In this document: positions 1 through 64,000 of the stretch, in pieces
Layout of the letters: each line of letters begins with the position of its first letter
How positions within the stretch are numbered: position 1 is the stretch's first letter
Assembly (NCBI GenBank): GCA_900314485.1
Contig: OMVL01000003.1
Coordinates: 33,149 to 97,148 of the forward strand
DNA: 64,000 nucleotides
Direction: 5' to 3'
Origin: an uncultured Eubacteriales bacterium
GTDB taxonomy: Bacteria > Bacillota > Clostridia > Oscillospirales > Oscillospiraceae
Made by a program: the position numbers and the translations under genes
The notes under the pieces: generated by a model
The model's input: only the letters and a program-made list of their open reading frames with translations
What the model was told of the DNA's origin: nothing
Databases searched by the model: none

Positions 1-1226
1 ATACCAAGACCCGGGGCTGGGAATTTTACTTTATCCGCCACGAACTGGACCAGAATCGGGCCAAAGAGGTGGAGCACATCAATGTGCGGGTGTTCCAGCT
101 CATTGAGGACGGTCAATTTATGGGCAGCGCCTCGGCTGAGATCGCCCCTACGGCGACAGAGGAGGAGGCCAAGGCTCTTATCGAGGGCCTTGCCTACCGG
201 GCGACGCTGGTGAAGAATCAGCCCTACACTCTTCAGCCGGTGACAGAGGCGCACAAAGCCCGGCGGGAGCAGGCGAGGGTGGATGTGCCCCGGATCGCAG
301 AGCAGTTCATCCGGACCATGGGCCAGCTCCCGGAGACGGCGACGGAGGATGTGAACAGCTACGAGATCTTTGTCAGCGAGATCACCCGCCGTTTCATCAC
401 CTCCCAGGGCATCGACGTGGAGGAGACCTTCCCCTCCAGTATGATCGAAGTGGTGGTCAACGCCCGGAAGGAGGGGCGGGAGATCGAGTTGTACCGCAGC
501 TATAAGAGCGGCACCTGCGATGCTGAGGGGCTGAAAAGGGACCTGAGCCGCACCATGCGGTACGGCAAGGACCGTTTGCAGACCTCTGACACCCCCGCAC
601 TGGGCAAGGCGGATGTACTCTTCACCACGGACGACGCCTGCAGCATTTACGAGTATTTTGTCCGGCGGATGGATGCCCAGATGGTCTACCGCAGAATGAG
701 CGACTGGGAGATCGGCAAGCCCATTGCCGCGCATATTCGGGGCGATAGAGTGACAGTCACTGCCCTCCGGGAGCTGGACAATTCCAGCTGTAATCAGGCA
801 TTTGACGGCGAGGGGGCGCCCATCCGGGACACCGTCCTGCTGAGCGAAAGCGTGCCCCAACACTATCTCGGCAACCGCATGTTCTCCTCCTATCTGGGCC
901 TGGAGGATTCCTTTATCCCCTCCAACATCGCTGTGGCGGGGGGCAGCCATACAGAAGAGGAGCTGCGCCGGGGCAAATATCTGGAGGTGGTGGAGTTCTC
1001 CGACTTCCAGGTAGACGAGATGACCGGAGACATTTTCGGCGAGATCCGCCTGGCCTACTGGCACGATGGGGAGAAGACCGCCCCTGTCTCCGGCGGCTCC
1101 CTCTCCGGTTCCATGCTGGACTTTGTGCAGGAGATGTATCTCTCCGGAGAGACAGTGCAGTATGACAACCTGCGGATCCCTGCGCTGACTTTGCTGAAGG
1201 GCGTTACCGTAACGGGCATCGCATGA
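1..1226 (+). CDS. TldD/PmbA-related metallopeptidase, 5' end outside window
   Basis: The frame is open from base 3, with at least 22 codons before the first possible start (GTG at 69), so the true N-terminus lies outside the window; about 407 residues are visible. The sequence resembles the TldD/PmbA (TldE) family. In E. coli, TldD and TldE form a heterodimeric zinc protease that trims unfolded peptides. No HExxxH zinc motif is visible in this part, which fits the TldE-like partner better than the catalytic subunit, but the missing N-terminus could change that. The stop is followed by a strong inverted repeat. Family call is by overall resemblance. Confidence 0.72.
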   Translation, partial: TKTRGWEFYFIRHELDQNRAKEVEHINVRVFQLIEDGQFMGSASAEIAPTATEEEAKALIEGLAYRATLVKNQPYTLQPVTEAHKARREQARVDVPRIAEQFIRTMGQLPETATEDVNSYEIFVSEITRRFITSQGIDVEETFPSSMIEVVVNARKEGREIELYRSYKSGTCDAEGLKRDLSRTMRYGKDRLQTSDTPALGKADVLFTTDDACSIYEYFVRRMDAQMVYRRMSDWEIGKPIAAHIRGDRVTVTALRELDNSSCNQAFDGEGAPIRDTVLLSESVPQHYLGNRMFSSYLGLEDSFIPSNIAVAGGSHTEEELRRGKYLEVVEFSDFQVDEMTGDIFGEIRLAYWHDGEKTAPVSGGSLSGSMLDFVQEMYLSGETVQYDNLRIPALTLLKGVTVTGIA

Positions 1227-1294
1227 TCTCGTAAAAAACGCCCCTTGGCCGGCATAGAGAGGCGGTTTGCGGAGAAGCGCCTGTAAAACAATGG

Positions 1295-1341
1295 ATCACC
1301 CGCTGTGACAGCGTTCCGAAAAAAGCGTCACAGCGGGTGAT
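1295..1341. terminator. 15-bp perfect inverted repeat, likely bidirectional terminator
   Basis: ATCACCCGCTGTGAC (1295-1309) is repeated in inverse at 1327-1341 with a 17-nt loop, and a short T run follows on the plus strand. It lies between the end of the TldD-like gene and a minus-strand gene remnant, so it could end transcription from both sides. Confidence 0.7.
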
Positions 1342-1343
1342 TT

Positions 1344-1523
1344 TCATTGAAAGAAATGGTTTGCCTCGCAGATCTCCGCATAGTACTTGCCGCCCTTGAA
1401 GACCAGCTTGCAGTGATCGAAGAAGTTCATGACAGGCATGCCGATGAAGCCGGCGCATACCGTTTTTGTTTGCAGGGAAACGACCCATACATACAAATTA
1501 TAAAACGTGGTTATCCAGATAAC
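1344..1523 (-). pseudogene. C-terminal remnant of an unrecognised gene
   Basis: This minus-strand frame of 59 codons has natural-looking composition (the end reads KGGKYYAEICEANHFFQ, stop at 1344-1346). Its only internal starts are ATGs near 1439 and 1430, leaving 31 residues or fewer, and none has a clear ribosome site. The frame runs upstream straight into the repeat at 1496-1627, where it meets a stop. This fits the 3' end of a gene cut by the repeat or by a rearrangement. I do not recognise the family. A genuine 31-residue peptide (1344-1439) is an alternative. Confidence 0.4.
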
Positions 1524-1627
1524 TCAGCCAGAGAATACGGACTCCCTCCGTCACCTTCGGTGACACCTCCCTCAGAGAGGGAGGCACCGGCGAAACTCGT
1601 TCGTATGGATAACCATGTTATAAAATT
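1496..1627. repeat. MITE-like intergenic repeat, copy 1
   Basis: Imperfect terminal inverted repeats (1496-1517 and 1606-1627, 19 of 22 positions matching, core TGGTTATCCA) flank small hairpins: TCACCTTCGGTGA at 1550-1562 and CCTCCCTC/GAGGGAGG near 1566-1584. A block starting TTATCCAGAT at 1511 recurs almost unchanged in the opposite orientation at 53189-53314. The right end covers the stop codon of the fructokinase gene. There is no coding capacity, so any movement would need a transposase from elsewhere. Confidence 0.6.
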
Positions 1628-2580
1628 GCCTCTACCTGTTCCCGCTCCGGCATGGAGCGGATAGCGCCCTTTTTCGTCGTCACCAGATAGGCGGCAGCAT
1701 TGGCGAAGCGGAGCATTTTGGTCAGGTCATTTTCATTCAGCCCATCCAGACCGTGCTCCAGTGCAAAGTTCAGCACGCAGGCGCAGAAGGTATCTCCCGC
1801 ACCGGTGGTCTCGATGGTTCCGCCCAGCTTGAAGCTGGGGACGAACACCCGCTTGTCCTCATAGTAGGAGTAGCTTCCGTCAGCGCCGGCTGTCACATTA
1901 AGCAGCCGAATATTTGGGTACTGCTGTCGGAGGATGGCTGCGCCCCGGTCAAAGTCTGTCTCTCCGGTCATGAATTCCAACTCATTATCGGCGATCTTGA
2001 CGATGTCACTGGCCGCCAGACCCCATGCGATCTGCGCTCTGGCCTCCTCCAGGTCATCCCACAGGGGCGGGCGCAGGTTGGGGTCAAAGGAGATGAGCGC
2101 ACCGCCTGCCGTGGCAAGAGAAACTGCCAGCTTGGTCGCCTGACGCACGGTCTCGTGGGTCATGGAGAGGGTGCCGAAGTGGAAGATGCGGCAGTTTTTC
2201 AAACGGTCACAGGGCAGTTCCTCCGCTGTCAGCATCATGTCTGCGCCGGGCTGCCGATAGAAAGAAAAGTCCCGGTCCCCGTTTGCCAGCGTCTGGACAA
2301 TGGCAAGGGTGGTGCGGACATCCGGAGCAACGACCAGGCTGCGGGTGTCGATTCCCGCCTCCTTCACCACCTCGGAGAGTTGGCGGCCGAAGATGTCATC
2401 GCCAACCTTGCCCACGAAAGCACAACGCTTGCCCAGCTTTTTCAGCATGGCCAGCACGTTGCAGGGGGCACCGCCGGGGTTTGCCTCGTAGACAGGGTTT
2501 CCCTGAGGGCTGAGACCGTTTCCGGTAAAGTCAATCAGCAGCTCGCCCAGTGCAATCACGTCAAATTTTGTCTCGCTCAT
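1618..2580 (-). CDS. scrK: Fructokinase (PfkB family) of the sucrose operon
   Basis: This 320-residue PfkB/ribokinase-family sugar kinase phosphorylates fructose released from sucrose-6-phosphate to fructose-6-phosphate in the cytoplasm. Visible signatures are the N-terminal GGAPCNVLAML sugar-binding stretch, DPNLRPPLW in the middle, and the C-terminal TTGAGDTFCACVL, whose GAGD aspartate is the catalytic base. Length is normal for the family. Its ATG overlaps the stop of the upstream hydrolase gene by 4 nt, so the two are translationally coupled. The last codons fall inside a repeat end (1606-1627), so the C-terminus may have been altered by that element. Fructose specificity is inferred from the scrB neighbour. 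Confidence 0.9.
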   Translation of the reverse strand: MSETKFDVIALGELLIDFTGNGLSPQGNPVYEANPGGAPCNVLAMLKKLGKRCAFVGKVGDDIFGRQLSEVVKEAGIDTRSLVVAPDVRTTLAIVQTLANGDRDFSFYRQPGADMMLTAEELPCDRLKNCRIFHFGTLSMTHETVRQATKLAVSLATAGGALISFDPNLRPPLWDDLEEARAQIAWGLAASDIVKIADNELEFMTGETDFDRGAAILRQQYPNIRLLNVTAGADGSYSYYEDKRVFVPSFKLGGTIETTGAGDTFCACVLNFALEHGLDGLNENDLTKMLRFANAAAYLVTTKKGAIRSMPEREQVEAIL

Positions 2581-4091
2581 TTCTGTGCTCCTCCCTCCGG
2601 CTCAGCGCCAAGCAGTAAGTCGTATTTTTCCACATCCATCAGAACTGCGCCGTCTGCCTCGAAGCTGATGGCGTCCGCCTGCTCCGGCGTGTAGAGCAGG
2701 AAGGTGGCAGCCTGCTCACCGTCATTGAAGAACAGCTCCACGCTGTGCCGATCCATAATTGCCCGGATCTTCAGCTCACCGTCCCTCGGCCGCACCAGGA
2801 ACTCCCGCACATGGACAATGTCATAGGGGAATCCGCAGCGGGTGCGGTCCACCCGGATCTTGCTGGTCTCCGGTTTGTAACGGACGGTAGTAAAGTGCTC
2901 GCCGTCCTTGGCAATGTTGAACCGGAACCAGCGGTAGCCGGACTTTCCGGCAGGACGGATCGTCACCGTCAGATCCAAAATTCTGCCCCGGACGCCCTGC
3001 AGGTTGGTCTCGTCGGAAACCAGCACATCTCGGAAGGACACCCTGCGTCCCCGATACCGCTCCAGTTCCCGAACAGGATTCTGAATCAGTCGTCCGTCCC
3101 GAAGCGTCAATTCACGGGGGAGGATCATTTCGCCAAAGCAGTGGATCCCGCTGGGCTGGCAGTTGGCCGTGGACCAGTTCTGCATCCATGCGGTCATTAC
3201 CCGACGGCCGTCGGGGGTTGCCAGAGTTTGGGGCGCATAGAAGTCAATGCCGTAGTCCACCGCCTGCACCCGCTCTCTCAGGAATGCGCAGTGCTCCTTG
3301 TCGTAGCTGCCGATCAGGCAGATGGTGCCAAACCCGGGATGGAATTCCAGACCGACGGGCGTCATCTCCTGGGGACTGGTCAGCAGCACCTGCTTGCCGT
3401 CCAGCGGGAAGAAGTCCGGGCACTCCCACATCTTGCCGTACTCGTTGTAGCTGGCATCTAACATGGTAATGTAAGTCCAGTGAATTCCGTCCTCGCTTCT
3501 GTAGAGCAGGATCGTTCCGCTGTCATCGGAGCAGCGGTTGCCCACCACGGCGTAATAGCTGCCGTCCTCGTCCAGCCACACCTTGGGGTCCCGGAAGTCG
3601 TACTTGCTGCCGCCCTCCGGGAGGTCTTTCTCTGTCAGCACCGGATTTTCCGGGCATTTTTCATAATTGATGCCGTCGCCGATGGCAATGCACTGGGTTT
3701 GAATGTCCCGAAGCACGCCGTCCTCCTGACGAACCTGCTGCACACCGGTGTACATGAGCAGTTGCCGTCCGTCCGGCATCTCCACCGCACTGCCGGAGAA
3801 GCATCCGGCGTGGTCATAGGGCTCGTCAGGCGCCATGGCAACGGGCAAAAACGCCCAGCGGACAAAGTCCCTGGTCTTTACGTGCCCCCAGTGCATGGGG
3901 CCCCATTTGGTGGAATAGGGGTGATACTGAAAGAAGAGATGATATTCCCCCTTGTAGACGGAAAATCCGTTGGGGTCGTTGATCCAGCCGATACCGCCGG
4001 TCACATGGAAGGCAGGCCGTTTACTTGCCGGAACGTAGGGGATATACTTTCCCTCAAAGTCTCTGGCTTTTTGCAGTTTCTCGCTCACCAT
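2577..4091 (-). CDS. scrB: Sucrose-6-phosphate hydrolase / beta-fructosidase (GH32)
   Basis: A 504-residue GH32 enzyme that cleaves sucrose or sucrose-6-phosphate into glucose(-6-P) and fructose in the cytoplasm. The three GH32 signatures are present: WINDPNG (Asp nucleophile), FRDPKVW (transition-state Asp) and ECPD (acid/base Glu), followed by the C-terminal beta-sandwich. The start at 4091 (MVSEKLQ) is chosen because a GAGGAGG site lies 6-7 nt upstream; a further 14 codons are open but lack a site. There is no signal peptide. Since uptake in this locus is by an ABC transporter rather than a PTS, the real substrate may be unphosphorylated sucrose or short fructans. Confidence 0.92.
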   Translation of the reverse strand: MVSEKLQKARDFEGKYIPYVPASKRPAFHVTGGIGWINDPNGFSVYKGEYHLFFQYHPYSTKWGPMHWGHVKTRDFVRWAFLPVAMAPDEPYDHAGCFSGSAVEMPDGRQLLMYTGVQQVRQEDGVLRDIQTQCIAIGDGINYEKCPENPVLTEKDLPEGGSKYDFRDPKVWLDEDGSYYAVVGNRCSDDSGTILLYRSEDGIHWTYITMLDASYNEYGKMWECPDFFPLDGKQVLLTSPQEMTPVGLEFHPGFGTICLIGSYDKEHCAFLRERVQAVDYGIDFYAPQTLATPDGRRVMTAWMQNWSTANCQPSGIHCFGEMILPRELTLRDGRLIQNPVRELERYRGRRVSFRDVLVSDETNLQGVRGRILDLTVTIRPAGKSGYRWFRFNIAKDGEHFTTVRYKPETSKIRVDRTRCGFPYDIVHVREFLVRPRDGELKIRAIMDRHSVELFFNDGEQAATFLLYTPEQADAISFEADGAVLMDVEKYDLLLGAEPEGGAQK

Positions 4092-4238
4092 ACGGGGAAC
4101 CTCCTCATAAACGATAATGAATTGGGAAGGCAAAGAAATATGGTCAATACCCGGATCACATTTCTTTGCCCTCCCATCGCCCCGGCGAACCGGGGCGGCG
4201 GGAGGAAATGGAGGAAAGGAAAACGTATTTTTCTCTGC

Positions 4239-5900
4239 TTACTTTGCCTCGACGTAACGGTTGTAGGCATCCTGATAGACCTGAGTCAGCTCATCCAGTC
4301 CGCAGGTGTCGGTCAGGGTCTGCTTGTAGGCCTCCCACTCTGCGTCGGTGGGGCCGCCGTTCTTGATCCACAGGCCCTCCTGCTCGGAGACAGTGTTCTC
4401 ATAGTCGGTCTTGTACAGGTCGATGGTTTCCAGCTCTTCCTGGGTGAACACGCAGTCAACGGGATAAACGGAGGTGTCCTTGACCTGAGGCATCCAGTAG
4501 TCGTACAGGTCGGTGAGGCGCTCCACGGCACGATCCTCCATGTGGAAGTTCTCGGCGTAATACTTGGAGAGGATCAGCTTGGGTCCGGCGACCTCGTAGG
4601 TGCTCTTCAGCTCGCCGGCGCCCTTGCCGAATTGAGCCTGGGCCTCGTCCTCGGTGATGGAGTTCCAGATGCCGTTTTCGTCCTGACCGGTGAAGAACAC
4701 GCCGATGGGGCCGTACTGCAGCTGCATGACCGTCTCGCCGTCATACCACTTGTCGAAGAACTTCAGCAGGTTGATGGGGCTCTCGCAGGCGGAGGTGACG
4801 GACAGCTGACCGGCATTGGTGCCGCCGCCGGTACGGATGGTGACGTTGCTCTGGCCCTCATACTGGGTGCCGGCGGGGCCGGTCAGAACGGGCAGGAAGA
4901 CGTAATCGTCGGCATAGTCGCCCATGAGCTCCTCAATGTACCACCAGGTGGAGACACCGACGTAGCCCTGCTGGCACTTGGACATAAGCTGGGTGTCGGA
5001 CTGGGAGAACATCTCCAGATCCATCAGGCCGTCGGCATACCAGTCATGGAAATAGGTCAGGGCATCACGATAATTGTCATTGTCGGAGACGAAGTCCACG
5101 GTGCCGTCGTTGGTCAGAACCAGATCGGCAATGATGTCGTTGGTCCAGTTGGTGAAGCCGAAGCCGGCATAGAAGATGTTCTGGCCCCAGCACCACTGGT
5201 CATAGCCGGTGGACATGGGAATGGTGGAGCCTGCGTCGTTGCCATAGTAGGTGTGGGACATATCGTTCTCTTTGAAGGCCACCAGAACGTCGTGGAGCTC
5301 ATCCAGAGAGGTGGGGACTTCCAGACCCAGCTCATCCAGCCACGCCTTATTGATCATGGAGAACTGCGGGACAGAGAAAATGGAATAGTCCTCCGTCTTG
5401 CCGATGCCGGCGGTGCCCATCTGCTCGGCGGCGGGCAGGCCGTAGATCTTGCCGTCGGCCATGGTGATAGCGGCCCGAATCTCAGGATGCTCCTCCAGAA
5501 TGGCGGTGAGGTTGGGCATATACTCCTCGGTGATGTAGGGGGTCAGGTCGATGAACGTTCCGTCATCGCCGTAGTTGGTCAGCTCGTAGTTGGAGAAGCC
5601 GCAGCCCATGAAGGCGTCGGGCAGCTCGCCGCCGGCGATGTGGATGTTCACCTGCTCGGAGAGAGAGTCGCTCATGGTGTTCCATGTGATCTTGATGCCG
5701 GTCTCCTCCTGCAGCTTGTTGAGCACCTCATTGTCCTCATAGCCGGGAGACAGGGCGGACTGCGCGCCGATGATGGTAAATTCGGTCTGATCGGTGTCCA
5801 TATTGGGCTCGCCGTTGTTGGCGGCGCCACTCTTGCCGCCGCAGGCTGCCAGAGCCAGCATCATAGCCAGCGCCAGAATGAGGGAAATCCATTTTTTCAT
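4239..5900 (-). CDS. Sugar ABC transporter substrate-binding lipoprotein (LipO/LplA type)
   Basis: A 553-residue extracellular binding protein with a lipoprotein signal (KKWISLILALAMM, then the LAAC lipobox). The large size and the run of Trp/Tyr-rich segments match the binding proteins that work with LplB/LplC permeases. The start at 5900 has an AAGGAG site 8 nt upstream; a TTG six codons earlier lies inside that site. About 150 nt of non-coding DNA separate it from scrB, and the permease gene lies 47 nt upstream. By context the ligand is sucrose or a fructooligosaccharide. The ATPase is not encoded here; such systems usually share an MsmK-type ATPase. Confidence 0.85.
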   Translation of the reverse strand: MKKWISLILALAMMLALAACGGKSGAANNGEPNMDTDQTEFTIIGAQSALSPGYEDNEVLNKLQEETGIKITWNTMSDSLSEQVNIHIAGGELPDAFMGCGFSNYELTNYGDDGTFIDLTPYITEEYMPNLTAILEEHPEIRAAITMADGKIYGLPAAEQMGTAGIGKTEDYSIFSVPQFSMINKAWLDELGLEVPTSLDELHDVLVAFKENDMSHTYYGNDAGSTIPMSTGYDQWCWGQNIFYAGFGFTNWTNDIIADLVLTNDGTVDFVSDNDNYRDALTYFHDWYADGLMDLEMFSQSDTQLMSKCQQGYVGVSTWWYIEELMGDYADDYVFLPVLTGPAGTQYEGQSNVTIRTGGGTNAGQLSVTSACESPINLLKFFDKWYDGETVMQLQYGPIGVFFTGQDENGIWNSITEDEAQAQFGKGAGELKSTYEVAGPKLILSKYYAENFHMEDRAVERLTDLYDYWMPQVKDTSVYPVDCVFTQEELETIDLYKTDYENTVSEQEGLWIKNGGPTDAEWEAYKQTLTDTCGLDELTQVYQDAYNRYVEAK

Positions 5901-5947
5901 GTGATGACTCCTTTTCAATTTGTCGGTTATATGGTTGTATGTCCGTA

Positions 5948-6655
5948 TCAGCCCTTGACAGCGCCTGCCATCATGCCCTTCTCAAAATACTTCTGGACAA
6001 AGGGGTAGACGACCATCATGGGGGCGGCAGCTACTACAATGGAGGAGAACTTAATCATCTCAGTCAGCTTGTTCAGCTCTGCGTAGCCGCCGGAGATGGT
6101 GCTTGCCTGACTTGCCGAGGCGGAGCTCTTGATCAGGATGTTCCGCAGCACCAGGGGCAGGGGAGCTTTCTCAGCGCCGGTCAGGTAGATCAGTGCGGTG
6201 AACCAGTCGTTCCAGTAGGCCACCATGCTGAATACCACCATAACTGCCATAATGGGTTTGGACAGGGGGACGACGATCTTGATGAAGGTCTGCAGCTTGT
6301 CGCAGCCGTCGATCTCCGCCGCCTCGATCAACTCATGGGGAATGCTGTTCTGGAAGTAGTTGCGGACGATGATCATATTGCCCACGGCCACGCCGCCAGG
6401 GAGGAACAGCGCCCACATGTTGTTAATCAGGCCCGTCTGCTTGACCACCAGATAGGTGGGGATCAGTCCGCCGCCGAAATACATGGTGAAGATGAAGAAC
6501 AGGCTGAAGAACTTCCGTCCGGGCAGATCCTTCTGGGCCAGCGGATAAGCTGCGATATACAGCATAACCACGGTGAAAATGGTGCCGATGACGGTATACT
6601 TGATGGAATTCAGGTAGCCGGTGAAGATGGACGGATCGGCAAACACAGCTAAATA
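5948..6655 (-). pseudogene. LplC-type sugar ABC permease lacking its N-terminus
   Basis: The frame encodes the last ~235 residues of a MalG/LplC-type permease, from about YLAVFADPSIFTGYLNSIKY to the conserved end KYFEKGMMAGAVKG, with the EAAEIDGCDKLQ coupling loop (EAA motif) intact. The usual N-terminal ~60 residues with the first membrane helix are absent. Upstream, the frame continues to a TTG at 6772 but encodes nonsense (NERKRQCASHS), because this DNA is the start of a different permease read in another frame. A deletion removed most of an LplB-type gene and the start of this one. Without its normal start the protein is probably not made correctly. Assembly error is the main alternative. 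Confidence 0.8.
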
Positions 6656-6768
6656 AGGGTCAGCACGAAGGGAATCAGCAGCAGGTACAGCTGCCAGTTC
6701 TCGGCAATGCGCTGTCCAAGGGATTTCCGATGGACGGCTATGGCTGGCGCACTGTCTTTTGCGTTCAT
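6649..6768 (-). pseudogene. N-terminal remnant of an LplB-type sugar ABC permease
   Basis: ATG at 6768, with an AAGGAAGTGAG site just upstream, opens a frame of 39 codons whose end (RIAENWQLYLLLIPFVLTLI) is the typical start of LplB/UgpA-type permeases, just before and into the first membrane helix. It then stops at TAG (6649-6651) exactly where the sequence switches to the body of the LplC-type permease in another frame. The missing portion would be about 0.9 kb of lplB plus about 0.2 kb of lplC. Confidence 0.75.
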
Positions 6769-6862
6769 TCAACTCACTTCCTTATTAAAATAATGCTTGG
6801 CGATTTCAATTTTCTGTTCATCGACCTCCCTTATGTTGTTGTACGTCATACAAGTATCTCCG

Positions 6863-6936
6863 AGAAATAACGTTTCACAAGCGGTCTCAGAAAAACGCCC
6901 TGTCTGTCCAGAGTTGTCTTGTGAAACGTTATTTCT
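6863..6936. promoter_or_regulatory. 19-bp inverted repeat in the sucrose operon leader, probable operator pair
   Basis: AGAAATAACGTTTCACAAG (6863-6881) is repeated perfectly in inverse at 6918-6936. Each arm holds an AACGTTTCAC/GTGAAACGTT core like LacI-family half sites. It lies just downstream of the predicted start of the minus-strand transcript, where a repressor would block it. As RNA it would also fold into a long hairpin. Confidence 0.6.
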
Positions 6937-6948
6937 TCTTGTGAGTAT

Positions 6949-6977
6949 ATCTTAATTGATTGCCAGCAAAATGTCAA
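6949..6977 (-). promoter_or_regulatory. Predicted sigma-A promoter of the sucrose operon
   Basis: On the minus strand, TTGACA (6977-6972) and TAAGAT (6954-6949) are separated by 17 nt. Transcription would start near 6942 and read through the permease remnants, binding protein, scrB and scrK. Confidence 0.6.
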
Positions 6978-6978
6978 A

Positions 6979-7005
6979 TGAAACTTTTAGAAATGAAACT
7001 CTTTT
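6979..7005. promoter_or_regulatory. Paired TGAAACTTTT-type sites upstream of the sucrose promoter
   Basis: TGAAACTTTTAG (6979-6990) and TGAAACTCTTTT (6994-7005) share the core of the site at 7166-7177 and lie directly beside the -35 box of the minus-strand promoter. They are probable binding sites of the adjacent LacI-family regulator. Confidence 0.5.
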
Positions 7006-7088
7006 TCTGTTTTGTACAAATGGTGCCCCTTGTTTTGAATGAAATATACAAAAATATCGTTTCACCAATCATTTCATGAAGCAAACTC

Positions 7089-7117
7089 TTTACAATCATA
7101 TATTTCACTGGTATAAT
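7089..7117 (+). promoter_or_regulatory. Predicted promoter of the LacI-family regulator
   Basis: TTTACA (7089-7094) and TATAAT (7112-7117) with a 17-nt spacer give a start near 7124. It drives the regulator and possibly the four genes after it. Confidence 0.65.
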
Positions 7118-7165
7118 GCTGAGCAGGAAAAAGAAATGGCTATTTATTTTGATGATTGGTTAAAA

Positions 7166-7177
7166 TGAAACTTTTCA
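7166..7177. promoter_or_regulatory. Probable autoregulatory operator TGAAACTTTTCA
   Basis: A near-palindrome of the LacI-family type lies in the transcribed leader, 20 nt before the regulator's start codon. It matches the cores at 6979 and 6994, suggesting the regulator represses itself and the divergent sucrose operon. Confidence 0.55.
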
Positions 7178-7196
7178 CGGGAGAGAAGATGATTTT

Positions 7197-8186
7197 TTGA
7201 AAACTAAAAGTTCTGCGCCCACCATGAAAGATGTCGCAAAGGAGGCCGGCGTGGCGCTGGGCACGGTATCCAAGGTGTTTAACGGTCTTCCTGTAGGCGA
7301 CAGCTACCGCCAACGGGTGGAGGCGGCGGCAGAGAAGCTGGGCTATCGGGTGAACAATTACGCCAGAGGGCTTCGGGCAAGCAAAACCTTCACTGTAGCG
7401 CTGATTATGCCCAATATTGGACATCCTTTTTTTGGCACACTGGCCGATTATATTTATCAGGAGCTGGATCGCCGGGGCTATAAGATGCTGGTGTTCCTTG
7501 CCGGGTATGACCCGGAAGCGGAGCGGAAGAGCATCCAGATGGTGCGTCAGAACAAAGTGGACGGGGTCATTGCCCTGAGCTATCCCCCGGATCTGGAGGT
7601 AGACGATTCCATCCCCTTCGTCAGCATTGACCGGTATTTCAGCGCCGGCATCCCATGTATTGCCTCGGATAACTACGGCGGCGGACAGCTTGCGGCGCAA
7701 AAGCTGGCGGAGCTGGGCTGTAAGCGGCTGCTGTTTTTCCGCATTGGTTCCGTCATGCCCGGAGAGCCGGACAAGCGGGGGGCAGGCTTCGAGGCAGGCT
7801 GCCAGATGCTGGGGGTGCAGTACGATGTCCTGCGTCTGAATGATGAGGATGGTATGGACCCGTTTTTCCGGTATCTGGAAGAGCATATGGCGGACGGAAA
7901 GCTGGAATATGACGGCATTTTCTGCTGTACAGATCATGTGGCCTATCGTGTCATGCTCAAGCTGAGGAGCATGGGCGTCCGTGTGCCGGAGGATGTACAG
8001 ATCATCGGCTTTGACGGCATTCATGTGTTTGACGGAGATGGTTTCTTTGTCTCCACGATTGTGCAGCCGGTGAAGCCCCTGGCCGAGGCTGCCGTCAGTG
8101 TGCTGCTCAGCGAGGACCGCTCCAAGCTGCCCGCCCTCATGTGCCTGCCGGTCTCTTACGCAAAGGGCGGCACCACCAAGGATTGA
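7197..8186 (+). CDS. scrR: LacI-family transcriptional repressor of the sucrose locus
   Basis: A 329-residue LacI/GalR regulator. The N-terminal helix-turn-helix is clear (MKDVAKEAGVALGTVSKVFNG, residues 10-30), followed by a periplasmic-binding-protein-like ligand domain with the usual core strands (VALIMPNIGHPFFG). The start is a TTG at 7197, 11 nt after GGAGAG; an ATG at 7224 would begin right at the HTH and has no ribosome site. Divergent from the scr operon, with shared TGAAAC-type operators, it most likely releases the operon when a sucrose-derived sugar binds. An unknown four-gene run begins 8 nt downstream and may share its transcript. Confidence 0.85.
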   Translation: MKTKSSAPTMKDVAKEAGVALGTVSKVFNGLPVGDSYRQRVEAAAEKLGYRVNNYARGLRASKTFTVALIMPNIGHPFFGTLADYIYQELDRRGYKMLVFLAGYDPEAERKSIQMVRQNKVDGVIALSYPPDLEVDDSIPFVSIDRYFSAGIPCIASDNYGGGQLAAQKLAELGCKRLLFFRIGSVMPGEPDKRGAGFEAGCQMLGVQYDVLRLNDEDGMDPFFRYLEEHMADGKLEYDGIFCCTDHVAYRVMLKLRSMGVRVPEDVQIIGFDGIHVFDGDGFFVSTIVQPVKPLAEAAVSVLLSEDRSKLPALMCLPVSYAKGGTTKD

Positions 8187-8194
8187 GGCGCAGG

Positions 8195-8941
8195 ATGGCA
8201 AGTGAGTATTTAAAGTGGAAGTACCGGGACGTAAAGCCGGATGAACCCATCCGGCTCACCCGGAAAGAAAAGGCGCTGAACTGGTGGCACTATCACAAGT
8301 GGTATGTGCTGCTGGGCATCCTGCTGCTGGGCATTGTGGGCAGTCTGGTGAAAAGCGCCCTGCATATCGGTGAGATCCGGCCGGATTACCAGTTCGCCTA
8401 TGTGGGCAGCGATCCTCTCCCTGCCGATACGGTCGCTGCGCTGGAGTCCGCTCTGGCTGAATACGGCGAGGACTGCAATGGAGACGGGAGCGTCATCGTC
8501 CGCCTGAACCAGTACACCGGGACAGGAAATTTGCAGACAGACAACAGTGACACAGCCTACTACGCCTATGCGTCGAACGTTACCCTCATGGCAGATCTGG
8601 AGGACTGTGAGAGCTACTTCTTTATTTTACAGAAATATGAAACGTTTCAGGCAAATTATGCCATTCTGCGGCATCTAGACGGCACGATGCCTGAGGACGG
8701 TCTGGCGAGGGACGAAAGGCCGATTGCCCTGCAGTGGTCGGATTGCCCGGTGCTGGCAGGGCTGGAGCTGGGCGCTTATTCCGAATCCGTAGGAGATCAG
8801 GAAATTTCAGGCGACAGTCAGGAGCTGCTGTCCGGCCTTTATTTCGCACGGCGGGGCTTTTGGACGGACAAGACGGCAGACAACGCAGAGGGCTGCGACG
8901 CCCTTTGGGATGAGCTGACGAGAGGAGCTGTTTTAAAATGA
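8195..8941 (+). CDS. Unrecognised single-pass membrane protein
   Basis: 248 residues; function not recognised. After about 30 charged cytoplasmic residues there is one strong membrane helix (WYVLLGILLLGIVGSLV), then a large outside domain rich in Asp, Glu and Tyr. The start at 8195 follows GAGGCGCAGG and lies 8 nt after the repressor gene's stop. The gene overlaps the following lipoprotein gene by 4 nt (ATGA), so the two products are probably made together and may meet at the outer face of the membrane. Confidence 0.7.
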   Translation: MASEYLKWKYRDVKPDEPIRLTRKEKALNWWHYHKWYVLLGILLLGIVGSLVKSALHIGEIRPDYQFAYVGSDPLPADTVAALESALAEYGEDCNGDGSVIVRLNQYTGTGNLQTDNSDTAYYAYASNVTLMADLEDCESYFFILQKYETFQANYAILRHLDGTMPEDGLARDERPIALQWSDCPVLAGLELGAYSESVGDQEISGDSQELLSGLYFARRGFWTDKTADNAEGCDALWDELTRGAVLK

Positions 8942-9540
8942 AGAAGTTGGTTGCACTTGTGCTAACCCTCTGTGCGATGCTGACCCTGACCGGCTGTTCC
9001 GGAAAATACCCGGAGCGGGCGGCGGACGGGAGCGCATGGAACAGAGACTGGACGATTCTTGGCACTGTCCTCGGGGTAGAGGAGCCGGGCAACGGTCTGA
9101 CGCTTTCGGAAAATCCGGTGGTACTCACGGGGGACGATACCCACTATGCCACGTGGACCATCGGCGAAGCCGCAGCGTATACCAACGAGGACGGCAAAGA
9201 GACGGAGCTTTATGACGCCCAGCTCTATCTGCTCCTCTACGGCTGCGCCGATGAAGCCGGCGCCGATGAAGCCGTCGCTGACTGGATCGAGCGGGAGCAG
9301 GAGGTCTACCAAATTACGGATGTGGTCTCGGAGAACTGTAACGGGCAGGCATACACCGTGCTGCTCTACGAGGTGGTTTCCGATACGAATCCCTACGCCC
9401 GGGGCGCAGTTGCCTTTGGCGTTTACGAAAACTATGCCGTCAGCGCTGAATTGACCTGCGTGGACAGCTTTACCGGCGACGCCCACGAGATTCTGACTGT
9501 TTTTCTCAACGGCTGTCATTACAGCGCAGAGCTGAACTGA
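8938..9540 (+). CDS. Unrecognised small lipoprotein
   Basis: 200 residues with a lipoprotein signal (MKKLVALVLTLCAMLTL, then lipobox LTGC at Cys20). The mature part is acidic and contains GEAAAYTNEDGKETELYDAQLYLLL and later strand-like segments, suggesting a compact beta-rich surface domain. I do not recognise a family. It overlaps the previous gene by 4 nt and is followed after 12 nt, with an AGGAGGGAA site, by a multi-pass membrane protein gene. Confidence 0.7.
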   Translation: MKKLVALVLTLCAMLTLTGCSGKYPERAADGSAWNRDWTILGTVLGVEEPGNGLTLSENPVVLTGDDTHYATWTIGEAAAYTNEDGKETELYDAQLYLLLYGCADEAGADEAVADWIEREQEVYQITDVVSENCNGQAYTVLLYEVVSDTNPYARGAVAFGVYENYAVSAELTCVDSFTGDAHEILTVFLNGCHYSAELN

Positions 9541-9552
9541 GGAGGGAACAGC

Positions 9553-10335
9553 ATGGGACTGTTTACGCCGAAAGAGCTGGAATACGATCCCAGCGTCCGT
9601 CAGACCGGTTTTAACCGCTACAAGCAGCTGATCTCCCTTTATGGGGCGGACTGGTTCAAAATCAACCTGTTTACTGTTCTTGGGGCGTTGCCTCTTGCCA
9701 CCGGCATTGCCTTTGGCGTCATGTCATCCAGCGTTCTGGTGCTCATCCCCGTATCCTTGCTGGGCGGCGCTGTCTTTGGCCCCTTTTTGGCAGGACTGTT
9801 TGACGCCATCCTGCGTGGTATGCGGGACGATCCCGGCAACTGGTGGGAGAATTACAAGAAAAGCTGGAAACAGAACTGGAAGGGCAGCCTGATCCCCGGC
9901 GCACTTACCGGATTGATTGTGGGTATGCATCTCTTCATGGGCTTTCTGCTCTACTGGTCACAGGTGTTCCCCGGCTGGGGAACGGTGGCGCTGTACTTGT
10001 TTTCCGGTATTCTGTTTTTCATTGTGACCGTGCTGTATTGGCCTCAGCTGGTGCTGTTTGACCTGAAAACTGGGGATAAGTTCCGCAATCTGATCCTGTT
10101 TGCGTCCAAATATCTTTGGAAGGTGCTGGGGACAGCGGTACTGCAGCTGCTCTGGTGGGGACTGACTGTCCTCTTCGCTCCGTGGACCCTGTTCCTTGTC
10201 CCTTTTCTGGGCTTCTGGTTCATTCTGTTTGTCAGCCTGTTGCGCATTTACGACCAGCTGAATCAGGAGTTGCACATTGAGGAGTTGTTCTACCCAGACC
10301 GAGCCAAGGATTTGACGGATGAGGAGGAGTGGTAA
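9553..10335 (+). CDS. Multi-pass membrane protein, YesL/DUF624-like
   Basis: 260 residues with about five membrane helices (around residues 40-60, 65-90, 120-145, 150-175 and 195-230). The pattern of helices with the segment GPFLAGLFDAILRGMRDDPGNWWENYKKSWKQN is reminiscent of the YesL/DUF624 family, often found beside sugar uptake and regulator genes in Firmicutes, with no established biochemical role. Start follows AGGAGGGAACAGC. The stop TAA shares its last A with the next ATG (TAATG). Confidence 0.65.
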   Translation: MGLFTPKELEYDPSVRQTGFNRYKQLISLYGADWFKINLFTVLGALPLATGIAFGVMSSSVLVLIPVSLLGGAVFGPFLAGLFDAILRGMRDDPGNWWENYKKSWKQNWKGSLIPGALTGLIVGMHLFMGFLLYWSQVFPGWGTVALYLFSGILFFIVTVLYWPQLVLFDLKTGDKFRNLILFASKYLWKVLGTAVLQLLWWGLTVLFAPWTLFLVPFLGFWFILFVSLLRIYDQLNQELHIEELFYPDRAKDLTDEEEW

Positions 10336-10853
10336 TGGAACCGGTCGCTGTATGCCATACCACCATCACCCCGAAGTTGTTTCGGGAAAGCCATGCTGTG
10401 GTCTTTGACCGGAAAAAGCAGAGGACCCTGTTGCTCTGCGGCATTGTGTTTGCCGCCTTCGGTCTGGCCTTTCTGCTGGTGCAGTATTTGCTAAACCGCG
10501 TGATCGTTCTGGGCGGGCCGGTGCTGGTTATGGGACTGTTTGTCGTCGGCTGGTCTTTTGTGCTACCCCATTCGGAGTGCAGACGGAAGTATAAGATCAT
10601 GTGCCAGAAAAACGGCGGCACTCCGGTGGAACGTAGGGTAACGTTTTATGAGAACGGACTCACCGTCGCCTCCAAAGGTGAGGTGCTGGCAGATATTGAC
10701 TATGCGGAGATCAAGGAGCGGAAAGAGACGGAGCATCTGATTGTGCTGATCTGTGAGGATCGTACCGGGGTACTGGTGGAGAAGGCGGCGCTCTCCGAAG
10801 ATGAATGGGAGAAGGCTCGCATGTTGATCGATCAGCAGGCTTCAGCAATATGA
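10335..10853 (+). CDS. Small membrane protein with YcxB-like C-terminal domain
   Basis: 172 residues. Two adjacent membrane helices (LLLCGIVFAAFGLAFLLVQYLL and VIVLGGPVLVMGLFVVGWSFV) precede a soluble domain containing VTFYENGLTVASKGEVLADIDYAEI, the layout of YcxB-like proteins. The ATG at 10335 overlaps the previous stop by one base and has GAGGAG upstream; a GTG two codons earlier is possible. Last gene of the run; function unknown. Confidence 0.6.
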   Translation: MEPVAVCHTTITPKLFRESHAVVFDRKKQRTLLLCGIVFAAFGLAFLLVQYLLNRVIVLGGPVLVMGLFVVGWSFVLPHSECRRKYKIMCQKNGGTPVERRVTFYENGLTVASKGEVLADIDYAEIKERKETEHLIVLICEDRTGVLVEKAALSEDEWEKARMLIDQQASAI

Positions 10854-10942
10854 ATAAGGAGATTCGAGAAATAATTCCTGTGCTTACTACGCTGTGCCGG
10901 GGAGAACAGGATAAACAGAAGAGTAGAGGCTGAAAGAAAAAG

Positions 10943-10999
10943 CCTCCTATGGTAAGCTGATGCAGGCGTCGAAAGCCAAAATCAAAATACCATAGGAGG
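10943..10999. repeat. 12-bp inverted repeat within a 340-bp gap, possible mobile-element trace
   Basis: CCTCCTATGGTA (10943-10954) is repeated in inverse at 10988-10999, around a 33-nt loop. An ATG with the AGGAGG of the right arm upstream opens a short frame at 11008 that resembles no known protein. The rest of 10854-11192 holds only this repeat and the terminator at 11085-11120. It may be the edge of a decayed insertion sequence, but no transposase is visible. Confidence 0.35.
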
Positions 11000-11084
11000 T
11001 ATCCCAAATGGGCGAGAGTCGTTTATCACAAGTCTCGTGTCAGCAGCGGCACACAGGCAAATTCAGCGGCAATAGAACAGAGAA

Positions 11085-11120
11085 AGAGCCAGCCAACCCC
11101 TTTCGGGGCCAACTGGCTCT
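11085..11120 (-). terminator. Intrinsic terminator of the yeiH transcript
   Basis: On the minus strand a 16-bp stem (AGAGCCAG, four G-U pairs, then CCCC) closes a GAAA tetraloop and is followed by TTTCTCTGTTCT. It lies about 70 nt past the last gene of the minus-strand pair. Confidence 0.75.
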
Positions 11121-11192
11121 CTTCGTTCACCGGGCGCTATCTTGCAATGCGCCTTTGTGTCAGAGACGGAATGACGAACGAAGGCGTTCGGC

Positions 11193-11528
11193 TCATTCCT
11201 CAGAGGGAGTGCCGCTCTTGAATTTCCGGTCTGCCCATACCCACAGGCGGTACATGAGCCAGCCCCAGATCAGGAACAGGGCGATGATCACCCACATCGG
11301 AGTCTCGGAGGTGTAGGCATTGCTGTTGACAAAGCGCTGGAAGGCGGGAATGTCCGCATAATAGTAAGCGCCGGCGCCAAAATCCAGACTGTCGATCAGC
11401 CCAAGACCGTTTGCCATAATATAGATCGCAGTCACGACGGACACGATCAGGATCAGCAGGGAAATGACGCTGCCGATCTTCCACTTTTTGACTGCCTTAT
11501 GGGGAGCAGCTTGACGTTCTGCACTCAT
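11193..11528 (-). CDS. Small two-helix membrane protein downstream of YeiH
   Basis: 111 residues with two predicted membrane helices (IGSVISLLILIVSVVTAIYIM and MWVIIALFLIWGWLMYRLWVW) and a short basic tail. The start at 11528 (MSAERQ) is preferred over an in-frame upstream codon. It lies 12 nt after the yeiH-like gene and is co-transcribed with it, so it may be a small accessory subunit of that transporter. Family not recognised. Confidence 0.65.
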   Translation of the reverse strand: MSAERQAAPHKAVKKWKIGSVISLLILIVSVVTAIYIMANGLGLIDSLDFGAGAYYYADIPAFQRFVNSNAYTSETPMWVIIALFLIWGWLMYRLWVWADRKFKSGTPSEE

Positions 11529-11540
11529 GGGAGAAAGCAA

Positions 11541-12908
11541 TTACGCTGCCAGGTTGGGCAGGGGGAAGAACTTGCCGGAGAGCAGGAGGTAGACAGCCAG
11601 GAAAGTCAGAACGATGTTGAACAGCTGGCCGACCACATACAGCGCCAGAGGCTTACCGCCCTGCAGCTGGTCCTTGATCTCGCGGAAGTTGGTGTCCAGA
11701 CCGATGCTGGTAAAGGCCAGCACGAAGGCCCAGTTCTTGTACTGATCCAGCACAGAGTTAATGGAGGAGACAGCCTCTTTACCGGCTGCGGGCAGAACGA
11801 TGAAGGAGGCGATCAGGCTGGCAGCGAAGAAACCCAGAATGAACTTGGGCAGACGGTACCAGATCTCAGCGGCAGTGACCTTGTTCTCGCTGCCGGGCTT
11901 CTTCTCCACACGGGTGGTAAAGAACACGGCCACGGCGAAAGCAATGAAGCCGATCAGAATGTTCTGAATAGACTTGACCAGAACGGCGACAGTCTGTGCG
12001 GTCTCGCCCAGAGCGGTGCCAGCCACGGTGACTGCGCCGGTGGAGTCAATGGTGCCGCCAATCAGCGCACCGCCCATCAGTTCGCCCAAGCCGATTGCAC
12101 GGATAATAAGCGGCTCAAAGACCATCATCAGAACGGTGAACAGAATGGAGATAGAAACGGACAGAGACAGATCGGTTTTCTTTGCCTTGGAGGCGGCGCC
12201 GGCAGCAATGGCTGCGCTGGTGCCGCAGACGCTGGTGGCGGTGGACAGGGTGATAATCAGCGGCTTGTTGTCGATCTTCAGCACACGGGTGCCGAAGAAC
12301 CACATAAAGATGATGACAATGGGGGTGACGATCCAGGCAATCCCCAGACCGTACAGGCCGAAGTTAATGATGTTGGAAAACAGCACAGAGAAACCCATGA
12401 TGACCAGACCGGCCTTGATGTAATACTCGGTCTGAACGGCGGGCTTCAGCCAGTCGGGAACGCCAACAGTGTTGGAGATGATCAGGCCAACGGCAATGGC
12501 AAAGAAAGCCCACTCCAGATAGCGGTTAAAGGTGTACTCGGCGCTGATAAACCGGACGAGAATGGCCAGGACAAACAGCACAGCAAAGGCAGGCACATAC
12601 TTTTTGGCCGCAGTGCCCTTGAGCGCGTTGCCGGCAGTAAATAGCACACCCAGCACTACAAAGGACAGGATCAGCTTGCCCAGCAGGCCGAGAGAGAACT
12701 GATCCAGGGGGCTGACGCCGTTGCCCCAGGTGGAGAACTTGGCAGCGCTGAAGTCAAAGGCACCGGTCAGCACGCCAATGGCGCCGATGATAATGACGAT
12801 GAAGCCGATCCAGACGGCCTGCCAGTCATCCTGCTTGTAAAGGTCGCTCCACTTAAATTTTTCTGTGGTTACCAGCTCTTCGCCGGCAGTATTTGTTTTC
12901 TCACTCAT
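11541..12908 (-). CDS. yeiH: YeiH-family putative sulfur oxyanion exporter
   Basis: 455 residues with about ten to eleven membrane helices; belongs to the YeiH (UPF0324, 'putative sulfate exporter') family. Segments typical of it are visible, including TATSVCGTSAAIAAGAA in the middle and the inner repeat GGALIGGTIDSTGAVTVAG. It is longer than most members through an N-terminal extension of about 60 residues. GAGGAG lies 8 nt before the ATG at 12908. It is preceded by a ~340-nt leader holding a Cys-rich short frame and a hairpin with a T run. With siroheme and sulfite reductase genes close by, handling sulfite or a related anion is likely, but the transported ion is inferred. Confidence 0.8.
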   Translation of the reverse strand: MSEKTNTAGEELVTTEKFKWSDLYKQDDWQAVWIGFIVIIIGAIGVLTGAFDFSAAKFSTWGNGVSPLDQFSLGLLGKLILSFVVLGVLFTAGNALKGTAAKKYVPAFAVLFVLAILVRFISAEYTFNRYLEWAFFAIAVGLIISNTVGVPDWLKPAVQTEYYIKAGLVIMGFSVLFSNIINFGLYGLGIAWIVTPIVIIFMWFFGTRVLKIDNKPLIITLSTATSVCGTSAAIAAGAASKAKKTDLSLSVSISILFTVLMMVFEPLIIRAIGLGELMGGALIGGTIDSTGAVTVAGTALGETAQTVAVLVKSIQNILIGFIAFAVAVFFTTRVEKKPGSENKVTAAEIWYRLPKFILGFFAASLIASFIVLPAAGKEAVSSINSVLDQYKNWAFVLAFTSIGLDTNFREIKDQLQGGKPLALYVVGQLFNIVLTFLAVYLLLSGKFFPLPNLAA

Positions 12909-13024
12909 GACTTTCACTCCTCAATTCTACAATACGATTTGGTCTGCCTCAGGCTTGCGTACGCATACATTCCATCCGGACAGGCCTGTGAGCGGAATTC
13001 AACCTGCTCCGCACCCGCCGTTGG

Positions 13025-13053
13025 GCACAAAAAAACAGGAGTTGATGCACTCC
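13025..13053 (-). terminator. Candidate attenuator hairpin in the yeiH leader
   Basis: Minus-strand RNA reads GGAGU (13053-13049), a 6-nt loop, ACUCC (13042-13038), then UG and seven U's (13035-13029). The 5-bp stem is short for a terminator. The U run plus GUGC (13033-13025) is also a perfect 9-nt complement to 13105-13097, inside the Cys-rich leader frame, so two alternative foldings exist. Confidence 0.45.
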
Positions 13054-13084
13054 CAAACGTAAGCATATGGTACCGTGAATTCCT

Positions 13085-13201
13085 TTAAAACAGGCATTTT
13101 TGTGCACAGCAAAAACACCCGACCATATCTTGCGCTCGGGAGTAAAGCATTCGTCCACATCGAAAGTTGCTGCGCAGCAGTCTCGGCAAAAGTGTCTGCA
13201 T
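13085..13201 (-). CDS. Cys-rich 38-residue candidate leader peptide of yeiH
   Basis: ATG at 13201 lies 8 nt after AAAGGAG and about 46 nt after the predicted transcription start. The 38-residue product has five Cys, four of them in the last ten residues (GCFCCAQKCLF). It ends about 30 nt before a hairpin with a U run and about 180 nt before the yeiH start. Size, position and clustered codons are those of an attenuation leader sensing Cys-tRNA. A second frame starting 8 nt upstream (13209) is also open for 86 codons but has no ribosome spacing. Confidence 0.45.
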   Translation of the reverse strand: MQTLLPRLLRSNFRCGRMLYSRAQDMVGCFCCAQKCLF

Positions 13202-13253
13202 AATCGCATCTCCTTTAATTTTAATAACCTACTTGACCAGCAGGTATATGTGA

Positions 13254-13282
13254 ATTATAATATAACATGAAGTGAGCGTCAA
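13254..13282 (-). promoter_or_regulatory. Predicted sigma-A promoter of yeiH
   Basis: Minus strand: TTGACG (13282-13277), 17-nt spacer, TATAAT (13259-13254). The start near 13247 leaves a ~340-nt untranslated leader before the yeiH ATG, unusually long for a simple gene. Confidence 0.7.
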
Positions 13283-13392
13283 TAGCAGGATCCACATTTC
13301 AAAATGAAGCCGGAGAAAACAAAATTCTTCCGGCGTTGGCATAAGGGTCAGTTGGAAAGTGACGGACTGAATTTGAGAATGAAGAGATCGCA

Positions 13393-13421
13393 TTGACATA
13401 TCACCGGCTTTTGGATATACA
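13393..13421 (+). promoter_or_regulatory. Predicted promoter of the iron-type ABC and siroheme genes
   Basis: TTGACA (13393-13398), 17-nt spacer, TATACA (13416-13421), about 80 nt before the binding-protein ATG. A GCCGGA...TCCGGC inverted repeat lies upstream at about 13310-13337. I see no clear Fur box. Confidence 0.55.
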
Positions 13422-13502
13422 ATAAGCGTTTACATACAACTTCATCTGCATCTCCGGTTGCCGGTGAAAGCGGATAGATGCCGGAAAAGAGGGGGTCTCT
13501 CT

Positions 13503-14528
13503 ATGAAAAAGAGTATATGTCTTGCCGCGGTCATGGCCATGCTGATGCTGCTTGCGTCCTGTAAAGCAGTATCAGATACATCGGCAGAAGCGTCTGTTTC
13601 CGCAGCGCCTGCTGCGCAGGAAAACAGTGTATCCGGGCAATCGGATGTGCCGGAACAGACGGAGGACGAGTTTGTCACCGTGACGGATGACCTGGACCGG
13701 GAGGTGACAGTCCAAAAGCACCCCCAGCGGGTGGCAACGCTCATTGGCAGCTTTGCCGATATATGGAGCCTTGCCGGCGGTGCGGACAGCATTGTCGCAA
13801 CCGCTGACGACACCTGGACCTCCTTTGACTTGGAACTGGGAGAGGATGTTGTGAATCTGGGGGGAGTTAAGGAGATTCGCCTGGAGCAGCTGCTGGCTTC
13901 AGAGCCGGAGCTGATCATTGCCAGCACCAACACCTCCATTGACGTGGAGCTGCTGCCCACCTTTGAGGAACTGGGCTATACCGTCCTTTATTTTGAGGTT
14001 GACAGCTTTGAGGAGTATCTCCACATGCTGGACATCTGCACTCAAATTACCGGCGAGGAGGAGAATTACACCCTATACGGCAGCGATGTTCAGACTCAGG
14101 TGGACGCCGCCATTGCCCTGCAGGACGGCAGCGAGCCGTCTGTTCTCTATATCCGTGCCTCCGGCTCCAGCGTCAAGGTAAAGGGCAGCGAGGGCAACGT
14201 GCTGGGCGAGATGCTTGCCGCACTGGGCTGCCGGAACATTGCCGATGAAGACGAGTCTCTGCTGGAGGACCTGAGCATTGAGGCGATTCTGGCAGAGGAT
14301 CCTGACTACATCTTTATCGTCTGCCAGGGCTCTGACCCGACAGACGCCGAGGCACTTCTGGATGAAACACTTCTGTCCAACCCCGCCTGGGCAACGCTGC
14401 GGGCCGTGGAAGAGGGCAGATGCTATGTGATGGAGCACAGACTCTACAACCTGAAACCGAACGATCAGTGGGGAACAGCCTATGAAAAGCTTGCCCGGAT
14501 TCTCTATGGAGAGCAGACAACGGAATAA
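13503..14528 (+). CDS. Iron/cobalamin-type ABC transporter substrate-binding lipoprotein
   Basis: 341 residues: lipoprotein signal with lipobox LLASC, an acidic linker, then a periplasmic-binding domain of the BtuF/FhuD type (VTDDLDREVTVQKHPQRVATL near the start, LGGVKEIRLEQLLASEPELII, and a C-terminal lobe ending in LARILYGEQ). Such proteins capture ferric siderophores, haem or cobalamin. The ATG at 13503 follows AGAGGGGG. The gene overlaps the permease gene by 23 nt. Being just ahead of siroheme synthesis genes, an iron or tetrapyrrole ligand is likely; the exact ligand cannot be read from sequence. Confidence 0.85.
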   Translation: MKKSICLAAVMAMLMLLASCKAVSDTSAEASVSAAPAAQENSVSGQSDVPEQTEDEFVTVTDDLDREVTVQKHPQRVATLIGSFADIWSLAGGADSIVATADDTWTSFDLELGEDVVNLGGVKEIRLEQLLASEPELIIASTNTSIDVELLPTFEELGYTVLYFEVDSFEEYLHMLDICTQITGEEENYTLYGSDVQTQVDAAIALQDGSEPSVLYIRASGSSVKVKGSEGNVLGEMLAALGCRNIADEDESLLEDLSIEAILAEDPDYIFIVCQGSDPTDAEALLDETLLSNPAWATLRAVEEGRCYVMEHRLYNLKPNDQWGTAYEKLARILYGEQTTE

Positions 14529-15516
14529 AAAGCGGGTAAGGATCAGCGCCGCTCTGTTTGCCGCCGTGCTTGTCGCGGCGGCTATGAGTATTTGCCTGGG
14601 ACCGGTGACATTGCCCCTCAGCCAGATTGGGCCGGTGCTGCTGAGACAGGATACGGAGAGCGTTGCCGCCCGGATTGTGCTCTTTTCCCGTCTGCCCCGC
14701 ACCTGGGGCACTCTGCTGGCGGGGGCGGCGCTGGCGGTGTCCGGCGCAGTCATTCAGAGCGTGCTGGAAAACCCGTTGGCCGCCCCGAATGTCATCGGTG
14801 TCAATACCGGTGCAGGGCTGGCGGTGGCTGTCTGCTGCGCTATTGTGCCCGGCGCATTGTGGCTGACGCCCGTTGCAGCCTTCGTGGGCGCGCTGGCGGG
14901 CGTGCTGCTGGTGCTGCTCATCGGAGAGCGGACGGGCGCCTCCCGACTGACGCTGGTGCTGGCGGGAATTGCCGTCTCTGCTGTCTTCTCCGGGGCGGTG
15001 GATCTCATCCTCACCTTTGTTCCCGAAGCCCTGAGCGCCTACTCCGACTTTCGCATCGGCGGCTTTTCCGGCATTACGATGCGAAAGGTGGCCCCGGCTG
15101 CCGCAGTCATCGGCGCTGCGTTTGTGACGGCCCTCTCCTTATCGCCCCAGATGGAAGTGCTGGCCCTTGGGGCGGATACCGCCCACAGCCTTGGCCTTCG
15201 GGTGCGGCCTGTGAGAGTGGCATTGCTCTGCGCCGCAGCAGCCCTTGCCGGGGCAGCGGTCAGCATGGCGGGACTGCTGGGCTTTGTGGGACTCATCGTT
15301 CCCCATGCCGCCCGAAAGGCGGCGGGAGGAGAGAGCCTGCCGCTGCTGGTCTATTCCGCCCTTGGGGGCGCCGCCTTTGTGACGCTTTGCGACCTCTTGG
15401 CCCGGACGGTCTTCGCACCCTATGAGCTGCCGGTAGGCGTGGTGCTGTCCTTTTTGGGCGGACCGTTCTTCCTCTGGCTCATCCTGCGGCAGAAGGGAGG
15501 ACACAGAGGTGCTTGA
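14506..15516 (+). CDS. FecCD-family ABC permease for iron/cobalamin uptake
   Basis: 336 residues with about ten membrane helices typical of the FecCD/BtuC family, including the conserved LPRTWGTLLAGAALAVSGAVIQ near the N-terminus and GLLGFVGLIVPHAARK in the loop that contacts the ATPase. The single permease would act as a homodimer. Start at 14506 (MESRQRNKK) gives an overlap with the lipoprotein gene; an in-frame ATG at 14482 is possible. The ATPase start (GTG 15509) lies inside its last codons. Confidence 0.88.
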   Translation: MESRQRNKKRVRISAALFAAVLVAAAMSICLGPVTLPLSQIGPVLLRQDTESVAARIVLFSRLPRTWGTLLAGAALAVSGAVIQSVLENPLAAPNVIGVNTGAGLAVAVCCAIVPGALWLTPVAAFVGALAGVLLVLLIGERTGASRLTLVLAGIAVSAVFSGAVDLILTFVPEALSAYSDFRIGGFSGITMRKVAPAAAVIGAAFVTALSLSPQMEVLALGADTAHSLGLRVRPVRVALLCAAAALAGAAVSMAGLLGFVGLIVPHAARKAAGGESLPLLVYSALGGAAFVTLCDLLARTVFAPYELPVGVVLSFLGGPFFLWLILRQKGGHRGA

Positions 15517-16270
15517 ACTGTCACACGTCTCTGCCGAATATTTCGGGAAAACCGCACTGCGGGAGGTCAGTCTCACCTTCCAGCCGGGCCAGGTGCTGGC
15601 CATCGTGGGGCCAAACGGAGGGGGAAAGAGCACCCTTCTGAAAACAGCCATCGGGCTTCTGCCTCCAACGACGGGAACCATTATATTGGACGGCAGTCCG
15701 CTGAAAGCGCTGAACGCAAAGCAGATCGCCCAAAAGGTGTCCTATCTGCCCCAGTCCCGCAGTGTGCCGGACATTACCGCCCGGCGCATGGTAATGCACG
15801 GCCGCTTCCCTCACATGAGCTATCCCCGGCGTTATACGGATGCCGACCGACAGATCGTGATCGAGGCGCTGAAACAGGCGGATGCACTGGAACTGGCAGA
15901 TCGATCCGTCAAGACCCTCAGCGGCGGACAGCGGCAGAAGATTTATCTCGCTATGGCGCTGGCGCAGCAAACCGGCACCATCCTCATGGACGAGCCGACC
16001 ACCTACCTGGACATTGCCCATCAGCTCCAGGTCATTGCCCTGGCCCGGAAACTGGCGGCCCAAGGCAAGGCGGTAGTGCTGGTGCTCCACGACCTGCCCA
16101 TGGCCCTGGCCGGGGCCGATCGGCTGGCCGTGCTGCACAAGGGGGCGCTGGCTGCCCTGGGTACACCGGAGGAGATCTATGCCAGCGGCATCATACCGAA
16201 AACATTTGGCGTGGCTCTGTACAGGATGCAGACGGAGAACGGATGGCAATATTACTGCTGCCCGCAATAG
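15509..16270 (+). CDS. ABC transporter ATPase for iron/cobalamin uptake
   Basis: 253 residues, FepC/BtuD type. Walker A GPNGGGKST, signature LSGGQRQKIYLAMAL, Walker B TILMDEPTTYLD and the switch His in LVLHDLPMAL are all present, so it should hydrolyse ATP. Start is GTG at 15509, overlapping the permease stop by 8 nt. It is followed after 19 nt by the siroheme dehydrogenase gene, so uptake and siroheme synthesis are probably on one message. Confidence 0.9.
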   Translation: MLELSHVSAEYFGKTALREVSLTFQPGQVLAIVGPNGGGKSTLLKTAIGLLPPTTGTIILDGSPLKALNAKQIAQKVSYLPQSRSVPDITARRMVMHGRFPHMSYPRRYTDADRQIVIEALKQADALELADRSVKTLSGGQRQKIYLAMALAQQTGTILMDEPTTYLDIAHQLQVIALARKLAAQGKAVVLVLHDLPMALAGADRLAVLHKGALAALGTPEEIYASGIIPKTFGVALYRMQTENGWQYYCCPQ

Positions 16271-16289
16271 TATAAGGAAGTGAGAGTAG

Positions 16290-16919
16290 ATGGCATATTT
16301 CCCGCTTTTTGTGGACCTGGAGGGCTGCAGGGGGCTGATCATCGGCGGCGGAAAGACAGCGTTGGGGAAGGCAAAGCGGCTGCTGGACTATGGGCCGAGG
16401 CTCACCGTGATCGCACCGGAGGTACTGCCGGAGCTGGAGAACCTGCCCGGTGTCGCCGTCATTCCCAGAGCGTTTCAGACGGATGATTTAAACGGAGATG
16501 ATACGTTTGTGATCGCGGCGACGAATGACCGGCAAATCAATCACGAAATATCCGTGCTTTGCAAGAAGGGGAGGATTCCCGTCAATGTGGTGGACACGCC
16601 GGAGGACTGCACCTTTCTCTTTCCCTGCCTGGTGCGTCGGGGACCGCTGAGCATTGGTATCTCCACAGGGGGAGCCAGCCCCACCGGGGCAATTTATGTC
16701 AAAAATCAGATCAATGGCCTGCTGCCGGATACGATGGGGGAGATCCTATCCTGGCTGGACAGTCAGCGGGGGCCGATGAAGCAAAAAGTCGGCAGTGAAG
16801 AGACGAGGAAGGTGATCTTCCAGCGGCTATTTGAGCGCTGTCTCAGTCTGAACCGCCCCCTGACGGCGGAGGAAACGCAAAGCCTGATGGAGGCGGCAGA
16901 AGGGGGGAGGCAGCGTTGA
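16290..16919 (+). CDS. Precorrin-2 dehydrogenase / sirohydrochlorin ferrochelatase (Met8/CysG N-terminal type)
   Basis: 209 residues. Oxidises precorrin-2 to sirohydrochlorin with NAD and may insert Fe to give siroheme. Visible: the Rossmann segment GLIIGGGKTALGKAKRLLDYG, the conserved VIAATND (residues ~70-76), VNVVDTPEDCTFLFPCLVRRG and the substrate-side SIGISTGGASPTGA. Length is typical of single-domain Met8-like proteins. AAGGAAGTGAG precedes the ATG. The stop overlaps the TTG start of the next gene. The siroheme supplies the sulfite reductase encoded convergently at 18675-19535. Confidence 0.88.
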   Translation: MAYFPLFVDLEGCRGLIIGGGKTALGKAKRLLDYGPRLTVIAPEVLPELENLPGVAVIPRAFQTDDLNGDDTFVIAATNDRQINHEISVLCKKGRIPVNVVDTPEDCTFLFPCLVRRGPLSIGISTGGASPTGAIYVKNQINGLLPDTMGEILSWLDSQRGPMKQKVGSEETRKVIFQRLFERCLSLNRPLTAEETQSLMEAAEGGRQR

Positions 16920-18370
16920 GCGGACAGGTATCCATCGTGGGCGCAGGCTGCGGCGGGCCGGAGCTGATCACGGTGCGGGGGCTGGAACTGCTGCAGCGGT
17001 GTGAGGTCGTGATATACGATGACCTGATCGCCGGGGAGCTGCTGGACGCTGTGCCGGAGACGGCAGAGCGTATCCCGGTGGGCAAGCGGGCGGGCTCCCG
17101 CTCACCCAAACAGGAGTACATCAATGAGCTGCTCATTCAAAAGGCAGGGGAAGGGAAACGTGTCGTCCGGCTCAAGGGCGGCGACCCCTTCGTCTTTGGC
17201 AGAGGCGGAGAGGAGTCTCTGGCTCTGGCCGGAGCGGGCGTCCCCTACACACTGGTGCCGGGCATCTCCTCTGCCCTGGCCATTCCCATGGAATTTGGCA
17301 TCCCGGTGACCCATCGGACAGTCAGCCGCAGCGTCCACATTGTCACCGCCCACACAGCGGAGCGGGCGCTGCCGGAGAACATCCCTCAGCTTGCGGCGCT
17401 GGAGGGCACGCTGGTCTTCCTCATGGGACTTCGCTCACTGAAAGAGCTGGCACAGGAACTGATCGCCGCCGGCAAAAGTCCGGACACCCCGGCGGCAGTG
17501 CTGTCCGGCGGGAACTCGCCCCATCCGGGGGCAGTGAGAGGAACACTGGCGAGCATTGCTGAGCGCACTGAAAAAGCTGGCGTGCTGCCGCCGGCTGTCA
17601 TCGTGGTGGGTGAGGTGGCTCAAATGGACTTGAGAAGTCCCGGGCCATCCATTGCTGTTGGACTTACAGGCACGGAAGAATTTCAGCAGAAGCTGGCCGC
17701 CCTGCTGGACCGGCACGGTCTGAACCGGCGGCAGGTGCAGCGTGGGAAATGCAGCCCAACGGAGGCCCCCATCCCATGGAAAGAGCTGTCTAAAACGGCA
17801 GGGAACTGGATCGTCTTTACCAGCGGCAGGGGCGTGGACTTTTTCTTCCGCCGTCTGGCGCAAGAAAAGGGGGATGTGCGGAGCCTGAGCCGCTGTCTGT
17901 TTGCTGTCATCGGAGAGAAAACGGCGGAGGCACTTGCGGCTCATGGCATTCGAGCCGATCTGTGCCCGGGGGTATTTACCGGAAAGGCGCTGGCGCAAGC
18001 CCTGCTGCGGCGGCTTGCCCCGGAGGAGACGGTCTATCTGTTTGACTCGGTCAAAGGCTCACGTGTGATTCCAGAAACGCTTGCGGAACAGGGAATTTCA
18101 TGCCGCCGCATCTCCCTGTATGACACGATTTATGAGACGGTGCCCCAGTCGGAGCATCTCCGATATATCCTGTTCGGCAGTGCCGGAGGGGTAAATGCGC
18201 TGGCGGATGACGGCTATGAGTGGGACGGCGATACCATTCCCATCTGCATCGGACCTGTCTGCGCCCGGGCCTTTGAAAATCGGTTTCATCAGCGGCCGGT
18301 GGTGTCTCCGAATATTACGGCAGAGTCTATGGTGGAGACACTGCTGACGCACAGTTCAAGCAAAATATAA
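16916..18370 (+). CDS. Fused uroporphyrinogen-III methyltransferase and uroporphyrinogen-III synthase (CobA-HemD)
   Basis: 484 residues. Residues 1 to ~245 are a SUMT/CobA methyltransferase that makes precorrin-2 from uroporphyrinogen III with two SAM (VSIVGAGCGGPELITVRG, VRLKGGDPFVFGRGGEE, VVPGISSA-type VPGISSALAIP, PVTHR). Residues ~245-484 are a HemD-like synthase. This fusion is common in Clostridia. Start is TTG at 16916 with GGGGGAGG upstream, overlapping the previous stop. The gene ends at a strong terminator facing the sulfite reductase pair. Confidence 0.9.
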   Translation: MSGQVSIVGAGCGGPELITVRGLELLQRCEVVIYDDLIAGELLDAVPETAERIPVGKRAGSRSPKQEYINELLIQKAGEGKRVVRLKGGDPFVFGRGGEESLALAGAGVPYTLVPGISSALAIPMEFGIPVTHRTVSRSVHIVTAHTAERALPENIPQLAALEGTLVFLMGLRSLKELAQELIAAGKSPDTPAAVLSGGNSPHPGAVRGTLASIAERTEKAGVLPPAVIVVGEVAQMDLRSPGPSIAVGLTGTEEFQQKLAALLDRHGLNRRQVQRGKCSPTEAPIPWKELSKTAGNWIVFTSGRGVDFFFRRLAQEKGDVRSLSRCLFAVIGEKTAEALAAHGIRADLCPGVFTGKALAQALLRRLAPEETVYLFDSVKGSRVIPETLAEQGISCRRISLYDTIYETVPQSEHLRYILFGSAGGVNALADDGYEWDGDTIPICIGPVCARAFENRFHQRPVVSPNITAESMVETLLTHSSSKI

Positions 18371-18377
18371 AACAAAG

Positions 18378-18413
18378 AGCAGCACTGTCTCTCCGTTTTG
18401 AGACAGTGCTGCT
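18378..18413. terminator. Bidirectional terminator between convergent operons
   Basis: A 14-bp stem AGCAGCACTGTCTC/GAGACAGTGCTGCT with an 8-nt loop, followed by TTTT on the plus strand and preceded by an A-rich run that gives U's on the minus strand. Confidence 0.85.
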
Positions 18414-18436
18414 TTTCCGGTCGTAAGCGGGAAGGA

Positions 18437-18682
18437 TCAGTCCCCAACTTTCCGGACAATGAGATCGTAGGTGCCGTCCTCGTTGTTGAGGAGTTTGAGG
18501 ATCTTATGCCCCTCCTCCTTGATGCTGCGGGGCACGTTTTGGACCGGTTCACCGTCGTTCAGGTGAATGGCAAGAATGTCGCCGTCCTCCAGCTCCTCCA
18601 GCGCCACCTTTGCTTTGACAAAGGTGACGGGACAGACCACATCGGTGATGTCCACAGTGTCAGTAATATTGAAATCAGCCAT
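18437..18682 (-). CDS. TusA-family sulfur carrier protein
   Basis: 81 residues of the TusA/YeeD/SirA family. The conserved Cys-Pro is at residues 17-18 (DVVCPVTFVKAKVAL), followed by the amphipathic helix and the LEELEDGDILAIHLNDGE strand, as in TusA where this Cys carries a persulfide. It overlaps the end of the sulfite reductase gene by 8 nt, so it is coupled to it and probably passes sulfur to or from that enzyme. Sequence-level family call is firm; the partner is inferred from adjacency. Confidence 0.88.
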   Translation of the reverse strand: MADFNITDTVDITDVVCPVTFVKAKVALEELEDGDILAIHLNDGEPVQNVPRSIKEEGHKILKLLNNEDGTYDLIVRKVGD

Positions 18683-19535
18683 GATAAGCTACCGCCACTT
18701 TCTCTTGTAATTTTTCCCAGCCTACACGGTCCAGCGTCTTGGCAAAGCGTTCGCCGGCCTTTGCGTTCTGATCGAAGAAGTCAATGGCCGCATCCGCCAC
18801 ACGGAGCAGCGTCTCCTCGTCCTCAATGATGGGAAGCAGCTCGCTGCCCTTTTGGATGGCGTTGCCAAAGGTGCCGCCAAAGGAGACGATGTAGCCGGTC
18901 CTGCCCTGCCATGCGTCCACCGGGCAGGACTTCACGCAGCGGCCGCAATAGTTGCATTTGGAGCGGTCGATGGTGATTTTGCCGTCCTCGATGGCGATGG
19001 CCTTAGAGCGGCAGACCTTCTCGCACAGTCCGCACTGGATGCATGCGTCCTCGTCATACTCAGGGATCAGCCCGCCCTTGACGCCGAAATCGTTCTCCTC
19101 CGCCTTCAGGCAGTTGTTCTGACAGCCGGTGACGCCGAACTTAAACTTGTGGGGCAGCTGACGGCCAAAATACCGGGCGTCCAGCGCTTCAGCGATCTCC
19201 AGAGCGTTGATGCAGCCGCTGGGACAGCAGACACCGCCCTGACAGGCAGTGACGGTGCGGACACGGGGACCGCAGACGCCGGGCTGCACACCGCCCTTTG
19301 CCAAATCCTCTTTCACTGCGTCAATATCCTTCAGCTGGATAAAAGGGATCTCAATGCCCTGCCGGGAGGTCAGATGGATGTAGCCGTGGCCGTATTTGTT
19401 TGCCACCTCGGTGATCGTTGCCAGCTGTTCTGCTGTGACGGTCCCGCCCACACACCGCAGGCGCAGGGAAAAATGGTCCTTCTGCATCTGGCGCATAAAG
19501 CCGCCGGCTTTTAATGCTGAATAGTCTACTGCCAT
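18675..19535 (-). CDS. Small siroheme sulfite/nitrite reductase fused to a 2[4Fe-4S] ferredoxin
   Basis: 286 residues. Residues ~1-60 match the nitrite/sulfite reductase half-domain (ferredoxin-like). The siroheme/[4Fe-4S] ligands are Cys98-x5-Cys104 and Cys138-x3-Cys142. Two classical clusters follow: CIQCGLCEKVC (165-175) and CNYCGRCVKSC (194-204). This is the small sulfite reductase type of anaerobes. It would reduce sulfite to sulfide with six electrons from ferredoxin. AAAGGAG lies 8 nt before the ATG. The siroheme genes converge on it from the other side. Nitrite cannot be excluded as a substrate, but TusA and YeiH nearby favour sulfur. Confidence 0.85.
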   Translation of the reverse strand: MAVDYSALKAGGFMRQMQKDHFSLRLRCVGGTVTAEQLATITEVANKYGHGYIHLTSRQGIEIPFIQLKDIDAVKEDLAKGGVQPGVCGPRVRTVTACQGGVCCPSGCINALEIAEALDARYFGRQLPHKFKFGVTGCQNNCLKAEENDFGVKGGLIPEYDEDACIQCGLCEKVCRSKAIAIEDGKITIDRSKCNYCGRCVKSCPVDAWQGRTGYIVSFGGTFGNAIQKGSELLPIIEDEETLLRVADAAIDFFDQNAKAGERFAKTLDRVGWEKLQEKVAVAYHG

Positions 19536-19849
19536 AGTAGCATCTCCTTTTGACGCTGAATACTCTGCTCATTCCGGCTAGGACAGCCCAGTCATCGGTG
19601 GCTGTCTATGAAACCATTATAAACATTTTAATCATAACACAGGGACAAAAATGCTTCAAGGAATGAAAATAGATCAAAAAACGAATCTGAGATTTTGAAA
19701 ATAAATCTGCAGCAATGTTTTGAAACGGCCAGAGCTTTGGCGACGATGTGACCGACAGCGATGTCAGATTGTCTGCCCCACTGGCCGGAGACCTGTATCA
19801 GATCCCTGCAACACCCATTTTCGGGGGGACCCAACTCTTTTCGGGTTCC
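19536..19849. other. Non-coding gap before the sulfite reductase operon
   Basis: About 310 bp. It holds the AAAGGAG site of the sulfite reductase gene, a 7-bp inverted repeat (GACAGCC 19582-19588, GGCTGTC 19600-19606), a TATAAT on the minus strand near 19615 without a clear -35 box, and the AT-rich end of the SAM hydrolase operon. No convincing gene or intrinsic terminator. Confidence 0.5.
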
Positions 19850-20689
19850 TTACGCTTTGGCAAAGGTAATTGTCCACGGAGAGCCCACTCCGATGTTATA
19901 CGCCTTTGCAAAGGAACCCTGATTAATGGCAAGCGCCATATGATTGACCGAGTTCATATACAGGATCGGCATCCCGACCATGACATCCGCAAAAGAGCGG
20001 CCGTAGACGATGCGGTTGACATACACCAGCGACTTGTTGTTGAAAATGCGAACCTCTACATAGTCTCCGAATTCAAACCCCAGGGACTGGAACATTTCAT
20101 ACGGAATTGAGGTCCAGAGCGAGCCAAAGCGAACGTCCAGAATGTCGATCTGCCCGGTGACGGAGGTGCCGTCCCTGCTGGCTCCGTGGAGTTCCAGGGA
20201 GACCACCTCAGACAGGTCCAGCTTCGGGCCCACCTCTTCGTATGTGATCGTTCCCGAGGCAAGTCTTGCGCCGGTATAGGCATACACATCTCTGCCGTGA
20301 AAGGTATAGGAGAGTTCGCTGTTTTTCAACCGGTTGGTGCGCTCCTCAATCTCCCGGATCTCCTCTATGCCGACAAATTCATTCAGGTGGGTCAGCGTTC
20401 CGTTGTTGGGCGTCACAATATACTGCCCCTTGCGGGTCTTTGCCACAACGCTCTTTCGACTGGAACCTACTCCGGGGTCAACGACAGAGACAAAGACGGT
20501 GCCCAGGGGCCAGTAATCCACCGTCTGAAACAGGCGGTAGGATGCCTCGAACACATTGTACGGAGTAATATCGTGGGTCACATCGCTGACGATCAGCTCC
20601 GGGGCAACCTTGTAGGCGACCCCCTTCATTGCGCTCACCGCACCGTCTACAAGCCCGAAGTCGCTCTGAAACACAAGAAACTGATTCAT
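19850..20689 (-). CDS. S-adenosylmethionine hydrolase (SAM hydroxide adenosyltransferase, DUF62), copy 1
   Basis: 279 residues, the usual length for this family, which splits SAM into adenosine and methionine with a water-derived hydroxide. Conserved elements are visible: the N-terminal SDFGLVDGAVSAMKG, SVVDPGVGSSRKS (catalytic Asp and Arg region), TPNNGTLT, and FHGRDVYA (catalytic His). It is the last gene of an ECF transporter/dipeptidase operon, 19 nt after a second copy. Hydrolysis of SAM would return methionine, which fits the Met-codon leader at the head of this operon. Chlorinase activity is unlikely without a halide-pocket insertion, but was not tested. Confidence 0.88.
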   Translation of the reverse strand: MNQFLVFQSDFGLVDGAVSAMKGVAYKVAPELIVSDVTHDITPYNVFEASYRLFQTVDYWPLGTVFVSVVDPGVGSSRKSVVAKTRKGQYIVTPNNGTLTHLNEFVGIEEIREIEERTNRLKNSELSYTFHGRDVYAYTGARLASGTITYEEVGPKLDLSEVVSLELHGASRDGTSVTGQIDILDVRFGSLWTSIPYEMFQSLGFEFGDYVEVRIFNNKSLVYVNRIVYGRSFADVMVGMPILYMNSVNHMALAINQGSFAKAYNIGVGSPWTITFAKA

Positions 20690-20708
20690 ACTTCAAAACT
20701 CCCTGTTT

Positions 20709-21554
20709 TTATGCTTTTGCAAGGCTGACCTTCCAGTCACGCCCTGTGCCGATGCCGTATTTGTCCATAAGGCTGTCCTGATTGCAGTCAAGACTGAGAT
20801 ACAGGGATGACCCGCAGTAGAGCACCGGATCCCCTTTGGGTACAAAGCCGAAGGATTTTGCAAAGGGAACAATGCCGTCAAACACGGCAGTGCCTTCGTG
20901 CGTAATGCGGATGCTCACGTTGTCTCCCTCTGTGTAACCCAGACGCTTCCATTCCTCGTTGGTGATATAAAACTGTATCCCGCCGAAATGTTTCAACCCC
21001 GTCATGATCCAGGTGTCTACCCGATCTCCGTGGATCTCCGGCAGGAGACTGTACTCCGGACACTCGATGACCTGGCTGACAGGATACGCTCTGCCCACCT
21101 GTTCGAAGCTGATCTTTCCTGAGGCAAGCAGGGCCGCACAGTAGCCGAAGAGATCCCGCCCGTGAAAGACGGACACATCTTCTTTTGCGCGAAAGCGGTT
21201 TCTGCGCTCGTCGATTTCCCGAACGGCGGCGATGCCCACGCTGTGTTTCAGATGGGTCAGCGTACCGTTGTCCGGCGTGACCACATAGGTGCCGTCGTTG
21301 AGCCGTGCCACAGACGCTCTGCGTGAGGTGCCGACTCCGGGATCAACCACGGAGACGATGACCGTTCCGCCGGGCCAGTACGGCTCTGCTGCGCTGAGGG
21401 AGAGGGATGCTTCCCAGGGGTCAAAGCACTTAATGTCGTGGCAGAGATCATAGATCTCCAGCTCTGGGTCGGTCATTTTTATGACGCCCTTCATGGCGGC
21501 CACTGCGCTCCATGTGTTGGAAAAATCTGTCTGAAGAAGAATGGCAGGCTTCAT
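20709..21554 (-). CDS. SAM hydrolase family protein, copy 2 (divergent N-terminal motif)
   Basis: 281 residues, homologous to the neighbouring copy along its whole length: SVVDPGVGTSRRAS, TPDNGTLTH and FHGRDLFGY are kept. The first motif reads QTDFSNTWSAVAAMKG, whereas family members normally have TDFG...D there, so substrate contacts near the N-terminus differ. It overlaps the dipeptidase stop by 4 nt. The pair may form a mixed trimer, or this copy may have a changed substrate. Tandem retention of two diverged copies suggests both are useful. Confidence 0.8.
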   Translation of the reverse strand: MKPAILLQTDFSNTWSAVAAMKGVIKMTDPELEIYDLCHDIKCFDPWEASLSLSAAEPYWPGGTVIVSVVDPGVGTSRRASVARLNDGTYVVTPDNGTLTHLKHSVGIAAVREIDERRNRFRAKEDVSVFHGRDLFGYCAALLASGKISFEQVGRAYPVSQVIECPEYSLLPEIHGDRVDTWIMTGLKHFGGIQFYITNEEWKRLGYTEGDNVSIRITHEGTAVFDGIVPFAKSFGFVPKGDPVLYCGSSLYLSLDCNQDSLMDKYGIGTGRDWKVSLAKA

Positions 21555-22906
21555 TTCGCTACCTCCATCAGATTTTTGATGGCGTTATGATATATTTCAA
21601 GCGCCGCAATACAGTCAGACTCGGATATTTTTTCATTTTTCTGGTGGGTAAGATTTTCAGAACCCTCTGCCAGCGCACCAAATGTGACGCAGTGTCCAAA
21701 CACCTTGGCGTACGACACGCCCCCTGAGATGGAAGCGGTGCAGGCCCGCCCGGTTGCGGCGCGGTAAGCCGTCTTCAGAGCCAGGATGTACGGATCATCC
21801 TCCGGGGTAAAGGTGGGCGGAGCGTCATAGGAAAGGGCAACATCATACTCAGGAAAATGAGCCGACAGAATTCCTGTGAGCGTATCGGAGCCCACACCGT
21901 AGGGATACCGGCAGTCGATCCAAAAGCGAATACGGCCGTTGGTGATCTCAACAATGCCCGGACTCAGGGACAGCTTTCCCATTGGGCTGATGTCGTAACC
22001 CATGCCCGCGCCCTGCCCGTGGGCGTCGCCGAAGCAGGAGGCGATCCGGCACAGCATTTCTTCCCCGCTGAGGGCGGCCAGCAGCCGGAACAGATCGGTC
22101 ACCGCATTGCGGCCCGACTCGGGACGTGAGGCGTGGGCGGCCTTGCCCTTCACACGGATCTGGAGCGCCTCGGGGAGCACCTCAAAAGCCGCGTCAATTC
22201 CCAGTGATTGTGCTGTGCGGGCGGCAAGGCCGGCGTCGTGGAAATCCACCGCAGCAACGGCCTCCGGAGGGATGACGTTGGGCTGGATCCCTCCGGAGAG
22301 GGAGCGGACAAAGCCTGTGTAATCTCCCTCCATGATCCACATGAGGGCGCCCTTTTCTCCGTTTACCATGGGGAAGGTGCCGTCCGGCGTGAAGGAAAAT
22401 GCGGGGAGACCTGCTTTTGCGACATAAAGGCGCATGTCGTCCATGGTCCGCTCCTCGTCTGTGCCATAGACCAGGCGAATCTCCTTTTTCGGCACGATCC
22501 CGCTGTCTTTGATGAGCTTGAGGGCAAGAAAGGTGAGATAGGCGCCGGATTTCATGTCCTGTGTGCCTCGTCCGTGTACATATCCGTCATGGATGGAGCC
22601 GGAAAAGGGATCTTCCTCCCAATCGTCGGTGACGCCCACGACGTCCAAATGGGACACAATGTCGATTCGCTCTCCCGTTCCCCAGGAGGCGGCAAAGGCG
22701 GCCCCGTCATATTCTGTGATTTGAAAGCCCTCCTGCCGGCAAAGCTCTTTCATGTAACCAAGCGCGCGATACACGGGAATACCGTAGGGCGTTTCCGGGC
22801 CTGCGCTTTCGGCGTCGTACATGGATGGAATCTGCACCAGTCGGGAAAACTCCCCCTTATGTGCCTCCCAAACCTGCCTGTAATTTAATTTTGAAACGGA
22901 TACCAT
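21551..22906 (-). CDS. pepV: M20-family dipeptidase (PepV type)
   Basis: 451 residues, typical of PepV-like zinc dipeptidases. Metal and catalytic stretches are visible: SHLDVVGVTDDWEEDPF (first His/Asp), HGRGTQDMKSGAYLTFLALK, YGTDEERTMDDM (Glu-Glu) and a C-terminal GVSYAKVFGHCVTFG with the last His region. It would cleave dipeptides in the cytoplasm. It lies between the ECF transporter T subunit (22-nt overlap) and the SAM hydrolases, so it may release Met or Cys from imported peptides. The start at 22906 has AGGTGA 7 nt upstream. Confidence 0.85.
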   Translation of the reverse strand: MVSVSKLNYRQVWEAHKGEFSRLVQIPSMYDAESAGPETPYGIPVYRALGYMKELCRQEGFQITEYDGAAFAASWGTGERIDIVSHLDVVGVTDDWEEDPFSGSIHDGYVHGRGTQDMKSGAYLTFLALKLIKDSGIVPKKEIRLVYGTDEERTMDDMRLYVAKAGLPAFSFTPDGTFPMVNGEKGALMWIMEGDYTGFVRSLSGGIQPNVIPPEAVAAVDFHDAGLAARTAQSLGIDAAFEVLPEALQIRVKGKAAHASRPESGRNAVTDLFRLLAALSGEEMLCRIASCFGDAHGQGAGMGYDISPMGKLSLSPGIVEITNGRIRFWIDCRYPYGVGSDTLTGILSAHFPEYDVALSYDAPPTFTPEDDPYILALKTAYRAATGRACTASISGGVSYAKVFGHCVTFGALAEGSENLTHQKNEKISESDCIAALEIYHNAIKNLMEVAK

Positions 22907-23739
22907 ACCAAAAATTCACCTGGCTTTACGATCCTGAGCACAATGACGACAATGATAAAGAGATAGAGCGCTGTGTACAGAATTTTCATCTGCCCATCGC
23001 CCTTGCCATCCTCATGCTCGGAATAATAGGTTCTGGTTTTGTTCTTGCCAAAGCCCCGAAGATCCATTGCGTTTGCAATGTTGCCCACCCGGTCAAAGCT
23101 GGTAATGATGAGCGGTACCAGGATGAGCACATTCTGCTTGAGCCTTTGCCAGAGGGTGGTCCTTTTGGAATCCAGCTCCATTCCTCTTGCCTGCATGGAG
23201 ATTTTGATGTTGGTAAAGTCACGCATAATATCGGGGATGTACCGGAAGGCGATGGATACGATCATGCAGACCTTATATGGGATCTTGTTGGCGTAGAGAC
23301 CGGCCGCCAATTCGCTGGGCGTGATGCACTGGATGAAGGTCATTGCCGCAACAAAGGTGGCCATCATTTTGCAGAACCGTACGAGGAAATACCATATGGT
23401 TTCGCCGGTAACGACATAGAAGGAAGTGATCTGAAACAAAACAGTGGAGCCGCCGCAGATCGTTGCGCCGTAATCCGGGTTGATGACCCAGATGAGGAAG
23501 AGGTTGAAGAGGTTGGTCAGGATGACAAAAACGGTGATGGCCCTGACGCTCTTCAGCTTTGACTTAAGGGAATACAGACCGAAGACGGAGACAAGCAGTG
23601 TGGGGAAGATGATGCGCATATCCCACGTGGCAATGAGCAGGATGATAAAGGCAAAGAACAGCCGTACCTTCGTCTTGCCGGTCAGCTTGTCAAGATAGGT
23701 ATTGCCCGGAGAGAGATTGATAAAAAGGCGCTGATCCAT
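22885..23739 (-). CDS. ecfT: ECF transporter transmembrane component T
   Basis: 284 residues. About five to six membrane helices (AFIILLIATWDMRIIFPTLL, AITVFVILTNLFNLFLI and others) precede the long coupling helices bearing the two ARG-type motifs, QARGMELDS and DLRGFG, that contact the ATPases. The ATG at 23739 has GGGGGAGTGAG upstream and lies 4 nt after the ATPase gene. This dedicated T subunit with its own ATPase and S subunit makes a group I-type ECF system. The gene runs 22 nt into pepV. Confidence 0.88.
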   Translation of the reverse strand: MDQRLFINLSPGNTYLDKLTGKTKVRLFFAFIILLIATWDMRIIFPTLLVSVFGLYSLKSKLKSVRAITVFVILTNLFNLFLIWVINPDYGATICGGSTVLFQITSFYVVTGETIWYFLVRFCKMMATFVAAMTFIQCITPSELAAGLYANKIPYKVCMIVSIAFRYIPDIMRDFTNIKISMQARGMELDSKRTTLWQRLKQNVLILVPLIITSFDRVGNIANAMDLRGFGKNKTRTYYSEHEDGKGDGQMKILYTALYLFIIVVIVLRIVKPGEFLVWYPFQN

Positions 23740-23743
23740 ATGC

Positions 23744-25441
23744 TCACTCCCCCCTTTCAGAATCGATGAAATAGTGGATGTAGTGCTCGGGATCGATTCC
23801 GCAGCGATGGGCAAGGGTCACAAGAGAGGTCTGCTTCAGGTTTGCTCTTGAGATAATTTCATCGTTGCTGAGCACCTTAAATACCGCATCGTCCGCGATA
23901 CACTCACCGTCAGCAAACACGATGGATCGGTCGGTATACTCGATGGCCAGATGCATGTCGTGGGTGATGAACACAATGGTGATGTTATACTCCCGATTGA
24001 GCTGGTCAATAAAATGCATGATCTCGGTGTAACGCTTATAATCCTGACCCGCAGTGGGCTCGTCGAGAATGATGACATCGGGCTGCAGTACAAGAATAGA
24101 GGCGATGGTAATGCGTTTTTTCTGGCCGTAGCTCAGCACGCCGACAGGCCAGTTGCGCATGCTGTACAGACCGCACATCCGCAGCACCTTTTCGGTCCTC
24201 TCCTTGATGACAGCTTCATCAAACCCGTTGAGGGCCATGGCAAGGCCGACCTCGTCCTTGATGATGTCCTTGACCAGCATCTGGTTGGGATTCTGCATGA
24301 CATAGCCTACCATGCGCCCGATCTCGCGGATGGACAGGGCCTTATAATCCTTGCCGTTGATGCGCACCTCGCCCTTCTGGGGGCGGATGATGCCGCAGAT
24401 CAGCTTGGCTGCCGTCGATTTGCCTGCGCCGTTCTTGCCGATGATGGAGATCTTCTCGCCCCTGGAGATGTCAAAAGAGACGTCGTTCAGCGCAAGACGC
24501 TCGTGACCGTAGCCGAAGGAGACATGGGAGACCTCAATGATCTTCTCTCCCTTGGGCTTGGGTTGGGAGAGCGCCACGTTCTGAAAAGCTCTGGTCACGG
24601 CATCCCTGTACTGATCAAAGTCCAGCTCGTCGATGCTGTCCAGATGCTCATTTTCGCCGAACCTGATGCCGGCGTTTTTCAGAGCGGAAATGTAGAGCGG
24701 CTCACGGATGCCGTTTCGCTTGAGAATGTCGGAACGGAGCAGCTCGTCGGGGGTGGTATCCAGCTGAATCCGCCCGTCATTCATGAGAATGATGCGGTCC
24801 ACGTGGCGATAGAGCACATCCTCAAACCGGTGCTCGATGATGAGAACGGTTTTGTTATGCTGCTTGTGCACCTGATCGATGAGATCAATGGCGGCCATGC
24901 CCATGGCGGGGTCAAGGGCCGCAAGCGGTTCGTCAAAGAGGAGGGTTTCCACGTCGTTGTGCATGATACCGGCAAGGGCGACCTTCTGCTTCTGACCGCC
25001 GGAGAGGCTGTACGGAAGGGCATCGAGAAAGGCATCCATGCCGACGATTTTGGCAACTGCATCTACCTTTTTCAACATCTCCGGCCGGGAGACGGCGTCG
25101 TTTTCCAGGGAAAAAGCAATATCTTCACCAACAGACAGACCAACAAACTGGGCGTCTGAATCCTGCAGGACGGTGCCTACATGATTTGAAATGGTGAAGA
25201 TATTTGCCTCCCTGGTTTCGATGCCGGAGACCTTGCAGGACCCCGACATCTCACCGTCATAGGAGAATGGTATAAGGCCGTTGATGCAGCTACCGAGTGT
25301 GGACTTCCCGCTTCCGGAGGGCCCGAGAATGAGCACCTTTTCGCCGCTGTAAATGGTCAGGTTGATGTCGTGCAGCGTAAATTCCTTTTGGGATTTGTAG
25401 CGAAAAGAGAAGTCTTTCAGTTCGATAACCGGCTTTTTCAT
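23744..25441 (-). CDS. ecfA: ECF transporter ATPase with two fused nucleotide-binding domains
   Basis: 565 residues: two ABC ATPase domains in one chain. Domain 1: Walker A GPSGSGKST, signature LSGGQKQKVALAG, Walker B LLFDEPLAAL. Domain 2 (from ~residue 290): Walker A GKNGAGKST, a degenerate signature LSYGQKKRITIAS, Walker B VIILDEPTAG. The fused chain replaces the EcfA1/EcfA2 pair. It lies 5 nt from the S-component gene. Both Walker A lysines and Walker B glutamates are kept, so both sites could bind ATP. Confidence 0.9.
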   Translation of the reverse strand: MKKPVIELKDFSFRYKSQKEFTLHDINLTIYSGEKVLILGPSGSGKSTLGSCINGLIPFSYDGEMSGSCKVSGIETREANIFTISNHVGTVLQDSDAQFVGLSVGEDIAFSLENDAVSRPEMLKKVDAVAKIVGMDAFLDALPYSLSGGQKQKVALAGIMHNDVETLLFDEPLAALDPAMGMAAIDLIDQVHKQHNKTVLIIEHRFEDVLYRHVDRIILMNDGRIQLDTTPDELLRSDILKRNGIREPLYISALKNAGIRFGENEHLDSIDELDFDQYRDAVTRAFQNVALSQPKPKGEKIIEVSHVSFGYGHERLALNDVSFDISRGEKISIIGKNGAGKSTAAKLICGIIRPQKGEVRINGKDYKALSIREIGRMVGYVMQNPNQMLVKDIIKDEVGLAMALNGFDEAVIKERTEKVLRMCGLYSMRNWPVGVLSYGQKKRITIASILVLQPDVIILDEPTAGQDYKRYTEIMHFIDQLNREYNITIVFITHDMHLAIEYTDRSIVFADGECIADDAVFKVLSNDEIISRANLKQTSLVTLAHRCGIDPEHYIHYFIDSERGE

Positions 25442-25446
25442 ATATC

Positions 25447-26034
25447 TCAGTCTTCTTTGGACAGGTTGGTCTTGCGGGCGTTGCGTCTTGCCAGGGCAAA
25501 GAGAACGGGAATACCAACCACGACAGCAACGGAAGCGTCGGAGATAATGGCTGCTTCTGCCTGGATCCAGGTGACAGTCAGCTCAGAGGAGTAGAACAGA
25601 ACGGTCAGCAGGGGAGTCACCAGGCCGAAGCCGATGCCCACGCCGAGGACGGTGACGATCGCATAGATGATGGCGTGCTTGACATTGAAAACGCCCTCGC
25701 CGATCTTTGCACCGTAAATGGGCAGAAGGCCGATGAAGAAGCCTGCCACGGCATTGCCAAAGGACCAGTCAAACCAGAAGCCCCAGCCGCCGATCAGGTC
25801 TGCAATGGTGTTGCCCAGCAGTCCGGTGAGGGCAGCGGGAAGAGGTCCGAACAGGGCGCCGACAATGGGGAGCACCACATAAGCGCTGGTCAGGGAGGTG
25901 TTGGTGGTCACCTTAATGCCGCCAAAGTCCATCAGAACGCCGAAGAGCGCTGCGCCGATGGCAATGCCGACGATGGTCTTGGTGTCCCACTTGCCCAGAA
26001 GCAGGGCGCCGATTGATTTTTTCTTGTTTTCCAT
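25447..26034 (-). CDS. ECF transporter substrate-binding S component
   Basis: 195 residues with about six membrane helices, an S-component size and topology. Segments such as GIAIGAALFGVLMDFGG, VLPIVGALFGPLPAALTGLLGN and NAVAGFFIGLL resemble the UPF0397/MtsA-like branch of S components. It is the first structural gene of the six-gene operon, directly after the leader terminator. Ligand is not determinable from sequence. The SAM hydrolases, dipeptidase and Met-rich leader make SAM, methionine or a close derivative the best guess. GAGAG lies just before the ATG. Confidence 0.82.
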   Translation of the reverse strand: MENKKKSIGALLLGKWDTKTIVGIAIGAALFGVLMDFGGIKVTTNTSLTSAYVVLPIVGALFGPLPAALTGLLGNTIADLIGGWGFWFDWSFGNAVAGFFIGLLPIYGAKIGEGVFNVKHAIIYAIVTVLGVGIGFGLVTPLLTVLFYSSELTVTWIQAEAAIISDASVAVVVGIPVLFALARRNARKTNLSKED

Positions 26035-26068
26035 GATCTTTTCTCTCCTTTAAATAAAATGTAAAAAT

Positions 26069-26103
26069 TTAACCGGGAAGCAGCCAGAGACCTTCCCGGT
26101 TAA
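26069..26103 (-). terminator. Intrinsic terminator (attenuator) ahead of the ECF/SAM hydrolase operon
   Basis: A 12-bp perfect stem TTAACCGGGAAG/CTTCCCGGTTAA (arms 26092-26103 and 26069-26080, 11-nt loop) is followed on the minus strand by AATTTTT. It lies between the Met-rich leader peptide and the S-component gene, with no other gene to end, so it can only act on the operon's own transcript. Confidence 0.85.
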
Positions 26104-26154
26104 AAGCAAAACAGATATGGCCGGACATACAGCCTCAGCCTGCTTTTGCGGGAA
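26093..26154 (-). promoter_or_regulatory. Candidate antiterminator, mutually exclusive with the terminator
   Basis: In minus-strand RNA, UUCCCG then GCAAAAGCAG (26154-26140, codons 30-34 of the leader peptide) pair with CUGUUUUGC (26114-26106) and CGGGAA (26098-26093): 15 pairs with one bulge and one loop. CGGGAA is part of the terminator's first arm, so only one structure can form. A ribosome paused at the early Met codons would leave the antiterminator free; one reaching the stop codon would cover its first arm. Confidence 0.6.
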
Positions 26155-26242
26155 CGCACATCAAAAAACGGACGTCACAGGACAGGAACATGCCCTTACA
26201 CATGTACATTGCCATATCAACTGAGCCCGTATTGTTTGCCAT
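26135..26242 (-). CDS. Met-rich 35-residue leader peptide of the ECF/SAM hydrolase operon
   Basis: ATG at 26242, 8 nt after AAAGGAAGG and about 46 nt after the predicted transcription start. The 35-residue product holds six Met (positions 1, 10, 12, 14, 18, 28; core DMAMYMCKGM) and three Cys (15, 22, 29), a very uneven composition. It ends about 30 nt before a 12-bp intrinsic terminator, and its last codons can pair with the terminator arm. This is the layout of an amino-acid attenuation leader sensing charged Met-tRNA. The peptide itself probably has no further role. Confidence 0.7.
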   Translation of the reverse strand: MANNTGSVDMAMYMCKGMFLSCDVRFLMCVPAKAG

Positions 26243-26266
26243 GATGCGTACCTTCCTTTACCTTGC

Positions 26267-26283
26267 CTATATACCTACCAGAT
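26267..26283 (-). promoter_or_regulatory. Shared 17-bp motif, copy in the ECF operon leader
   Basis: On the minus strand ATCTGGTAGGTATATAG, just downstream of the predicted transcription start. It matches ATCTGATAGGTTTATAG at 26389-26405 in 15 of 17 positions; the two copies face opposite ways in this divergent promoter region and may bind a common regulator. Confidence 0.45.
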
Positions 26284-26294
26284 TAGATGGGTTT

Positions 26295-26323
26295 AATCTA
26301 TCACAAGATTCCGGATTCGTCAA
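26295..26323 (-). promoter_or_regulatory. Predicted promoter of the ECF/SAM hydrolase operon
   Basis: Minus strand: TTGACG (26323-26318), 17-nt spacer, TAGATT (26300-26295). Start near 26288, giving a ~250-nt leader with a short peptide and an attenuator. Confidence 0.65.
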
Positions 26324-26377
26324 GAGCTTTTTCCAAAAAGGTGGAAAATGCGGTTTATAATGTGAAGCAAAAAAGTC

Positions 26378-26406
26378 TTTACATATTTATCTGATAGGTT
26401 TATAGT
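26378..26406 (+). promoter_or_regulatory. Predicted promoter of the YbaK and B3/B4 genes
   Basis: TTTACA (26378-26383), 17-nt spacer, TATAGT (26401-26406). The spacer and -10 box are overlapped by ATCTGATAGGTTTATAG (26389-26405), the second copy of the 17-bp motif, so a bound protein would block this promoter. Confidence 0.6.
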
Positions 26407-26482
26407 ATAAAAGATGTGGGGCGGGTGTCCTGCTGTAATCACCGTGCGGAGCGGGCGGCTCGGCAGAAAGGAGGCGGCGACT

Positions 26483-26953
26483 ATGTCGCTGGAACGAGCG
26501 AAAGCACATTTAAAGCAGTACGGACTGGACGGCTGCATTATCATTCCCGAAAAGACCAGCGCCACCGTTGCGGAAGCGGCAGAGGCTCTGGGATGCAGCC
26601 CGGCGGAGATCGCAAAGACCCTCTCCTTTCTCCTGGAGGAAGGTCCCATCCTGATCGTAGTGGAGGGGACAGCCCGAATCGACAACAAAAAGTTTAAGGC
26701 TGTGTTCCATCAGAAGGCAAAGATGATCCCGGCTGACCGGGTCAATGATCTGGTGGGACACGAGCCGGGAGGCGTATGTCCCTTCGGCGTAAAGGAAGGC
26801 GTGAGGGTCTATCTGGACGAAAGCCTGAAGCGGTTTGAAGTGGTCTATCCGGCGGCGGGTACCGGGCGAAGCGCGGTACGGCTCACCATTCCCGAGCTGG
26901 AGACGTGCAGCGGCTATGCGGCATGGATAGATGTCTGCAAGGAGCCGGAATAA
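26483..26953 (+). CDS. YbaK/EbsC-family aminoacyl-tRNA deacylase-like protein
   Basis: 156 residues of the YbaK/ProX editing family, which removes wrongly attached amino acids from tRNA in trans (for YbaK, Cys-tRNA(Pro)). Visible: the N-terminal helix AKAHLKQYGLDG, AEIAKTLSFLLEEGPILIVVEGTARIDNKKFK with the conserved Lys, and GHEPGGVCPFGV, the family's GGvpPfG loop, here with Cys before Pro. Start at 26483 has AAAGGAGG 8 nt upstream. It is followed after 12 nt by a B3/B4 protein gene. Its exact tRNA substrate is unknown. Confidence 0.85.
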   Translation: MSLERAKAHLKQYGLDGCIIIPEKTSATVAEAAEALGCSPAEIAKTLSFLLEEGPILIVVEGTARIDNKKFKAVFHQKAKMIPADRVNDLVGHEPGGVCPFGVKEGVRVYLDESLKRFEVVYPAAGTGRSAVRLTIPELETCSGYAAWIDVCKEPE

Positions 26954-26965
26954 GGACAGGAAAGT

Positions 26966-27652
26966 GTGAGACAGATGGAATTTTTTGTACAAAAGGAAGT
27001 GCTGGATGCAGGCGTGAAAATCGTCTTTGCAGTGGTGGAGGGCGTCGACAACCATAAAAACGACGCTCAATGGCAGGCATATCGGAATCAGCGCATTGCG
27101 GAGCTTTACGAGGCGTACCAGGGACTGAATGTCCATGCGGACCCGATTTTGGAGGGCTATAACCTCCTTCACGACAAGACCGGCATCAAGCGGAGAAAGA
27201 ATATCCCGGCCAGCGAAAATCTGATCAAACTGCTGCTCAAGCATCAGGGCATGTTCTACATCAATCAGGCGGTGGACATCTATAACCTGATCTCTCTGGA
27301 GAGCAAGCTGGCGCTGGGTGCGCACAATATGGATCGGGTGGACGGCAATGTGACCCTCCGGTTTACAGACGGGACAGAGCGCTTTCAGCCCATCGGACAG
27401 GCAGAGCCGATCCCCGTCAAGCCCCACGAGTACAGCTATTGTGACGACGCAAACGAAGTGCTGTGCCGCCTTGAGATACGGCAGGTGGAAAAGACCAAGG
27501 TGGACGAAGCGGCACAAAATATCTTCTATATCGTGCAGGGCAACGAGGCCACAGACGATGCGCTCCTGCAGGAGACGGCCAGGCAAATCGTGGATACTAC
27601 CATCCGTTACTGCGGCGGAACCGGCAGAGTAATCACCCCTGCAGTTGTATAA
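26966..27652 (+). CDS. B3/B4 tRNA-binding domain protein (PheRS-beta editing-like)
   Basis: 228 residues matching stand-alone B3/B4 proteins, which share the fold of the editing domain in phenylalanyl-tRNA synthetase beta. Recognisable are KTGIKRRKNIPASENLIKLLLKHQGMFYINQAVDIYNLISLE and the later VLCRLEIRQVEKTKVDE strand pair. Start is uncertain: GTG at 26966 (AGGAAA 5 nt before) or ATG at 26975. Paired with the YbaK-type gene, it suggests a small tRNA quality-control unit; substrate unknown. Confidence 0.82.
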   Translation: MRQMEFFVQKEVLDAGVKIVFAVVEGVDNHKNDAQWQAYRNQRIAELYEAYQGLNVHADPILEGYNLLHDKTGIKRRKNIPASENLIKLLLKHQGMFYINQAVDIYNLISLESKLALGAHNMDRVDGNVTLRFTDGTERFQPIGQAEPIPVKPHEYSYCDDANEVLCRLEIRQVEKTKVDEAAQNIFYIVQGNEATDDALLQETARQIVDTTIRYCGGTGRVITPAVV

Positions 27653-27757
27653 CGGAACCTGCCTGCCTGCCGCAAATCCACCCGCATTGCCTGCATTTGC
27701 CGGCTGCGGGGGATCTGCGTGCGGGCCGGAGCAAATACAGGAATCGGAAAATACCTG

Positions 27758-27786
27758 TTGACAGATGGCCGGACTTGCAATAAAAT
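27758..27786 (+). promoter_or_regulatory. Predicted promoter of metA
   Basis: TTGACA (27758-27763), 17-nt spacer, TAAAAT (27781-27786). Start near 27793 gives a ~250-nt leader before the metA ATG. Confidence 0.7.
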
Positions 27787-27822
27787 CGGAAGAAAACAGA
27801 TGACAGTAACGAGGTGGCAGCC

Positions 27823-27924
27823 ATGCGCAAAATCGTTCAGAAGCCGCTGCGCTTCCAACGGAAGAGCAATCGAATGCGGAACTCCCGGACATTTGTATAT
27901 GGTCGGGTGCTTTTGCCGTGCTGA
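27823..27924 (+). CDS. 33-residue candidate leader peptide upstream of metA
   Basis: ATG at 27823 with GAGGTG 6 nt upstream, about 30 nt after the predicted transcript start. The product is basic (many Arg and Lys) with Met at 1 and 18 only, so it is not a classic Met-rich leader. Its codons 20-26 cover the left arm (27880-27899) of a long alternative stem, so its translation should decide the fold of the leader. The stop TGA touches an ATG (27925) opening a 36-codon frame that ends 5 nt before metA. Confidence 0.4.
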   Translation: MRKIVQKPLRFQRKSNRMRNSRTFVYGRVLLPC

Positions 27925-27998
27925 ATGTGCCTGTTGAAAGCGAAATGCAACATGACTGTATACGTTTGTTCGGGAGTTGTTTCAACTCTCGTTTTTTT
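27880..27998 (+). terminator. metA attenuator: terminator plus long competing stem
   Basis: Terminator: CGGGAGTTG (27971-27979), 3-nt loop, CAACTCTCG (27983-27991), then seven T's (27992-27998). Competing stem: AACTCCCG, ACA and TGTATA (27880-27899) pair with TATACG, TGT and CGGGAGTT (27959-27978), 17 pairs with only small internal loops. The two use the same CGGGAGTT, so they are mutually exclusive. Neither a T-box consensus nor a SAM riboswitch core was recognised. Confidence 0.65.
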
Positions 27999-28040
27999 GC
28001 GTCAAAGTGACTGTACCGCGATTTTCTTGAGGTGATCCCT

Positions 28041-29087
28041 ATGCCCATAAAAGTGCAAAACGACCTTCCGGCCAAACATATATTGGAATCTGAAAACATA
28101 TTTGTCATGGATGAGTCCCGCGCGCAATCCCAGCACATTCGTCCGCTTCAAATCGCCATCTTAAATCTCATGCCCCTGAAGGAGGCCACGGAGCTGAACA
28201 TTCTGCGGGTGCTGTCAAACTTCCCCATCCAGACCGAGATCACGTTTATGAAGACGGCCTCACACCGGGCGACCCACGGGGATGCGTCCCATCTGAACAA
28301 ATTTTACGTCACCTACGACGATGTGAAGGATCAGCGGTTTGACGGACTCATTATCACCGGCGCTCCGGTGGAAAAGCTGGAATTTGAAGCGGTGGAGTAC
28401 TGGAAGGAGATGGAGCGCATTATGGAGTGGTCCAAGACAAATGTGTTCTCCACCTTCCACATTTGCTGGGGCGCACAGGCGGGGCTTTACTACCACTACG
28501 GCATCCAAAAGCACCTTCTGCCTCGCAAACTGAGCGGGGTCTACCGTCACCGGGTACTGCACCGGAGAAAGATGCTCATGCGGGGGATGGACGATGAATT
28601 TTTTGCGCCCCAATCCCGCTATACCGGCATTGATGAGCAGGCCGTCCGCAGCAATCCCAACCTGTATGTGGTGGCGGACGGCGAGGAGGTGGGCAGTTAT
28701 CTCATCCTCGCCTGCTCCTCCCGGCAGATCTTCGTGACCGGCCATTCTGAGTACGACCGGTATGACCTGGACCGGGAGTACCGCCGCGATCTGGAACGGG
28801 GACTGGAGCCGGACATCCCTGTAAACTATTATCAGGACGACGACCCGACAAAGCCCCCGATCCTTTCCTGGCGCTCCAGCTCCAATTGCACCTACACCAA
28901 CTGGCTCAATTTTGTCTATCAGGAGACTCCCTATGATTTGCGGGATCTGAGGCCCGTGCAGGAGGACAGCTATGTGAAAACCGGAGATCCGCAGGAGCGG
29001 GATGAGTTGGGAGGGCCGGCCAACGCTCTGCTGCCGGAAGGCCAGCTGCGGAAGAGGTGCGGTTTCCGGCAGGAGAGGAGATCCTGA
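28041..29087 (+). CDS. metA: Homoserine O-acyltransferase (MetA), predicted acetyl-CoA type
   Basis: 348 residues. Catalyses the first committed step of methionine synthesis from homoserine. The active Cys is residue 142 in FHICWGAQAGLYYHYGI, with the His in VTGHSEYDRYDL. Residue 111 is Glu (GAPVEKLEF); in characterised MetA proteins Glu there goes with acetyl-CoA and Gly with succinyl-CoA, so O-acetylhomoserine is the predicted product. The C-terminus runs about 45 residues past the usual end with low-complexity charged sequence. GAGGTGATCCCT precedes the ATG. Controlled by the attenuator-like leader upstream. Confidence 0.92.
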   Translation: MPIKVQNDLPAKHILESENIFVMDESRAQSQHIRPLQIAILNLMPLKEATELNILRVLSNFPIQTEITFMKTASHRATHGDASHLNKFYVTYDDVKDQRFDGLIITGAPVEKLEFEAVEYWKEMERIMEWSKTNVFSTFHICWGAQAGLYYHYGIQKHLLPRKLSGVYRHRVLHRRKMLMRGMDDEFFAPQSRYTGIDEQAVRSNPNLYVVADGEEVGSYLILACSSRQIFVTGHSEYDRYDLDREYRRDLERGLEPDIPVNYYQDDDPTKPPILSWRSSSNCTYTNWLNFVYQETPYDLRDLRPVQEDSYVKTGDPQERDELGGPANALLPEGQLRKRCGFRQERRS

Positions 29088-29114
29088 GAGAGGGAAACAA
29101 AAAAATGAAAGAGT

Positions 29115-29151
29115 GCCCCCATGCTGCGGGAAAATTCTGCGGCATGGGGGC
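29115..29151 (+). terminator. Terminator of metA
   Basis: 10-bp stem GCCCCCATGC/GCATGGGGGC with a 17-nt loop, followed by TTTT. The rest of the gap to 29439 holds the promoter and hairpin of the liv operon. Confidence 0.85.
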
Positions 29152-29346
29152 TTTTCTGTGAGGGATATGCGCATGCTCTTCAAATGGCTGCAAAGGATGC
29201 AACTCTGTTGACTTTGCAATTCAAAATTGACAAAAAGTCAAGTAAAAAGCTTTGGACTGTCAATGATTTGTTAAAAACATGTTAAAGCGTACAAAAAAAT
29301 CCGGGATTGACCGAATAATTTTGGTAAAAGAAGGCTGATTGGCAGG

Positions 29347-29414
29347 TTGACGGTGGGGCGTAACTGCGATAAAATACGCCTGTAACCGCAAGATAAATGA
29401 AATTCATCTTGCGG
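29347..29414 (+). promoter_or_regulatory. Predicted liv operon promoter and leader hairpin
   Basis: TTGACG (29347-29352), 17-nt spacer, TAAAAT (29370-29375). A 9-bp stem CCGCAAGAT/ATCTTGCGG (29386-29394, 29406-29414) follows at the start of the transcript and may stabilise the message of this highly expressed type of binding protein. Confidence 0.65.
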
Positions 29415-29439
29415 AGAATGAATAGGAGGATTATGAATC

Positions 29440-30630
29440 ATGAATTACCTGAAGAAGCTTCTTGCAATTCTTTTGGCTATGGTGATGGTTCTCTCTCTGG
29501 CTGCCTGCGGCGGCAATGCCAATAGCGGCAGCGGAGAGAGCGCTGACACCGCCGCCATTAAGATCGGCGGTATCGGCCCCACTTCCGGCCCCGCTGCCAT
29601 CTACGGCCAGGCTACTCAGCACGGCGCCGAGATCGCTGTGGAGGAGATCAATGCTCTGGGCGGCATCCAGTTCGAGCTGAACTGGCAGGACGACGAGCAC
29701 GACCCTGAGAAGTCCGTCAACGCCTACAACACCCTGAAGGACTGGGGCATGCAGGTTCTGGTCGGCACCACCACCACCGGACCCTCTGTGGCAGTCTCCG
29801 CTGAGACCAACGCAGACCGCATCTTCGAGCTGACTCCTTCCGCCTCTTCCGTGGACGTCATCGGCGGCCAGACGGATGGCATTCCCCGTAAGGACAATGT
29901 GTTCCAGATGTGCTTTACCGATCCCAACCAGGGCATCGCTTCCGCTCAGTACATTTCTGAGCAGGGCCTGGGCAGCAAGATCGCTGTGATCTACAACAAC
30001 GGCGATGCTTACTCCACCGGCATCTACAACAAGTTTGCCGCTGAGGCCGAGAACGTGGGTCTGGAGATCGTCTCCGTCACTACCTTCACCGATGATACCG
30101 CAAACGACTTCTCCGTCCAGCTCAACGACGCAAAGAACGCCGGCGCTGATCTGGTGTTCCTGCCCATCTACTACACCCCCGCTTCCCTGATCCTGGCTCA
30201 GGCCAATGACATGGGATACGCCCCCAAGTTCTTCGGCGTGGACGGCATGGATGGCATTCTGACCATGGATGGCTTTGATACCACTCTGGCTGAGGGTGTT
30301 ATGCTGCTGACCCCCTTCAATGCCGACGCCACCGATGAAAAGACTGTGAGCTTCGTCCAGAAGTATCAGGAGCGCTACGGCGACATCCCCAATCAGTTTG
30401 CTGCCGACGCCTACGACTGCGTCTATGCCATCTACGAGGCTGTTCAGGCCACCGGCATCACCGCTGACCTGTCCGCTGCTGAGATCTGCGACAAACTGAT
30501 CGAGGCATTCAACGGCGACTTCACCTTCGACGGCATCACCGGTACCGGTGTGACCTGGAGCGAGAACGGCGAGGTCTCCAAGGATCCTAAGGGTATGATC
30601 ATCCAGAACGGCGCTTACGTCGGTATGTAA
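29440..30630 (+). CDS. livK: Branched-chain amino acid ABC transporter binding lipoprotein
   Basis: 396 residues. Lipoprotein signal (KKLLAILLAMVMVLSLAAC) and a LivJ/LivK-type binding fold: IKIGGIGPTSGPAAIYGQ at the start of the mature part, VLVGTTTTGPSVAVSAETN, and the late YDCVYAIYEAVQATG. It binds Leu/Ile/Val or a similar amino acid outside the membrane. AGGAGG lies 12 nt before the ATG at 29440. Codon use is strongly C-ending, as in abundant proteins. An intercistronic hairpin follows, as often seen where the binding protein must be made in excess over the permeases. Confidence 0.9.
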   Translation: MNYLKKLLAILLAMVMVLSLAACGGNANSGSGESADTAAIKIGGIGPTSGPAAIYGQATQHGAEIAVEEINALGGIQFELNWQDDEHDPEKSVNAYNTLKDWGMQVLVGTTTTGPSVAVSAETNADRIFELTPSASSVDVIGGQTDGIPRKDNVFQMCFTDPNQGIASAQYISEQGLGSKIAVIYNNGDAYSTGIYNKFAAEAENVGLEIVSVTTFTDDTANDFSVQLNDAKNAGADLVFLPIYYTPASLILAQANDMGYAPKFFGVDGMDGILTMDGFDTTLAEGVMLLTPFNADATDEKTVSFVQKYQERYGDIPNQFAADAYDCVYAIYEAVQATGITADLSAAEICDKLIEAFNGDFTFDGITGTGVTWSENGEVSKDPKGMIIQNGAYVGM

Positions 30631-30657
30631 TTCTGGAGCATCTCCAACATATTCAAG

Positions 30658-30690
30658 CTACGAGGGTTGCAGTTTTGGCGACCCTCGTAG
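30658..30690 (+). terminator. Intercistronic hairpin between livK and livH
   Basis: 10-bp stem CTACGAGGGT/ACCCTCGTAG with a 13-nt loop, followed by a weak TTTT about 6 nt later. Probably a partial terminator or mRNA stabiliser that raises livK over the downstream genes. Confidence 0.65.
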
Positions 30691-30729
30691 TGAACTTTTA
30701 AAAGAATGAGAGAAAGGGGGGTGCTGGGT

Positions 30730-31626
30730 ATGAATCTGCTTCTCAACCTGATCAACGGCATCGGTCTGGGCAGTATTTATGCCATCATTGCACTGGGCTA
30801 TACCATGGTCTACGGCATTGCGAAAATGCTGAACTTCGCCCACGGAGACGTCATCATGGTAGGCGCCTACATCTGCTTCTGCACTATGAGTTACCTGCCC
30901 CTGCCCGGGGCAGCGGGGACGATTCTGGGCATCATTCTGGCCATGATCGTCTGCACCGTTTTGGGCATTGTCATTGAGCGGCTGGCCTATAAGCCCTTGC
31001 GTTCGGCCCCGTCTCTGGCCGTGCTGATCACCGCCATCGGCGTCAGCTATTTTCTCCAAAATTCCGCCCTGCTGATCTGGAAGTCCGACCCCAGGGTGTT
31101 TACCTCCGTGGTGGCCGGCTGGCCCGGACTGGAGCTGTTCGGCGGACAGCTGCGGATCAGCGCCGTGACCATCGTCACTATCCTGACGAACATTGTGGTC
31201 ATGGTGGGTCTGACCCTGTTCACCGGAAAGACCCAAAAGGGCAAGGCCATGCGTGCTGTGTCCGAGGACAAGGGCGCGGCCCAGCTGATGGGCATCAACG
31301 TCAACAGCACCATCTCCCTGACCTTTGCCATCGGCTCCGGGTTAGCGGCTGTGGCCGGTGTGCTGCTGTGCTCGGCTTATCCCACGCTCATGCCCACCAC
31401 CGGCTCCATGCCCGGCATCAAGGCATTTACGGCGGCGGTGCTGGGCGGCATCGGCTCCATCCCCGGCGCCATGCTGGGCGGCATCCTGCTGGGCATCATC
31501 GAGATTTTTGCCAAGGCATATATCTCCACCCAGCTCAGCGACGCCATTGTCTTTGCCGTGCTGATCGTCGTTCTGCTGATCAAGCCAACTGGTCTTCTGG
31601 GCAAGAAGATCAACGAGAAAGTGTGA
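30730..31626 (+). CDS. livH: Branched-chain amino acid ABC permease LivH
   Basis: 298 residues, about eight membrane helices. The N-terminal NLINGIGLGSIYAIIALGYT, MVYGIAKMLNFAHGD and the EAA-like KAMRAVSEDKGAAQLMGINV coupling segment are typical of LivH. Start at 30730 follows AAAGGGGGGTGCTGGG. It is followed after 10 nt by livM. Confidence 0.92.
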   Translation: MNLLLNLINGIGLGSIYAIIALGYTMVYGIAKMLNFAHGDVIMVGAYICFCTMSYLPLPGAAGTILGIILAMIVCTVLGIVIERLAYKPLRSAPSLAVLITAIGVSYFLQNSALLIWKSDPRVFTSVVAGWPGLELFGGQLRISAVTIVTILTNIVVMVGLTLFTGKTQKGKAMRAVSEDKGAAQLMGINVNSTISLTFAIGSGLAAVAGVLLCSAYPTLMPTTGSMPGIKAFTAAVLGGIGSIPGAMLGGILLGIIEIFAKAYISTQLSDAIVFAVLIVVLLIKPTGLLGKKINEKV

Positions 31627-31636
31627 GGTGGCCGAC

Positions 31637-32713
31637 ATGAAAAAAATCAGCAAGACCACCCGCAGCAACATCGTCACCTATGCCATGGTCATTCTGGCGT
31701 TTGTTATCATGCAGTCCCTCATTGCGGGAGGACAGGTGTCCAGCGCCCTGAAGGGTCAGCTGGTCCCTATCTGTGTGTATATCTGCATGGCCATCAGCCT
31801 GAATCTGACAGTGGGCATCCTGGGCGAGCTGAGCCTGGGCCACGCAGGGTTTATGAGCGTTGGCGCCTTCACCGGCGTCATTGCGGCCATGAGTCTCCAG
31901 ACTCTGCCCGCTCCGGCCAGACTGCTGCTGGCCATTGTCATCGGCGGCATTATGGCAGCTGTTGCCGGCGTGATTGTGGGCGTGCCCGTTCTGCGCCTTC
32001 AGGGCGACTATCTGGCCATTGTCACATTGGCTTTTGGTGAGATCATCAAGAACCTGCTCAACAATATCTACGTGGGTGTGGACGGTCATGGACTCCACTT
32101 TTCCGTCACCGACTCCGCCTCTTTGGGACTGGAGGGCGGCATTGTCCTCATCAACGGCCCCATGGGTGCCGTGGGCATTGAGAAGCTGAGCACCTTTTTG
32201 GCCGGCGTCCTTCTGATCCTCTTTGTGCTGACTGTCACCCTCAATCTGATCCGCAGCCGCTCCGGCCGGGCCATTATGGCGGTTCGGGATAATCGCATTG
32301 CAGCAGAGAGCGTAGGCATCAATGTCACCAAGTATAAGCTTATGGCCTTTGTGACCTCCGCCGCCATGGCGGGCATGGCCGGAGCGCTGTATGCCCTGAA
32401 CTACTCCTCTGTCCTGCCCAAGAAGTTTGACTTCAACACCTCCATTCTGGTGCTGGTCTTTGTGGTGCTGGGCGGTATGGGCAACATTCGCGGCAGCATT
32501 ATTGCCGCCACCGTGCTGACCATCCTGCCGGAGGCGCTCCGGGCCGTGAATGACTACCGTATGCTGCTCTATGCCATCGTGCTCATTCTCGTCATGTTGG
32601 TCACGAACAATCCCACCCTGAAAAACGGCTGGAATGTGGTCAAGGAAAAGCTGGCCTTCTGGCGGAAGAAAACGCCGGTCACGGCAGAGAAGGGGGGCGG
32701 CGCAGATGAGTAA
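31637..32713 (+). CDS. livM: Branched-chain amino acid ABC permease LivM
   Basis: 358 residues with about nine to ten membrane helices; LivM features include GILGELSLGHAGFMSVGAF near the first third and RAIMAVRDNRIAAESVGINV as the coupling loop. ATG at 31637 has GTGAGGTGG upstream; a GTG at 31628 is in frame but lies inside that site. The stop overlaps the livG start by 8 nt (ATGAGTAA). Confidence 0.92.
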   Translation: MKKISKTTRSNIVTYAMVILAFVIMQSLIAGGQVSSALKGQLVPICVYICMAISLNLTVGILGELSLGHAGFMSVGAFTGVIAAMSLQTLPAPARLLLAIVIGGIMAAVAGVIVGVPVLRLQGDYLAIVTLAFGEIIKNLLNNIYVGVDGHGLHFSVTDSASLGLEGGIVLINGPMGAVGIEKLSTFLAGVLLILFVLTVTLNLIRSRSGRAIMAVRDNRIAAESVGINVTKYKLMAFVTSAAMAGMAGALYALNYSSVLPKKFDFNTSILVLVFVVLGGMGNIRGSIIAATVLTILPEALRAVNDYRMLLYAIVLILVMLVTNNPTLKNGWNVVKEKLAFWRKKTPVTAEKGGGADE

Positions 32714-33536
32714 AATGGTTCCTGTGCCCAGCAACAGCATCATCCCGGAGCGGGATCTGAACAAGACCCCCGTTCTGGAGACCCGGCATCTGGGCATCGA
32801 CTTCGGCGGTCTGACCGCTGTGGAGAACTTTGACCTGACCATCGGCCGCACTGAGATCGCCGGTCTCATCGGCCCTAACGGCGCCGGCAAGACCACGGTA
32901 TTTAACCTGCTGACCAAGGTCTATCAGCCCACCAGAGGTACCATCCTCTTAAACGGCGTAGACACCGCCAACATGAACGCCGTGCAGGTGAGCAAGGCGG
33001 GTATCGCCCGGACCTTCCAGAACATCCGGCTGTTCTCCAATCTGACGGTGGAGGACAACGTGAAGATTGGCTTGCACAACTCCGTCAATGCGGGCATGTT
33101 TTCCAGCATTCTGCGCCTGCCCCGCCACTGGAGAAGCGAGCGGGACGCCCATGAGCGGGCGTTGGAGCTGCTCAGCATCTTTGACATGCAGGATCTGGCA
33201 AATCACGAGGCCGGCGCCCTTCCCTATGGCGTCCAACGCCGGCTGGAGATCGTCCGGGCCCTTGCCACCAATCCCAGCCTGCTGCTGCTGGACGAGCCGG
33301 CGGCGGGCATGAACCCCTCGGAGACGGCGGAGCTGATGGAAAATATCCGCAAGATTCGGGACACCTTCCAGATCGCCATTATGCTCATTGAGCATGACAT
33401 GAATCTGGTCATGGGCATCTGCGAGGGCATTGCCGTTTTGAACTACGGCAAGATCATTGCCAAGGGCACGCCCGCAGAGATCCAGAACAACCCCCAGGTC
33501 ATTGAGGCATACCTGGGCAAGCAGAAGGAGGGCTGA
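32706..33536 (+). CDS. livG: Branched-chain amino acid ABC ATPase LivG
   Basis: 276 residues. Walker A GPNGAGKTT, the LivG-specific FQNIRLFSNLTVEDNV region, a variant signature LPYGVQRRLEIVRAL, Walker B LLLLDEPAAGMNP and the switch His in LIEHDMNLV are present. About 20 extra residues precede the usual LivG start. It forms the heterodimeric ATPase with LivF. Confidence 0.92.
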   Translation: MSKMVPVPSNSIIPERDLNKTPVLETRHLGIDFGGLTAVENFDLTIGRTEIAGLIGPNGAGKTTVFNLLTKVYQPTRGTILLNGVDTANMNAVQVSKAGIARTFQNIRLFSNLTVEDNVKIGLHNSVNAGMFSSILRLPRHWRSERDAHERALELLSIFDMQDLANHEAGALPYGVQRRLEIVRALATNPSLLLLDEPAAGMNPSETAELMENIRKIRDTFQIAIMLIEHDMNLVMGICEGIAVLNYGKIIAKGTPAEIQNNPQVIEAYLGKQKEG

Positions 33537-33538
33537 GC

Positions 33539-34246
33539 ATGAGCATGCTGAAGGTAGAAGATCTCCACGTCTATTACGGCAGCATCCACGCCATTAAGGG
33601 CATCTCCTTTGAGGTCAATGAGGGAGAGGTCGTCACCCTGATCGGCGCCAACGGCGCAGGCAAGTCCACTACACTGAACACCGTATCCGGCCTCCTGAAG
33701 CCCCGGAGCGGCAGCGTCACCTTTGAGGATAAGAGCATTGTGGGTGTTCCCGCCCATAAGATCGTGTCTCACGGTATGGCGCTCTGCCCGGAAGGCCGCC
33801 GTGTGTTTTTGCAGATGACCGTTCAGGAAAATCTGGAGATGGGGGGCTACACCCGCCCTGCCGGTGAGATCGACGCCGCCATTCAGGACGTCTACGAGCG
33901 CTTTCCCCGCCTGAAGGAGCGTTATAAGCAGCCGGCGGGTACCCTCTCCGGCGGCGAGCAGCAGATGCTGGCTATGGGCCGTGCCCTCATGTCGCGGCCT
34001 AAGCTGCTCATGCTGGATGAGCCGTCTATGGGCCTTGCCCCCATTCTGGTCAAGCAGATCTTTGACATCGTCCGGGAACTGCACCAGGCGGGCACCACCA
34101 TTCTGCTGGTGGAGCAGAACGCTCAGATGGCCCTCTCTGTGGCCGACCGTGCCTATGTGCTGGAGACCGGCACCATTGCCATGAGCGGCAGCGCCAAGGA
34201 GCTGCTGACCGACGAGCGGGTGCGGAAGGCTTACCTGGGCGGTTGA
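33539..34246 (+). CDS. livF: Branched-chain amino acid ABC ATPase LivF
   Basis: 235 residues. Walker A GANGAGKST, signature LSGGEQQMLAMGRAL, Walker B LMLDEPSMGL, switch His-equivalent region LLVEQNAQMAL (Gln/Asn as usual in LivF). AAGGAGG lies 7-8 nt before the ATG at 33539; an ATG two codons later is also possible. Last gene of the liv operon, ending at a strong terminator. Confidence 0.93.
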   Translation: MSMLKVEDLHVYYGSIHAIKGISFEVNEGEVVTLIGANGAGKSTTLNTVSGLLKPRSGSVTFEDKSIVGVPAHKIVSHGMALCPEGRRVFLQMTVQENLEMGGYTRPAGEIDAAIQDVYERFPRLKERYKQPAGTLSGGEQQMLAMGRALMSRPKLLMLDEPSMGLAPILVKQIFDIVRELHQAGTTILLVEQNAQMALSVADRAYVLETGTIAMSGSAKELLTDERVRKAYLGG

Positions 34247-34261
34247 GCCCAACGAAAAGAA

Positions 34262-34300
34262 ACAGACCGAAAGAGCCCTTTGGAGGGCCTTTCGGTCTGT
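34262..34300. terminator. Bidirectional terminator between the liv operon and the Dlt-like operon
   Basis: 12-bp stem ACAGACCGAAAG/CTTTCGGTCTGT with an inner GCCCT/AGGGC, followed by TTTGTTTT on the plus strand. The convergent Dlt-like operon ends 18 nt further on. Confidence 0.88.
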
Positions 34301-34317
34301 TTTGTTTTGCGGTTGGA

Positions 34318-35286
34318 TCAGGAGGGAGAAAGGTCGGGATAGGTCTCCCGGTATTTGTTCAGGGCATTGCTCCAGTTTTCGTAGTCCGAATCCTTCCGGT
34401 GATCCGGGAGATCGTATTGCTCTGCCAGATAAGCTGCCATATAGCGGGAGAGCTTTGTGGCGCCGTACAGATTCAAATGGTCGCCGCCGTCCTGCCAGTC
34501 GGTCTGATGATCCAGCCCCAACTCATCCAGAGACAAATTCAGGTCCAGAAAAGGCACGCCGTTTTGCTCGGCAAATTGTTGGAGGATACTGTGCTTGGCG
34601 TAGTTCCAGTTGACCGGGCTGGGGGTGGCAACCAATAGGACAGGGATATTCCGACTGTCGCAGTAGTGCAGGATCCGCATCAGATAGATGCGGTTCAGAA
34701 GCGACAGAGACAGGACCTCGTCGGTAGGCGTCATATAATCAGAGCCGTCGTAGGCCTGGGTCTCTGTGCTGGGCTTAAATCCCTTGTTTGCTTCACGGTG
34801 GGTGTAAACGATGGGGGCAAGAATGCGCTTCGGCGTCAATGACTTCCAGTTGTCGTGGGTGATCATAATCGGAAAGCAGAGAGCGGATTGCTCATAGATG
34901 GCGTGATTCAGCGAAAACGTTCGGACGGCGGTCAGCCCCTCAATGATCACAAGGCGAGGCTGCTGATGAGCTGTGGCCTCAAGCAGATAGGAATAGGATA
35001 CATCCAGCGTCTCGCCGCCGATGGCGGAGACATAGGAGGTAAACCCGCCTGCGTCCCACATCTCCAACGGAGAATAGCTGGAATAGGATTCACTGTCCCC
35101 GAGAATCAGCACATCAATGGAACGCTCCCGCTCGGCCAAAAAGCCGTGGGCCATGATATAATACATGCCCGCATCGTGATTGTTGTTTTTCGGACGAAAG
35201 ACAACAGAGAGCAGGGATAGCATCAGAGCCAGAAGAAGCAAAAAGACGGCAGAGCGGAGCATATTTCGCATTAGCGTGTTCTTCAT
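34318..35286 (-). CDS. Membrane-anchored SGNH hydrolase-like protein, copy A (DltD-like role)
   Basis: 322 residues. One N-terminal membrane helix (SAVFLLLLALMLSLLSVVF), then an extracellular SGNH/GDSL domain: catalytic Ser65 in LILGDSESYS and a late DGGDHLNLYGA with the Asp-x-x-His pair. Size and anchoring are like DltD, the protein that acts with MBOAT DltB to move an acyl group onto teichoic acid. It is the last gene of the cassette and about half identical to the upstream copy. RBS GAGAGGAGCAGCC is the same as for the copy, showing a recent tandem duplication. It probably transfers the MBOAT-delivered group to a surface acceptor; the acceptor is unknown. Confidence 0.75.
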   Translation of the reverse strand: MKNTLMRNMLRSAVFLLLLALMLSLLSVVFRPKNNNHDAGMYYIMAHGFLAERERSIDVLILGDSESYSSYSPLEMWDAGGFTSYVSAIGGETLDVSYSYLLEATAHQQPRLVIIEGLTAVRTFSLNHAIYEQSALCFPIMITHDNWKSLTPKRILAPIVYTHREANKGFKPSTETQAYDGSDYMTPTDEVLSLSLLNRIYLMRILHYCDSRNIPVLLVATPSPVNWNYAKHSILQQFAEQNGVPFLDLNLSLDELGLDHQTDWQDGGDHLNLYGATKLSRYMAAYLAEQYDLPDHRKDSDYENWSNALNKYRETYPDLSPS

Positions 35287-35297
35287 GGCTGCTCCTC

Positions 35298-36269
35298 TCA
35301 GGATGTGGGGGTGGTGGGATGCTTTTGCCGATATAGCTCAAAGGCATCGCCCCAGCTCTCGTAGGCCGGGTCTTCCCGATGGTCCGGGAGATCGTAGGAC
35401 TGGGCCAGAATGGGCGCCAGGTAGGCAGAGGTCTTGACGGCGCCGTAGTGATTCAGATGGTCGCCCTTCTCGTCCCGAAAATCCGTCTGGCCGTCCAGCC
35501 CGATCTCGGCCAGAGCCAGATTCAGGTCCAGAAAGGAGACTCCTGCGGAATCGGCATAGGCCTGCATCGCCTCGTGCTTGGCATAGTTCCAGTTTTTCGG
35601 ACTGGGGCAGGAGAGGATCAGCATGGGGATGTCGTTTCCCTTGCAGTAGCGGACAATGCGGTCCAGATAGATGCGGTTGAACAGAGCGATCTCAGCGGTC
35701 TTGCCGCTGGGCTTCATATAGTCTTTGACCTCTTGGGCAAAGATGGTATGATCCGGCTTGTAGCCCCGGTTGGGCTGCCGATAGTTGTATACCACAGGAG
35801 AGAGCAAACGCTGAGGCGTCATACATTTCCAGCTGTTGTGAACGGAAAAGACGGGGAAAAACAGTGTTCCCTCAGTAAACAGACTGTCGTTGGCGGACAT
35901 CTTCCGAAAGGCAGGCAGTGCTTCCATCACCACTAGCTTGGGATGCTGGTGTGCAGTGGCTTCCAACAGAAAGGCGTAGCCATCATCCAGAGAGCATCCG
36001 CTGATAGCGCAGATATAGGAAGTAAAGCCGCAGGTGTCCCACATCTCCAGAGGAGAGTAGCCGGAGTAAGCCTCGCTGTCTCCCAGGAAGATGACATCAA
36101 TGGTGTCGTCCGGCTCACCCAAAAATCCGTGAAGCCGCTGCAGTTCCATGCCGGCGTCCTCGGTATTGTCTCTGGGCCGCAGAAGGAGAGCGGTCCCCTG
36201 CAGAAGCAGCGCCAAAAGCAGCAGAAAGGCGGCGGAACGGAGGAGGTTCCGAATGTGCGTATTCTTCAT
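35298..36269 (-). CDS. Membrane-anchored SGNH hydrolase-like protein, copy B (DltD-like role)
   Basis: 323 residues with the same layout as copy A: N-terminal helix (SAAFLLLLALLLQGTALLL), GDS motif with Ser65 (VIFLGDSEAYSG), PLEMWDTCGFTSYICAISG block II, and a terminal EKGDHLNHYGAVK with the catalytic Asp/His. Extra Cys residues (in block II and later) are not shared with copy A. Start at 36269 follows GAGAGGAGCTGCC. Both copies keep the catalytic residues, so both may act, perhaps on two acceptors. Confidence 0.75.
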   Translation of the reverse strand: MKNTHIRNLLRSAAFLLLLALLLQGTALLLRPRDNTEDAGMELQRLHGFLGEPDDTIDVIFLGDSEAYSGYSPLEMWDTCGFTSYICAISGCSLDDGYAFLLEATAHQHPKLVVMEALPAFRKMSANDSLFTEGTLFFPVFSVHNSWKCMTPQRLLSPVVYNYRQPNRGYKPDHTIFAQEVKDYMKPSGKTAEIALFNRIYLDRIVRYCKGNDIPMLILSCPSPKNWNYAKHEAMQAYADSAGVSFLDLNLALAEIGLDGQTDFRDEKGDHLNHYGAVKTSAYLAPILAQSYDLPDHREDPAYESWGDAFELYRQKHPTTPTS

Positions 36270-36280
36270 GGCAGCTCCTC

Positions 36281-37873
36281 TCAGAATCCGGCATAAATGG
36301 GATCCACCGGAGTGTATGCCTTGCCGTATGCGCCAAAGATGACGATGAGCAAAATAAACGCATAATAGCACAGCCAGCGGACAGGCAGCTTCTGCCTTGC
36401 CACGGTTTCACGGATGGACCGGCCACGCTCCTGCAAAATGCTGAAGGTCAGAACGAGAAGCACGCCGGCAATGACGACAAACAGATCCTTCCAGTCGATG
36501 CTCACCAGAAAGTCTCCGTTGCGGAAGGAGGCCAGGGTAAACTTTGTGAAGATCCGGCGGCACATGGAAAGTCCGGTCCGAAGTCTGGGGGCACGGAAGA
36601 ACAGCTCGCCGAAATTGACCAGAACGATGGTGCGCAGCACCTGCCAGCTCCGCCAGGGGAGACTCTGCCGGTCGATGTGCAGCTTGCCCAGGACCCACTT
36701 GTTGGTCGGCTCAAAGAAGTTGCCGGCAAAGATTAGGACAAAGTGGTACAGGCCGAAGAAGATGTAGTTCCAGGCCGAACCGTGCCACAGGCCGTTGCAA
36801 AACCAGACGCAGAACAGGGCGATACCGCTGGCCAGAACGGGACCGAAATGGTTACCCAGCTTTTTCCGGGCATTTGCGGTCAGCTTTTTCAGCGGGGCGG
36901 ACAGGGAGACGGGGTAGAAGATGTAATCCTTAAACCAGGTGCCCAGCGTGATATGCCACCGGGTCCAGAACTCCGAGATGGACTTGGAGAAGAAGGGATG
37001 GCGGAAATTCTCCGGCAGAGTGACGCCGAAGATCTCGCCGGAGCCGATGACCACATCCATAGTGCCGGAGAACTCCATATAGAGCTGGCAGGTGTAGCAG
37101 ACCATGGCCAGGGCGATGACCCCGCCGTCATACTTGGCGGGGTTGCTGAAAACCGCCAGAATCAGCGGGTTGAGCCGGTCGGCAATGACGATCTTCTTAA
37201 ACAGACCGTACAAAATCCGCTGGGCGCCGAAGGTCAGATTGTGATAGGTGACCGGCCGGCCCTCCCAAATCTGGTCTGCCGTGTCGGAATAGCGGCAGAT
37301 GGGGCCCTCGATCAGGGCGGGGAAAAAGCTCATATAGAGGGCCAGACGGGCAAGGCTCCGGTCGGGCTTCACCGTGCCCCGATAGACATCCACCAGGTAG
37401 GATACCGCCTGCATGGTGTAAAAGGAGATGCCGATGGGCATGGCAAAGGCAAAGGTGGGGATCTGCCAGGAAAGTCCGAGGGCAGTGAGCAGATGATTGA
37501 CATTGCCGCCAAAGAAATCTGCGTACTTCAGCACCAAAAGGAGACCTACATGGAACAGAATACCCAGGGTGAGTACCCCTCGTGTCTTTGCCTGATAGGC
37601 AGCCTTAATGGCCTTCCGCTCAGAGCGCTCCGCACCCTTGACCGCCAGATCCCGCTCTGTCTGAAATGTGCCCAGCCAGAGGCCGATGTGGTGGATGGAG
37701 ACGGTGGAGAGCAGCAGAAAGACCAGGAGTTTGCCGCTGATGGCAAAGAAAAAGGCATAGTCCGCTGCCAGCAGCAGCTTCCAGCGGTGCCGCTGGGGAA
37801 CGACCTGATAGGCCAGAACCACCAAAGGCAGAAAAACGACAAAATAAACGGGAACGCAATAGGAGGCTATCAT
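36281..37873 (-). CDS. MBOAT-family O-acyltransferase (DltB/AlgI type)
   Basis: 530 residues, about eleven to twelve membrane helices. MBOAT hallmarks: FWTRWHITLGTWFKDYIFYPVSL and the catalytic His in CNGLWHGSAWNYIFFG, plus FFPALIEGPICRY. Family members move an acyl group from a cytoplasmic carrier or CoA across the membrane to an outside acceptor, with an SGNH partner. Start at 37873 (MIASYC) has GAGGAAG upstream and sits 2 nt after the carrier gene stop. Neighbouring A-domain and carrier genes imply the donor is an aminoacyl- or aminoacyl-derived carrier thioester. Confidence 0.88.
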   Translation of the reverse strand: MIASYCVPVYFVVFLPLVVLAYQVVPQRHRWKLLLAADYAFFFAISGKLLVFLLLSTVSIHHIGLWLGTFQTERDLAVKGAERSERKAIKAAYQAKTRGVLTLGILFHVGLLLVLKYADFFGGNVNHLLTALGLSWQIPTFAFAMPIGISFYTMQAVSYLVDVYRGTVKPDRSLARLALYMSFFPALIEGPICRYSDTADQIWEGRPVTYHNLTFGAQRILYGLFKKIVIADRLNPLILAVFSNPAKYDGGVIALAMVCYTCQLYMEFSGTMDVVIGSGEIFGVTLPENFRHPFFSKSISEFWTRWHITLGTWFKDYIFYPVSLSAPLKKLTANARKKLGNHFGPVLASGIALFCVWFCNGLWHGSAWNYIFFGLYHFVLIFAGNFFEPTNKWVLGKLHIDRQSLPWRSWQVLRTIVLVNFGELFFRAPRLRTGLSMCRRIFTKFTLASFRNGDFLVSIDWKDLFVVIAGVLLVLTFSILQERGRSIRETVARQKLPVRWLCYYAFILLIVIFGAYGKAYTPVDPIYAGF

Positions 37874-37875
37874 GC

Positions 37876-38106
37876 TCAATCTTCCTCTTGCAGCCGCTGC
37901 ACCAGTGTCCAGATGGCATCTGCGGAGTTAAAGTTGGCAGGGACAATCTCCACGGCGGGGATGGTGATGTCAAAGGCATCCTCCAGCTCGGCAATGAGAG
38001 AGATGATGGACAGAGAAGTGAGCAGGTGTCCGTCGATCAGGTTGGTGGCGGTCTTAAAATCCACCTCGGGCTGAAGCTCTTCCAGAATTTCATACAGTTC
38101 TTCCAT
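37876..38106 (-). CDS. Acyl/peptidyl carrier protein (DltC-like)
   Basis: 76 residues. The phosphopantetheine site is Ser31 in DGHLLTSLSII; the helix II acidic stretch LIAELEDAFD is typical of carriers. DltC has a similar size but a DSMG core instead of TSLS, so this is closer to general ACP/PCP carriers. It sits between the decarboxylase (18 nt) and MBOAT genes, so it can take the amino acid from the adenylating enzyme, present it to the decarboxylase and hand it to MBOAT. A phosphopantetheinyl transferase must come from elsewhere. Confidence 0.88.
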   Translation of the reverse strand: MEELYEILEELQPEVDFKTATNLIDGHLLTSLSIISLIAELEDAFDITIPAVEIVPANFNSADAIWTLVQRLQEED

Positions 38107-38124
38107 GATGGTACTTCCTTTCTT

Positions 38125-39303
38125 TTACTCGTTTGTGGGGGTGTTAAAGGGATAGGTGGGGGTGATGGGCCGGACGGAGCGGAAAACGCCGCCCTCCTCC
38201 AGCAGCAGCACCTGGGGCAGCGCCCGGCTGAGGAAGAGGGAGATGCCCTCTGTCATGCAGTACGCGCCGGTGTTTTCAAAGGCGAAGACATCGCCGATCT
38301 GCAGGTCTTTGACCGGCAGCTGTTTGACTAAAATGTCGTTTGCGGTACACAATGCGCCGCAGAGGTTCCAAATCTCCTCGCCCTCGGGCCGAGGGGGATA
38401 GACCCTGCAGTGGGGCAGCTTCATCGCCATGCTCTGGCCGAAGTAGACCAGATGGTTCATGCCGCCGTCCAGAATGGCGTAGTTCTGACCCTTGTTCTGC
38501 TTCAGATCCACCACGCCGGTGAGATAGGTGCCGCAGCAGGCGGCAATGCCCCGGCCCAGCTCCAGTGTGATCCGGGCGGAGGTATTCAGGCCCTCCAGCA
38601 GGGCGGCAAACTCGGTGAGGAAGCTGTCCTCGTCAAATGCCTCCCCCTGGAAGTAGAAGGCGGGGAAGCCGGGGCCGTACTCCAGTTCCCGGCAGACAAA
38701 GCCGTCTTCCGCTTCCAGAGCGGCAATGAGCTCGTCCAGCCGCTCCAGCTCCCGCTTCAGCTTTTTCAGGGAGGTCTTCTGGGTGCCGGAGAAGTACTGG
38801 ATGCCCAGAATGTCCAGGCCGTCCCACTGGCTGCGGTTTGTGATGATCTCCCGCAGCACCGGCTTGTCCAGACCGAACTGGTTGCCGCTGGTCAGGCGGA
38901 GCAGCACCCGCAGGGTGGTATTCTGCTCCTTGGCTGCCTCCTGCAGCAGACGGAGATGGGCCGGAGATTCCACTGTATAAACGCCGATTTCAGGCTGGGT
39001 GGAGACCAGCTCCCGGATAAAGGCGGGAGTTTTGTAGACGCCGGAGATGACCAGCTTTTCCGGAGGGATGTTCAGCGCCTGGCACACCCGGTATTCTCCG
39101 GGAGAGCAGACCTCAAACCGGGGCATGCAGTCGTTGAGGGCTTCGGTAATAAAGGTGTTTGCCTTGATGGCATAGCACAACCGGACCTGCTCCGGCAGAT
39201 GGGAGCGGAGGTATTCCACGCGCTCTTTCAGCTTTGGGATGTCAAAGATATAGGCAGGGGTGCCGTAGTCACGGGCGACCTGCCCGATCTGTTCCGATGT
39301 CAT
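38125..39303 (-). CDS. Fold-type III PLP decarboxylase, BtrK/LysA-like
   Basis: 392 residues of the alanine-racemase-fold decarboxylases. PLP Lys47 lies in CYAIKAN; YFSGTQ (171-175) replaces the LysA HIGSQ-type loop; ELGR (248-251) is the EPGR variant; the catalytic Cys319 is in NLCGALCTANDIL; the end has AFENTGAYCMTEGISLFLSR. These features are closer to BtrK-like enzymes, which decarboxylate an amino acid bound to a carrier protein in butirosin synthesis, than to diaminopimelate decarboxylase. It overlaps the adenylation gene by 4 nt. Its substrate is therefore proposed to be the aminoacyl-carrier; free amino acids are the alternative. Confidence 0.82.
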   Translation of the reverse strand: MTSEQIGQVARDYGTPAYIFDIPKLKERVEYLRSHLPEQVRLCYAIKANTFITEALNDCMPRFEVCSPGEYRVCQALNIPPEKLVISGVYKTPAFIRELVSTQPEIGVYTVESPAHLRLLQEAAKEQNTTLRVLLRLTSGNQFGLDKPVLREIITNRSQWDGLDILGIQYFSGTQKTSLKKLKRELERLDELIAALEAEDGFVCRELEYGPGFPAFYFQGEAFDEDSFLTEFAALLEGLNTSARITLELGRGIAACCGTYLTGVVDLKQNKGQNYAILDGGMNHLVYFGQSMAMKLPHCRVYPPRPEGEEIWNLCGALCTANDILVKQLPVKDLQIGDVFAFENTGAYCMTEGISLFLSRALPQVLLLEEGGVFRSVRPITPTYPFNTPTNE

Positions 39304-40820
39304 CTGCGGCCTCCTCTCTTTAATTCGGCCAGGGCCTTGCGGTCGATCTTGCCGTTTTTCGTCATAGGCATCTGCTCCACCTGGGTCAGGGAGCCGGGAA
39401 CCATAAAGACCGGCAGCTTTTCCGACAGCGCCTTGTGCAGCTCCTTTTTATCCATATCGCCCACGTAGAAGCCCAGCAGCTTGCTCCGCCGCTCCTCAAA
39501 GATGCAGCAGGCCCGCTCGATGCCGGGGACCTGTGAGATGGCCCGCTCGATCTCTTCCAGCTCGATGCGGTGTCCCATGTGCTTGATCTGGAAGTCCTTC
39601 CGTCCGGCAAAGACCAGCTCGCCCCCCTCGTTGTAGTGGGCCAGATCGCCCGTCCGGTAGATCAGCTCCGGGTAGTGGGGGTTGAGAGGATTGGGGACGA
39701 AGTGGGCAGCGGTCTGCTCCGGGGCGTTGTAATAGCCCAGAGCCAGCGCTGTGCCCCGGACGCATAGCTCTCCGCTCACACCCGGCTCCGAGACCTCCCG
39801 GTCCTCACTGTCCAGCAGGAACACCTGCTCGTTGGAGAAGGGGAGACCGATGGGGATGCCGGCGGAGTAGTCCCGCTGACGGTCGATGACGTGATAGGTG
39901 CAGTTGCAGGTGATCTCCGTGGGCCCGTAGAGATTGACAAAACGGGCCTGGGGAAGGTGCTCCATCCAGGTGTTCAGGTGTTTGAGGGGCATGACCTCGC
40001 CGCTGAACAGCACCTGGCGTACCGTCTCCGGCACCCGGTAGTCCAGACCGTGGAAGGTGCTGATGAGACAGAGGGCGGAGACTGCCCAGACCATGACGGT
40101 CACTTTGTGCTGGCACAGAAAGTCCAGCAGCTCTGTGGGCAGGGAGAACAGCCGCCTGGGCACAATGACCAGCGTACCGCCCACTGCCAGAGCGGAATAG
40201 ATGTCCTTGACGGAGACGTCAAAGTCAAAGGGCGCCTGATTGGCAAAGACATCGGAATCGGAAAAGCCAAATTCCCGGGTAAAGACGTCGATGAAGTCCA
40301 GTACCGATCGATGACCCACCACGACACCCTTGGGAACGCCGGTAGAGCCGGAGGTGAAGTTGGCGTAAAGGGGGTCCAGGTCAAGCTGCCCGGCCTGCCG
40401 CCGGGCCAAAAGACCGGCGTCCTCCTCTTCGCTGAGCAAAGCGTCTGCCGTCAGCACCCGGTCCGCAGGGAAGAGGGCGAGAGCAGTTTCCCGATGGGCG
40501 TCGTCGGTGATGACCCACTGGGCGTCCAGCACCTCCCGGATCTGCTCCAGCCGGGCGGCGGGCAGCTCGGGATTGAGCAGGACATAGAAGCAGTCGGCAT
40601 AGGCGATACCCAGAAAGGCGGAGAGGGCGACAGCGGACTTGTCCATCAGCACCGGAACAGGACTGCGGGGCTGGCTGCGCCGGGCAATGGCCGAACCGAT
40701 GATACGGCTGCGGCGAAGCAGCTCGGCGTAGGTCAGAGACTCCGCTTCGTCGATCACCGCGGTTTTGCCTGGAAAACGAGAACACGAAAATTCAAGATAT
40801 TTTATTACGTTTTTTTTCAT
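39300..40820 (-). CDS. Amino acid adenylation enzyme (DltA/NRPS A-domain type)
   Basis: 506 residues, a stand-alone A-domain. Core motifs: A3 TSGSTGVPKG (156-165), A4 QAPFDFDVSVKD with Asp in the place that usually binds the alpha-amino group, A5 NLYGPTEITC, A7/A8 YRTGDLAHYNEGGELVFAGRKDFQIKHMGHRIELEEIE, and A10 KNGKIDRKAL with the catalytic Lys. It activates an amino acid with ATP and loads it on the carrier. Start at 40820 is preferred because earlier in-frame codons (40898) lie inside the promoter; no strong ribosome site precedes it, and ATG 40844 is possible. First gene of the cassette. Amino acid not predicted. Confidence 0.88.
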   Translation of the reverse strand: MKKNVIKYLEFSCSRFPGKTAVIDEAESLTYAELLRRSRIIGSAIARRSQPRSPVPVLMDKSAVALSAFLGIAYADCFYVLLNPELPAARLEQIREVLDAQWVITDDAHRETALALFPADRVLTADALLSEEEDAGLLARRQAGQLDLDPLYANFTSGSTGVPKGVVVGHRSVLDFIDVFTREFGFSDSDVFANQAPFDFDVSVKDIYSALAVGGTLVIVPRRLFSLPTELLDFLCQHKVTVMVWAVSALCLISTFHGLDYRVPETVRQVLFSGEVMPLKHLNTWMEHLPQARFVNLYGPTEITCNCTYHVIDRQRDYSAGIPIGLPFSNEQVFLLDSEDREVSEPGVSGELCVRGTALALGYYNAPEQTAAHFVPNPLNPHYPELIYRTGDLAHYNEGGELVFAGRKDFQIKHMGHRIELEEIERAISQVPGIERACCIFEERRSKLLGFYVGDMDKKELHKALSEKLPVFMVPGSLTQVEQMPMTKNGKIDRKALAELKRGGRR

Positions 40821-40898
40821 AATTGTGATACCTGCCGTTTGCATTTTATCTGCCTGCATATAATAGACAGATGCGGGTTCGTTTTTTGTTGCAGACAT

Positions 40899-40927
40899 AT
40901 CTTAACACCGGAAAAGTGTTTCGTCAA
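40899..40927 (-). promoter_or_regulatory. Predicted promoter of the Dlt-like cassette
   Basis: Minus strand: TTGACG (40927-40922), 17-nt spacer, TAAGAT (40904-40899). Start near 40892, about 70 nt before the A-domain ATG. Confidence 0.65.
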
Positions 40928-41284
40928 ATTAAGAAATCGGGAAGAATACGGGGGGAAAATGGCAGCTTTGACAAAAGGCTGCGCAAAAGTGAAAACTTTT
41001 GCCAAAATGAGCCGAAAGCAAATACGATAAAAGCGGGTAAGGGGATAATAAAATTTAGCAAATTTCATATTTTGTATCAGTGTGAGAGTATGCAAAGAGA
41101 AAAGTCTCCGGATAAGCAGGAGAAAAGCACAAAAACGATTGTTACTTTTGGAACCTGCCGGTCGGGAAAAAGCGCTTGCGGTAGACCGGATGCAAGACGG
41201 CGGCGGAATGCTTGAAAACAACTGCGCAAAAGGAATCGTCATATTCGACAAAAAAACAAGTGATAAATTGTGAATATTTATGAT
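40928..41284. other. AT-rich non-coding region between divergent operons
   Basis: About 360 bp, far richer in A/T than its surroundings. It contains a small hairpin GCAAAAGT-GAAA-ACTTTTGC (40983-41002) and short frames that resemble no protein. No further promoter was convincing. Confidence 0.5.
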
Positions 41285-41382
41285 TTGACACCATACGAAA
41301 ATACGTGATAGAATAGCTTAAACGGTTAAGCAAATCAAAAAGCTGATTTGCTTTCCTTTTACCAAGGAATTTAACCGGTTAA
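41285..41382 (+). promoter_or_regulatory. Promoter and two LacI-type operators of the maltodextrin locus
   Basis: TTGACA (41285-41290), 18-nt spacer, TAGAAT (41309-41314). Just downstream, CTTAAACGGTTAAG (41317-41330) and the perfect palindrome TTAACCGGTTAA (41371-41382) are spaced 53 nt centre to centre, consistent with repression by the LacI-family regulator at 42362-43171. Confidence 0.65.
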
Positions 41383-41459
41383 GTGGAGAGACAAACTAAA
41401 ATCTCACAACAAAACGCAAGCCCGCAGGGGCAAAACGGCCTGCGGAGCGGAAAGGAACG

Positions 41460-42314
41460 ATGAACATGAAAAAGACATTTGCCCCTCAGCTGCTGGCTCT
41501 TTGCCTGGCCCTTGTGACACTGCTTTCTCTGGCCGGCTGCAAGCAGGCGGAGACCGGCGACACCCCCGATTCCCGGACTCCCGCTGAGGAGAGCGTCCAG
41601 GAACCCGCCGATCAGCAGGAGACTGAGCTGGCAGCAGAGCCGGAGACGGATATCCGCACGGTGACCTTCTATGACTCCGACGGCGAGACGGTGCTCAACA
41701 CCGTAGAGGTGCCGCTGGGCGAGACGGTCCAGCCGGAGAACGCGGAGAAGGATGGCTATACCTTCGTCGGTTGGTTTGCAACACCGAAGCTGGTTCGGGA
41801 GTTTGACTTCACCAAGGCCATCCGGGAGGACACCGCTGTCTACGCCGGCTTTGCATCTCAGATGGAGGATACACGGGAGTTTGCCATCCTTGGATTCGGC
41901 GCCAGTCCTCTGCTGGCAGAGTCCAACTGGGGCGCTGTCATCAATGACGAGCATCGGATGACCAAGGAGGATGCGGAAGGGAAAAATGTCTACACCATCA
42001 CCGTGGATCTGGAAGAGGGCGACATGTTCCAGTTCGCCATTGACGGCACTTGGGCTGACCAGAGAGGCTTCGGGTACATTGAGGACGGCACGCTGGACGG
42101 CACCGAGTACCTGAAGGGCAACGCCGGCCTTGGCGGCGGCGACACAAGACGAGCCAATATTGAGGTGGCAGTCAGCGGCAACTACACCTTCACCCTCGTC
42201 ACCTATCCCGGGGAGGACAGCTATCTCACCACCGATCCCCAGTACACCGAGGAGGGGAAGGAAAACTTCAACGTCAACCCCTTCGACACCATCACCTGGA
42301 CCTACAACGGATAA
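41460..42314 (+). CDS. Surface lipoprotein with InlB-type repeat and predicted starch-binding domain
   Basis: 284 residues. Lipoprotein signal (LLALCLALVTLLSLAGC), a Glu/Thr/Pro-rich linker, then one InlB B-repeat/Flg_new unit (VTFYDSDGETVLNTVEVPLGETVQPENAEKDGYTFVGWF split over residues ~63-105), then a beta domain resembling SusE/SusF-type starch-binding modules (VYTITVDLEEGDMFQFAIDG and VAVSGNYTFTLVTYPGEDS). It sits in a maltodextrin locus behind LacI operators, so it likely holds starch fragments at the cell surface. ATG 41460 follows GGAAAGGAACG; 41466 is an alternative. Confidence 0.7.
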   Translation: MNMKKTFAPQLLALCLALVTLLSLAGCKQAETGDTPDSRTPAEESVQEPADQQETELAAEPETDIRTVTFYDSDGETVLNTVEVPLGETVQPENAEKDGYTFVGWFATPKLVREFDFTKAIREDTAVYAGFASQMEDTREFAILGFGASPLLAESNWGAVINDEHRMTKEDAEGKNVYTITVDLEEGDMFQFAIDGTWADQRGFGYIEDGTLDGTEYLKGNAGLGGGDTRRANIEVAVSGNYTFTLVTYPGEDSYLTTDPQYTEEGKENFNVNPFDTITWTYNG

Positions 42315-42320
42315 CAAAAC

Positions 42321-42355
42321 AGGCGGCGTCCCGGGTAGGCCGGGGAGCGCCGCCT
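42321..42355. terminator. Terminator-like hairpin between convergent genes
   Basis: AGGCGGCG (42321-42328) and CGCCGCCT (42348-42355) form an 8-bp GC stem; no long T run follows. It separates the lipoprotein gene from the convergent regulator gene. Confidence 0.6.
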
Positions 42356-42361
42356 GGAAGA

Positions 42362-43171
42362 TCAAAGATAGAGGTCGTGCTGAGAGATAGAGTCGTCCCT
42401 GTCGTAGGCAAGCTGAATGCACCGGAGCAGGAGATCTGCCTTCTCTTCTGTGACCGAGGGCAGAAGGAGGACGTTATGATCCCGACCCAGGATCTCTGCA
42501 ATGACGGGATCCGTCGTCAAGATGTTCTCCTCGGTGATGTCGGATAAGGCGTCGGCCTCGTTGATGAAAAAAAGATCCTTAAAATTCCGGCGAAGGAACA
42601 TCTCCTTTTCGTGATTCTTCGTTCCGAAGGCGACAAAGAGATAGCTCTCCCCGCGGAAGAATTCAGCGGCCTCCCGCTTCAACCGCTCCGGATCGCTGTT
42701 GATCTGGAAGAAAAGGGAGTCGTTGATAAAGCAATCCAGAGCGATGAGCGGGATGGAGTTGCAATCGCCCAGCCGGTAAAAGTACTCTGAGGGTACGTCG
42801 TAGCAGATAATGGCGTCGGCCTGATCGCACTTGTCCGGCTGGTCGGAGTTAAGGATGATGCACTCACAGTCCCGCTTCCGGAAATATTCTGTGAGATATT
42901 CCAGGGTCTGAAGCTGACTGGCCTTCTTCATCGGCGAGTCAGACCGAAAATAGGAGAAGGCATAGACCTGTTTCTTCTTCCCTGCCAGAGCTTGGGCCGC
43001 CTGGTTGGGGGAGTAGTTAAGCAGATTGATCACCTGCAGCACCTTGCGGCGCGTCTCCTCCGAGATGCGCAGATCGGTGCGGTTGTTGATCACGTAGGAG
43101 ACCGTTGCCACCGAGACGCCGGCTTCCCGGGCAATATCCTTGATTGTCACTTTTGATGTTTTATTTGACAC
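42362..43171 (-). CDS. LacI-family regulator of the maltodextrin locus
   Basis: 269 residues. Helix-turn-helix VTIKDIAREAGVSVATVSYVINN (written in two parts: residues 8-19 and 20-30) and the hinge NLLNYSPNQAAQALAG are standard for LacI/GalR proteins. The ligand domain is about 60 residues shorter than usual (typical total ~330), so the C-terminal lobe is reduced, yet the frame shows no sign of damage. The TTAAMCGGTTAA sites at 41317 and 41371 are its probable operators. Effector likely a maltodextrin. Confidence 0.82.
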   Translation of the reverse strand: MSNKTSKVTIKDIAREAGVSVATVSYVINNRTDLRISEETRRKVLQVINLLNYSPNQAAQALAGKKKQVYAFSYFRSDSPMKKASQLQTLEYLTEYFRKRDCECIILNSDQPDKCDQADAIICYDVPSEYFYRLGDCNSIPLIALDCFINDSLFFQINSDPERLKREAAEFFRGESYLFVAFGTKNHEKEMFLRRNFKDLFFINEADALSDITEENILTTDPVIAEILGRDHNVLLLPSVTEEKADLLLRCIQLAYDRDDSISQHDLYL

Positions 43172-43286
43172 GATTGGATTCCTCCCATACTGTTCGGGTC
43201 GTCATCGGCTTGGCTTCTGCGTTCCCGCTGCCGGTTTGGTCAGAGGCAATGGGGACGATTGCGGAAATCGGCAAAGGTCTCCCCTT

Positions 43287-43326
43287 GGCGCCGGCCCTCA
43301 CTTTTCACTTCGAGAGGGCCGGCGCC
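43287..43326. repeat. Strong 13-bp GC hairpin ahead of the amylase gene
   Basis: GGCGCCGGCCCTC (43287-43299) is repeated in inverse at 43314-43326 with a 14-nt loop. There is no T run on either side, so it may protect mRNA or act as a site rather than a terminator. The rest of 43172-43386 shows nothing else. Confidence 0.55.
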
Positions 43327-43386
43327 GCTTCATAAACACTAACAGACCCACAGCACAATGTCAACCAAGAAAATGGAGAAAACGCA

Positions 43387-45096
43387 ATGAATGAATATGC
43401 GCTGTTACATATCCCGGATTCCAGATTCTGCTTTGCGGTAAGCGAGCGGGAAGTCGTCCTTCGGCTCCGCGCGGCAAAGGAAGATAAGGCAGTTCGGGTG
43501 TTTCTGGTATATGGCGAAAAATATGGCTATCAAAACCGGCAAAGGGAGACAGAGATGGAGATCTGTTATACCGACCGGCTGTACAACTACTATGAAAAAA
43601 AGCTGACGCTGACAGACGTCCGGCTGGCCTATGTCTTCCGCCTGGAGGAGGGAGATCGGATATGCTGGTTTAGCGAGGACGGTTTGACGGAGACCTATGA
43701 CTTCCAGCTCAGCTTCTACAATTTCTTTCAGCTGCCCTACATCAACCCCAACGACGTCATGCCTGTGGTACAATGGATGGAGGACACGGTATTTTACCAG
43801 ATCTTTGTAGACCGTTTTTATCGGGGAGACTGGGTAAAGGACGATTCCTACATCACAATGCCCTGGGGCGGAAAGCCCACCCCGAAGAATTTTGCGGGCG
43901 GCGATCTGAAGGGGATTACCGAAAAGCTGGATTACCTGCAAAAGCTGGGCGTGGGGGGCATCTACCTGACCCCGATCTTCTGCTCTGACAGCAATCACAA
44001 ATATGACATCTCCGACTACAAGCGGGTAGACCCCCAGTTCGGAACCAATGAGGACCTGAAACAACTGGTCAAGGCCGCCCACAGCCGGGGTATCCGGGTG
44101 GTGCTGGACGCGGTCTTTAACCATTGCAGCGAGCATCTGGCCCAGTTTCAGGATGTGTGCAGGCGGGGGAGAAAGTCTCCTTATCACAGCTGGTTTGTCA
44201 TTGACGGGGACCGGCCGGACCGGTCGAAGGGCAACTACGAGTGCTTTGCCGCCTGCGACTATATGCCCAAGCTGAACTCCGCTGACCCGTCTCTTCAGGA
44301 TTTCTTGCTGGATGTTGCCCTGTACTGGATCCGGGAGGCGGACATTGACGGCTGGCGGCTGGATGTGTCCGACGAGGTGTCCCACAGCTTCTGGCGGCGG
44401 TTCCGTCAGGCGGTGAAGGCGGAAAAGCCGGAGTGCCTCATTGTGGGAGAGAACTGGCACGATGCCTATCCCTATCTCATGGGCGACCAATACGACGGCA
44501 TTATGAACTACTCTGTCACCAAAGCCTGCCTGGACTGGTTTGCCAAAGAGACGCTGGACGCCAAGGGCATGGCGGAAAAGCTCAACAGCATTCTGATGCG
44601 CAATATCTGGCAGGTCAATCAGATGATGCTCAACTTGCTGGACTCTCACGACACCCTGCGGTTTTATACCGAGACAGGGAAAAATCGGGATCGCCTGCTG
44701 GCCGCCTTTGCCCTCCTGATCCTCCTGCCCGGAGCGGCCTGCCTGTATTACGGCACCGAGATCTGCATGGAGGGAGGCTTTGACCCGGACTCCCGCCGGT
44801 GCTTTGACTGGAACGAGGAGCACTGGGATATGGATGTGTGGCAGGCATTTCAGTCGCTCATCGCCCTGAAACGGCATCCCGCCCTCCGGGGCAGCGGCAT
44901 TTGTATCGCAGAGGAGGACGGCATGCTGGTCATCCGGCGGAGTAACAAAGGGAAATGCGTCTGGCTGTATATCAACCTGACGAAAGAGGAAAAACTGATA
45001 CCGGAGCGGGCGGGACAGACCCCGCTGCTCCATCGCCAGTGGGGAGAAAATCTGCTGCCGGACGGTTACGTGATCTATGAGGAGGATGTCAAATGA
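43387..45096 (+). CDS. GH13 alpha-glucan hydrolase (neopullulanase/cyclomaltodextrinase type)
   Basis: 569 residues, no signal peptide, so cytoplasmic. An N-terminal CBM34-like domain (~1-120) is followed by a GH13 barrel: region I VLDAVFNHC, region II DGWRLDVSDEV (Asp nucleophile), region III LIVGENWHD (Glu acid/base), region IV LLDSHDT (Asp). It would open cyclodextrins or cut imported maltodextrins. The stop overlaps the binding-protein start by 4 nt, tying it to the transporter. Confidence 0.9.
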   Translation: MNEYALLHIPDSRFCFAVSEREVVLRLRAAKEDKAVRVFLVYGEKYGYQNRQRETEMEICYTDRLYNYYEKKLTLTDVRLAYVFRLEEGDRICWFSEDGLTETYDFQLSFYNFFQLPYINPNDVMPVVQWMEDTVFYQIFVDRFYRGDWVKDDSYITMPWGGKPTPKNFAGGDLKGITEKLDYLQKLGVGGIYLTPIFCSDSNHKYDISDYKRVDPQFGTNEDLKQLVKAAHSRGIRVVLDAVFNHCSEHLAQFQDVCRRGRKSPYHSWFVIDGDRPDRSKGNYECFAACDYMPKLNSADPSLQDFLLDVALYWIREADIDGWRLDVSDEVSHSFWRRFRQAVKAEKPECLIVGENWHDAYPYLMGDQYDGIMNYSVTKACLDWFAKETLDAKGMAEKLNSILMRNIWQVNQMMLNLLDSHDTLRFYTETGKNRDRLLAAFALLILLPGAACLYYGTEICMEGGFDPDSRRCFDWNEEHWDMDVWQAFQSLIALKRHPALRGSGICIAEEDGMLVIRRSNKGKCVWLYINLTKEEKLIPERAGQTPLLHRQWGENLLPDGYVIYEEDVK

Positions 45097-46577
45097 AAAG
45101 AAAATGGTTGTCCCTGATGCTGGCGCTGGCCATGGTAACGAGCCTGCTCTCCGGCTGCGGGGGCGGAAACAGTGAGAGCGGCGGGACCGGCGAGCAGTCC
45201 CCAGACGCCGCTCCCTCTTCCACGGTGCAGAACACCATCTTTAACGGAGAGTTGGAGCAGAACATCACCATCCGGGTGCTGGAAAACGACACCGTTATCG
45301 CAAAGGGGTACTTCGCCGAGCTGATCGACGCCTTTAACGAGGCCTATGCGGACTACGGCATCGTGGCGGTAGACGCCAACATGGACCAGTATCTGGATCT
45401 TGCCAACGATGGCCCTTACGGCTACGGCCCGGACGTGCTGTATCAGGCAAACGACATCATCATGCAGTACGCCGAAGGCAAGCACGTCTATCCTCTCCCC
45501 ATTGAGCAGCTGGAATGCTATGACCAGATCCCCCAGTCCGCCTGGGACGCCTATGCCGCCACCATCGAAGGGACGGAATACTACTGCGGCGTGCCGGTGA
45601 ACATTCAGGCGCCCATGCTGTATTACCGGAAGGATCTCCTGCCGGAGAACTGGGAGAGCGAGTGGGATCAGGACGGGGACGGCGTGCCCGACATGACCCA
45701 GCGCTGGAGCGATCTGCTGGCCTTCTCTCAGGCAAGGCATGAGGGGGACAAGAACCTCTACGGCTATATGAAGTCCCTCGATGACGTCTACTTCTCCAGC
45801 GGCTTCCTCTTCTCCTACGGCGCCTATATCTTCGGCAATAACAACCGGGACACCGAGGACATCGGCTTTGCCGCCGGAGAGGCGGAAAAGGGCGCGTGGG
45901 TGCTCAGTCAGCTGGCCTCTGCCATGAATGAGGACTGCATTGATTCCACCATCACCACCAACGCCTACAGCCGCATGGCTGACGGCACCTATTTCGCCAC
46001 CATCACCACCCCGGATGTGTACTCCACCTTTATTGACGAACTGACCAAGACCTACATGGGCGAGGGACTGGATCAGGCTGCCGCCGAGGAGAAGGCAGTG
46101 GAAAATCTGGTCATGACCGGACTGCCCAAGCTGCCGGAGAGCGGCGACCTCTCCGACGAGAGCGCCGGACTCATCGACTCCAAGGCCATGGGCGGCATCA
46201 ACGGCTACGCCATCAGCGCCTACACTCAGTATCCCAACGCCTGCCTTGCCTTTGTGGAGTTCGCCACCGGCTATGACATGATCATGAAGCGCAGCGAAAT
46301 GCTGGGCATCGCTCCGGCGAGAGCGGACGCAGCTCAGGCGGCGGGGGAGACCTCCCAGCAGCTGTTTGACCGGCTGGAGCAGGGCAATATTATCATCATG
46401 CCCTCCGTCAAGGCCGTCGGCCAGATCTGGACGCCGGGTCAGACCTTCTTCATCGACCTTGCCAAGGATGTATTCCGGCCGGAGTCGGAGAAAAAATACA
46501 CTGATCTCTCTGCCATGAAGCAGGGATTGGAGGAGATGAGCCAGCAGATCTATGACGCTATCCACACGTTGAATTGA
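45093..46577 (+). CDS. Maltodextrin-type ABC substrate-binding lipoprotein
   Basis: 494 residues. Lipoprotein signal (KWLSLMLALAMVTSLLSGC) and a family 1 sugar-binding fold related to MalE/CycB, though about 80 residues longer through inserts in the middle (e.g. the DQDGDGVPDMTQRW loop, which looks like a calcium-binding DxDxDG site). The NINVQAPMLYYRKDLLP-like hinge (here VNIQAPMLYYRKDLLPE) is typical. Overlaps the GH13 gene and is followed by two permease genes. Confidence 0.87.
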   Translation: MKRKWLSLMLALAMVTSLLSGCGGGNSESGGTGEQSPDAAPSSTVQNTIFNGELEQNITIRVLENDTVIAKGYFAELIDAFNEAYADYGIVAVDANMDQYLDLANDGPYGYGPDVLYQANDIIMQYAEGKHVYPLPIEQLECYDQIPQSAWDAYAATIEGTEYYCGVPVNIQAPMLYYRKDLLPENWESEWDQDGDGVPDMTQRWSDLLAFSQARHEGDKNLYGYMKSLDDVYFSSGFLFSYGAYIFGNNNRDTEDIGFAAGEAEKGAWVLSQLASAMNEDCIDSTITTNAYSRMADGTYFATITTPDVYSTFIDELTKTYMGEGLDQAAAEEKAVENLVMTGLPKLPESGDLSDESAGLIDSKAMGGINGYAISAYTQYPNACLAFVEFATGYDMIMKRSEMLGIAPARADAAQAAGETSQQLFDRLEQGNIIIMPSVKAVGQIWTPGQTFFIDLAKDVFRPESEKKYTDLSAMKQGLEEMSQQIYDAIHTLN

Positions 46578-46594
46578 GAAAACAGGTGAGCGCT

Positions 46595-47911
46595 ATGGAA
46601 AAATGGAACGGCTTTTGTGAGGCGGCAAAAAACAGCAGCTGGAAGGTCAAACTCTCAGCAGTGGTGATGGGCGGCGGACAGCTGCTCTACGGCTGCTGGC
46701 AGAAGGGGCTTGTCTATCTGCTGGTAGAGCTGAGCGTCCTCTACTACTTCATCACCCGGGGCATCTCCGATCTCGTGGGATTCTTTACGTTGGGCACCCA
46801 GAAGGCGGATCCCTGGACGGGCACTGCGGGGGACAATTCTGTGGTCATGCTGCTCATGGGTATCTTCGCCTGGATTGTCATTGCTGTGTTCCTCTGCATC
46901 TATGTCAGCAATTTGAAGGACGCCTATGCCATTGAGCGGCGGGTAAAGGCGGGGGAGCAGCCCATCTCCTTCAAGGCGGAGCTGGCCCAGCTGCTGGATC
47001 GGAAATTCTATATCACGGCGCTGGCTCTGCCGGTGCTGGGCGTGTGTGTGTTTCATATTCTGCCCATCGTCTTTATGATCCTCATTGCCTTCACGAACTA
47101 CGGCGGCAGCATTGTCCCTCCGGAGCTGGTGGACTGGGTAGGCTTCCAGAACTTCGCCCAGCTGACTACCCTCTCCCGCTTTGCCCCCACCTTCTTCCGC
47201 ATCCTCGGCTGGAACGTGGTGTGGGCGGTGCTCTCCACCGGGCTGAATTACTTTGCCGGGCTGGGACTGGCGCTGCTCCTGAACAAGGACTGCGTCAGGG
47301 GCAAGGCATTTTGGCGGCTGTTTCCCATACTGGCCTACGCCATTCCGGGATTTATTACGCTCTTGGGCTTTAAGTTCATGTTCTCCTACGGCGGCCCCAT
47401 CAATCAGATCATACGGGACCTCGGCGGCACCGCCATCGGCTTTCTCGATCTGGACGCCAAGTGGTCCGCCCGGCTCATCGGACTTTTTGTCAACTGCTGG
47501 ATCAGCGTTCCCTCCATCATGCTGCTGGCCACCGGCCACCTTTCCAACCGGGATATGACCATCTATGAGTCGGCAAGGATCGACGGCGCCAACCGCTGGC
47601 ATCAGTTCAAGAGCCTGACCCTCCCCTACATGATCTTCACCACCACCCCGGTGATCCTCAGCCAGTTTGTCGGAAACTTCAACAACTTCGGCATCTTTTA
47701 CTTCCTGCGTGGCGGGCTGTATATGGATAACTACTTCCTCGCCAGCGACACCGACCTGCTCATCAACTGGCTGTACAATCTCTCCATCGACAACAATTAT
47801 TACAGCATCGGTGCTGCCATCAGCCTGGTCATCTTCCTGATTACCTCCACCATCTCCCTTGCGGTCTATGTCCGCTCCGCAGCCTTCAGAGAGGAGGACA
47901 CCTTCCAATGA
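46595..47911 (+). CDS. MalF-type sugar ABC permease
   Basis: 438 residues, about eight membrane helices. Two N-terminal helices with an intervening loop precede the permease core, as in MalF; the coupling EAA loop is ESARIDGANRWHQFKSLTLPYM. Start at 46595 (MEKWNGF) has AGGTGAG upstream; an earlier in-frame TTG exists. Overlaps the MalG-type gene by 4 nt. Confidence 0.88.
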   Translation: MEKWNGFCEAAKNSSWKVKLSAVVMGGGQLLYGCWQKGLVYLLVELSVLYYFITRGISDLVGFFTLGTQKADPWTGTAGDNSVVMLLMGIFAWIVIAVFLCIYVSNLKDAYAIERRVKAGEQPISFKAELAQLLDRKFYITALALPVLGVCVFHILPIVFMILIAFTNYGGSIVPPELVDWVGFQNFAQLTTLSRFAPTFFRILGWNVVWAVLSTGLNYFAGLGLALLLNKDCVRGKAFWRLFPILAYAIPGFITLLGFKFMFSYGGPINQIIRDLGGTAIGFLDLDAKWSARLIGLFVNCWISVPSIMLLATGHLSNRDMTIYESARIDGANRWHQFKSLTLPYMIFTTTPVILSQFVGNFNNFGIFYFLRGGLYMDNYFLASDTDLLINWLYNLSIDNNYYSIGAAISLVIFLITSTISLAVYVRSAAFREEDTFQ

Positions 47912-48747
47912 AACAGAACCGGAAAGCCGGACGCGTTGTGGATTCCGTGATTACCCATATTGTCCTGATTGTCGTCTGCTTCATCTTTTTCTTCCCCTGT
48001 CTCTGGCTCATCCTGGCCTCTTTCTCCAAGTCCGGCAGCATCTACTCCTTCCGGGGCTTTTTCCCCACGGAGTTCAGTCTGGATACCTTTAAAAAGCTGT
48101 TTACGGATACCACCATGTATAACTACCCCAAGTGGTTCCTCAATACGCTGGTGATTGCGCTGGGCAGCTGTGTGCTGGGCTCTTTCCTTACCGTCTTGAC
48201 GGCCTATACCATGTCCCGGTTTGACTTTAAGAGCCGGAAGACAATGATGAAGACCACCATGATCCTCGGCATGTTCCCCTCCTTTATGGGCATGACGGCG
48301 GTCTACCTGTTGATGACCCAGTTTGGCCTTATCAACCGTCTGTGGGGACTCATTCTCATCTATTCCGCAGGCGCTCCCATGGGCTACCTGACCCAGAAGG
48401 GCTATTTTGACACCATCCCCAAGGCAATTGACGAGGCGGCCAAGGTGGACGGAGCCACCAACTTCCAGATCTTCCGGAAGATCAATCTGCCCCTCTCCAA
48501 GCCCATGCTGGTCTATACCGCCCTCACCTCCTTCGCCTGGCCCTGGAGCGACTTTATCCTCCCCAAGCTGCTGCTCAAGGAGAAGGATCTGTACACCGTG
48601 GCAGTGGGCCTGATGAGTCTGGACGAGACGGAGTTCGCCCGGTTCGCCGCCGGCAGCGTCTTTATCGCAGTTCCGATTGTTGTCCTGTATTTCTCCCTTG
48701 TGAAGAATATGATCTCAGGTATGTCTGCCGGAGCGGTGAAGGGATAG
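47908..48747 (+). CDS. MalG-type sugar ABC permease
   Basis: 279 residues, six membrane helices. EAA loop DEAAKVDGATNFQIFRKINLPLSKP and the conserved end KNMISGMSAGAVKG are typical of MalG. It completes the maltodextrin transporter; the ATPase is missing here and is probably a shared MsmK-type protein. Confidence 0.9.
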   Translation: MKQNRKAGRVVDSVITHIVLIVVCFIFFFPCLWLILASFSKSGSIYSFRGFFPTEFSLDTFKKLFTDTTMYNYPKWFLNTLVIALGSCVLGSFLTVLTAYTMSRFDFKSRKTMMKTTMILGMFPSFMGMTAVYLLMTQFGLINRLWGLILIYSAGAPMGYLTQKGYFDTIPKAIDEAAKVDGATNFQIFRKINLPLSKPMLVYTALTSFAWPWSDFILPKLLLKEKDLYTVAVGLMSLDETEFARFAAGSVFIAVPIVVLYFSLVKNMISGMSAGAVKG

Positions 48748-48770
48748 ACAACTCAATCGAATATTTCGGC

Positions 48771-48804
48771 GAAACAGACTGTCGCACTTGTGGCAGTCTG
48801 TTTC
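48771..48804. terminator. Bidirectional terminator after the maltodextrin operon
   Basis: 11-bp stem GAAACAGACTG/CAGTCTGTTTC with a 12-nt loop, then CTTTTG. The convergent protease gene ends 19 nt away. Confidence 0.82.
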
Positions 48805-48822
48805 CTTTTGCGTGATGAAAGT

Positions 48823-51735
48823 TTAATTTGATTGCAGGGACTCCGCCTGGGTCAGAAGGTTGCCGCAGCCGTCAATGGCGGACTGGCCGCCAATGACGCA
48901 GACGGTGGACTGCTGAGCCACCTCGTTCAGCAGTTCGGCAAACGACCGCAGTTGTTCTCTTGTGACGTGGAGCACCTCAGAGCGAGCCTGCTGCCGATCC
49001 TCGTGAGTAATGTCGCAAAAGTACAGACCGGCGGCGGCAGAGGCCTCCAATCTGGGACTAAGCACCGGCTCCATCCGGCCAATGGTGCTGATGATGTACC
49101 TGTCCAGCGCCTCGCCGCTGTCACAAAAGCTGAGGAGAGCGGCTCCGGTTCGGGTAAAGACTTCCAGTGACTGGCCGCAGCGGGGATCCCGATAGGAGGA
49201 GAAATTGACCTGTCCGTCGTCCCGGACGTTGAGAGAGACACCGTAGGCTCCGCCCTTGACCCGGACGGTGTTCCACAGGTAGTCCAGGGTCAGCAGGTTG
49301 GCAGCCACTCTGGCAGCGCCGGTGCGTCTGCTGCCCAAAAGGGAGAGACTTCCGCTGCGGGCGGCATAGCCGATGTCAGCGGAGACGAGGAAGCCCTCTG
49401 CCTTGGCATTCAGAGGGACATACTCTGCCCCATTCCCCTTTACCCCGGAGGGCAGGGCGCTCAGAACATCCCTCAGCCATAGGTCATCCCGTTTCCCGGT
49501 GAAGCTGAGAACCACCCGCTCCCGGACGAAGACCGTCCGGCAGAGATCGGCCAGAGCGCCGCACAAAGCTGCCCCCTCCGTCTCAAAGGACTTCTCCTGC
49601 TTCTGACGCCAGCGGAGCTGAGAAATGCCGAGCAGATGCTCCTCCACGGTGTTGGATGCGCTGAAAGAGGAGGCGGCTCGCTGGACGGCGTAAAGATTGC
49701 CGGAACAACGGATGGCCTGCTCCAAGCTGATGCGGGACTGACGAAGCCGATTGGAAACGGCGGCGCGGTCGTCGAACTTAGTGGTGAGGAGCACCTCCCG
49801 CAGCAGTGCAAGCGCATCTTGCTTGCGGCTTTCCAGCAGGGAGAGGGAGACGACCAGATAAGGCTCGCACTTCACATTCTGTCCCCGCTTTGCAAACACC
49901 TTAGGGCGGACGCTGAACCGGCCCAGCTTGCCCTCAATCTCACCCAGCAGCTCCAGGGGGCTATAGTGCTCGGTGGCCAGATCGCCCAGCACCTCCCCCA
50001 GCAGGGGCAGCAGCTCCAGCGTCTCCAAGGGCAGATCGTCCACAGCGAAATAGAGATCCAGATAGGCGATGCCATCGGTGTCGATGTCCTGATAGAGCAA
50101 CGTCGTCCCGTCCAGCTGCTCTGCGCGGCTGCGGAGACGGGGCGTCTCCTCCGGAATATCGGAGAGGGAAAGTGTGGGGAGCGTGGCGATCTGCTCCGGC
50201 GTGTCCGGCTGTGCCTGTCTGGCACGAAGGGCATCGAATTCCGCCTTTACCGTCTCAATCTCCTCCGCTGTCCAGCCCGCCTTGATCCGGGCCAGCTCCG
50301 CCTCCTCCGCCTTGCTCCGCTCCTCGCCGAGGGTGGGGGAGGGGAGGAGGCACACCTTTGCCTGATGGGGATTTTCCAGAAAGACCGAGCGGAGCAGGGC
50401 TTCAAACCAGCCCTCGTCGATCTTCTCCCGGAGGGAGCGGAACAGCTCGTCGCTCAGCAACGGCTGGGCGGGGTCGCCGCCGTAGAGCCAGCTGTCCAGC
50501 GTTTCCATGGCGTAGACCAGCCCCCGGGGCATGGTGCCGAAGTCCTTCTCCCGGGCGGAGAACTCCATCTGGTTCAAAATGGCGTGGAGCCGGTCGTGGT
50601 CAAGGCCGCTTTCCACAAGCCCGGTCAGCACCTCGGTGACCGCGTTCCAGACCGTGTTTTTGTTCTCTTTGGTGGTATTGCGCACCAGAAGCATGACGTA
50701 GGGCTGCTGGATGCTCTCGCCCATGTTGAGCAGTACCACATCCTGTGCAAGCCCCCGCTCCAAGAGCGCTTTTTTCAAGGGTGCTTCGTTAGAGGCGCAG
50801 AGCAATTGACACAGAGCGCCGCAGGCCGCCGCCCGCTCCCGCTCGGCAAAGCTGCCCACCATCCAGCCCGCAGCCAGCAGCACCTTGTCTGTGGGATCCT
50901 CCGCCGGGCTGATCTCGTAGGTCGTGGTAAACTCGGCAGGGGAGACGGGAGCCTGCATGGGAATGTCGGCGTCCACTGACAGCCGGTCGTAGGGGGCGAG
51001 GAAGCTGTCCAGCTTGGAGAGCGCCTTGTCCAGATCGACCTGACCGTCCAAAAAGATGCGGGCGTTGGAGGGATGATAGTATTTGGCGTGGTTTGCCAGA
51101 TAGTGCTCGTAGGTCAGCTCCGGGATATGGTCGGGATGACCGCCGGAGACATAGCCATAGCAGTTGTGGGGAAAGAGCAGGCGATTCAGCTCCGCCATCA
51201 GCGTCTGATCCGGGTCGGAGAAAGCGCCCTTCATCTCGTTATAGACCACGCCGTTGCGCCTGAGCGCACCATCCGCACCCTCCAGCTCATAGTGCCAGCC
51301 CTCCTGACGGAAGGCGGTAGGGTCGGAGATGCTGAGGGGGTGGAAAACGGCGTCCAGATAGACGTCCATCAGATTGAGAAAGTCCTGCTCATTCCGGGAA
51401 CAGACGGGGTACATGGTCTTATCCGGGAAGGTCATGGCGTTGAGGAAGGTCTGAAGCGAGCTCTTCAGCAGCTCCACAAAGGGCTCCTTCACGGGGTACT
51501 TCTCCGAGCCGCAGAGGACGGAGTGCTCCAGAATGTGGAAGACGCCGGTGTCATCCTGAGGGATGGTCTTAAATGCGATGGAAAAGGTCTTGTTGTCGTC
51601 GTCCCGGTCCAGCCAGACCAGATCGGCTCCGTTTTTTTCGTACTCCATGCGGTACAGCGTGGCATGAAGCTCGGGGAGCGGCTGTACATAGCGCACGGCA
51701 AAGCCGTGAAGCCGGCTTCCGGTGGTCAATTCCAT
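48823..51735 (-). CDS. M16C-family metalloprotease (presequence protease/PreP type)
   Basis: 970 residues, the full length of bacterial PreP/Cym1-like enzymes, which degrade unfolded peptides inside a closed chamber. The inverted zinc motif is His67-x-x-Glu70-His71 (FHILEHSVLCGS), with the distal Glu in VVYNEMKGAFSD. The M16C linker and two further M16 lobes follow. No signal peptide; cytoplasmic. Start at 51735 has AAGGAG upstream. Monocistronic between two terminators. Confidence 0.92.
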   Translation of the reverse strand: MELTTGSRLHGFAVRYVQPLPELHATLYRMEYEKNGADLVWLDRDDDNKTFSIAFKTIPQDDTGVFHILEHSVLCGSEKYPVKEPFVELLKSSLQTFLNAMTFPDKTMYPVCSRNEQDFLNLMDVYLDAVFHPLSISDPTAFRQEGWHYELEGADGALRRNGVVYNEMKGAFSDPDQTLMAELNRLLFPHNCYGYVSGGHPDHIPELTYEHYLANHAKYYHPSNARIFLDGQVDLDKALSKLDSFLAPYDRLSVDADIPMQAPVSPAEFTTTYEISPAEDPTDKVLLAAGWMVGSFAERERAAACGALCQLLCASNEAPLKKALLERGLAQDVVLLNMGESIQQPYVMLLVRNTTKENKNTVWNAVTEVLTGLVESGLDHDRLHAILNQMEFSAREKDFGTMPRGLVYAMETLDSWLYGGDPAQPLLSDELFRSLREKIDEGWFEALLRSVFLENPHQAKVCLLPSPTLGEERSKAEEAELARIKAGWTAEEIETVKAEFDALRARQAQPDTPEQIATLPTLSLSDIPEETPRLRSRAEQLDGTTLLYQDIDTDGIAYLDLYFAVDDLPLETLELLPLLGEVLGDLATEHYSPLELLGEIEGKLGRFSVRPKVFAKRGQNVKCEPYLVVSLSLLESRKQDALALLREVLLTTKFDDRAAVSNRLRQSRISLEQAIRCSGNLYAVQRAASSFSASNTVEEHLLGISQLRWRQKQEKSFETEGAALCGALADLCRTVFVRERVVLSFTGKRDDLWLRDVLSALPSGVKGNGAEYVPLNAKAEGFLVSADIGYAARSGSLSLLGSRRTGAARVAANLLTLDYLWNTVRVKGGAYGVSLNVRDDGQVNFSSYRDPRCGQSLEVFTRTGAALLSFCDSGEALDRYIISTIGRMEPVLSPRLEASAAAGLYFCDITHEDRQQARSEVLHVTREQLRSFAELLNEVAQQSTVCVIGGQSAIDGCGNLLTQAESLQSN

Positions 51736-51784
51736 TAGTGGTTCTCCTTTATTCAAATCAGAATTTATGGTACTACTGTATCAG

Positions 51785-51829
51785 TTTTCAGACAGAAGAG
51801 CAATGCCAATTGCCTATTCTGTCTGAAAA
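51785..51829. repeat. 13-bp perfect inverted repeat upstream of the protease gene
   Basis: TTTTCAGACAGAA (51785-51797) and TTCTGTCTGAAAA (51817-51829) with a 19-nt loop. It lies about 50 nt before the protease start, where an operator could sit; as RNA it could also terminate leftward transcripts. Confidence 0.5.
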
Positions 51830-51862
51830 ACGGTCAAGTTCGGGCAAAAAAAGCGTAAAACA

Positions 51863-51898
51863 AAAATGTGCCGCCCGCATGGGGAAACGGCACATTTT
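51863..51898 (-). terminator. Terminator of the FprA gene
   Basis: 11-bp stem AAAATGTGCCG/CGGCACATTTT with a U-rich tail on the minus strand, 13 nt past the flavoprotein stop. Confidence 0.8.
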
Positions 51899-51910
51899 GC
51901 GTCTATTGAC

Positions 51911-53065
51911 TTATTTGACCAGCTCGTCTGCCAGAGCCTCCAGCTGAGCAAGGCTCTCCTCGTTCAGAGCGGACTTGATGCGGACCACGTTCTCCGCGAT
52001 CGTCAGATTTTTGCAGCCCTCCAGCAGCTGACCCATGACCTTTGCGGCAGTCAGCGCCCAGGAGCCGTTTTCAATCAGAGCCACCTTCCGATTTTGATAG
52101 CCGTGCTCCACAAGAGTGGAGATAAAGGTGCGCATGAAGGGGAAAATGTCGCCGTTATAGGTGGTGGTGGCCAGGACCAGCGTGCCGTAGCGGAAGGCGT
52201 CTTCCACCGCCTCGGCCATGTCCTCCCGGGCCAGATCGGCAATGGCGACCTTGGGGCAGCCCTTTTCCCTCAGCTTCTCCGCCAGCAGCTGGGCGGCCTT
52301 CTTCGTGTTGCCATAGACGGAGGTGTAGGCAATGAAGATGCCCTCAGACTCCGGCTGATAGGAGGACCAGGTGTTGTAAAGTCCCAGGTAATAGCCCAGA
52401 TTTTCGCTCAGCACCGGGCCGTGGAGGGGACAGATGACCTGAATATCCAGCTTGGCGGCTTTTTTCAGCACGGTCTGTACCGGCCCGCCGTATTTGCCCA
52501 CAATGCCGAAGTAGTACCGACGGGCCTCGCAGGCCCAGTCCTCCTCCACGTCCAGAGCGCCGAACTTGCCAAAGCCGTCGGCGGAGAAGAGGACCTTGTC
52601 GGTGCTGTCGTAGGTCATAATGACCTCCGGCCAGTGGACCATGGGAGCGCCGATAAAGCTGAGAGTATGGCTGCCCAGCTCCAGAGTGGCACCTTCCTTC
52701 ACCACCACCTGCCGCCCGGCAAAATCGGTGCCGAAAAACTGCTTCATCATGCCGAAGGCCTTGACGCTGGAGACGACCTGAGCGTTGGGATAGGCCTCCA
52801 TAAAGGCGACGATGCTGCCCGAGTGATCCGGCTCCATGTGCTGCACCACCAGATAGTCCGGCGTTCTGCCGTTCAGGGCGGCGGCGAGATTGGAAAGCCA
52901 CTCCGTGGTAAAATGGGCGTCTACGCTGTCCATGACCGCAATCTTGTCATCGAGGATGACATAGGAGTTATAGGCCATGCCGTTCGGGACGATGTACTGA
53001 CCCTCAAACAGGTCAATGTCGTGGTCGTTGACGCCGATATATTGGATGTCTCTTGTCATTTCCAT
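51911..53065 (-). CDS. fprA: FprA-family A-type flavoprotein (oxygen/NO reductase)
   Basis: 384 residues. N-terminal diiron beta-lactamase-fold domain with the ligands HMEPDHSG (His76, Glu78, Asp80, His81), VHWPEVIM, FSADGFGKFG and HGPVL, then an FMN flavodoxin domain from ~residue 245 (FIAYTSVYGNTKKAAQ). Such proteins reduce O2 to water or NO to N2O and protect strict anaerobes. Electrons come from rubredoxin or F420; no rubredoxin gene adjoins. Start at 53065 follows AGGAGTGGG, 46 codons inside the open frame. Confidence 0.92.
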   Translation of the reverse strand: MEMTRDIQYIGVNDHDIDLFEGQYIVPNGMAYNSYVILDDKIAVMDSVDAHFTTEWLSNLAAALNGRTPDYLVVQHMEPDHSGSIVAFMEAYPNAQVVSSVKAFGMMKQFFGTDFAGRQVVVKEGATLELGSHTLSFIGAPMVHWPEVIMTYDSTDKVLFSADGFGKFGALDVEEDWACEARRYYFGIVGKYGGPVQTVLKKAAKLDIQVICPLHGPVLSENLGYYLGLYNTWSSYQPESEGIFIAYTSVYGNTKKAAQLLAEKLREKGCPKVAIADLAREDMAEAVEDAFRYGTLVLATTTYNGDIFPFMRTFISTLVEHGYQNRKVALIENGSWALTAAKVMGQLLEGCKNLTIAENVVRIKSALNEESLAQLEALADELVK

Positions 53066-53188
53066 AGTGATTCCCACTCCTGTTTCAGATGTGGCATGAT
53101 TATACCATAATTCTCCTGACAATACAGCAGATGCACGAAATTTTCTGAAAATATTTTCATGGTGATCCATTTGAGTCAGCTTAGGGGA

Positions 53189-53314
53189 CACTCCCCCAGT
53201 CACTTCGTGACAGCCCCCTCAAAGAGGGGGCCATTGGCAATGATGAAAAGACGAACGAGTTTCACCGAAGGTGACGGAGGGAGTCCGTATTCTCTGGCTG
53301 AGTGATCTGGATAA
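53189..53314. repeat. MITE-like intergenic repeat, copy 2
   Basis: Read on the minus strand, the segment from 53314 repeats the copy-1 block from TTATCCAGAT through the TCACCTTCGGTGA hairpin with one mismatch in about 50 bases, then shares AAACTCGTTCGT. It differs by carrying a second CCCCCTC/GAGGGGG and CAGTCACTTCGTGACAG hairpin unit. Flanks (GGTGATCCATTTGAGTCAGC left, CTGAGTGATCTGGAT right) are loosely inverted. Confidence 0.6.
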
Positions 53315-53380
53315 GCACGAATATTTTTATAGGAGCCGGAATTTTGTCATATTTGGGTTCGACAAATTGCCTCTGAAATA

Positions 53381-53663
53381 TTGACATGCCCCCTGTATAT
53401 TGTATAATGAATCCCGTGTGTTGCATCTAAGGGCAAATCCGACTGCACTGCCCTGACACATTGGCGTTGTATGTGCTGCTGTAGCTGCGTTTTGGGAAGG
53501 GACGAGAACTTCCTTTGCAGTGTAACAAACCTTTGCGGGGCAGCATAATTGGCGCTGACCCGCTGGAGGGAAAGAAAAGAGGGAAGGTGGGGACCTGATC
53601 ACAGGCACCCGAAATCGTTCTCACTCCTCGACGGGAAATTTCCGCAAAGGGGGATGCATTAGA
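53381..53663 (+). promoter_or_regulatory. Predicted pot promoter with a ~245-nt leader
   Basis: TTGACA (53381-53386), 16-nt spacer, TATAAT (53403-53408). The ~245 nt to the potA ATG contain no gene with a ribosome site, and are GC-rich with several short inverted repeats. A cis-regulatory RNA is possible; I match it to no known riboswitch. Confidence 0.5.
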
Positions 53664-54710
53664 ATGAATGAAAATCTGATCGTATCGCTGAAAGACATTG
53701 TTGTTGAGTTCGATGGTGAAAAGGTCCTGGACGGGCTTTCGCTGGACATTCACGACAAGGAGTTTGTCACCTTCCTCGGCCCATCCGGCTGCGGCAAGAC
53801 GACTACCCTTCGTGTGATTGCCGGCTTTATCACCCCGAAGTCCGGCAATGTTTTTTTTGACGGCAAGGACATTGCCGATCTGCCGCCCTACAAGAGACAG
53901 GTCAACACGGTGTTCCAGAAGTACGCCCTGTTCCCGCATCTGAACGTATTCGAGAATGTGGCCTTCGCCCTTCGGCTGAAAAAGCTGCCGGAGGAGGAGA
54001 TCAAGTCCAAGGTCCTTCGGATGCTGGAGATCGTCGGCCTGAAGGGGTATGAGCGCCGGCATGTCAACCAGCTCTCCGGCGGTCAGCAGCAGCGGGTGGC
54101 CATTGCCCGCAGTCTGATCAACCAGCCCCGTGTCCTTTTGCTGGACGAGCCGCTGGGCGCGTTGGATCTCAAGCTGCGCAAGCAGATGCAGCTGGAGCTG
54201 AAGCGTCTCCAACGGGAGCTGAATATCACCTTCATCTATGTCACACACGACCAGGAAGAGGCCCTGACCATGTCGGATACCGTGGTCGTTATGAACGGCG
54301 GCAAGATCCAGCAGATCGGCACTCCTGAGGACATCTATAACGAGCCCTGCAATCCCTTTGTGGCCCGTTTTATCGGCGACAGCAACATTATTGACGGCGT
54401 CATGCTCAAGGACTATCTGGTCAGCTTCGGCGGGAGCGAGTTCAAGTGCGTGGACAAGGGCTTCAAACGGGATGAGTCCGTTCAGGTGGTCATCCGCCCG
54501 GAGGACGTGGAGATCGTCCCTCCGGAGCAGGGCGCCCTGGTCGGCAGGGTGCGGGACGTCATCTTCAAGGGCGTCCACTTCGAGATGCACGTTGATGTGG
54601 AGGGCTACGAGTGGATTATCCACTCCACTCAGGCCAGCAAGCCGGGTGAGTTGGTGGGCATGAATATCGGCCCGGACGAGATTCACATTATGTCCCGTTC
54701 GGAGGTGTGA
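53664..54710 (+). CDS. potA: Spermidine/putrescine ABC transporter ATPase
   Basis: 348 residues. Walker [10 protein letters not shown], signature [15 protein letters not shown], Walker [12 protein letters not shown], switch THDQEEAL, then a C-terminal TOBE-type regulatory domain ([18 protein letters not shown]) as in PotA. AAAGGGGGATGC precedes the start. The potB gene begins 4 nt after the stop. Confidence 0.92.
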
Positions 54711-54714
54711 GGAG

Positions 54715-55536
54715 ATGCTGAGATCGAAAACCTCACGCTGGGCGGCGGCACCCTATCTGGTGTGGATGGGTGTGTTCATCGTCGTACCTCTGGTCATTGT
54801 CATTTACTACGCCATGACCAATGCTGACGGCACCTTTACACTGGACAATCTGGCTCAGATCGGCCGCTATTCCAGCGTCTTTGCCCGCAGCCTGATTCTG
54901 GCAGCGGAGGCCACGGTGATCTGCCTGATTCTGGCCTTTCCCGTGGGCTATACCCTCTCCCGGCTCCGGGCCAACAAGCAGCACATTATGCTCATGCTGG
55001 TCATGCTGCCCATGTGGATGAACTTTCTGCTCCGTACCTATGCGTGGATGACTCTTTTGGAGAATAACGGCCTCATCAACCGCCTTTTCGGTCTGTTCGG
55101 TGTCGGCCCGTTCCATATGATCAACACCGCCGGTGCCGTGGTGCTGGGCATGGTGTATAACTATCTGCCCTACATGATCCTGCCCCTCTATACCGCCATG
55201 ACCAAGATCGACGACTCTATTGTGGAGGCGGCCCAGGATCTGGGCTGCAACACGGGGAAGATCCTGCTGCGGATTTTGATTCCCCTCTCCGGCCCCGGCA
55301 TTGCCACCGGCATCACCATGGTATTCGTGCCGTCGGTCTCCACGTTCATTATCAGCCGGATGCTGGGCGGCGGCTCCAATCTGCTGATCGGCGACCTGAT
55401 CGAGTTGCAGTTCCTCGGCAACTCCTACAACCTGAATCTGGGCTCCGCCATGAGTCTGGTGCTGATGGTCATCGTGCTGGTGCTCATGAGCTTTACCTCC
55501 AGCTTCGACGAATCTGAGATGGAGGGGGTCATGTAA
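54715..55536 (+). CDS. potB: Spermidine/putrescine ABC permease PotB
   Basis: 273 residues, six membrane helices. The loop VEAAQDLGCNTGKILLRILIPLSGPG is the conserved EAA contact with PotA, and MWMNFLLRTYAWM is typical of PotB. GAGGTGTGAGGAG lies before the ATG. Its last A is shared with the first base of potC (TAATG). Confidence 0.92.
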   Translation: MLRSKTSRWAAAPYLVWMGVFIVVPLVIVIYYAMTNADGTFTLDNLAQIGRYSSVFARSLILAAEATVICLILAFPVGYTLSRLRANKQHIMLMLVMLPMWMNFLLRTYAWMTLLENNGLINRLFGLFGVGPFHMINTAGAVVLGMVYNYLPYMILPLYTAMTKIDDSIVEAAQDLGCNTGKILLRILIPLSGPGIATGITMVFVPSVSTFIISRMLGGGSNLLIGDLIELQFLGNSYNLNLGSAMSLVLMVIVLVLMSFTSSFDESEMEGVM

Positions 55537-56441
55537 TGAACAAGAAACAAAGCAGGCTGTTACAGCGCACCTACCTTATTTTGATTTTCTGCTTCATGTA
55601 CCTGCCCATTGCGGTCATGATCCTCTTCAGCTTCAACGAGAGCAAGTCCAGAGCCCTCTGGACGGGGTTCACTCTGGGATGGTATAAGAGCCTGTTTCAC
55701 AATGACATGATCCTCTCCGCCCTGGCCCTCAGTCTGGTGCTGGCGCTGGTGTCCTCAGTTATTGCCACGGTTTTGGGTACCCTTGCCACCATCGGCATCA
55801 ACTCCATGGGCCGCAAGACCCAGCTGCTCATCAACAACATCAGCTATGTCCCCGTGGTCAACCCGGAGATCATCACCGGCGTCTCCCTGATGCTCCTTTT
55901 CGTCATGGCCCAGCGTTTCGGCGTCGGCGGGGAGGGCGGCGTGTTCGGCTGGCCGACTTTGATGATTGCCCACATCACCTTTAATGTGCCCTACGTCATC
56001 TTTAACGTGGGCCCCAAGCTGCGGCAGCTGGATCCCAGCATCTACAACGCCGCGCTGGATCTGGGCTGCACGCCCAAGCAGGCGTTTTTCAAGGTCATCA
56101 TGCCCCAGCTGACTCCGGCCATCCTGTCGGCATTTTTGATCTGCCTGACCTATTCCATTGACGACTTTATGATCTCCTACTTCAATAGCGGCACCATGCA
56201 GACCCTGCCCATTGCCATCTACAGCATGACGAGAAAAAAGGTCAGCCCGGAGATCAACGCCCTGTCTGCCGTCATGTTCATCGTCATCCTGTCCATTATC
56301 CTGATTTCCAACCATCTGGACAGCATATGGCAGAGGAAGGAGAGCAGTAGGCATGAAAAAGAGACTGTTTTCCCGGCTGACCGCCTTGGCTCTGACTGTT
56401 TTGACGGTTGCTGCACTGGCTGTGCCGGCCTTTGCGGTTGA
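55536..56441 (+). CDS. potC: Spermidine/putrescine ABC permease PotC
   Basis: 301 residues with six helices and the EAA loop NAALDLGCTPKQAFFKVIMPQL. The family core ends near residue 270; the frame then runs on through a Cys-rich tail that overlaps the potD start by 89 nt in a different frame. The tail is probably not functional, but no earlier stop exists, so ribosomes on potC travel over the potD start. Confidence 0.9.
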   Translation: MNKKQSRLLQRTYLILIFCFMYLPIAVMILFSFNESKSRALWTGFTLGWYKSLFHNDMILSALALSLVLALVSSVIATVLGTLATIGINSMGRKTQLLINNISYVPVVNPEIITGVSLMLLFVMAQRFGVGGEGGVFGWPTLMIAHITFNVPYVIFNVGPKLRQLDPSIYNAALDLGCTPKQAFFKVIMPQLTPAILSAFLICLTYSIDDFMISYFNSGTMQTLPIAIYSMTRKKVSPEINALSAVMFIVILSIILISNHLDSIWQRKESSRHEKETVFPADRLGSDCFDGCCTGCAGLCG

Positions 56442-57600
56442 GCCGATTGAGGTCAATGAGGATATTTCCGTCTCCGGAGACTACGACTGGACGAGATTTG
56501 CTGATGATAATATCACCCTCAATGTCTACAATTGGGGCCTATACATCTCCGACGGCGACGATGACAGCGTAGACATCCTCTCCGCCTTTGAGGAGCTGAC
56601 GGGCATCCGCATCAACTACACTACATTTGACTCTAACGAGAGCCTGTATGCCAAGATGCGCTCCGGCGGCGCCAGCTATGACGTCATTATTCCGTCTGAC
56701 TACATGGTGGGCAAGATGGCGGCCGAGGGGATGCTGGCAGAGCTGAACTTCGACAACATCCCCAACTTCGAGTTGATCGGCGAGGACTATCTGGGCTGGG
56801 CATTTGACCCAGACAACACCTACAGCGTCCCCTACACCTGGGGCACCACCGGCATTATCTACAACACCACCCTGGTGGAGGAGCCCCCTGCCAGCTGGGC
56901 GGATATGTGGAATGTGGAGTACGCCGGCAGCATCCTCATGTTTAACAACTCCCGGGACGCCTATGCCATTGCCGCAAAGAAGCTGGGACTGAGCCTGAAT
57001 CCCTCCTCTGTGGAAGAGGTGGAGCAGGTGATGAGCGAGCTGAAGAACCAGAAGGAGATGGTTCAGGCCTACGTCATGGACGAGATCTTCGACAAGATGG
57101 AGGGCTGCGAGGCCGCCATGGCTCCTTACTATGCCGGAGACGCCCTCACTATGATCGACGACAACCCAGACCTTGCCTTTGTCCATCCGGAGGAAGGCGT
57201 CAACTTCTTTGTGGACTGCATGTGCATTCCCGCAACCAGCAAGCACAAGGAAGCTGCCGAGATGTTTATCAACTACATGTGCGAGCCGGATGTGGGCTAC
57301 TGCAACATTGACTATATCGGCTACTCCACCCCCATTACCGAGGTGTGGGAGATGCTGGACGACGAACTGAAATACAGTGAGATCGCCTATCCAAGCGATG
57401 AGGTTATGGAAAAGGCGGAGGTCTTTGACACGCTGCCCGACGAGGTGAACTCGGCGCTGGACGCCCAGTGGAGCGAGATGAAGAGCTATGACGCAGAGGG
57501 CAGCGGCTGGATGGTTCTGATCGCCCTGGCTCTGGCGCTGGCACTTTCCGGCTTCAACATCTGGCGCAAGCTCCGGCGCAAGCTGCGGGACAATTATTAA
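56353..57600 (+). CDS. potD: Spermidine/putrescine-binding protein with C-terminal membrane anchor
   Basis: 415 residues. A signal peptide with a likely AXA cleavage site (VPAFA) and no lipobox Cys, then a PotD-type binding domain (LNVYNWGLYISD, TFDSNESLYAKM, YDVIIPSDYMV, VPYTWGTTGIIYN). Unusually it ends with a membrane helix and basic tail (GWMVLIALALALALSGF then a basic stretch), so the protein is held by its C-terminus instead of a lipid. GGAAGGAGAGC precedes the ATG at 56353, inside potC. Ligand (putrescine or spermidine) not resolved. Confidence 0.88.
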   Translation: MKKRLFSRLTALALTVLTVAALAVPAFAVEPIEVNEDISVSGDYDWTRFADDNITLNVYNWGLYISDGDDDSVDILSAFEELTGIRINYTTFDSNESLYAKMRSGGASYDVIIPSDYMVGKMAAEGMLAELNFDNIPNFELIGEDYLGWAFDPDNTYSVPYTWGTTGIIYNTTLVEEPPASWADMWNVEYAGSILMFNNSRDAYAIAAKKLGLSLNPSSVEEVEQVMSELKNQKEMVQAYVMDEIFDKMEGCEAAMAPYYAGDALTMIDDNPDLAFVHPEEGVNFFVDCMCIPATSKHKEAAEMFINYMCEPDVGYCNIDYIGYSTPITEVWEMLDDELKYSEIAYPSDEVMEKAEVFDTLPDEVNSALDAQWSEMKSYDAEGSGWMVLIALALALALSGFNIWRKLRRKLRDNY

Positions 57601-57628
57601 GGGAAGATAAGGCTTCCCGCTCTTGCAA

Positions 57629-57666
57629 AGCTGCTCAGGGTGCGGTAAAATGTATCCTGAGCAGCT
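57629..57666 (+). terminator. Terminator of the pot operon
   Basis: 11-bp stem AGCTGCTCAGG/CCTGAGCAGCT with a 16-nt loop followed by GTGTTTT. Confidence 0.8.
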
Positions 57667-57713
57667 GTGTTTTGCTGAAACAGAAAAATGTGAATAGTGA
57701 GAGGAGAACAGAT

Positions 57714-58694
57714 ATGAATCAAGCACAGGCATTGCGGCTTTTGCTGCCAGGCGGTAACCTGAGAGCGGTGAAAGCCGGTTGGAATGGCAAAAATCAGATT
57801 TATCAGGGCATTTTTCGCAATTATTGGGTCATTTTAGAGCCGGGCACCGGCACCGAGGGGCATGCAGCCGGCACCTTCCGGGTGACGGTCAACGCATCCC
57901 TTGCCGACGGCAGCGAGCTTCCCGAACTGGACCGGCTGCTGCTCCAGCTGGCAGAGCAGGAGAAGAAGCATGTCATCGCCGCCCATCGGGCAGGCCATGC
58001 CGTGGTACTGGAGCTGCGGGCGGCGCTGAACAAGAAATCCATCGAAGAGGTCATCAATCCCCTGACCACTCAGGTGGTCTACTTCCTGGAGACCCACCAT
58101 ATTCCCACCGGCTGCCAGTCCTGCGGCAACGTCAATGCCCCGCTGGAGAGCTATACGGTGAATAACGACAGCCACTTCTTCTGCCACGACTGCGCCGTCA
58201 AGACGGAGCAGGAGCTGAAGGCCAACCAGACCGAGATCCGTAAAAAGAACAGCAACGTGCTGCTGGGCATTGTGGGCGCCTTCCTGGGCGGGCTCATTGG
58301 TGTTGCCCTGTGGATCGGCATTGACCAGCTGGGCTACATCGCCGCCATCAGCGGCTTGGTGATGGCTGTGGCCGCCTGCAAGGGCTATGAACTGCTGGGC
58401 AAGGCGCTGGACCGGAAGGGAGTCATTGTCTGCGCTGTGATAGTGCTGGTGCTGGCCTATTTTGCCACCAAACTGTGCTGGACCATTGCCCTGTATCAGG
58501 CGCCCGGAGATCATTGGGACTTTGGTTACTGCTACCGGATGCTGGAGGCTGTTCTGGAGTACAACGACAAGATGGGCTCCTACATCGCTGACATGGTGAT
58601 GGGATACGTCTTCACCATCCTCGGTGCCGGCGGCGTCCTCTACAGCAGTTTCAAGAACGCCAGCGGCAGCTACGCCTTCCGCAAGAATATGTAA
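57714..58694 (+). CDS. Zinc-ribbon membrane protein of unknown function
   Basis: 326 residues. An N-terminal soluble domain (~1-130) is followed by a CxxC zinc-ribbon pair (CQSCGN and CHDC, about 30 residues apart) and four membrane helices (LLGIVGAFLGGLIGVALWI, YIAAISGLVMAVAACKGY, VIVCAVIVLVLAYFATKL and the C-terminal VMGYVFTILGAGGVLY). I do not recognise a family. GAGGAGAACAGAT precedes the ATG. Single gene between terminators. Confidence 0.7.
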   Translation: MNQAQALRLLLPGGNLRAVKAGWNGKNQIYQGIFRNYWVILEPGTGTEGHAAGTFRVTVNASLADGSELPELDRLLLQLAEQEKKHVIAAHRAGHAVVLELRAALNKKSIEEVINPLTTQVVYFLETHHIPTGCQSCGNVNAPLESYTVNNDSHFFCHDCAVKTEQELKANQTEIRKKNSNVLLGIVGAFLGGLIGVALWIGIDQLGYIAAISGLVMAVAACKGYELLGKALDRKGVIVCAVIVLVLAYFATKLCWTIALYQAPGDHWDFGYCYRMLEAVLEYNDKMGSYIADMVMGYVFTILGAGGVLYSSFKNASGSYAFRKNM

Positions 58695-58706
58695 CGATAA
58701 ACAGTC

Positions 58707-58739
58707 AGAGCTGCATCCGATTATTTTGGATGCAGCTCT
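58707..58739. terminator. Bidirectional terminator
   Basis: 12-bp stem AGAGCTGCATCC/GGATGCAGCTCT with a 9-nt loop, then TTTTCC; the convergent DUF2461 gene ends 14 nt away. Confidence 0.85.
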
Positions 58740-58752
58740 TTTCCTGTGTTGA

Positions 58753-59439
58753 TTAGAATTTGTCGGCAATGGGCGGCTCCAGATGCAGATCATTGAAGTA
58801 GCGGTAGAAGGGGAGCAGCTCCTGATACCCGTCTGCCAACGCCCCCACCAGATCGGGGGAGCAGAGCAGGTCGTCCGGCTCGTTACCGGCGATGAGACTG
58901 ATATACTTCCGATTGTACCAGGGGGTGAGAAGCGGCGTGGTCTCCCCCTTGGGCCGCTTGTAGCACTCCCCCTCCAGCCGGAAGGTGTCCTGCTTGTTGA
59001 ACTTCCGCACCAGTTTTTCCAGCGCCTTGGGATCCCGCTGGATACGGCGGCGATACTGTTCCATATCTGTAGGCGTGCCCCAGTAGCCCAGACCGTAGCT
59101 GTAGCCGGAGGCGGCGATCTCAAACCAGAGGGCGGGGATGCCGTGCCAGTCGGCGTCGGAGTCGTGGGGCCGCTCCAGAGAGAGCCACAGGTGGTCCTTA
59201 TACGGCCCGCCTGAGTGCAGCCGCCTGGCATCCCGGTAGATACGGGTCAACTTGAGATTCACATCCAGCTTGGGATTGCGGGCCATGACCAGGTCATAGA
59301 CCTCGTGGCCCAGGGCGACCATGGGCTGATAGAGCTGGGTGAGATAGGTCTCCTTATGTTCCTGAAACCAGGGCCGCTCGTTGTTGAATTTCAGGCCCCA
59401 GAGAAAGTCGATGGTTTGATCAGAAAAGCCTTGAAACAT
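58753..59439 (-). CDS. DUF2461 family protein
   Basis: 228 residues matching the DUF2461 (TIGR02453) family of unknown function: FSDQTIDFLWGLKFNNERPWFQEHK at the start, LTRIYRDARRLHSGGPYKDHLW in the middle and an aromatic-rich core (SGYSYGLGYWGTPTDMEQYRR). Start at 59439 has GGAGTG upstream; the open frame continues upstream into the antisense of another gene and is not used. 22 nt after the VanW gene, so probably co-transcribed with it. Confidence 0.82.
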   Translation of the reverse strand: MFQGFSDQTIDFLWGLKFNNERPWFQEHKETYLTQLYQPMVALGHEVYDLVMARNPKLDVNLKLTRIYRDARRLHSGGPYKDHLWLSLERPHDSDADWHGIPALWFEIAASGYSYGLGYWGTPTDMEQYRRRIQRDPKALEKLVRKFNKQDTFRLEGECYKRPKGETTPLLTPWYNRKYISLIAGNEPDDLLCSPDLVGALADGYQELLPFYRYFNDLHLEPPIADKF

Positions 59440-59461
59440 AACTGCACACTCCGAATTGGGA

Positions 59462-61063
59462 TCAGCCCTGGGCAATGACCTTGTCCCGGGCCTTGTAATA
59501 GCTGTAAGCCTCCGGCTCCGAGGAGATAAGGTTGCCCTCTCCGTCGTAGAGCTTGCGGTAAGTCTGTACCTTGTAGCCGGTATAGGGGGTGGTGATGACC
59601 TTGGTCTCCCCGTCGTCCAGACTGCTGTCATGCTGGGTCTTGACGGAGTAGGGGATGGTCTCCAGTGTCTCGCTGGTGATCTTGACAGTGATGTCGTCGG
59701 TTTTGGTGCCGACAATGCTCATAGTCACCTTGCCGTTTGCGTAGGAGCCCACCACCTTAATAGGGTAGGGGGTATTGTTGGTAAACTGATAGTCCGGGCC
59801 GCCCCAGGAGACGGTGGCGTCCATGCCCAGGCCAATATAACTGGAGGCAAAGCTGTGGTTGTGCCGCTCGGTGATCTCCAGATTGGCATAGAGACAGGCG
59901 GCGTAGAGGGTAGAGGAGGTCTGGCAGATGCCGCCGCCCACCTCCTGAATGGTCTGACCGTTCTGATAGGCGGGGGCCTCGGAGAAGCCTCTGGCCTTGG
60001 TCCGCTGGCCCACGGTGCCGTTATAGGAGAAGGTCTCGCCCGGCAGCAGGATGGTGCCGTCACAGAACTCGGCAGCCAGCTTTACATTGCTCCGCCGTCC
60101 GCTGGAGCCGGAGACATTGGTGGAGTAGCTGCCCAGGGTGTCCTGGAAGAGGTGTTCTTCCAGATTGGCGGTGTCAATCTCCGGGTCGGTAAAGACCAGG
60201 TCGATGGTGATCTCGCCGCCCTCCTCGGCGGCTTCCAGCGCTGCCTTGGCAGCCTCCGCGTCAAAGGAAACGCCGGTGACAGAGGGGACGATGGCATAGT
60301 CGTTCTCCGGGTCCAAGGTGGCGTTTGCCGGCGCGGTATAGACCTCGTCATAGATCTTCTGAATATCCAGAGCGGCGATGTCGCTGACAGAGGTGGCGGC
60401 GTCAATGGTGTAGGTCACCGCCCAGGGGTCGGAGAGGAAGGCGGTGAGGATCTGGCCCTCAATGGCGTCCAGATCGGCCACAACGCCGGAAGAGCCCTTG
60501 CTGATGGTGATGGCGCTCTCTCCCACGGTGTAAGTGGTCTCCACGGCAGTGTCCACCTGGTCAATGCCGGTGGAGATAATGGCGGCTTTGAGGGCGTCAC
60601 CCCCCTGAATGGCGGGGACAGCGGTCAGCTTCTGCCCCTGTGCCTGAGCGGCAAGCCAGTCCAGGCCCCGGGTGAGAAATTTGCCGTGGCCCAGCGCCAT
60701 GGCCTCGTCAATGGCGGCGGAGGGGTCCAGAGAGAGAATGCTTCCGTCCTCGGTCCATAAAGGGACCGCATAGGCATCTCCGGCCAGAGTTACAGTGGCG
60801 GAGCTATTGTGATAACGATCGGAAAAGTCGGAGCGAAGGGCGGCCTCGGCCTCTGCCGGGGTCATGCCGCTGACGTCTACGTCATTGATATAGGTATGGT
60901 CTAAAAGCGCTCCTTCCGGCACACGGGTGCAGAGGAAGAGGTAGATCCCCAACACCAGCAGCACCACCAGCAGGAGTACGATCAGAGACCAGCGGAGCAA
61001 AAGCCCCGTCTTTCTTGCGGATTTCTTTTTCGTTTTAACTGTTGCAGTCAGCCTGCTTGCCAT
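59462..61063 (-). CDS. VanW-family membrane-anchored protein with peptidoglycan-binding-like domain
   Basis: 533 residues. A basic N-terminus and one membrane helix (SLIVLLLVVLLVLGIYLFL), two PG_binding_4/YoaR-like segments (~residues 60-300, GMTPAEAEAALR is typical), then a VanW domain (LLPGETFSYNGTVGQRT, EVGGGICQTSSTLYAACLYANLEITERHNHS) to the end. Such proteins are found in vancomycin clusters and widely in Clostridia, likely acting on the cell wall; enzymatic role unproven. No other van genes are present, so this is not evidence for resistance. Confidence 0.88.
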   Translation of the reverse strand: MASRLTATVKTKKKSARKTGLLLRWSLIVLLLVVLLVLGIYLFLCTRVPEGALLDHTYINDVDVSGMTPAEAEAALRSDFSDRYHNSSATVTLAGDAYAVPLWTEDGSILSLDPSAAIDEAMALGHGKFLTRGLDWLAAQAQGQKLTAVPAIQGGDALKAAIISTGIDQVDTAVETTYTVGESAITISKGSSGVVADLDAIEGQILTAFLSDPWAVTYTIDAATSVSDIAALDIQKIYDEVYTAPANATLDPENDYAIVPSVTGVSFDAEAAKAALEAAEEGGEITIDLVFTDPEIDTANLEEHLFQDTLGSYSTNVSGSSGRRSNVKLAAEFCDGTILLPGETFSYNGTVGQRTKARGFSEAPAYQNGQTIQEVGGGICQTSSTLYAACLYANLEITERHNHSFASSYIGLGMDATVSWGGPDYQFTNNTPYPIKVVGSYANGKVTMSIVGTKTDDITVKITSETLETIPYSVKTQHDSSLDDGETKVITTPYTGYKVQTYRKLYDGEGNLISSEPEAYSYYKARDKVIAQG

Positions 61064-61290
61064 AATGGACCCTCCAATGTCAATAAATACCAACAGGGTG
61101 TAATCAATCATTTTTCAGTATATCGAATTCTTCCCCAAAATTCAAGGTCAAACACGCAGAGATACCTTGCAAATTCTGATGTTTGTTGTTATAATAACCA
61201 TTGTGAACAAAAATGGGGTGGGGCGGCTTGTCGTTTTCCACAATTCCAGTCACAGGAAACAAAAGAAATGAAATCAGTTCGGAGGCATGC

Positions 61291-62262
61291 ATGATGCGTT
61301 ATTTTGTTGGCATTGACATTGGCGGCACCAATATTGCCATTGGCGTGGCGGATGAAGAGGGAAAGCTGATCCGTAAGCTCAGCGTACCCACCCGGGCAGA
61401 CCGGGGTCAGGATGCACTGGTAGAGGATATGATCGCTTCTGTTAAGGCAGTGGTGGAGCTGGCCGGGATGAAGCTGTCGGACGTCTCCTCTGTGGGTATT
61501 GGCGTTCCCGGTGCCGTCACGCCGGACGGCGTGGTCATCAGCGCCGTCAACCTGGGCTGGAAGAACACACCTCTTGCAAAGATCATGGGCGATGCTCTGG
61601 GTCTGCCCGTCTATCTGGGCAACGACGCAGACTGCGCCGCTTTGGGTGAGGTGGTTGCCGGCGCCGGCAGCAACTGCAATAGTGCGTTGATGATCACTAT
61701 GGGTACCGGCATCGGCGGCGGATTTATTGTCAACGGACGTATCTTCAGCGGCTGCACCGGCCAGGGCACGGAGCCGGGCCACTTCACCTTCCTCTACGGC
61801 GGTGAACGCTGCGGCTGCGGCAAGCGGGGCTGCTTCGAGGCTTATGCCTCCGCCACTGCCCTGATTCGCCAGACCAAGCGGGCGATGGAGAAGAATCCCG
61901 ATTCCAAGATGTGGGCGCTGGTGGACGGCGATATTGACCGGGTCAACGGAAAGGTCCCCTTTGACGCTGCCAAACTGGACGACGGCACCGCACGGGCTGT
62001 TGTGGCGCAGTACATCGACTATCTGGGCATGGGTATCGCCGGTATGGTAGACTCTTTCCGCCCCGAGCTGATTATTATGGGCGGGGGCATCTGCAACCAG
62101 GGCGACTACCTGATGATTCCCCTGAACGAGACCATCCGCAAGTACTGCTACGCCTCCGACGAGATCGCTCCTCCTCCCGCCGTTCGGGCTACCCTGGGCA
62201 ATGACGCCGGCATCATCGGCGCTGCCATGCTGCAGGTCTCTGCGGAGAAGAGCAAGAACTGA
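61291..62262 (+). CDS. ROK-family glucokinase
   Basis: 323 residues. ATP site GIDIGGTNIAIGV, sugar-binding GNDADCAALGEVVAG and MGTGIGGGF, and the ROK zinc motif CGCGKRGCFEAYAS are all present; no DNA-binding domain, so an enzyme rather than a repressor. It phosphorylates glucose from the sucrose and maltodextrin routes. Start 61291 or 61294, with GGAGG just upstream. Confidence 0.9.
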   Translation: MMRYFVGIDIGGTNIAIGVADEEGKLIRKLSVPTRADRGQDALVEDMIASVKAVVELAGMKLSDVSSVGIGVPGAVTPDGVVISAVNLGWKNTPLAKIMGDALGLPVYLGNDADCAALGEVVAGAGSNCNSALMITMGTGIGGGFIVNGRIFSGCTGQGTEPGHFTFLYGGERCGCGKRGCFEAYASATALIRQTKRAMEKNPDSKMWALVDGDIDRVNGKVPFDAAKLDDGTARAVVAQYIDYLGMGIAGMVDSFRPELIIMGGGICNQGDYLMIPLNETIRKYCYASDEIAPPPAVRATLGNDAGIIGAAMLQVSAEKSKN

Positions 62263-62284
62263 TCAAATCGCATCAAATATCAAC

Positions 62285-62308
62285 CGCCCCGTCCAAAAGG
62301 ACGGGGCG
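62285..62308 (+). terminator. Terminator of the ROK kinase gene
   Basis: 10-bp stem CGCCCCGTCC/GGACGGGGCG with an AAAA loop and an ATTTTG tail. Confidence 0.88.
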
Positions 62309-62436
62309 ATTTTGCTGTCTTGATATGTTGGCAAAAATTGTCGGGCATAGGCTGAGCCGAGAAGGGCATTCTAGCATCAGACAGCCCGTTATTGGGCCGT
62401 CTGACATTCATCAAATTGAGAAGGAGATGTTTGAAC

Positions 62437-62526
62437 ATGGCTAGTAATAACAATGGTAAGCAGGCTCTGGTCCCCGAGGCTCGTGAGGCCCTGAACAAGT
62501 TCAAGATGGAGTCCGCCTCTGACTGA
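62437..62526 (+). pseudogene. Truncated alpha/beta-type small acid-soluble spore protein gene
   Basis: The 29 codons from the ATG at 62437 (AAGGAG upstream) read like the start of an alpha/beta SASP: Asn-rich N-terminus, then ALVPEAREALNKFKMESASD. Full proteins have 60-90 residues with a conserved GxxxGxxTSRxxGxVGG and MV(K/R) half that binds DNA. Here the frame meets TGA at 62524 and nothing downstream, in any frame, continues it. The break coincides with the start of DNA that looks like an integrative element. Confidence 0.65.
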
Positions 62527-62546
62527 GATGTCTCTTCTCCATCTTG

Positions 62547-62615
62547 AAAATTCACTGACAAAAAATGGAAATCTATACAAAATCCGTTACTTACCGCCCC
62601 ATAACGGTGAATTTT
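62547..62615. repeat. Nested inverted repeats at the presumed element boundary
   Basis: AAAATTCAC (62547-62555) with GTGAATTTT (62607-62615), and CCGTTA (62584-62589) with TAACGG (62602-62607). They lie between the broken SASP gene and the ParA/ParB module and could be recombinase-binding arms of an att site. Confidence 0.4.
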
Positions 62616-62667
62616 AGGAGTTTTCAAAACCTTTCTGCTGAAAAATGACAGAAAGTGAGGAACAACA

Positions 62668-62997
62668 ATGAAAAGCGAAAAATTGAAAGCAGCAGCATTA
62701 GCGTTGGGACGGCTTGCAGCTACCCTCGCTATGACACTCTTGCTCTACATCCTCTTTCACCCCATCTGCCGGGAACCGGACGGCTCTCTCAACACCTTCC
62801 TCATGGCGGTTCTGGTGGGCATCCCCTTCGGCATCCGGCACATGATTCTTCTGCTCCCTCCCGCCAGCTACGACATCGGCGGGAGTGTAGGCGTGATCGC
62901 ACTGGATTTCATCCTGGGCGGCATCCTCGGCCTCTTTGCCCTGTGTATCCTGCTCGTCAAACAACTTGCAGCCGTCTTTGCGGCTGTGGCTGGCTGA
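62668..62997 (+). CDS. Small multi-pass membrane protein preceding parA
   Basis: 109 residues, three predicted helices (ALGRLAATLAMTLLLYILF, MAVLVGIPFGIRHMILLL, VIALDFILGGILGLFALCILL). GTGAGGAACAAC precedes the ATG. It ends 12 nt before parA, so it is part of the element's first operon. Proteins like this sit at the same place in gut Clostridia integrative elements; function unknown. Confidence 0.65.
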   Translation: MKSEKLKAAALALGRLAATLAMTLLLYILFHPICREPDGSLNTFLMAVLVGIPFGIRHMILLLPPASYDIGGSVGVIALDFILGGILGLFALCILLVKQLAAVFAAVAG

Positions 62998-63009
62998 GGG
63001 GGTGCTGAC

Positions 63010-63825
63010 ATGGCTCAAATCGTGGTATGCGGACTGATTAAAGGCGGCACCGGGAAAAGTACCGTGGTGCGCAATCTGTCCTTTGCGCTGGCTCAGGCTG
63101 GCTACCGTGTGTGCATCGTGGACGACGACGCTCAGGCGAACCTCACCATCAGTTGCGGCATTGACAACCCTGCCGAGCTGCCCATCACCATGGGACAGCT
63201 TATGGAACTGGAAATGAACGGCGAGGAACTGCCTGATCCATCACAATACATCCGTCCTGTGAACGGCGTGGATTTGATTCCCTCCAGCCGGTATCTCTCC
63301 GTCATTGAGAACCGTATGCGCATGGAGCTGGGCTGTGAGAGCATTCTCAGCAGCATCCTGAACCCGCTCCGGGACAGATATGACTACATCTTCATCGACA
63401 TCGGCCCCACCGAGGGTATCCTCACCGTCAACGCCCTCTATGCCGCCGACTGCATCCTCATTCCCATGGACTTACAGATTTTCGCCCTTGCCGGGGTGCG
63501 GGAGATTCTCACCACTGTCACCAAGCTGCGGCGCAGAATCAAGCCCAACCTCCGTGTGGCGGGCATCGTATTTAATCGCTATGAGAGCATCACCAACCTG
63601 AGCGAGCAGATCATGGAGGATACCAGGGACGCTTACGGCGCAAAAATCACCATCTTCCGCTCTGCTATCCCCCAAACCGTGGACATTGGCTCCGCTCACT
63701 ACTGCTCCAAGCCTGTGGCACTGTACAAGCCCCGGTGCCGTGCGGCGAAAGCCTTTGCCGACCTTGCAAATGAGTTTGCACTGGAATGTCCGGCTCACAT
63801 GGGAGGTGAAGCGTCATGCCACTGA
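63010..63825 (+). CDS. parA: ParA-family partition ATPase
   Basis: 271 residues. Deviant Walker A KGGTGKST (residues 11-18) with the signature Lys, Walker A' YIFIDIGPTEG, and VDDDAQANLT mark a ParA/Soj protein for segregating or stabilising a mobile element. GAGGGGGTGCTGAC precedes the ATG. The stop overlaps the next gene by 10 nt. Confidence 0.9.
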   Translation: MAQIVVCGLIKGGTGKSTVVRNLSFALAQAGYRVCIVDDDAQANLTISCGIDNPAELPITMGQLMELEMNGEELPDPSQYIRPVNGVDLIPSSRYLSVIENRMRMELGCESILSSILNPLRDRYDYIFIDIGPTEGILTVNALYAADCILIPMDLQIFALAGVREILTTVTKLRRRIKPNLRVAGIVFNRYESITNLSEQIMEDTRDAYGAKITIFRSAIPQTVDIGSAHYCSKPVALYKPRCRAAKAFADLANEFALECPAHMGGEASCH

Positions 63826-64000
63826 AAAATGCACCCAAGCGGAACATAGCCAGCGCCATTGACCTGCTGGAACAGGATTATGACTCTGTGGTGGGCGGGG
63901 TACGGTTCACGGAGCTGCCTATCAAGCAGATTCAGCCTTACCATGACCATCGCTTTCACCTCTACGAAGGGCAGCGGCTGGAGGACATGGTGGAGAGCAT
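63816..64000 (+). CDS. parB: ParB/Spo0J-family protein, 3' end outside window
   Basis: The first 61 residues are visible (ATG 63816, GGGAGGTG upstream). VRFTELPIKQIQPYHDHRFHLYEGQRLEDMVESI, broken here at residue 61, is the typical start of a ParB N-terminal domain (I..I.P.....R.....L.L..SI pattern). With ParA it forms a partition pair, here marking the edge of an integrative or plasmid-derived element that continues past the window. Confidence 0.85.
   Translation, partial: MPLKNAPKRNIASAIDLLEQDYDSVVGGVRFTELPIKQIQPYHDHRFHLYEGQRLEDMVES

Follow-up and report, generated by a model that had tools for sequence, protein, structure and literature searches.

The window analyzed here, a stretch of DNA of 64,000 nucleotides, contained a cassette of six genes, whose features were as follows:

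34318-40898, minus strand: the six-gene cassette (A-domain, decarboxylase, carrier, MBOAT, SGNH 1, SGNH 2)
39300..40898, minus strand: stand-alone amino acid adenylation domain (A-domain), DltA-like (TIGR01733, 352 bits, cut-off 317)
40206..40208, minus strand: pocket residue Lys231 of the A-domain (Lys in 51 of 52 rows, Arg in one)
38125..39303, minus strand: fold-type III PLP-dependent decarboxylase (Lys47, Phe171, Cys319-Thr320; PF02784 and PF00278; residues BtrK/VinO-like)
37876..38106, minus strand: carrier protein (PF00550, 22.2 bits, cut-off 20.8)
38014-38016, minus strand: codon of Ser31, the phosphopantetheine site of the carrier (Ser in 55 of 55 rows)
36281..37879, minus strand: MBOAT acyltransferase with a TTG start (PF03062; TIGR04091, 159 bits, cut-off 375)
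36284..36301, minus strand: C-terminal acyl-shuttle hexapeptide PIYAGF with Tyr529 (Tyr in 54 of 54 rows)
35298..36269, minus strand: SGNH protein 1, with an N-terminal hydrophobic segment and GDSE and GDHLN blocks (sequence, alignment)
34318..35286, minus strand: SGNH protein 2, with an N-terminal helix (AlphaFold2 model, mean pLDDT 94.9)

All six open reading frames ran in the same direction, with 4-nt overlaps at the A-domain/decarboxylase and carrier/MBOAT junctions and gaps of 18, 11, and 11 nt at the others, consistent with the packed arrangement described in an earlier note on this DNA. The end given there for the cassette (40927) was no gene boundary, as the A-domain reading frame started at 40898. 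The key residues named in that note were all found, namely Lys47 and Cys319 of the decarboxylase, Ser31 of the carrier, the MBOAT histidines (H309 and H366), and both GDS serines.

The earlier note had proposed a search for conserved co-occurrence of the five families, and the set proved to be conserved in 56 further loci. The order A-domain, decarboxylase, carrier, MBOAT, and SGNH was intact in 50 of them, three were cut by contig ends, and three were rearranged. These loci were collected through the decarboxylase alone, so its presence in 56/56 is a result of the search mode, and they came from two genome sets (12 + 44) that may overlap, so not all are independent; two further matches in the phylum lie outside the loci examined. 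The A-domain gene adjoined the decarboxylase in all 56 loci (in L074, one gene away), and the carrier was present in 54, the remaining two being cut by contig ends. The pairwise distances of the A-domain, decarboxylase, and MBOAT were correlated (r 0.875-0.882, 49 rows), with none of 999 permutations reaching values as high. The association is therefore not attributable to chance. Residue counts refer to the window plus 51 of the 56 loci for the A-domain (reading frames of at least 480 aa; without L029, L032, L036, L047, and L049), 55 for the decarboxylase (without L062), 54 for the carrier (without L039 and L067), and 53 for the MBOAT (without L039, L049, and L067). The cassette was carried by some gut and rumen bacteria, including Ruminococcus bromii records; Faecalicoccus pleomorphus is another cultured species that has it. 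Three clusters, named by eye, neighbored the cassette in at least four loci: two represented a two-component system and one, found in six loci, was ABC transporter-like.

The A-domain scored 275 bits against the DltA model TIGR01734, below its cut-off of 560. This cut-off is strict, since none of 295 genomes of the order reached it and 14 matched at E ≤ 1e-120 with 408-503 bits; the Dlt loci compared with the cassette were from nine of those 14. The homologues, many of them about 506 aa in length, make Met27 (40820) a likelier start of translation than 40898. A profile search named no telling relative of the A-domain. Lys231 occupies what we take to be the pocket position PheA-239, where all nine DltA loci had Val, Leu, or Ala in contrast to the Lys or Arg of 52/52 cassette rows. 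This lysine was absent from the VinN-like A-domain, and Asp227 was missing in the outlier L074. The pocket, unlike that of the DltA loci examined, suits an acidic substrate, and at a guess Lys231 might anchor the substrate carboxylate.

Analysis of the decarboxylase revealed that Lys47 and Cys319 were invariant in the alignment (56/56 rows). An aromatic residue at the place of the PLP-stacking His, together with Cys-Thr/Ser, was present throughout the cassette family (56/56 rows); of the 29 reference rows, only the eight of the BtrK/VinO/exosortase kind had it. This signature was drawn up in the present analysis from few reference rows. The PLP-stacking position was His in 12/12 canonical LysA and 5/5 siderophore-type rows, while four class-II LysA-like rows also had Phe there, but with Cys-Glu. 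A carrier was known or found nearby for five of the eight reference rows (BtrK, L078, L079, L081, and L113, of which L078 and L113 are near-copies); no carrier was annotated within 5 kb of the L075 decarboxylase, and the small reading frames before the L088 and L112 decarboxylases had no PP-binding match. A 12-sequence profile searched against the PDB placed BtrK first (164 bits), ahead of the highest-scoring LysA entry (149.5 bits).

A decarboxylase acting on free Asp, Glu, or diaminopimelate, with the A-domain loading the product (beta-alanine, GABA, or lysine) and the rest working as in Dlt, would account for some of the scores. The single sequence P0002 slightly favored LysA, both against structures (108 bits, 94 for BtrK) and against models (160 bits for the lysA model TIGR01048, cut-off 298, and 156.5 bits for TIGR03099, cut-off 478). 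Trees were built from 21 of the 56 cassette loci and the window. A first tree that contained a long-branch row joined the cassette with the BtrK, VinO, and siderophore types (94/81), but this support was gone once the row was removed, and the second tree, without it, was used. There, a grouping of the cassette with the siderophore type had 67/65 support; one with seven BtrK-kind rows appeared in 21% of the 200 bootstrap replicates and had an AU p of 0.517, and a sister relation of the whole cassette clade to LysA was not rejected either (AU p 0.437). The firm grouping with LysA that the earlier note had named as refuting its reading was not observed, as the LysA clade (100/100) excluded the cassette decarboxylase. 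Moreover, the residue after the catalytic Cys, Glu in 11/12 canonical LysA rows, was Thr or Ser in 56/56 cassette rows, and where LysA has YN, 55 cassette rows had FL or LL and the remaining one a gap. The host also keeps a separate lysA-type gene (273 bits, under the model cut-off of 298). On these grounds, together with the score of 160 bits, identity with LysA was rejected. A product lacking a second carboxyl would, in addition, leave Lys/Arg231 with no evident use, and we regard the free-substrate route as unlikely.

The position outside the LysA clade and the active-site residues instead bear out the BtrK-like character that had been proposed. In butirosin biosynthesis, BtrK decarboxylates on the carrier BtrI (PMC7857480, partial text), and carrier-bound chemistry by VinN, VinO, and FlvO is described for macrolactams (PMC10662134, partial text). 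In the BtrK/BtrI and VinN-VinL-VinO/FlvO systems, a dicarboxylic amino acid is placed on a carrier and then decarboxylated by a PLP enzyme whose active-site residues are shared by the cassette enzyme. Those systems lead to antibiotics, whereas the cassette module is coupled to an envelope export/transfer pair; the cassette decarboxylases also differ in a shorter loop ahead of QFG and in an EGIxLFLSR block of their own. The ligase-decarboxylase-carrier order of the cassette is the same as that of the exosortase-A-associated ligase TIGR03098, decarboxylase TIGR03099, and carrier, as found in an exosortase-type locus of S. meliloti, where the annotation showed neither an MBOAT nor an SGNH protein within 5 kb. 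In a Streptomyces locus, an A-domain and a decarboxylase adjoined methylaspartate mutase. Membership in the alanine racemase fold superfamily (PF01168 also matched) would fit an epimerase that converts an alpha-aminoacyl group on the carrier to, for example, its D-form, as would the likeness of the Lys at PheA-239 to the code of Glu-activating NRPS domains. The presence of the decarboxylase C-terminal domain PF00278 and the constant catalytic Cys make this quite improbable.

The predicted model of the MBOAT consisted of a DltB core (best fold match DltB, 8jem/6bug) with two additional C-terminal helices. H309 and H366 were invariant in 28/28 homologues. In our view the strongest mechanistic clue is the PIYAGF end, which the earlier note did not contain. 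Across the 54 MBOAT rows, its last residue was Phe in 51 and Tyr in three, and its first was Pro in 53 and Phe in one, similar to the FXYXXF motif described in the available part of PMC12148441. A separate DltX microprotein beside the cassette was rejected: a search of the 56 loci for short reading frames with FxYxxF-like ends gave seven, one per locus, which were read as chance because six lay on the opposite strand and that of L038 lay more than 2 kb beyond the cassette. Two extra C-terminal helices, a terminal shuttle Tyr, and an SGNH partner are shared with PatA/PatB, where the donor is acetyl-CoA and not, as presumably in the cassette, a carrier protein. According to the same portion of PMC12148441, MBOAT/SGNH pathways other than Dlt are without a carrier. 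The cassette joins two mechanisms treated apart there, the carrier-protein donor of Dlt and the MBOAT with a fused shuttle Tyr of Pat.

The two SGNH proteins were 53% identical, and Foldseek with the model of the second retrieved TesA and other SGNH/GDSL hydrolases. The catalytic Ser and His were constant in 35/35 aligned members, which were chosen by hand. The GDS serines of the earlier note stood, but its literal DxxH did not: the block V consensus was RDKGDHLN, in which Asp residues precede the His by one and four positions, and P0005 had one extra residue between the block V Asp and His. Neither SGNH protein matched the DltD models of Pfam or NCBIfam at E ≤ 0.01, and DltD in Pfam matched none of the 35 family members.

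The stand-alone A-domain, carrier, DltB-fold MBOAT, and SGNH protein are common to the cassette and Dlt (DltA-DltC-DltB-DltX-DltD), and an acyl-Tyr relay is likely in both. The cassette differs in its added decarboxylase, its A-domain pocket, the fused shuttle in place of DltX, and SGNH proteins that match no DltD model. Its decarboxylase and carrier lie between the A-domain and MBOAT, whereas DltB followed DltA in eight of the nine Dlt loci of the order examined; these nine contained no decarboxylase, and their MBOAT form was different. A conventional D-alanylation operon, its lysA either misplaced or moonlighting, would explain why DltC and DltB were the best NCBIfam models for the carrier and MBOAT and why DltA models came next after the general A-domain model. 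Every Dlt model was nevertheless under its cut-off (DltA 275 of 560 bits, DltB 159 of 375), and across the loci the decarboxylase is accompanied by the A-domain, carrier, and MBOAT, which diverge along with it. With the differences in pocket, order, and MBOAT form, canonical Dlt was rejected, such an operon is highly improbable, and the distinctness from curated D-alanylation claimed earlier was upheld. DltA scores in the 57 genomes that carry the cassette peaked at 305 bits, with none in the range of 408-503; this absence is not clearly unexpected, since only 14/295 genomes of the order have a DltA in that range.

Taken from sequence and predicted structure, the reading that we somewhat favor is a Dlt-like envelope aminoacylation system that would deliver a decarboxylated amino acid. 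A PLP-dependent alpha-decarboxylase requires a free alpha-amino-carboxylate, so attachment to the carrier would have to use a carboxyl of the side chain, or a distal one. Asp, Glu, methylated Asp, and diaminopimelate are then the natural candidates, a shorter list than that of the earlier note. The A-domain would adenylate such a dicarboxylic amino acid through this carboxyl and load it onto the carrier phosphopantetheine; the host genome contains a match to phosphopantetheinyl transferase (PF01648). As residues and gene context suggest, the PLP enzyme would then strip the alpha-carboxyl on the carrier, in the manner of BtrK on BtrI and of the VinO/FlvO types. The motif, helices, and fold of the MBOAT point to a membrane-crossing transfer in which the omega-amino-acyl group would end up on the Tyr of the enzyme's PIYAGF, similar to PatA with acetyl and DltB/DltX with D-Ala. 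Finally, the SGNH pair may pick up the acyl group there and attach it by an ester bond to a surface polymer, perhaps each at a different site or on a different polymer.

The group delivered is most likely beta-alanyl from aspartate as a leading guess, the alternatives being GABA from glutamate and lysyl from diaminopimelate. GABA was ranked lower because its thioesters and esters tend to cyclize and no protecting enzyme was seen beside the cassette; the macrolactam pathway does protect against cyclization (PMC10662134, partial text). The omega-amino-acyl group would add positive charge, like D-Ala. Because beta-alanyl and D-alanyl esters are isomers, plain mass measurement cannot distinguish them. 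The cassette proteins can be tested singly in vitro. Surface D-alanylation governs charge and cationic peptide resistance in many Gram-positive bacteria. We give an even chance that the cassette represents a third envelope aminoacylation chemistry, in which side-chain loading and on-carrier decarboxylation would be followed by export as a beta-alanyl, GABA, or lysyl ester through an MBOAT with a built-in shuttle Tyr. If so, it would be an undescribed wall chemistry for some gut and rumen commensals; in the open-access literature searched, no title or abstract opening described a decarboxylase within a Dlt-like or MBOAT-SGNH operon.

The teichoic polymerase family PF04464 was found in four of the 13 cassette genomes examined (of 57), three above cut-off, and was missing from nine. 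Teichoic acid as the general acceptor is weakened by this result, which concerns the PF04464 route alone. The result also fits another kind of acceptor, in which the MBOAT and SGNH proteins would hand the decarboxylated carrier-borne amino acid not to a wall polymer but to a lipid or small molecule that is secreted or resides in the membrane, as does the fact that most decarboxylases of the BtrK/VinO kind serve small molecules. However, no further biosynthetic genes recurred next to the cassette, only the two-component and ABC transporter-like clusters doing so in at least four loci, and the available part of PMC12148441 reports that MBOAT-SGNH pairs bearing the shuttle motif acylate envelope polymers; a small-molecule acceptor is thus improbable. 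The genome of the window itself had seven PF04464 matches.

The cassette comprised six genes:

34318-40898, minus strand: A-domain, PLP decarboxylase, carrier, MBOAT acyltransferase, SGNH1, and SGNH2

The earlier note had described six co-directional, tightly linked genes, and all of them lay on the minus strand with 4-nt overlaps (39300-39303 and 37876-37879) or gaps of at most 18 nt (18, 11, and 11 nt). Of the stretch it claimed, 34318-40927, the 34318 end was confirmed but the 40927 end was not, since the A-domain frame opened at 40898; homologue lengths of about 506 aa suggested Met27 (40820) as the translation start. Pfam matches over the cut-off were AMP-binding with its C-terminal domain (A-domain), Orn_Arg_deC_N, Orn_DAP_Arg_deC, and also Ala_racemase_N (decarboxylase), PP-binding (carrier), and MBOAT (acyltransferase). 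SGNH2 had a sub-threshold GDSL match, and no Pfam match was found for SGNH1.

The decarboxylase was used as the query against genomes of the order Oscillospirales and a genome collection. Among the order's 295 genomes, 13 had a match, the host's own being one, and the collection contributed 44 named loci, with record titles such as Ruminococcus bromii, Faecalicoccus pleomorphus, Candidatus Agathobaculum, and Eggerthellaceae. Adding 12 extended stretches brought the total besides the window to 56 loci. The family was rare in a phylum sample (4/398 genomes, own counted). The A-domain adjoined the decarboxylase in 56/56 loci (one gene away in L074), and the order A-domain, decarboxylase, carrier, MBOAT, SGNH was complete in 50 of the 56, in line with the co-occurrence of the five families that had been proposed as a check. 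The loci L039, L044, and L067 (3/56) were ended by contig ends, SGNH preceded carrier and MBOAT in two Eggerthellaceae loci (L040 and L041), and the carrier preceded the decarboxylase, MBOAT, and SGNH in L074. Distance matrices were correlated between A-domain and decarboxylase (0.875), decarboxylase and MBOAT (0.878), and A-domain and MBOAT (0.882; 49 rows), and 0/999 permutations were as high. Judged from these sequences, the cassette is a conserved unit. In L029, L049, and L062, stop codons or frameshifts interrupted cassette ORFs, perhaps owing to assembly errors.

Residues Lys47, Arg136, and Cys319 of the decarboxylase were invariant in 56/56 rows. Against the PDB, a 12-sequence profile matched BtrK best (164.2 bits), followed by 6knh/6knk (159.3 bits; 6knk is SbnH in a passage of PMC7857480) and LysA (149.5 bits); the single sequence matched LysA best, with 108 bits vs. 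94 for BtrK. The active sites of the 56 cassette rows were compared with 29 reference rows. The position of the His that stacks on PLP (His198 of FigC in a passage of PMC7857480) was aromatic in all cassette rows (54 Phe and 2 Tyr) and in 8/8 rows of the BtrK/VinO/exosortase kind. It was His in 12/12 canonical LysA and 5/5 citrate-siderophore rows, and Phe in 4/4 class-II LysA-like rows, which however retained Cys-Glu and YN. The residue following the catalytic Cys was Thr (36) or Ser (20) in the cassette and Glu in 11/12 canonical LysA rows. Because the LysA, siderophore, and class-II residues differed, the aromatic plus Thr/Ser pair was confined to the cassette and the eight rows of the BtrK/VinO/exosortase kind, which were few and interdependent. 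A carrier was known or close by for five of these eight (BtrK, L078, L079, L081, and L113); no carrier was found within the stretches of L075, L088, and L112, where only an adenylating enzyme was annotated. These five clear cases bear the argument for the BtrK-like reading. With a long-branch row removed, LysA formed one side of a 100/100 branch and the cassette branch was also 100/100. The tree thus separated the enzyme from LysA; deeper down, groupings of the cassette with the BtrK kind (p 0.517) and with LysA (p 0.437) were both compatible with the data. Between Arg136 and QFG the cassette decarboxylases were shorter by about 14 residues, which, we guess, gives a carrier access to the active site. 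The separate lysA-type gene of the host (L003, C37:5747-6976; 273 bits vs. a cut-off of 298) belonged to the class with Phe replacing the PLP-stacking His and fell below the TIGR01048 cut-off, as did related enzymes from several of the order's families.

The cassette A-domains were aligned with DltA of the order and other A-domains, and the pocket positions were mapped onto PheA numbers by their motifs. Asp227 and Lys231 were present in 51/52 rows, and Val228, Trp271, Ser299, Cys331, and Asn332 around the pocket were almost invariant (52 rows). In DltA, position 231 was Val, Leu, or Ala and Cys took the place of Ser299 (9/9 loci examined, of 14). The cation at position 231 hints that the substrate has a second carboxylate, in which case loading would precede decarboxylation. 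A profile search of the PDB matched NRPS A-domains and DltA, and the nearest relative was uninformative. L074, a divergent cassette with the canonical MBOAT tail FVYMQF, had Arg231 without Asp227 and possibly uses another substrate.

The MBOAT model (mean pLDDT 87.4, with a tail of low confidence) had DltB as the top Foldseek match and two extra long helices, 463-484 and 498-517, beyond the DltB-like core. The C-terminus read (P/F)xYxx(F/Y) in 54/54 rows, with Pro first in 53 and Phe last in 51. As described in passages of PMC12148441, PatA acetylates itself on the Tyr of an FXYXXF motif at its C-terminus (FIYANF in N. gonorrhoeae), DltB relies on DltX rather than its own motif, and fused-motif MBOATs have two additional helices and act in pathways without a carrier. 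The cassette MBOAT shared the terminal Tyr motif and both helices but is accompanied by a carrier, so the cassette unites a carrier with a fused shuttle. The DltB ORFs of the order (380-392 codons stop to stop, found in 8/9 Dlt loci examined) lacked the C-terminal shuttle motif in all eight loci, and in 3/5 longer stretches an ORF of its own near the Dlt genes ended in FVYAQF or FVYNEF. No decarboxylase was found in the Dlt loci of the order (eight short and five longer stretches).

The NCBIfam equivalogs DltA, LysA, exosortase decarboxylase, DltC, and DltB each matched the cassette proteins below cut-off, and the general A-domain model TIGR01733 was over it. The cassette would work like Dlt, yet by these curated models it is no member of it, which agrees with the distinction from D-alanylation claimed in the earlier note. 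In the exosortase-type locus L078 of S. meliloti pSymB, genes for an AMP-forming ligase, a decarboxylase, and a carrier followed one another as in the cassette; glycosyltransferases and a polysaccharide deacetylase lay beside these three genes (3316-6445). The individual parts are of known kinds, the combination was described in no title or abstract start of the open papers searched, and the cassette was filed under the MBOAT-SGNH aminoacylation kind.

The SGNH2 model (pLDDT 94.9) had an N-terminal helix and matched TesA and other SGNH/GDSL hydrolases. Residues Ser65 and His270 were constant in 35/35 aligned members. SGNH copies per locus varied, with a maximum of four in L020 (Clostridiales bacterium NK3B98), where they followed the MBOAT in tandem (11049-15035) and all had GSS in place of GDS in block I.

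Sequences and models showed a conserved unit with catalytic residues in place, a carrier, a shuttle motif, and matching folds. An amino acid would be attached to the carrier through its side-chain carboxyl, decarboxylated there, and exported by way of an acyl-Tyr, and an envelope polymer would be esterified. Because a PLP alpha-decarboxylase requires a free alpha-amino-carboxylate, the loaded carboxyl must be other than alpha, so that Asp, Glu, methylated Asp, and diaminopimelate are the likely substrates. The pocket residues resemble a small-substrate code, and GABA esters are prone to cyclise. Together with the starter units of VinO/FlvO decarboxylases (3-amino-2-methylpropionate and beta-alanine, in a passage of PMC10662134), these points make beta-alanyl a tentative first choice of acyl group.

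The host genome (1.77 Mb, 76 contigs, 97.7% complete) had one PP-binding match besides the cassette carrier and one phosphopantetheinyl transferase match (PF01648). It also had seven matches to the teichoic acid polymerase family PF04464, including two strong, adjoining glycerophosphotransferase-like genes (C74:190-2557) that are candidates for producing the acceptor polymer. No PF04464 match was found in 9/13 cassette genomes examined, so wall teichoic acid made by the PF04464 route is not a universal acceptor. A response regulator and sensor kinase lay within 3.5 kb upstream in 15/41 loci with room (13 co-directional; for example L033:4119-6310), and two-component genes lay downstream in 2/41 (Fisher p 0.0007, loci not independent), which suggests envelope-stress control. 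No two-component system was seen beside the window's cassette, whose neighbours were an apparent branched-chain amino acid transporter (by eye) and a Listeria-Bacteroides repeat protein. The window also encoded a large M16C/PreP-type metallopeptidase (48823-51756) and a VanW-like protein with a G5 domain (59462-61108).
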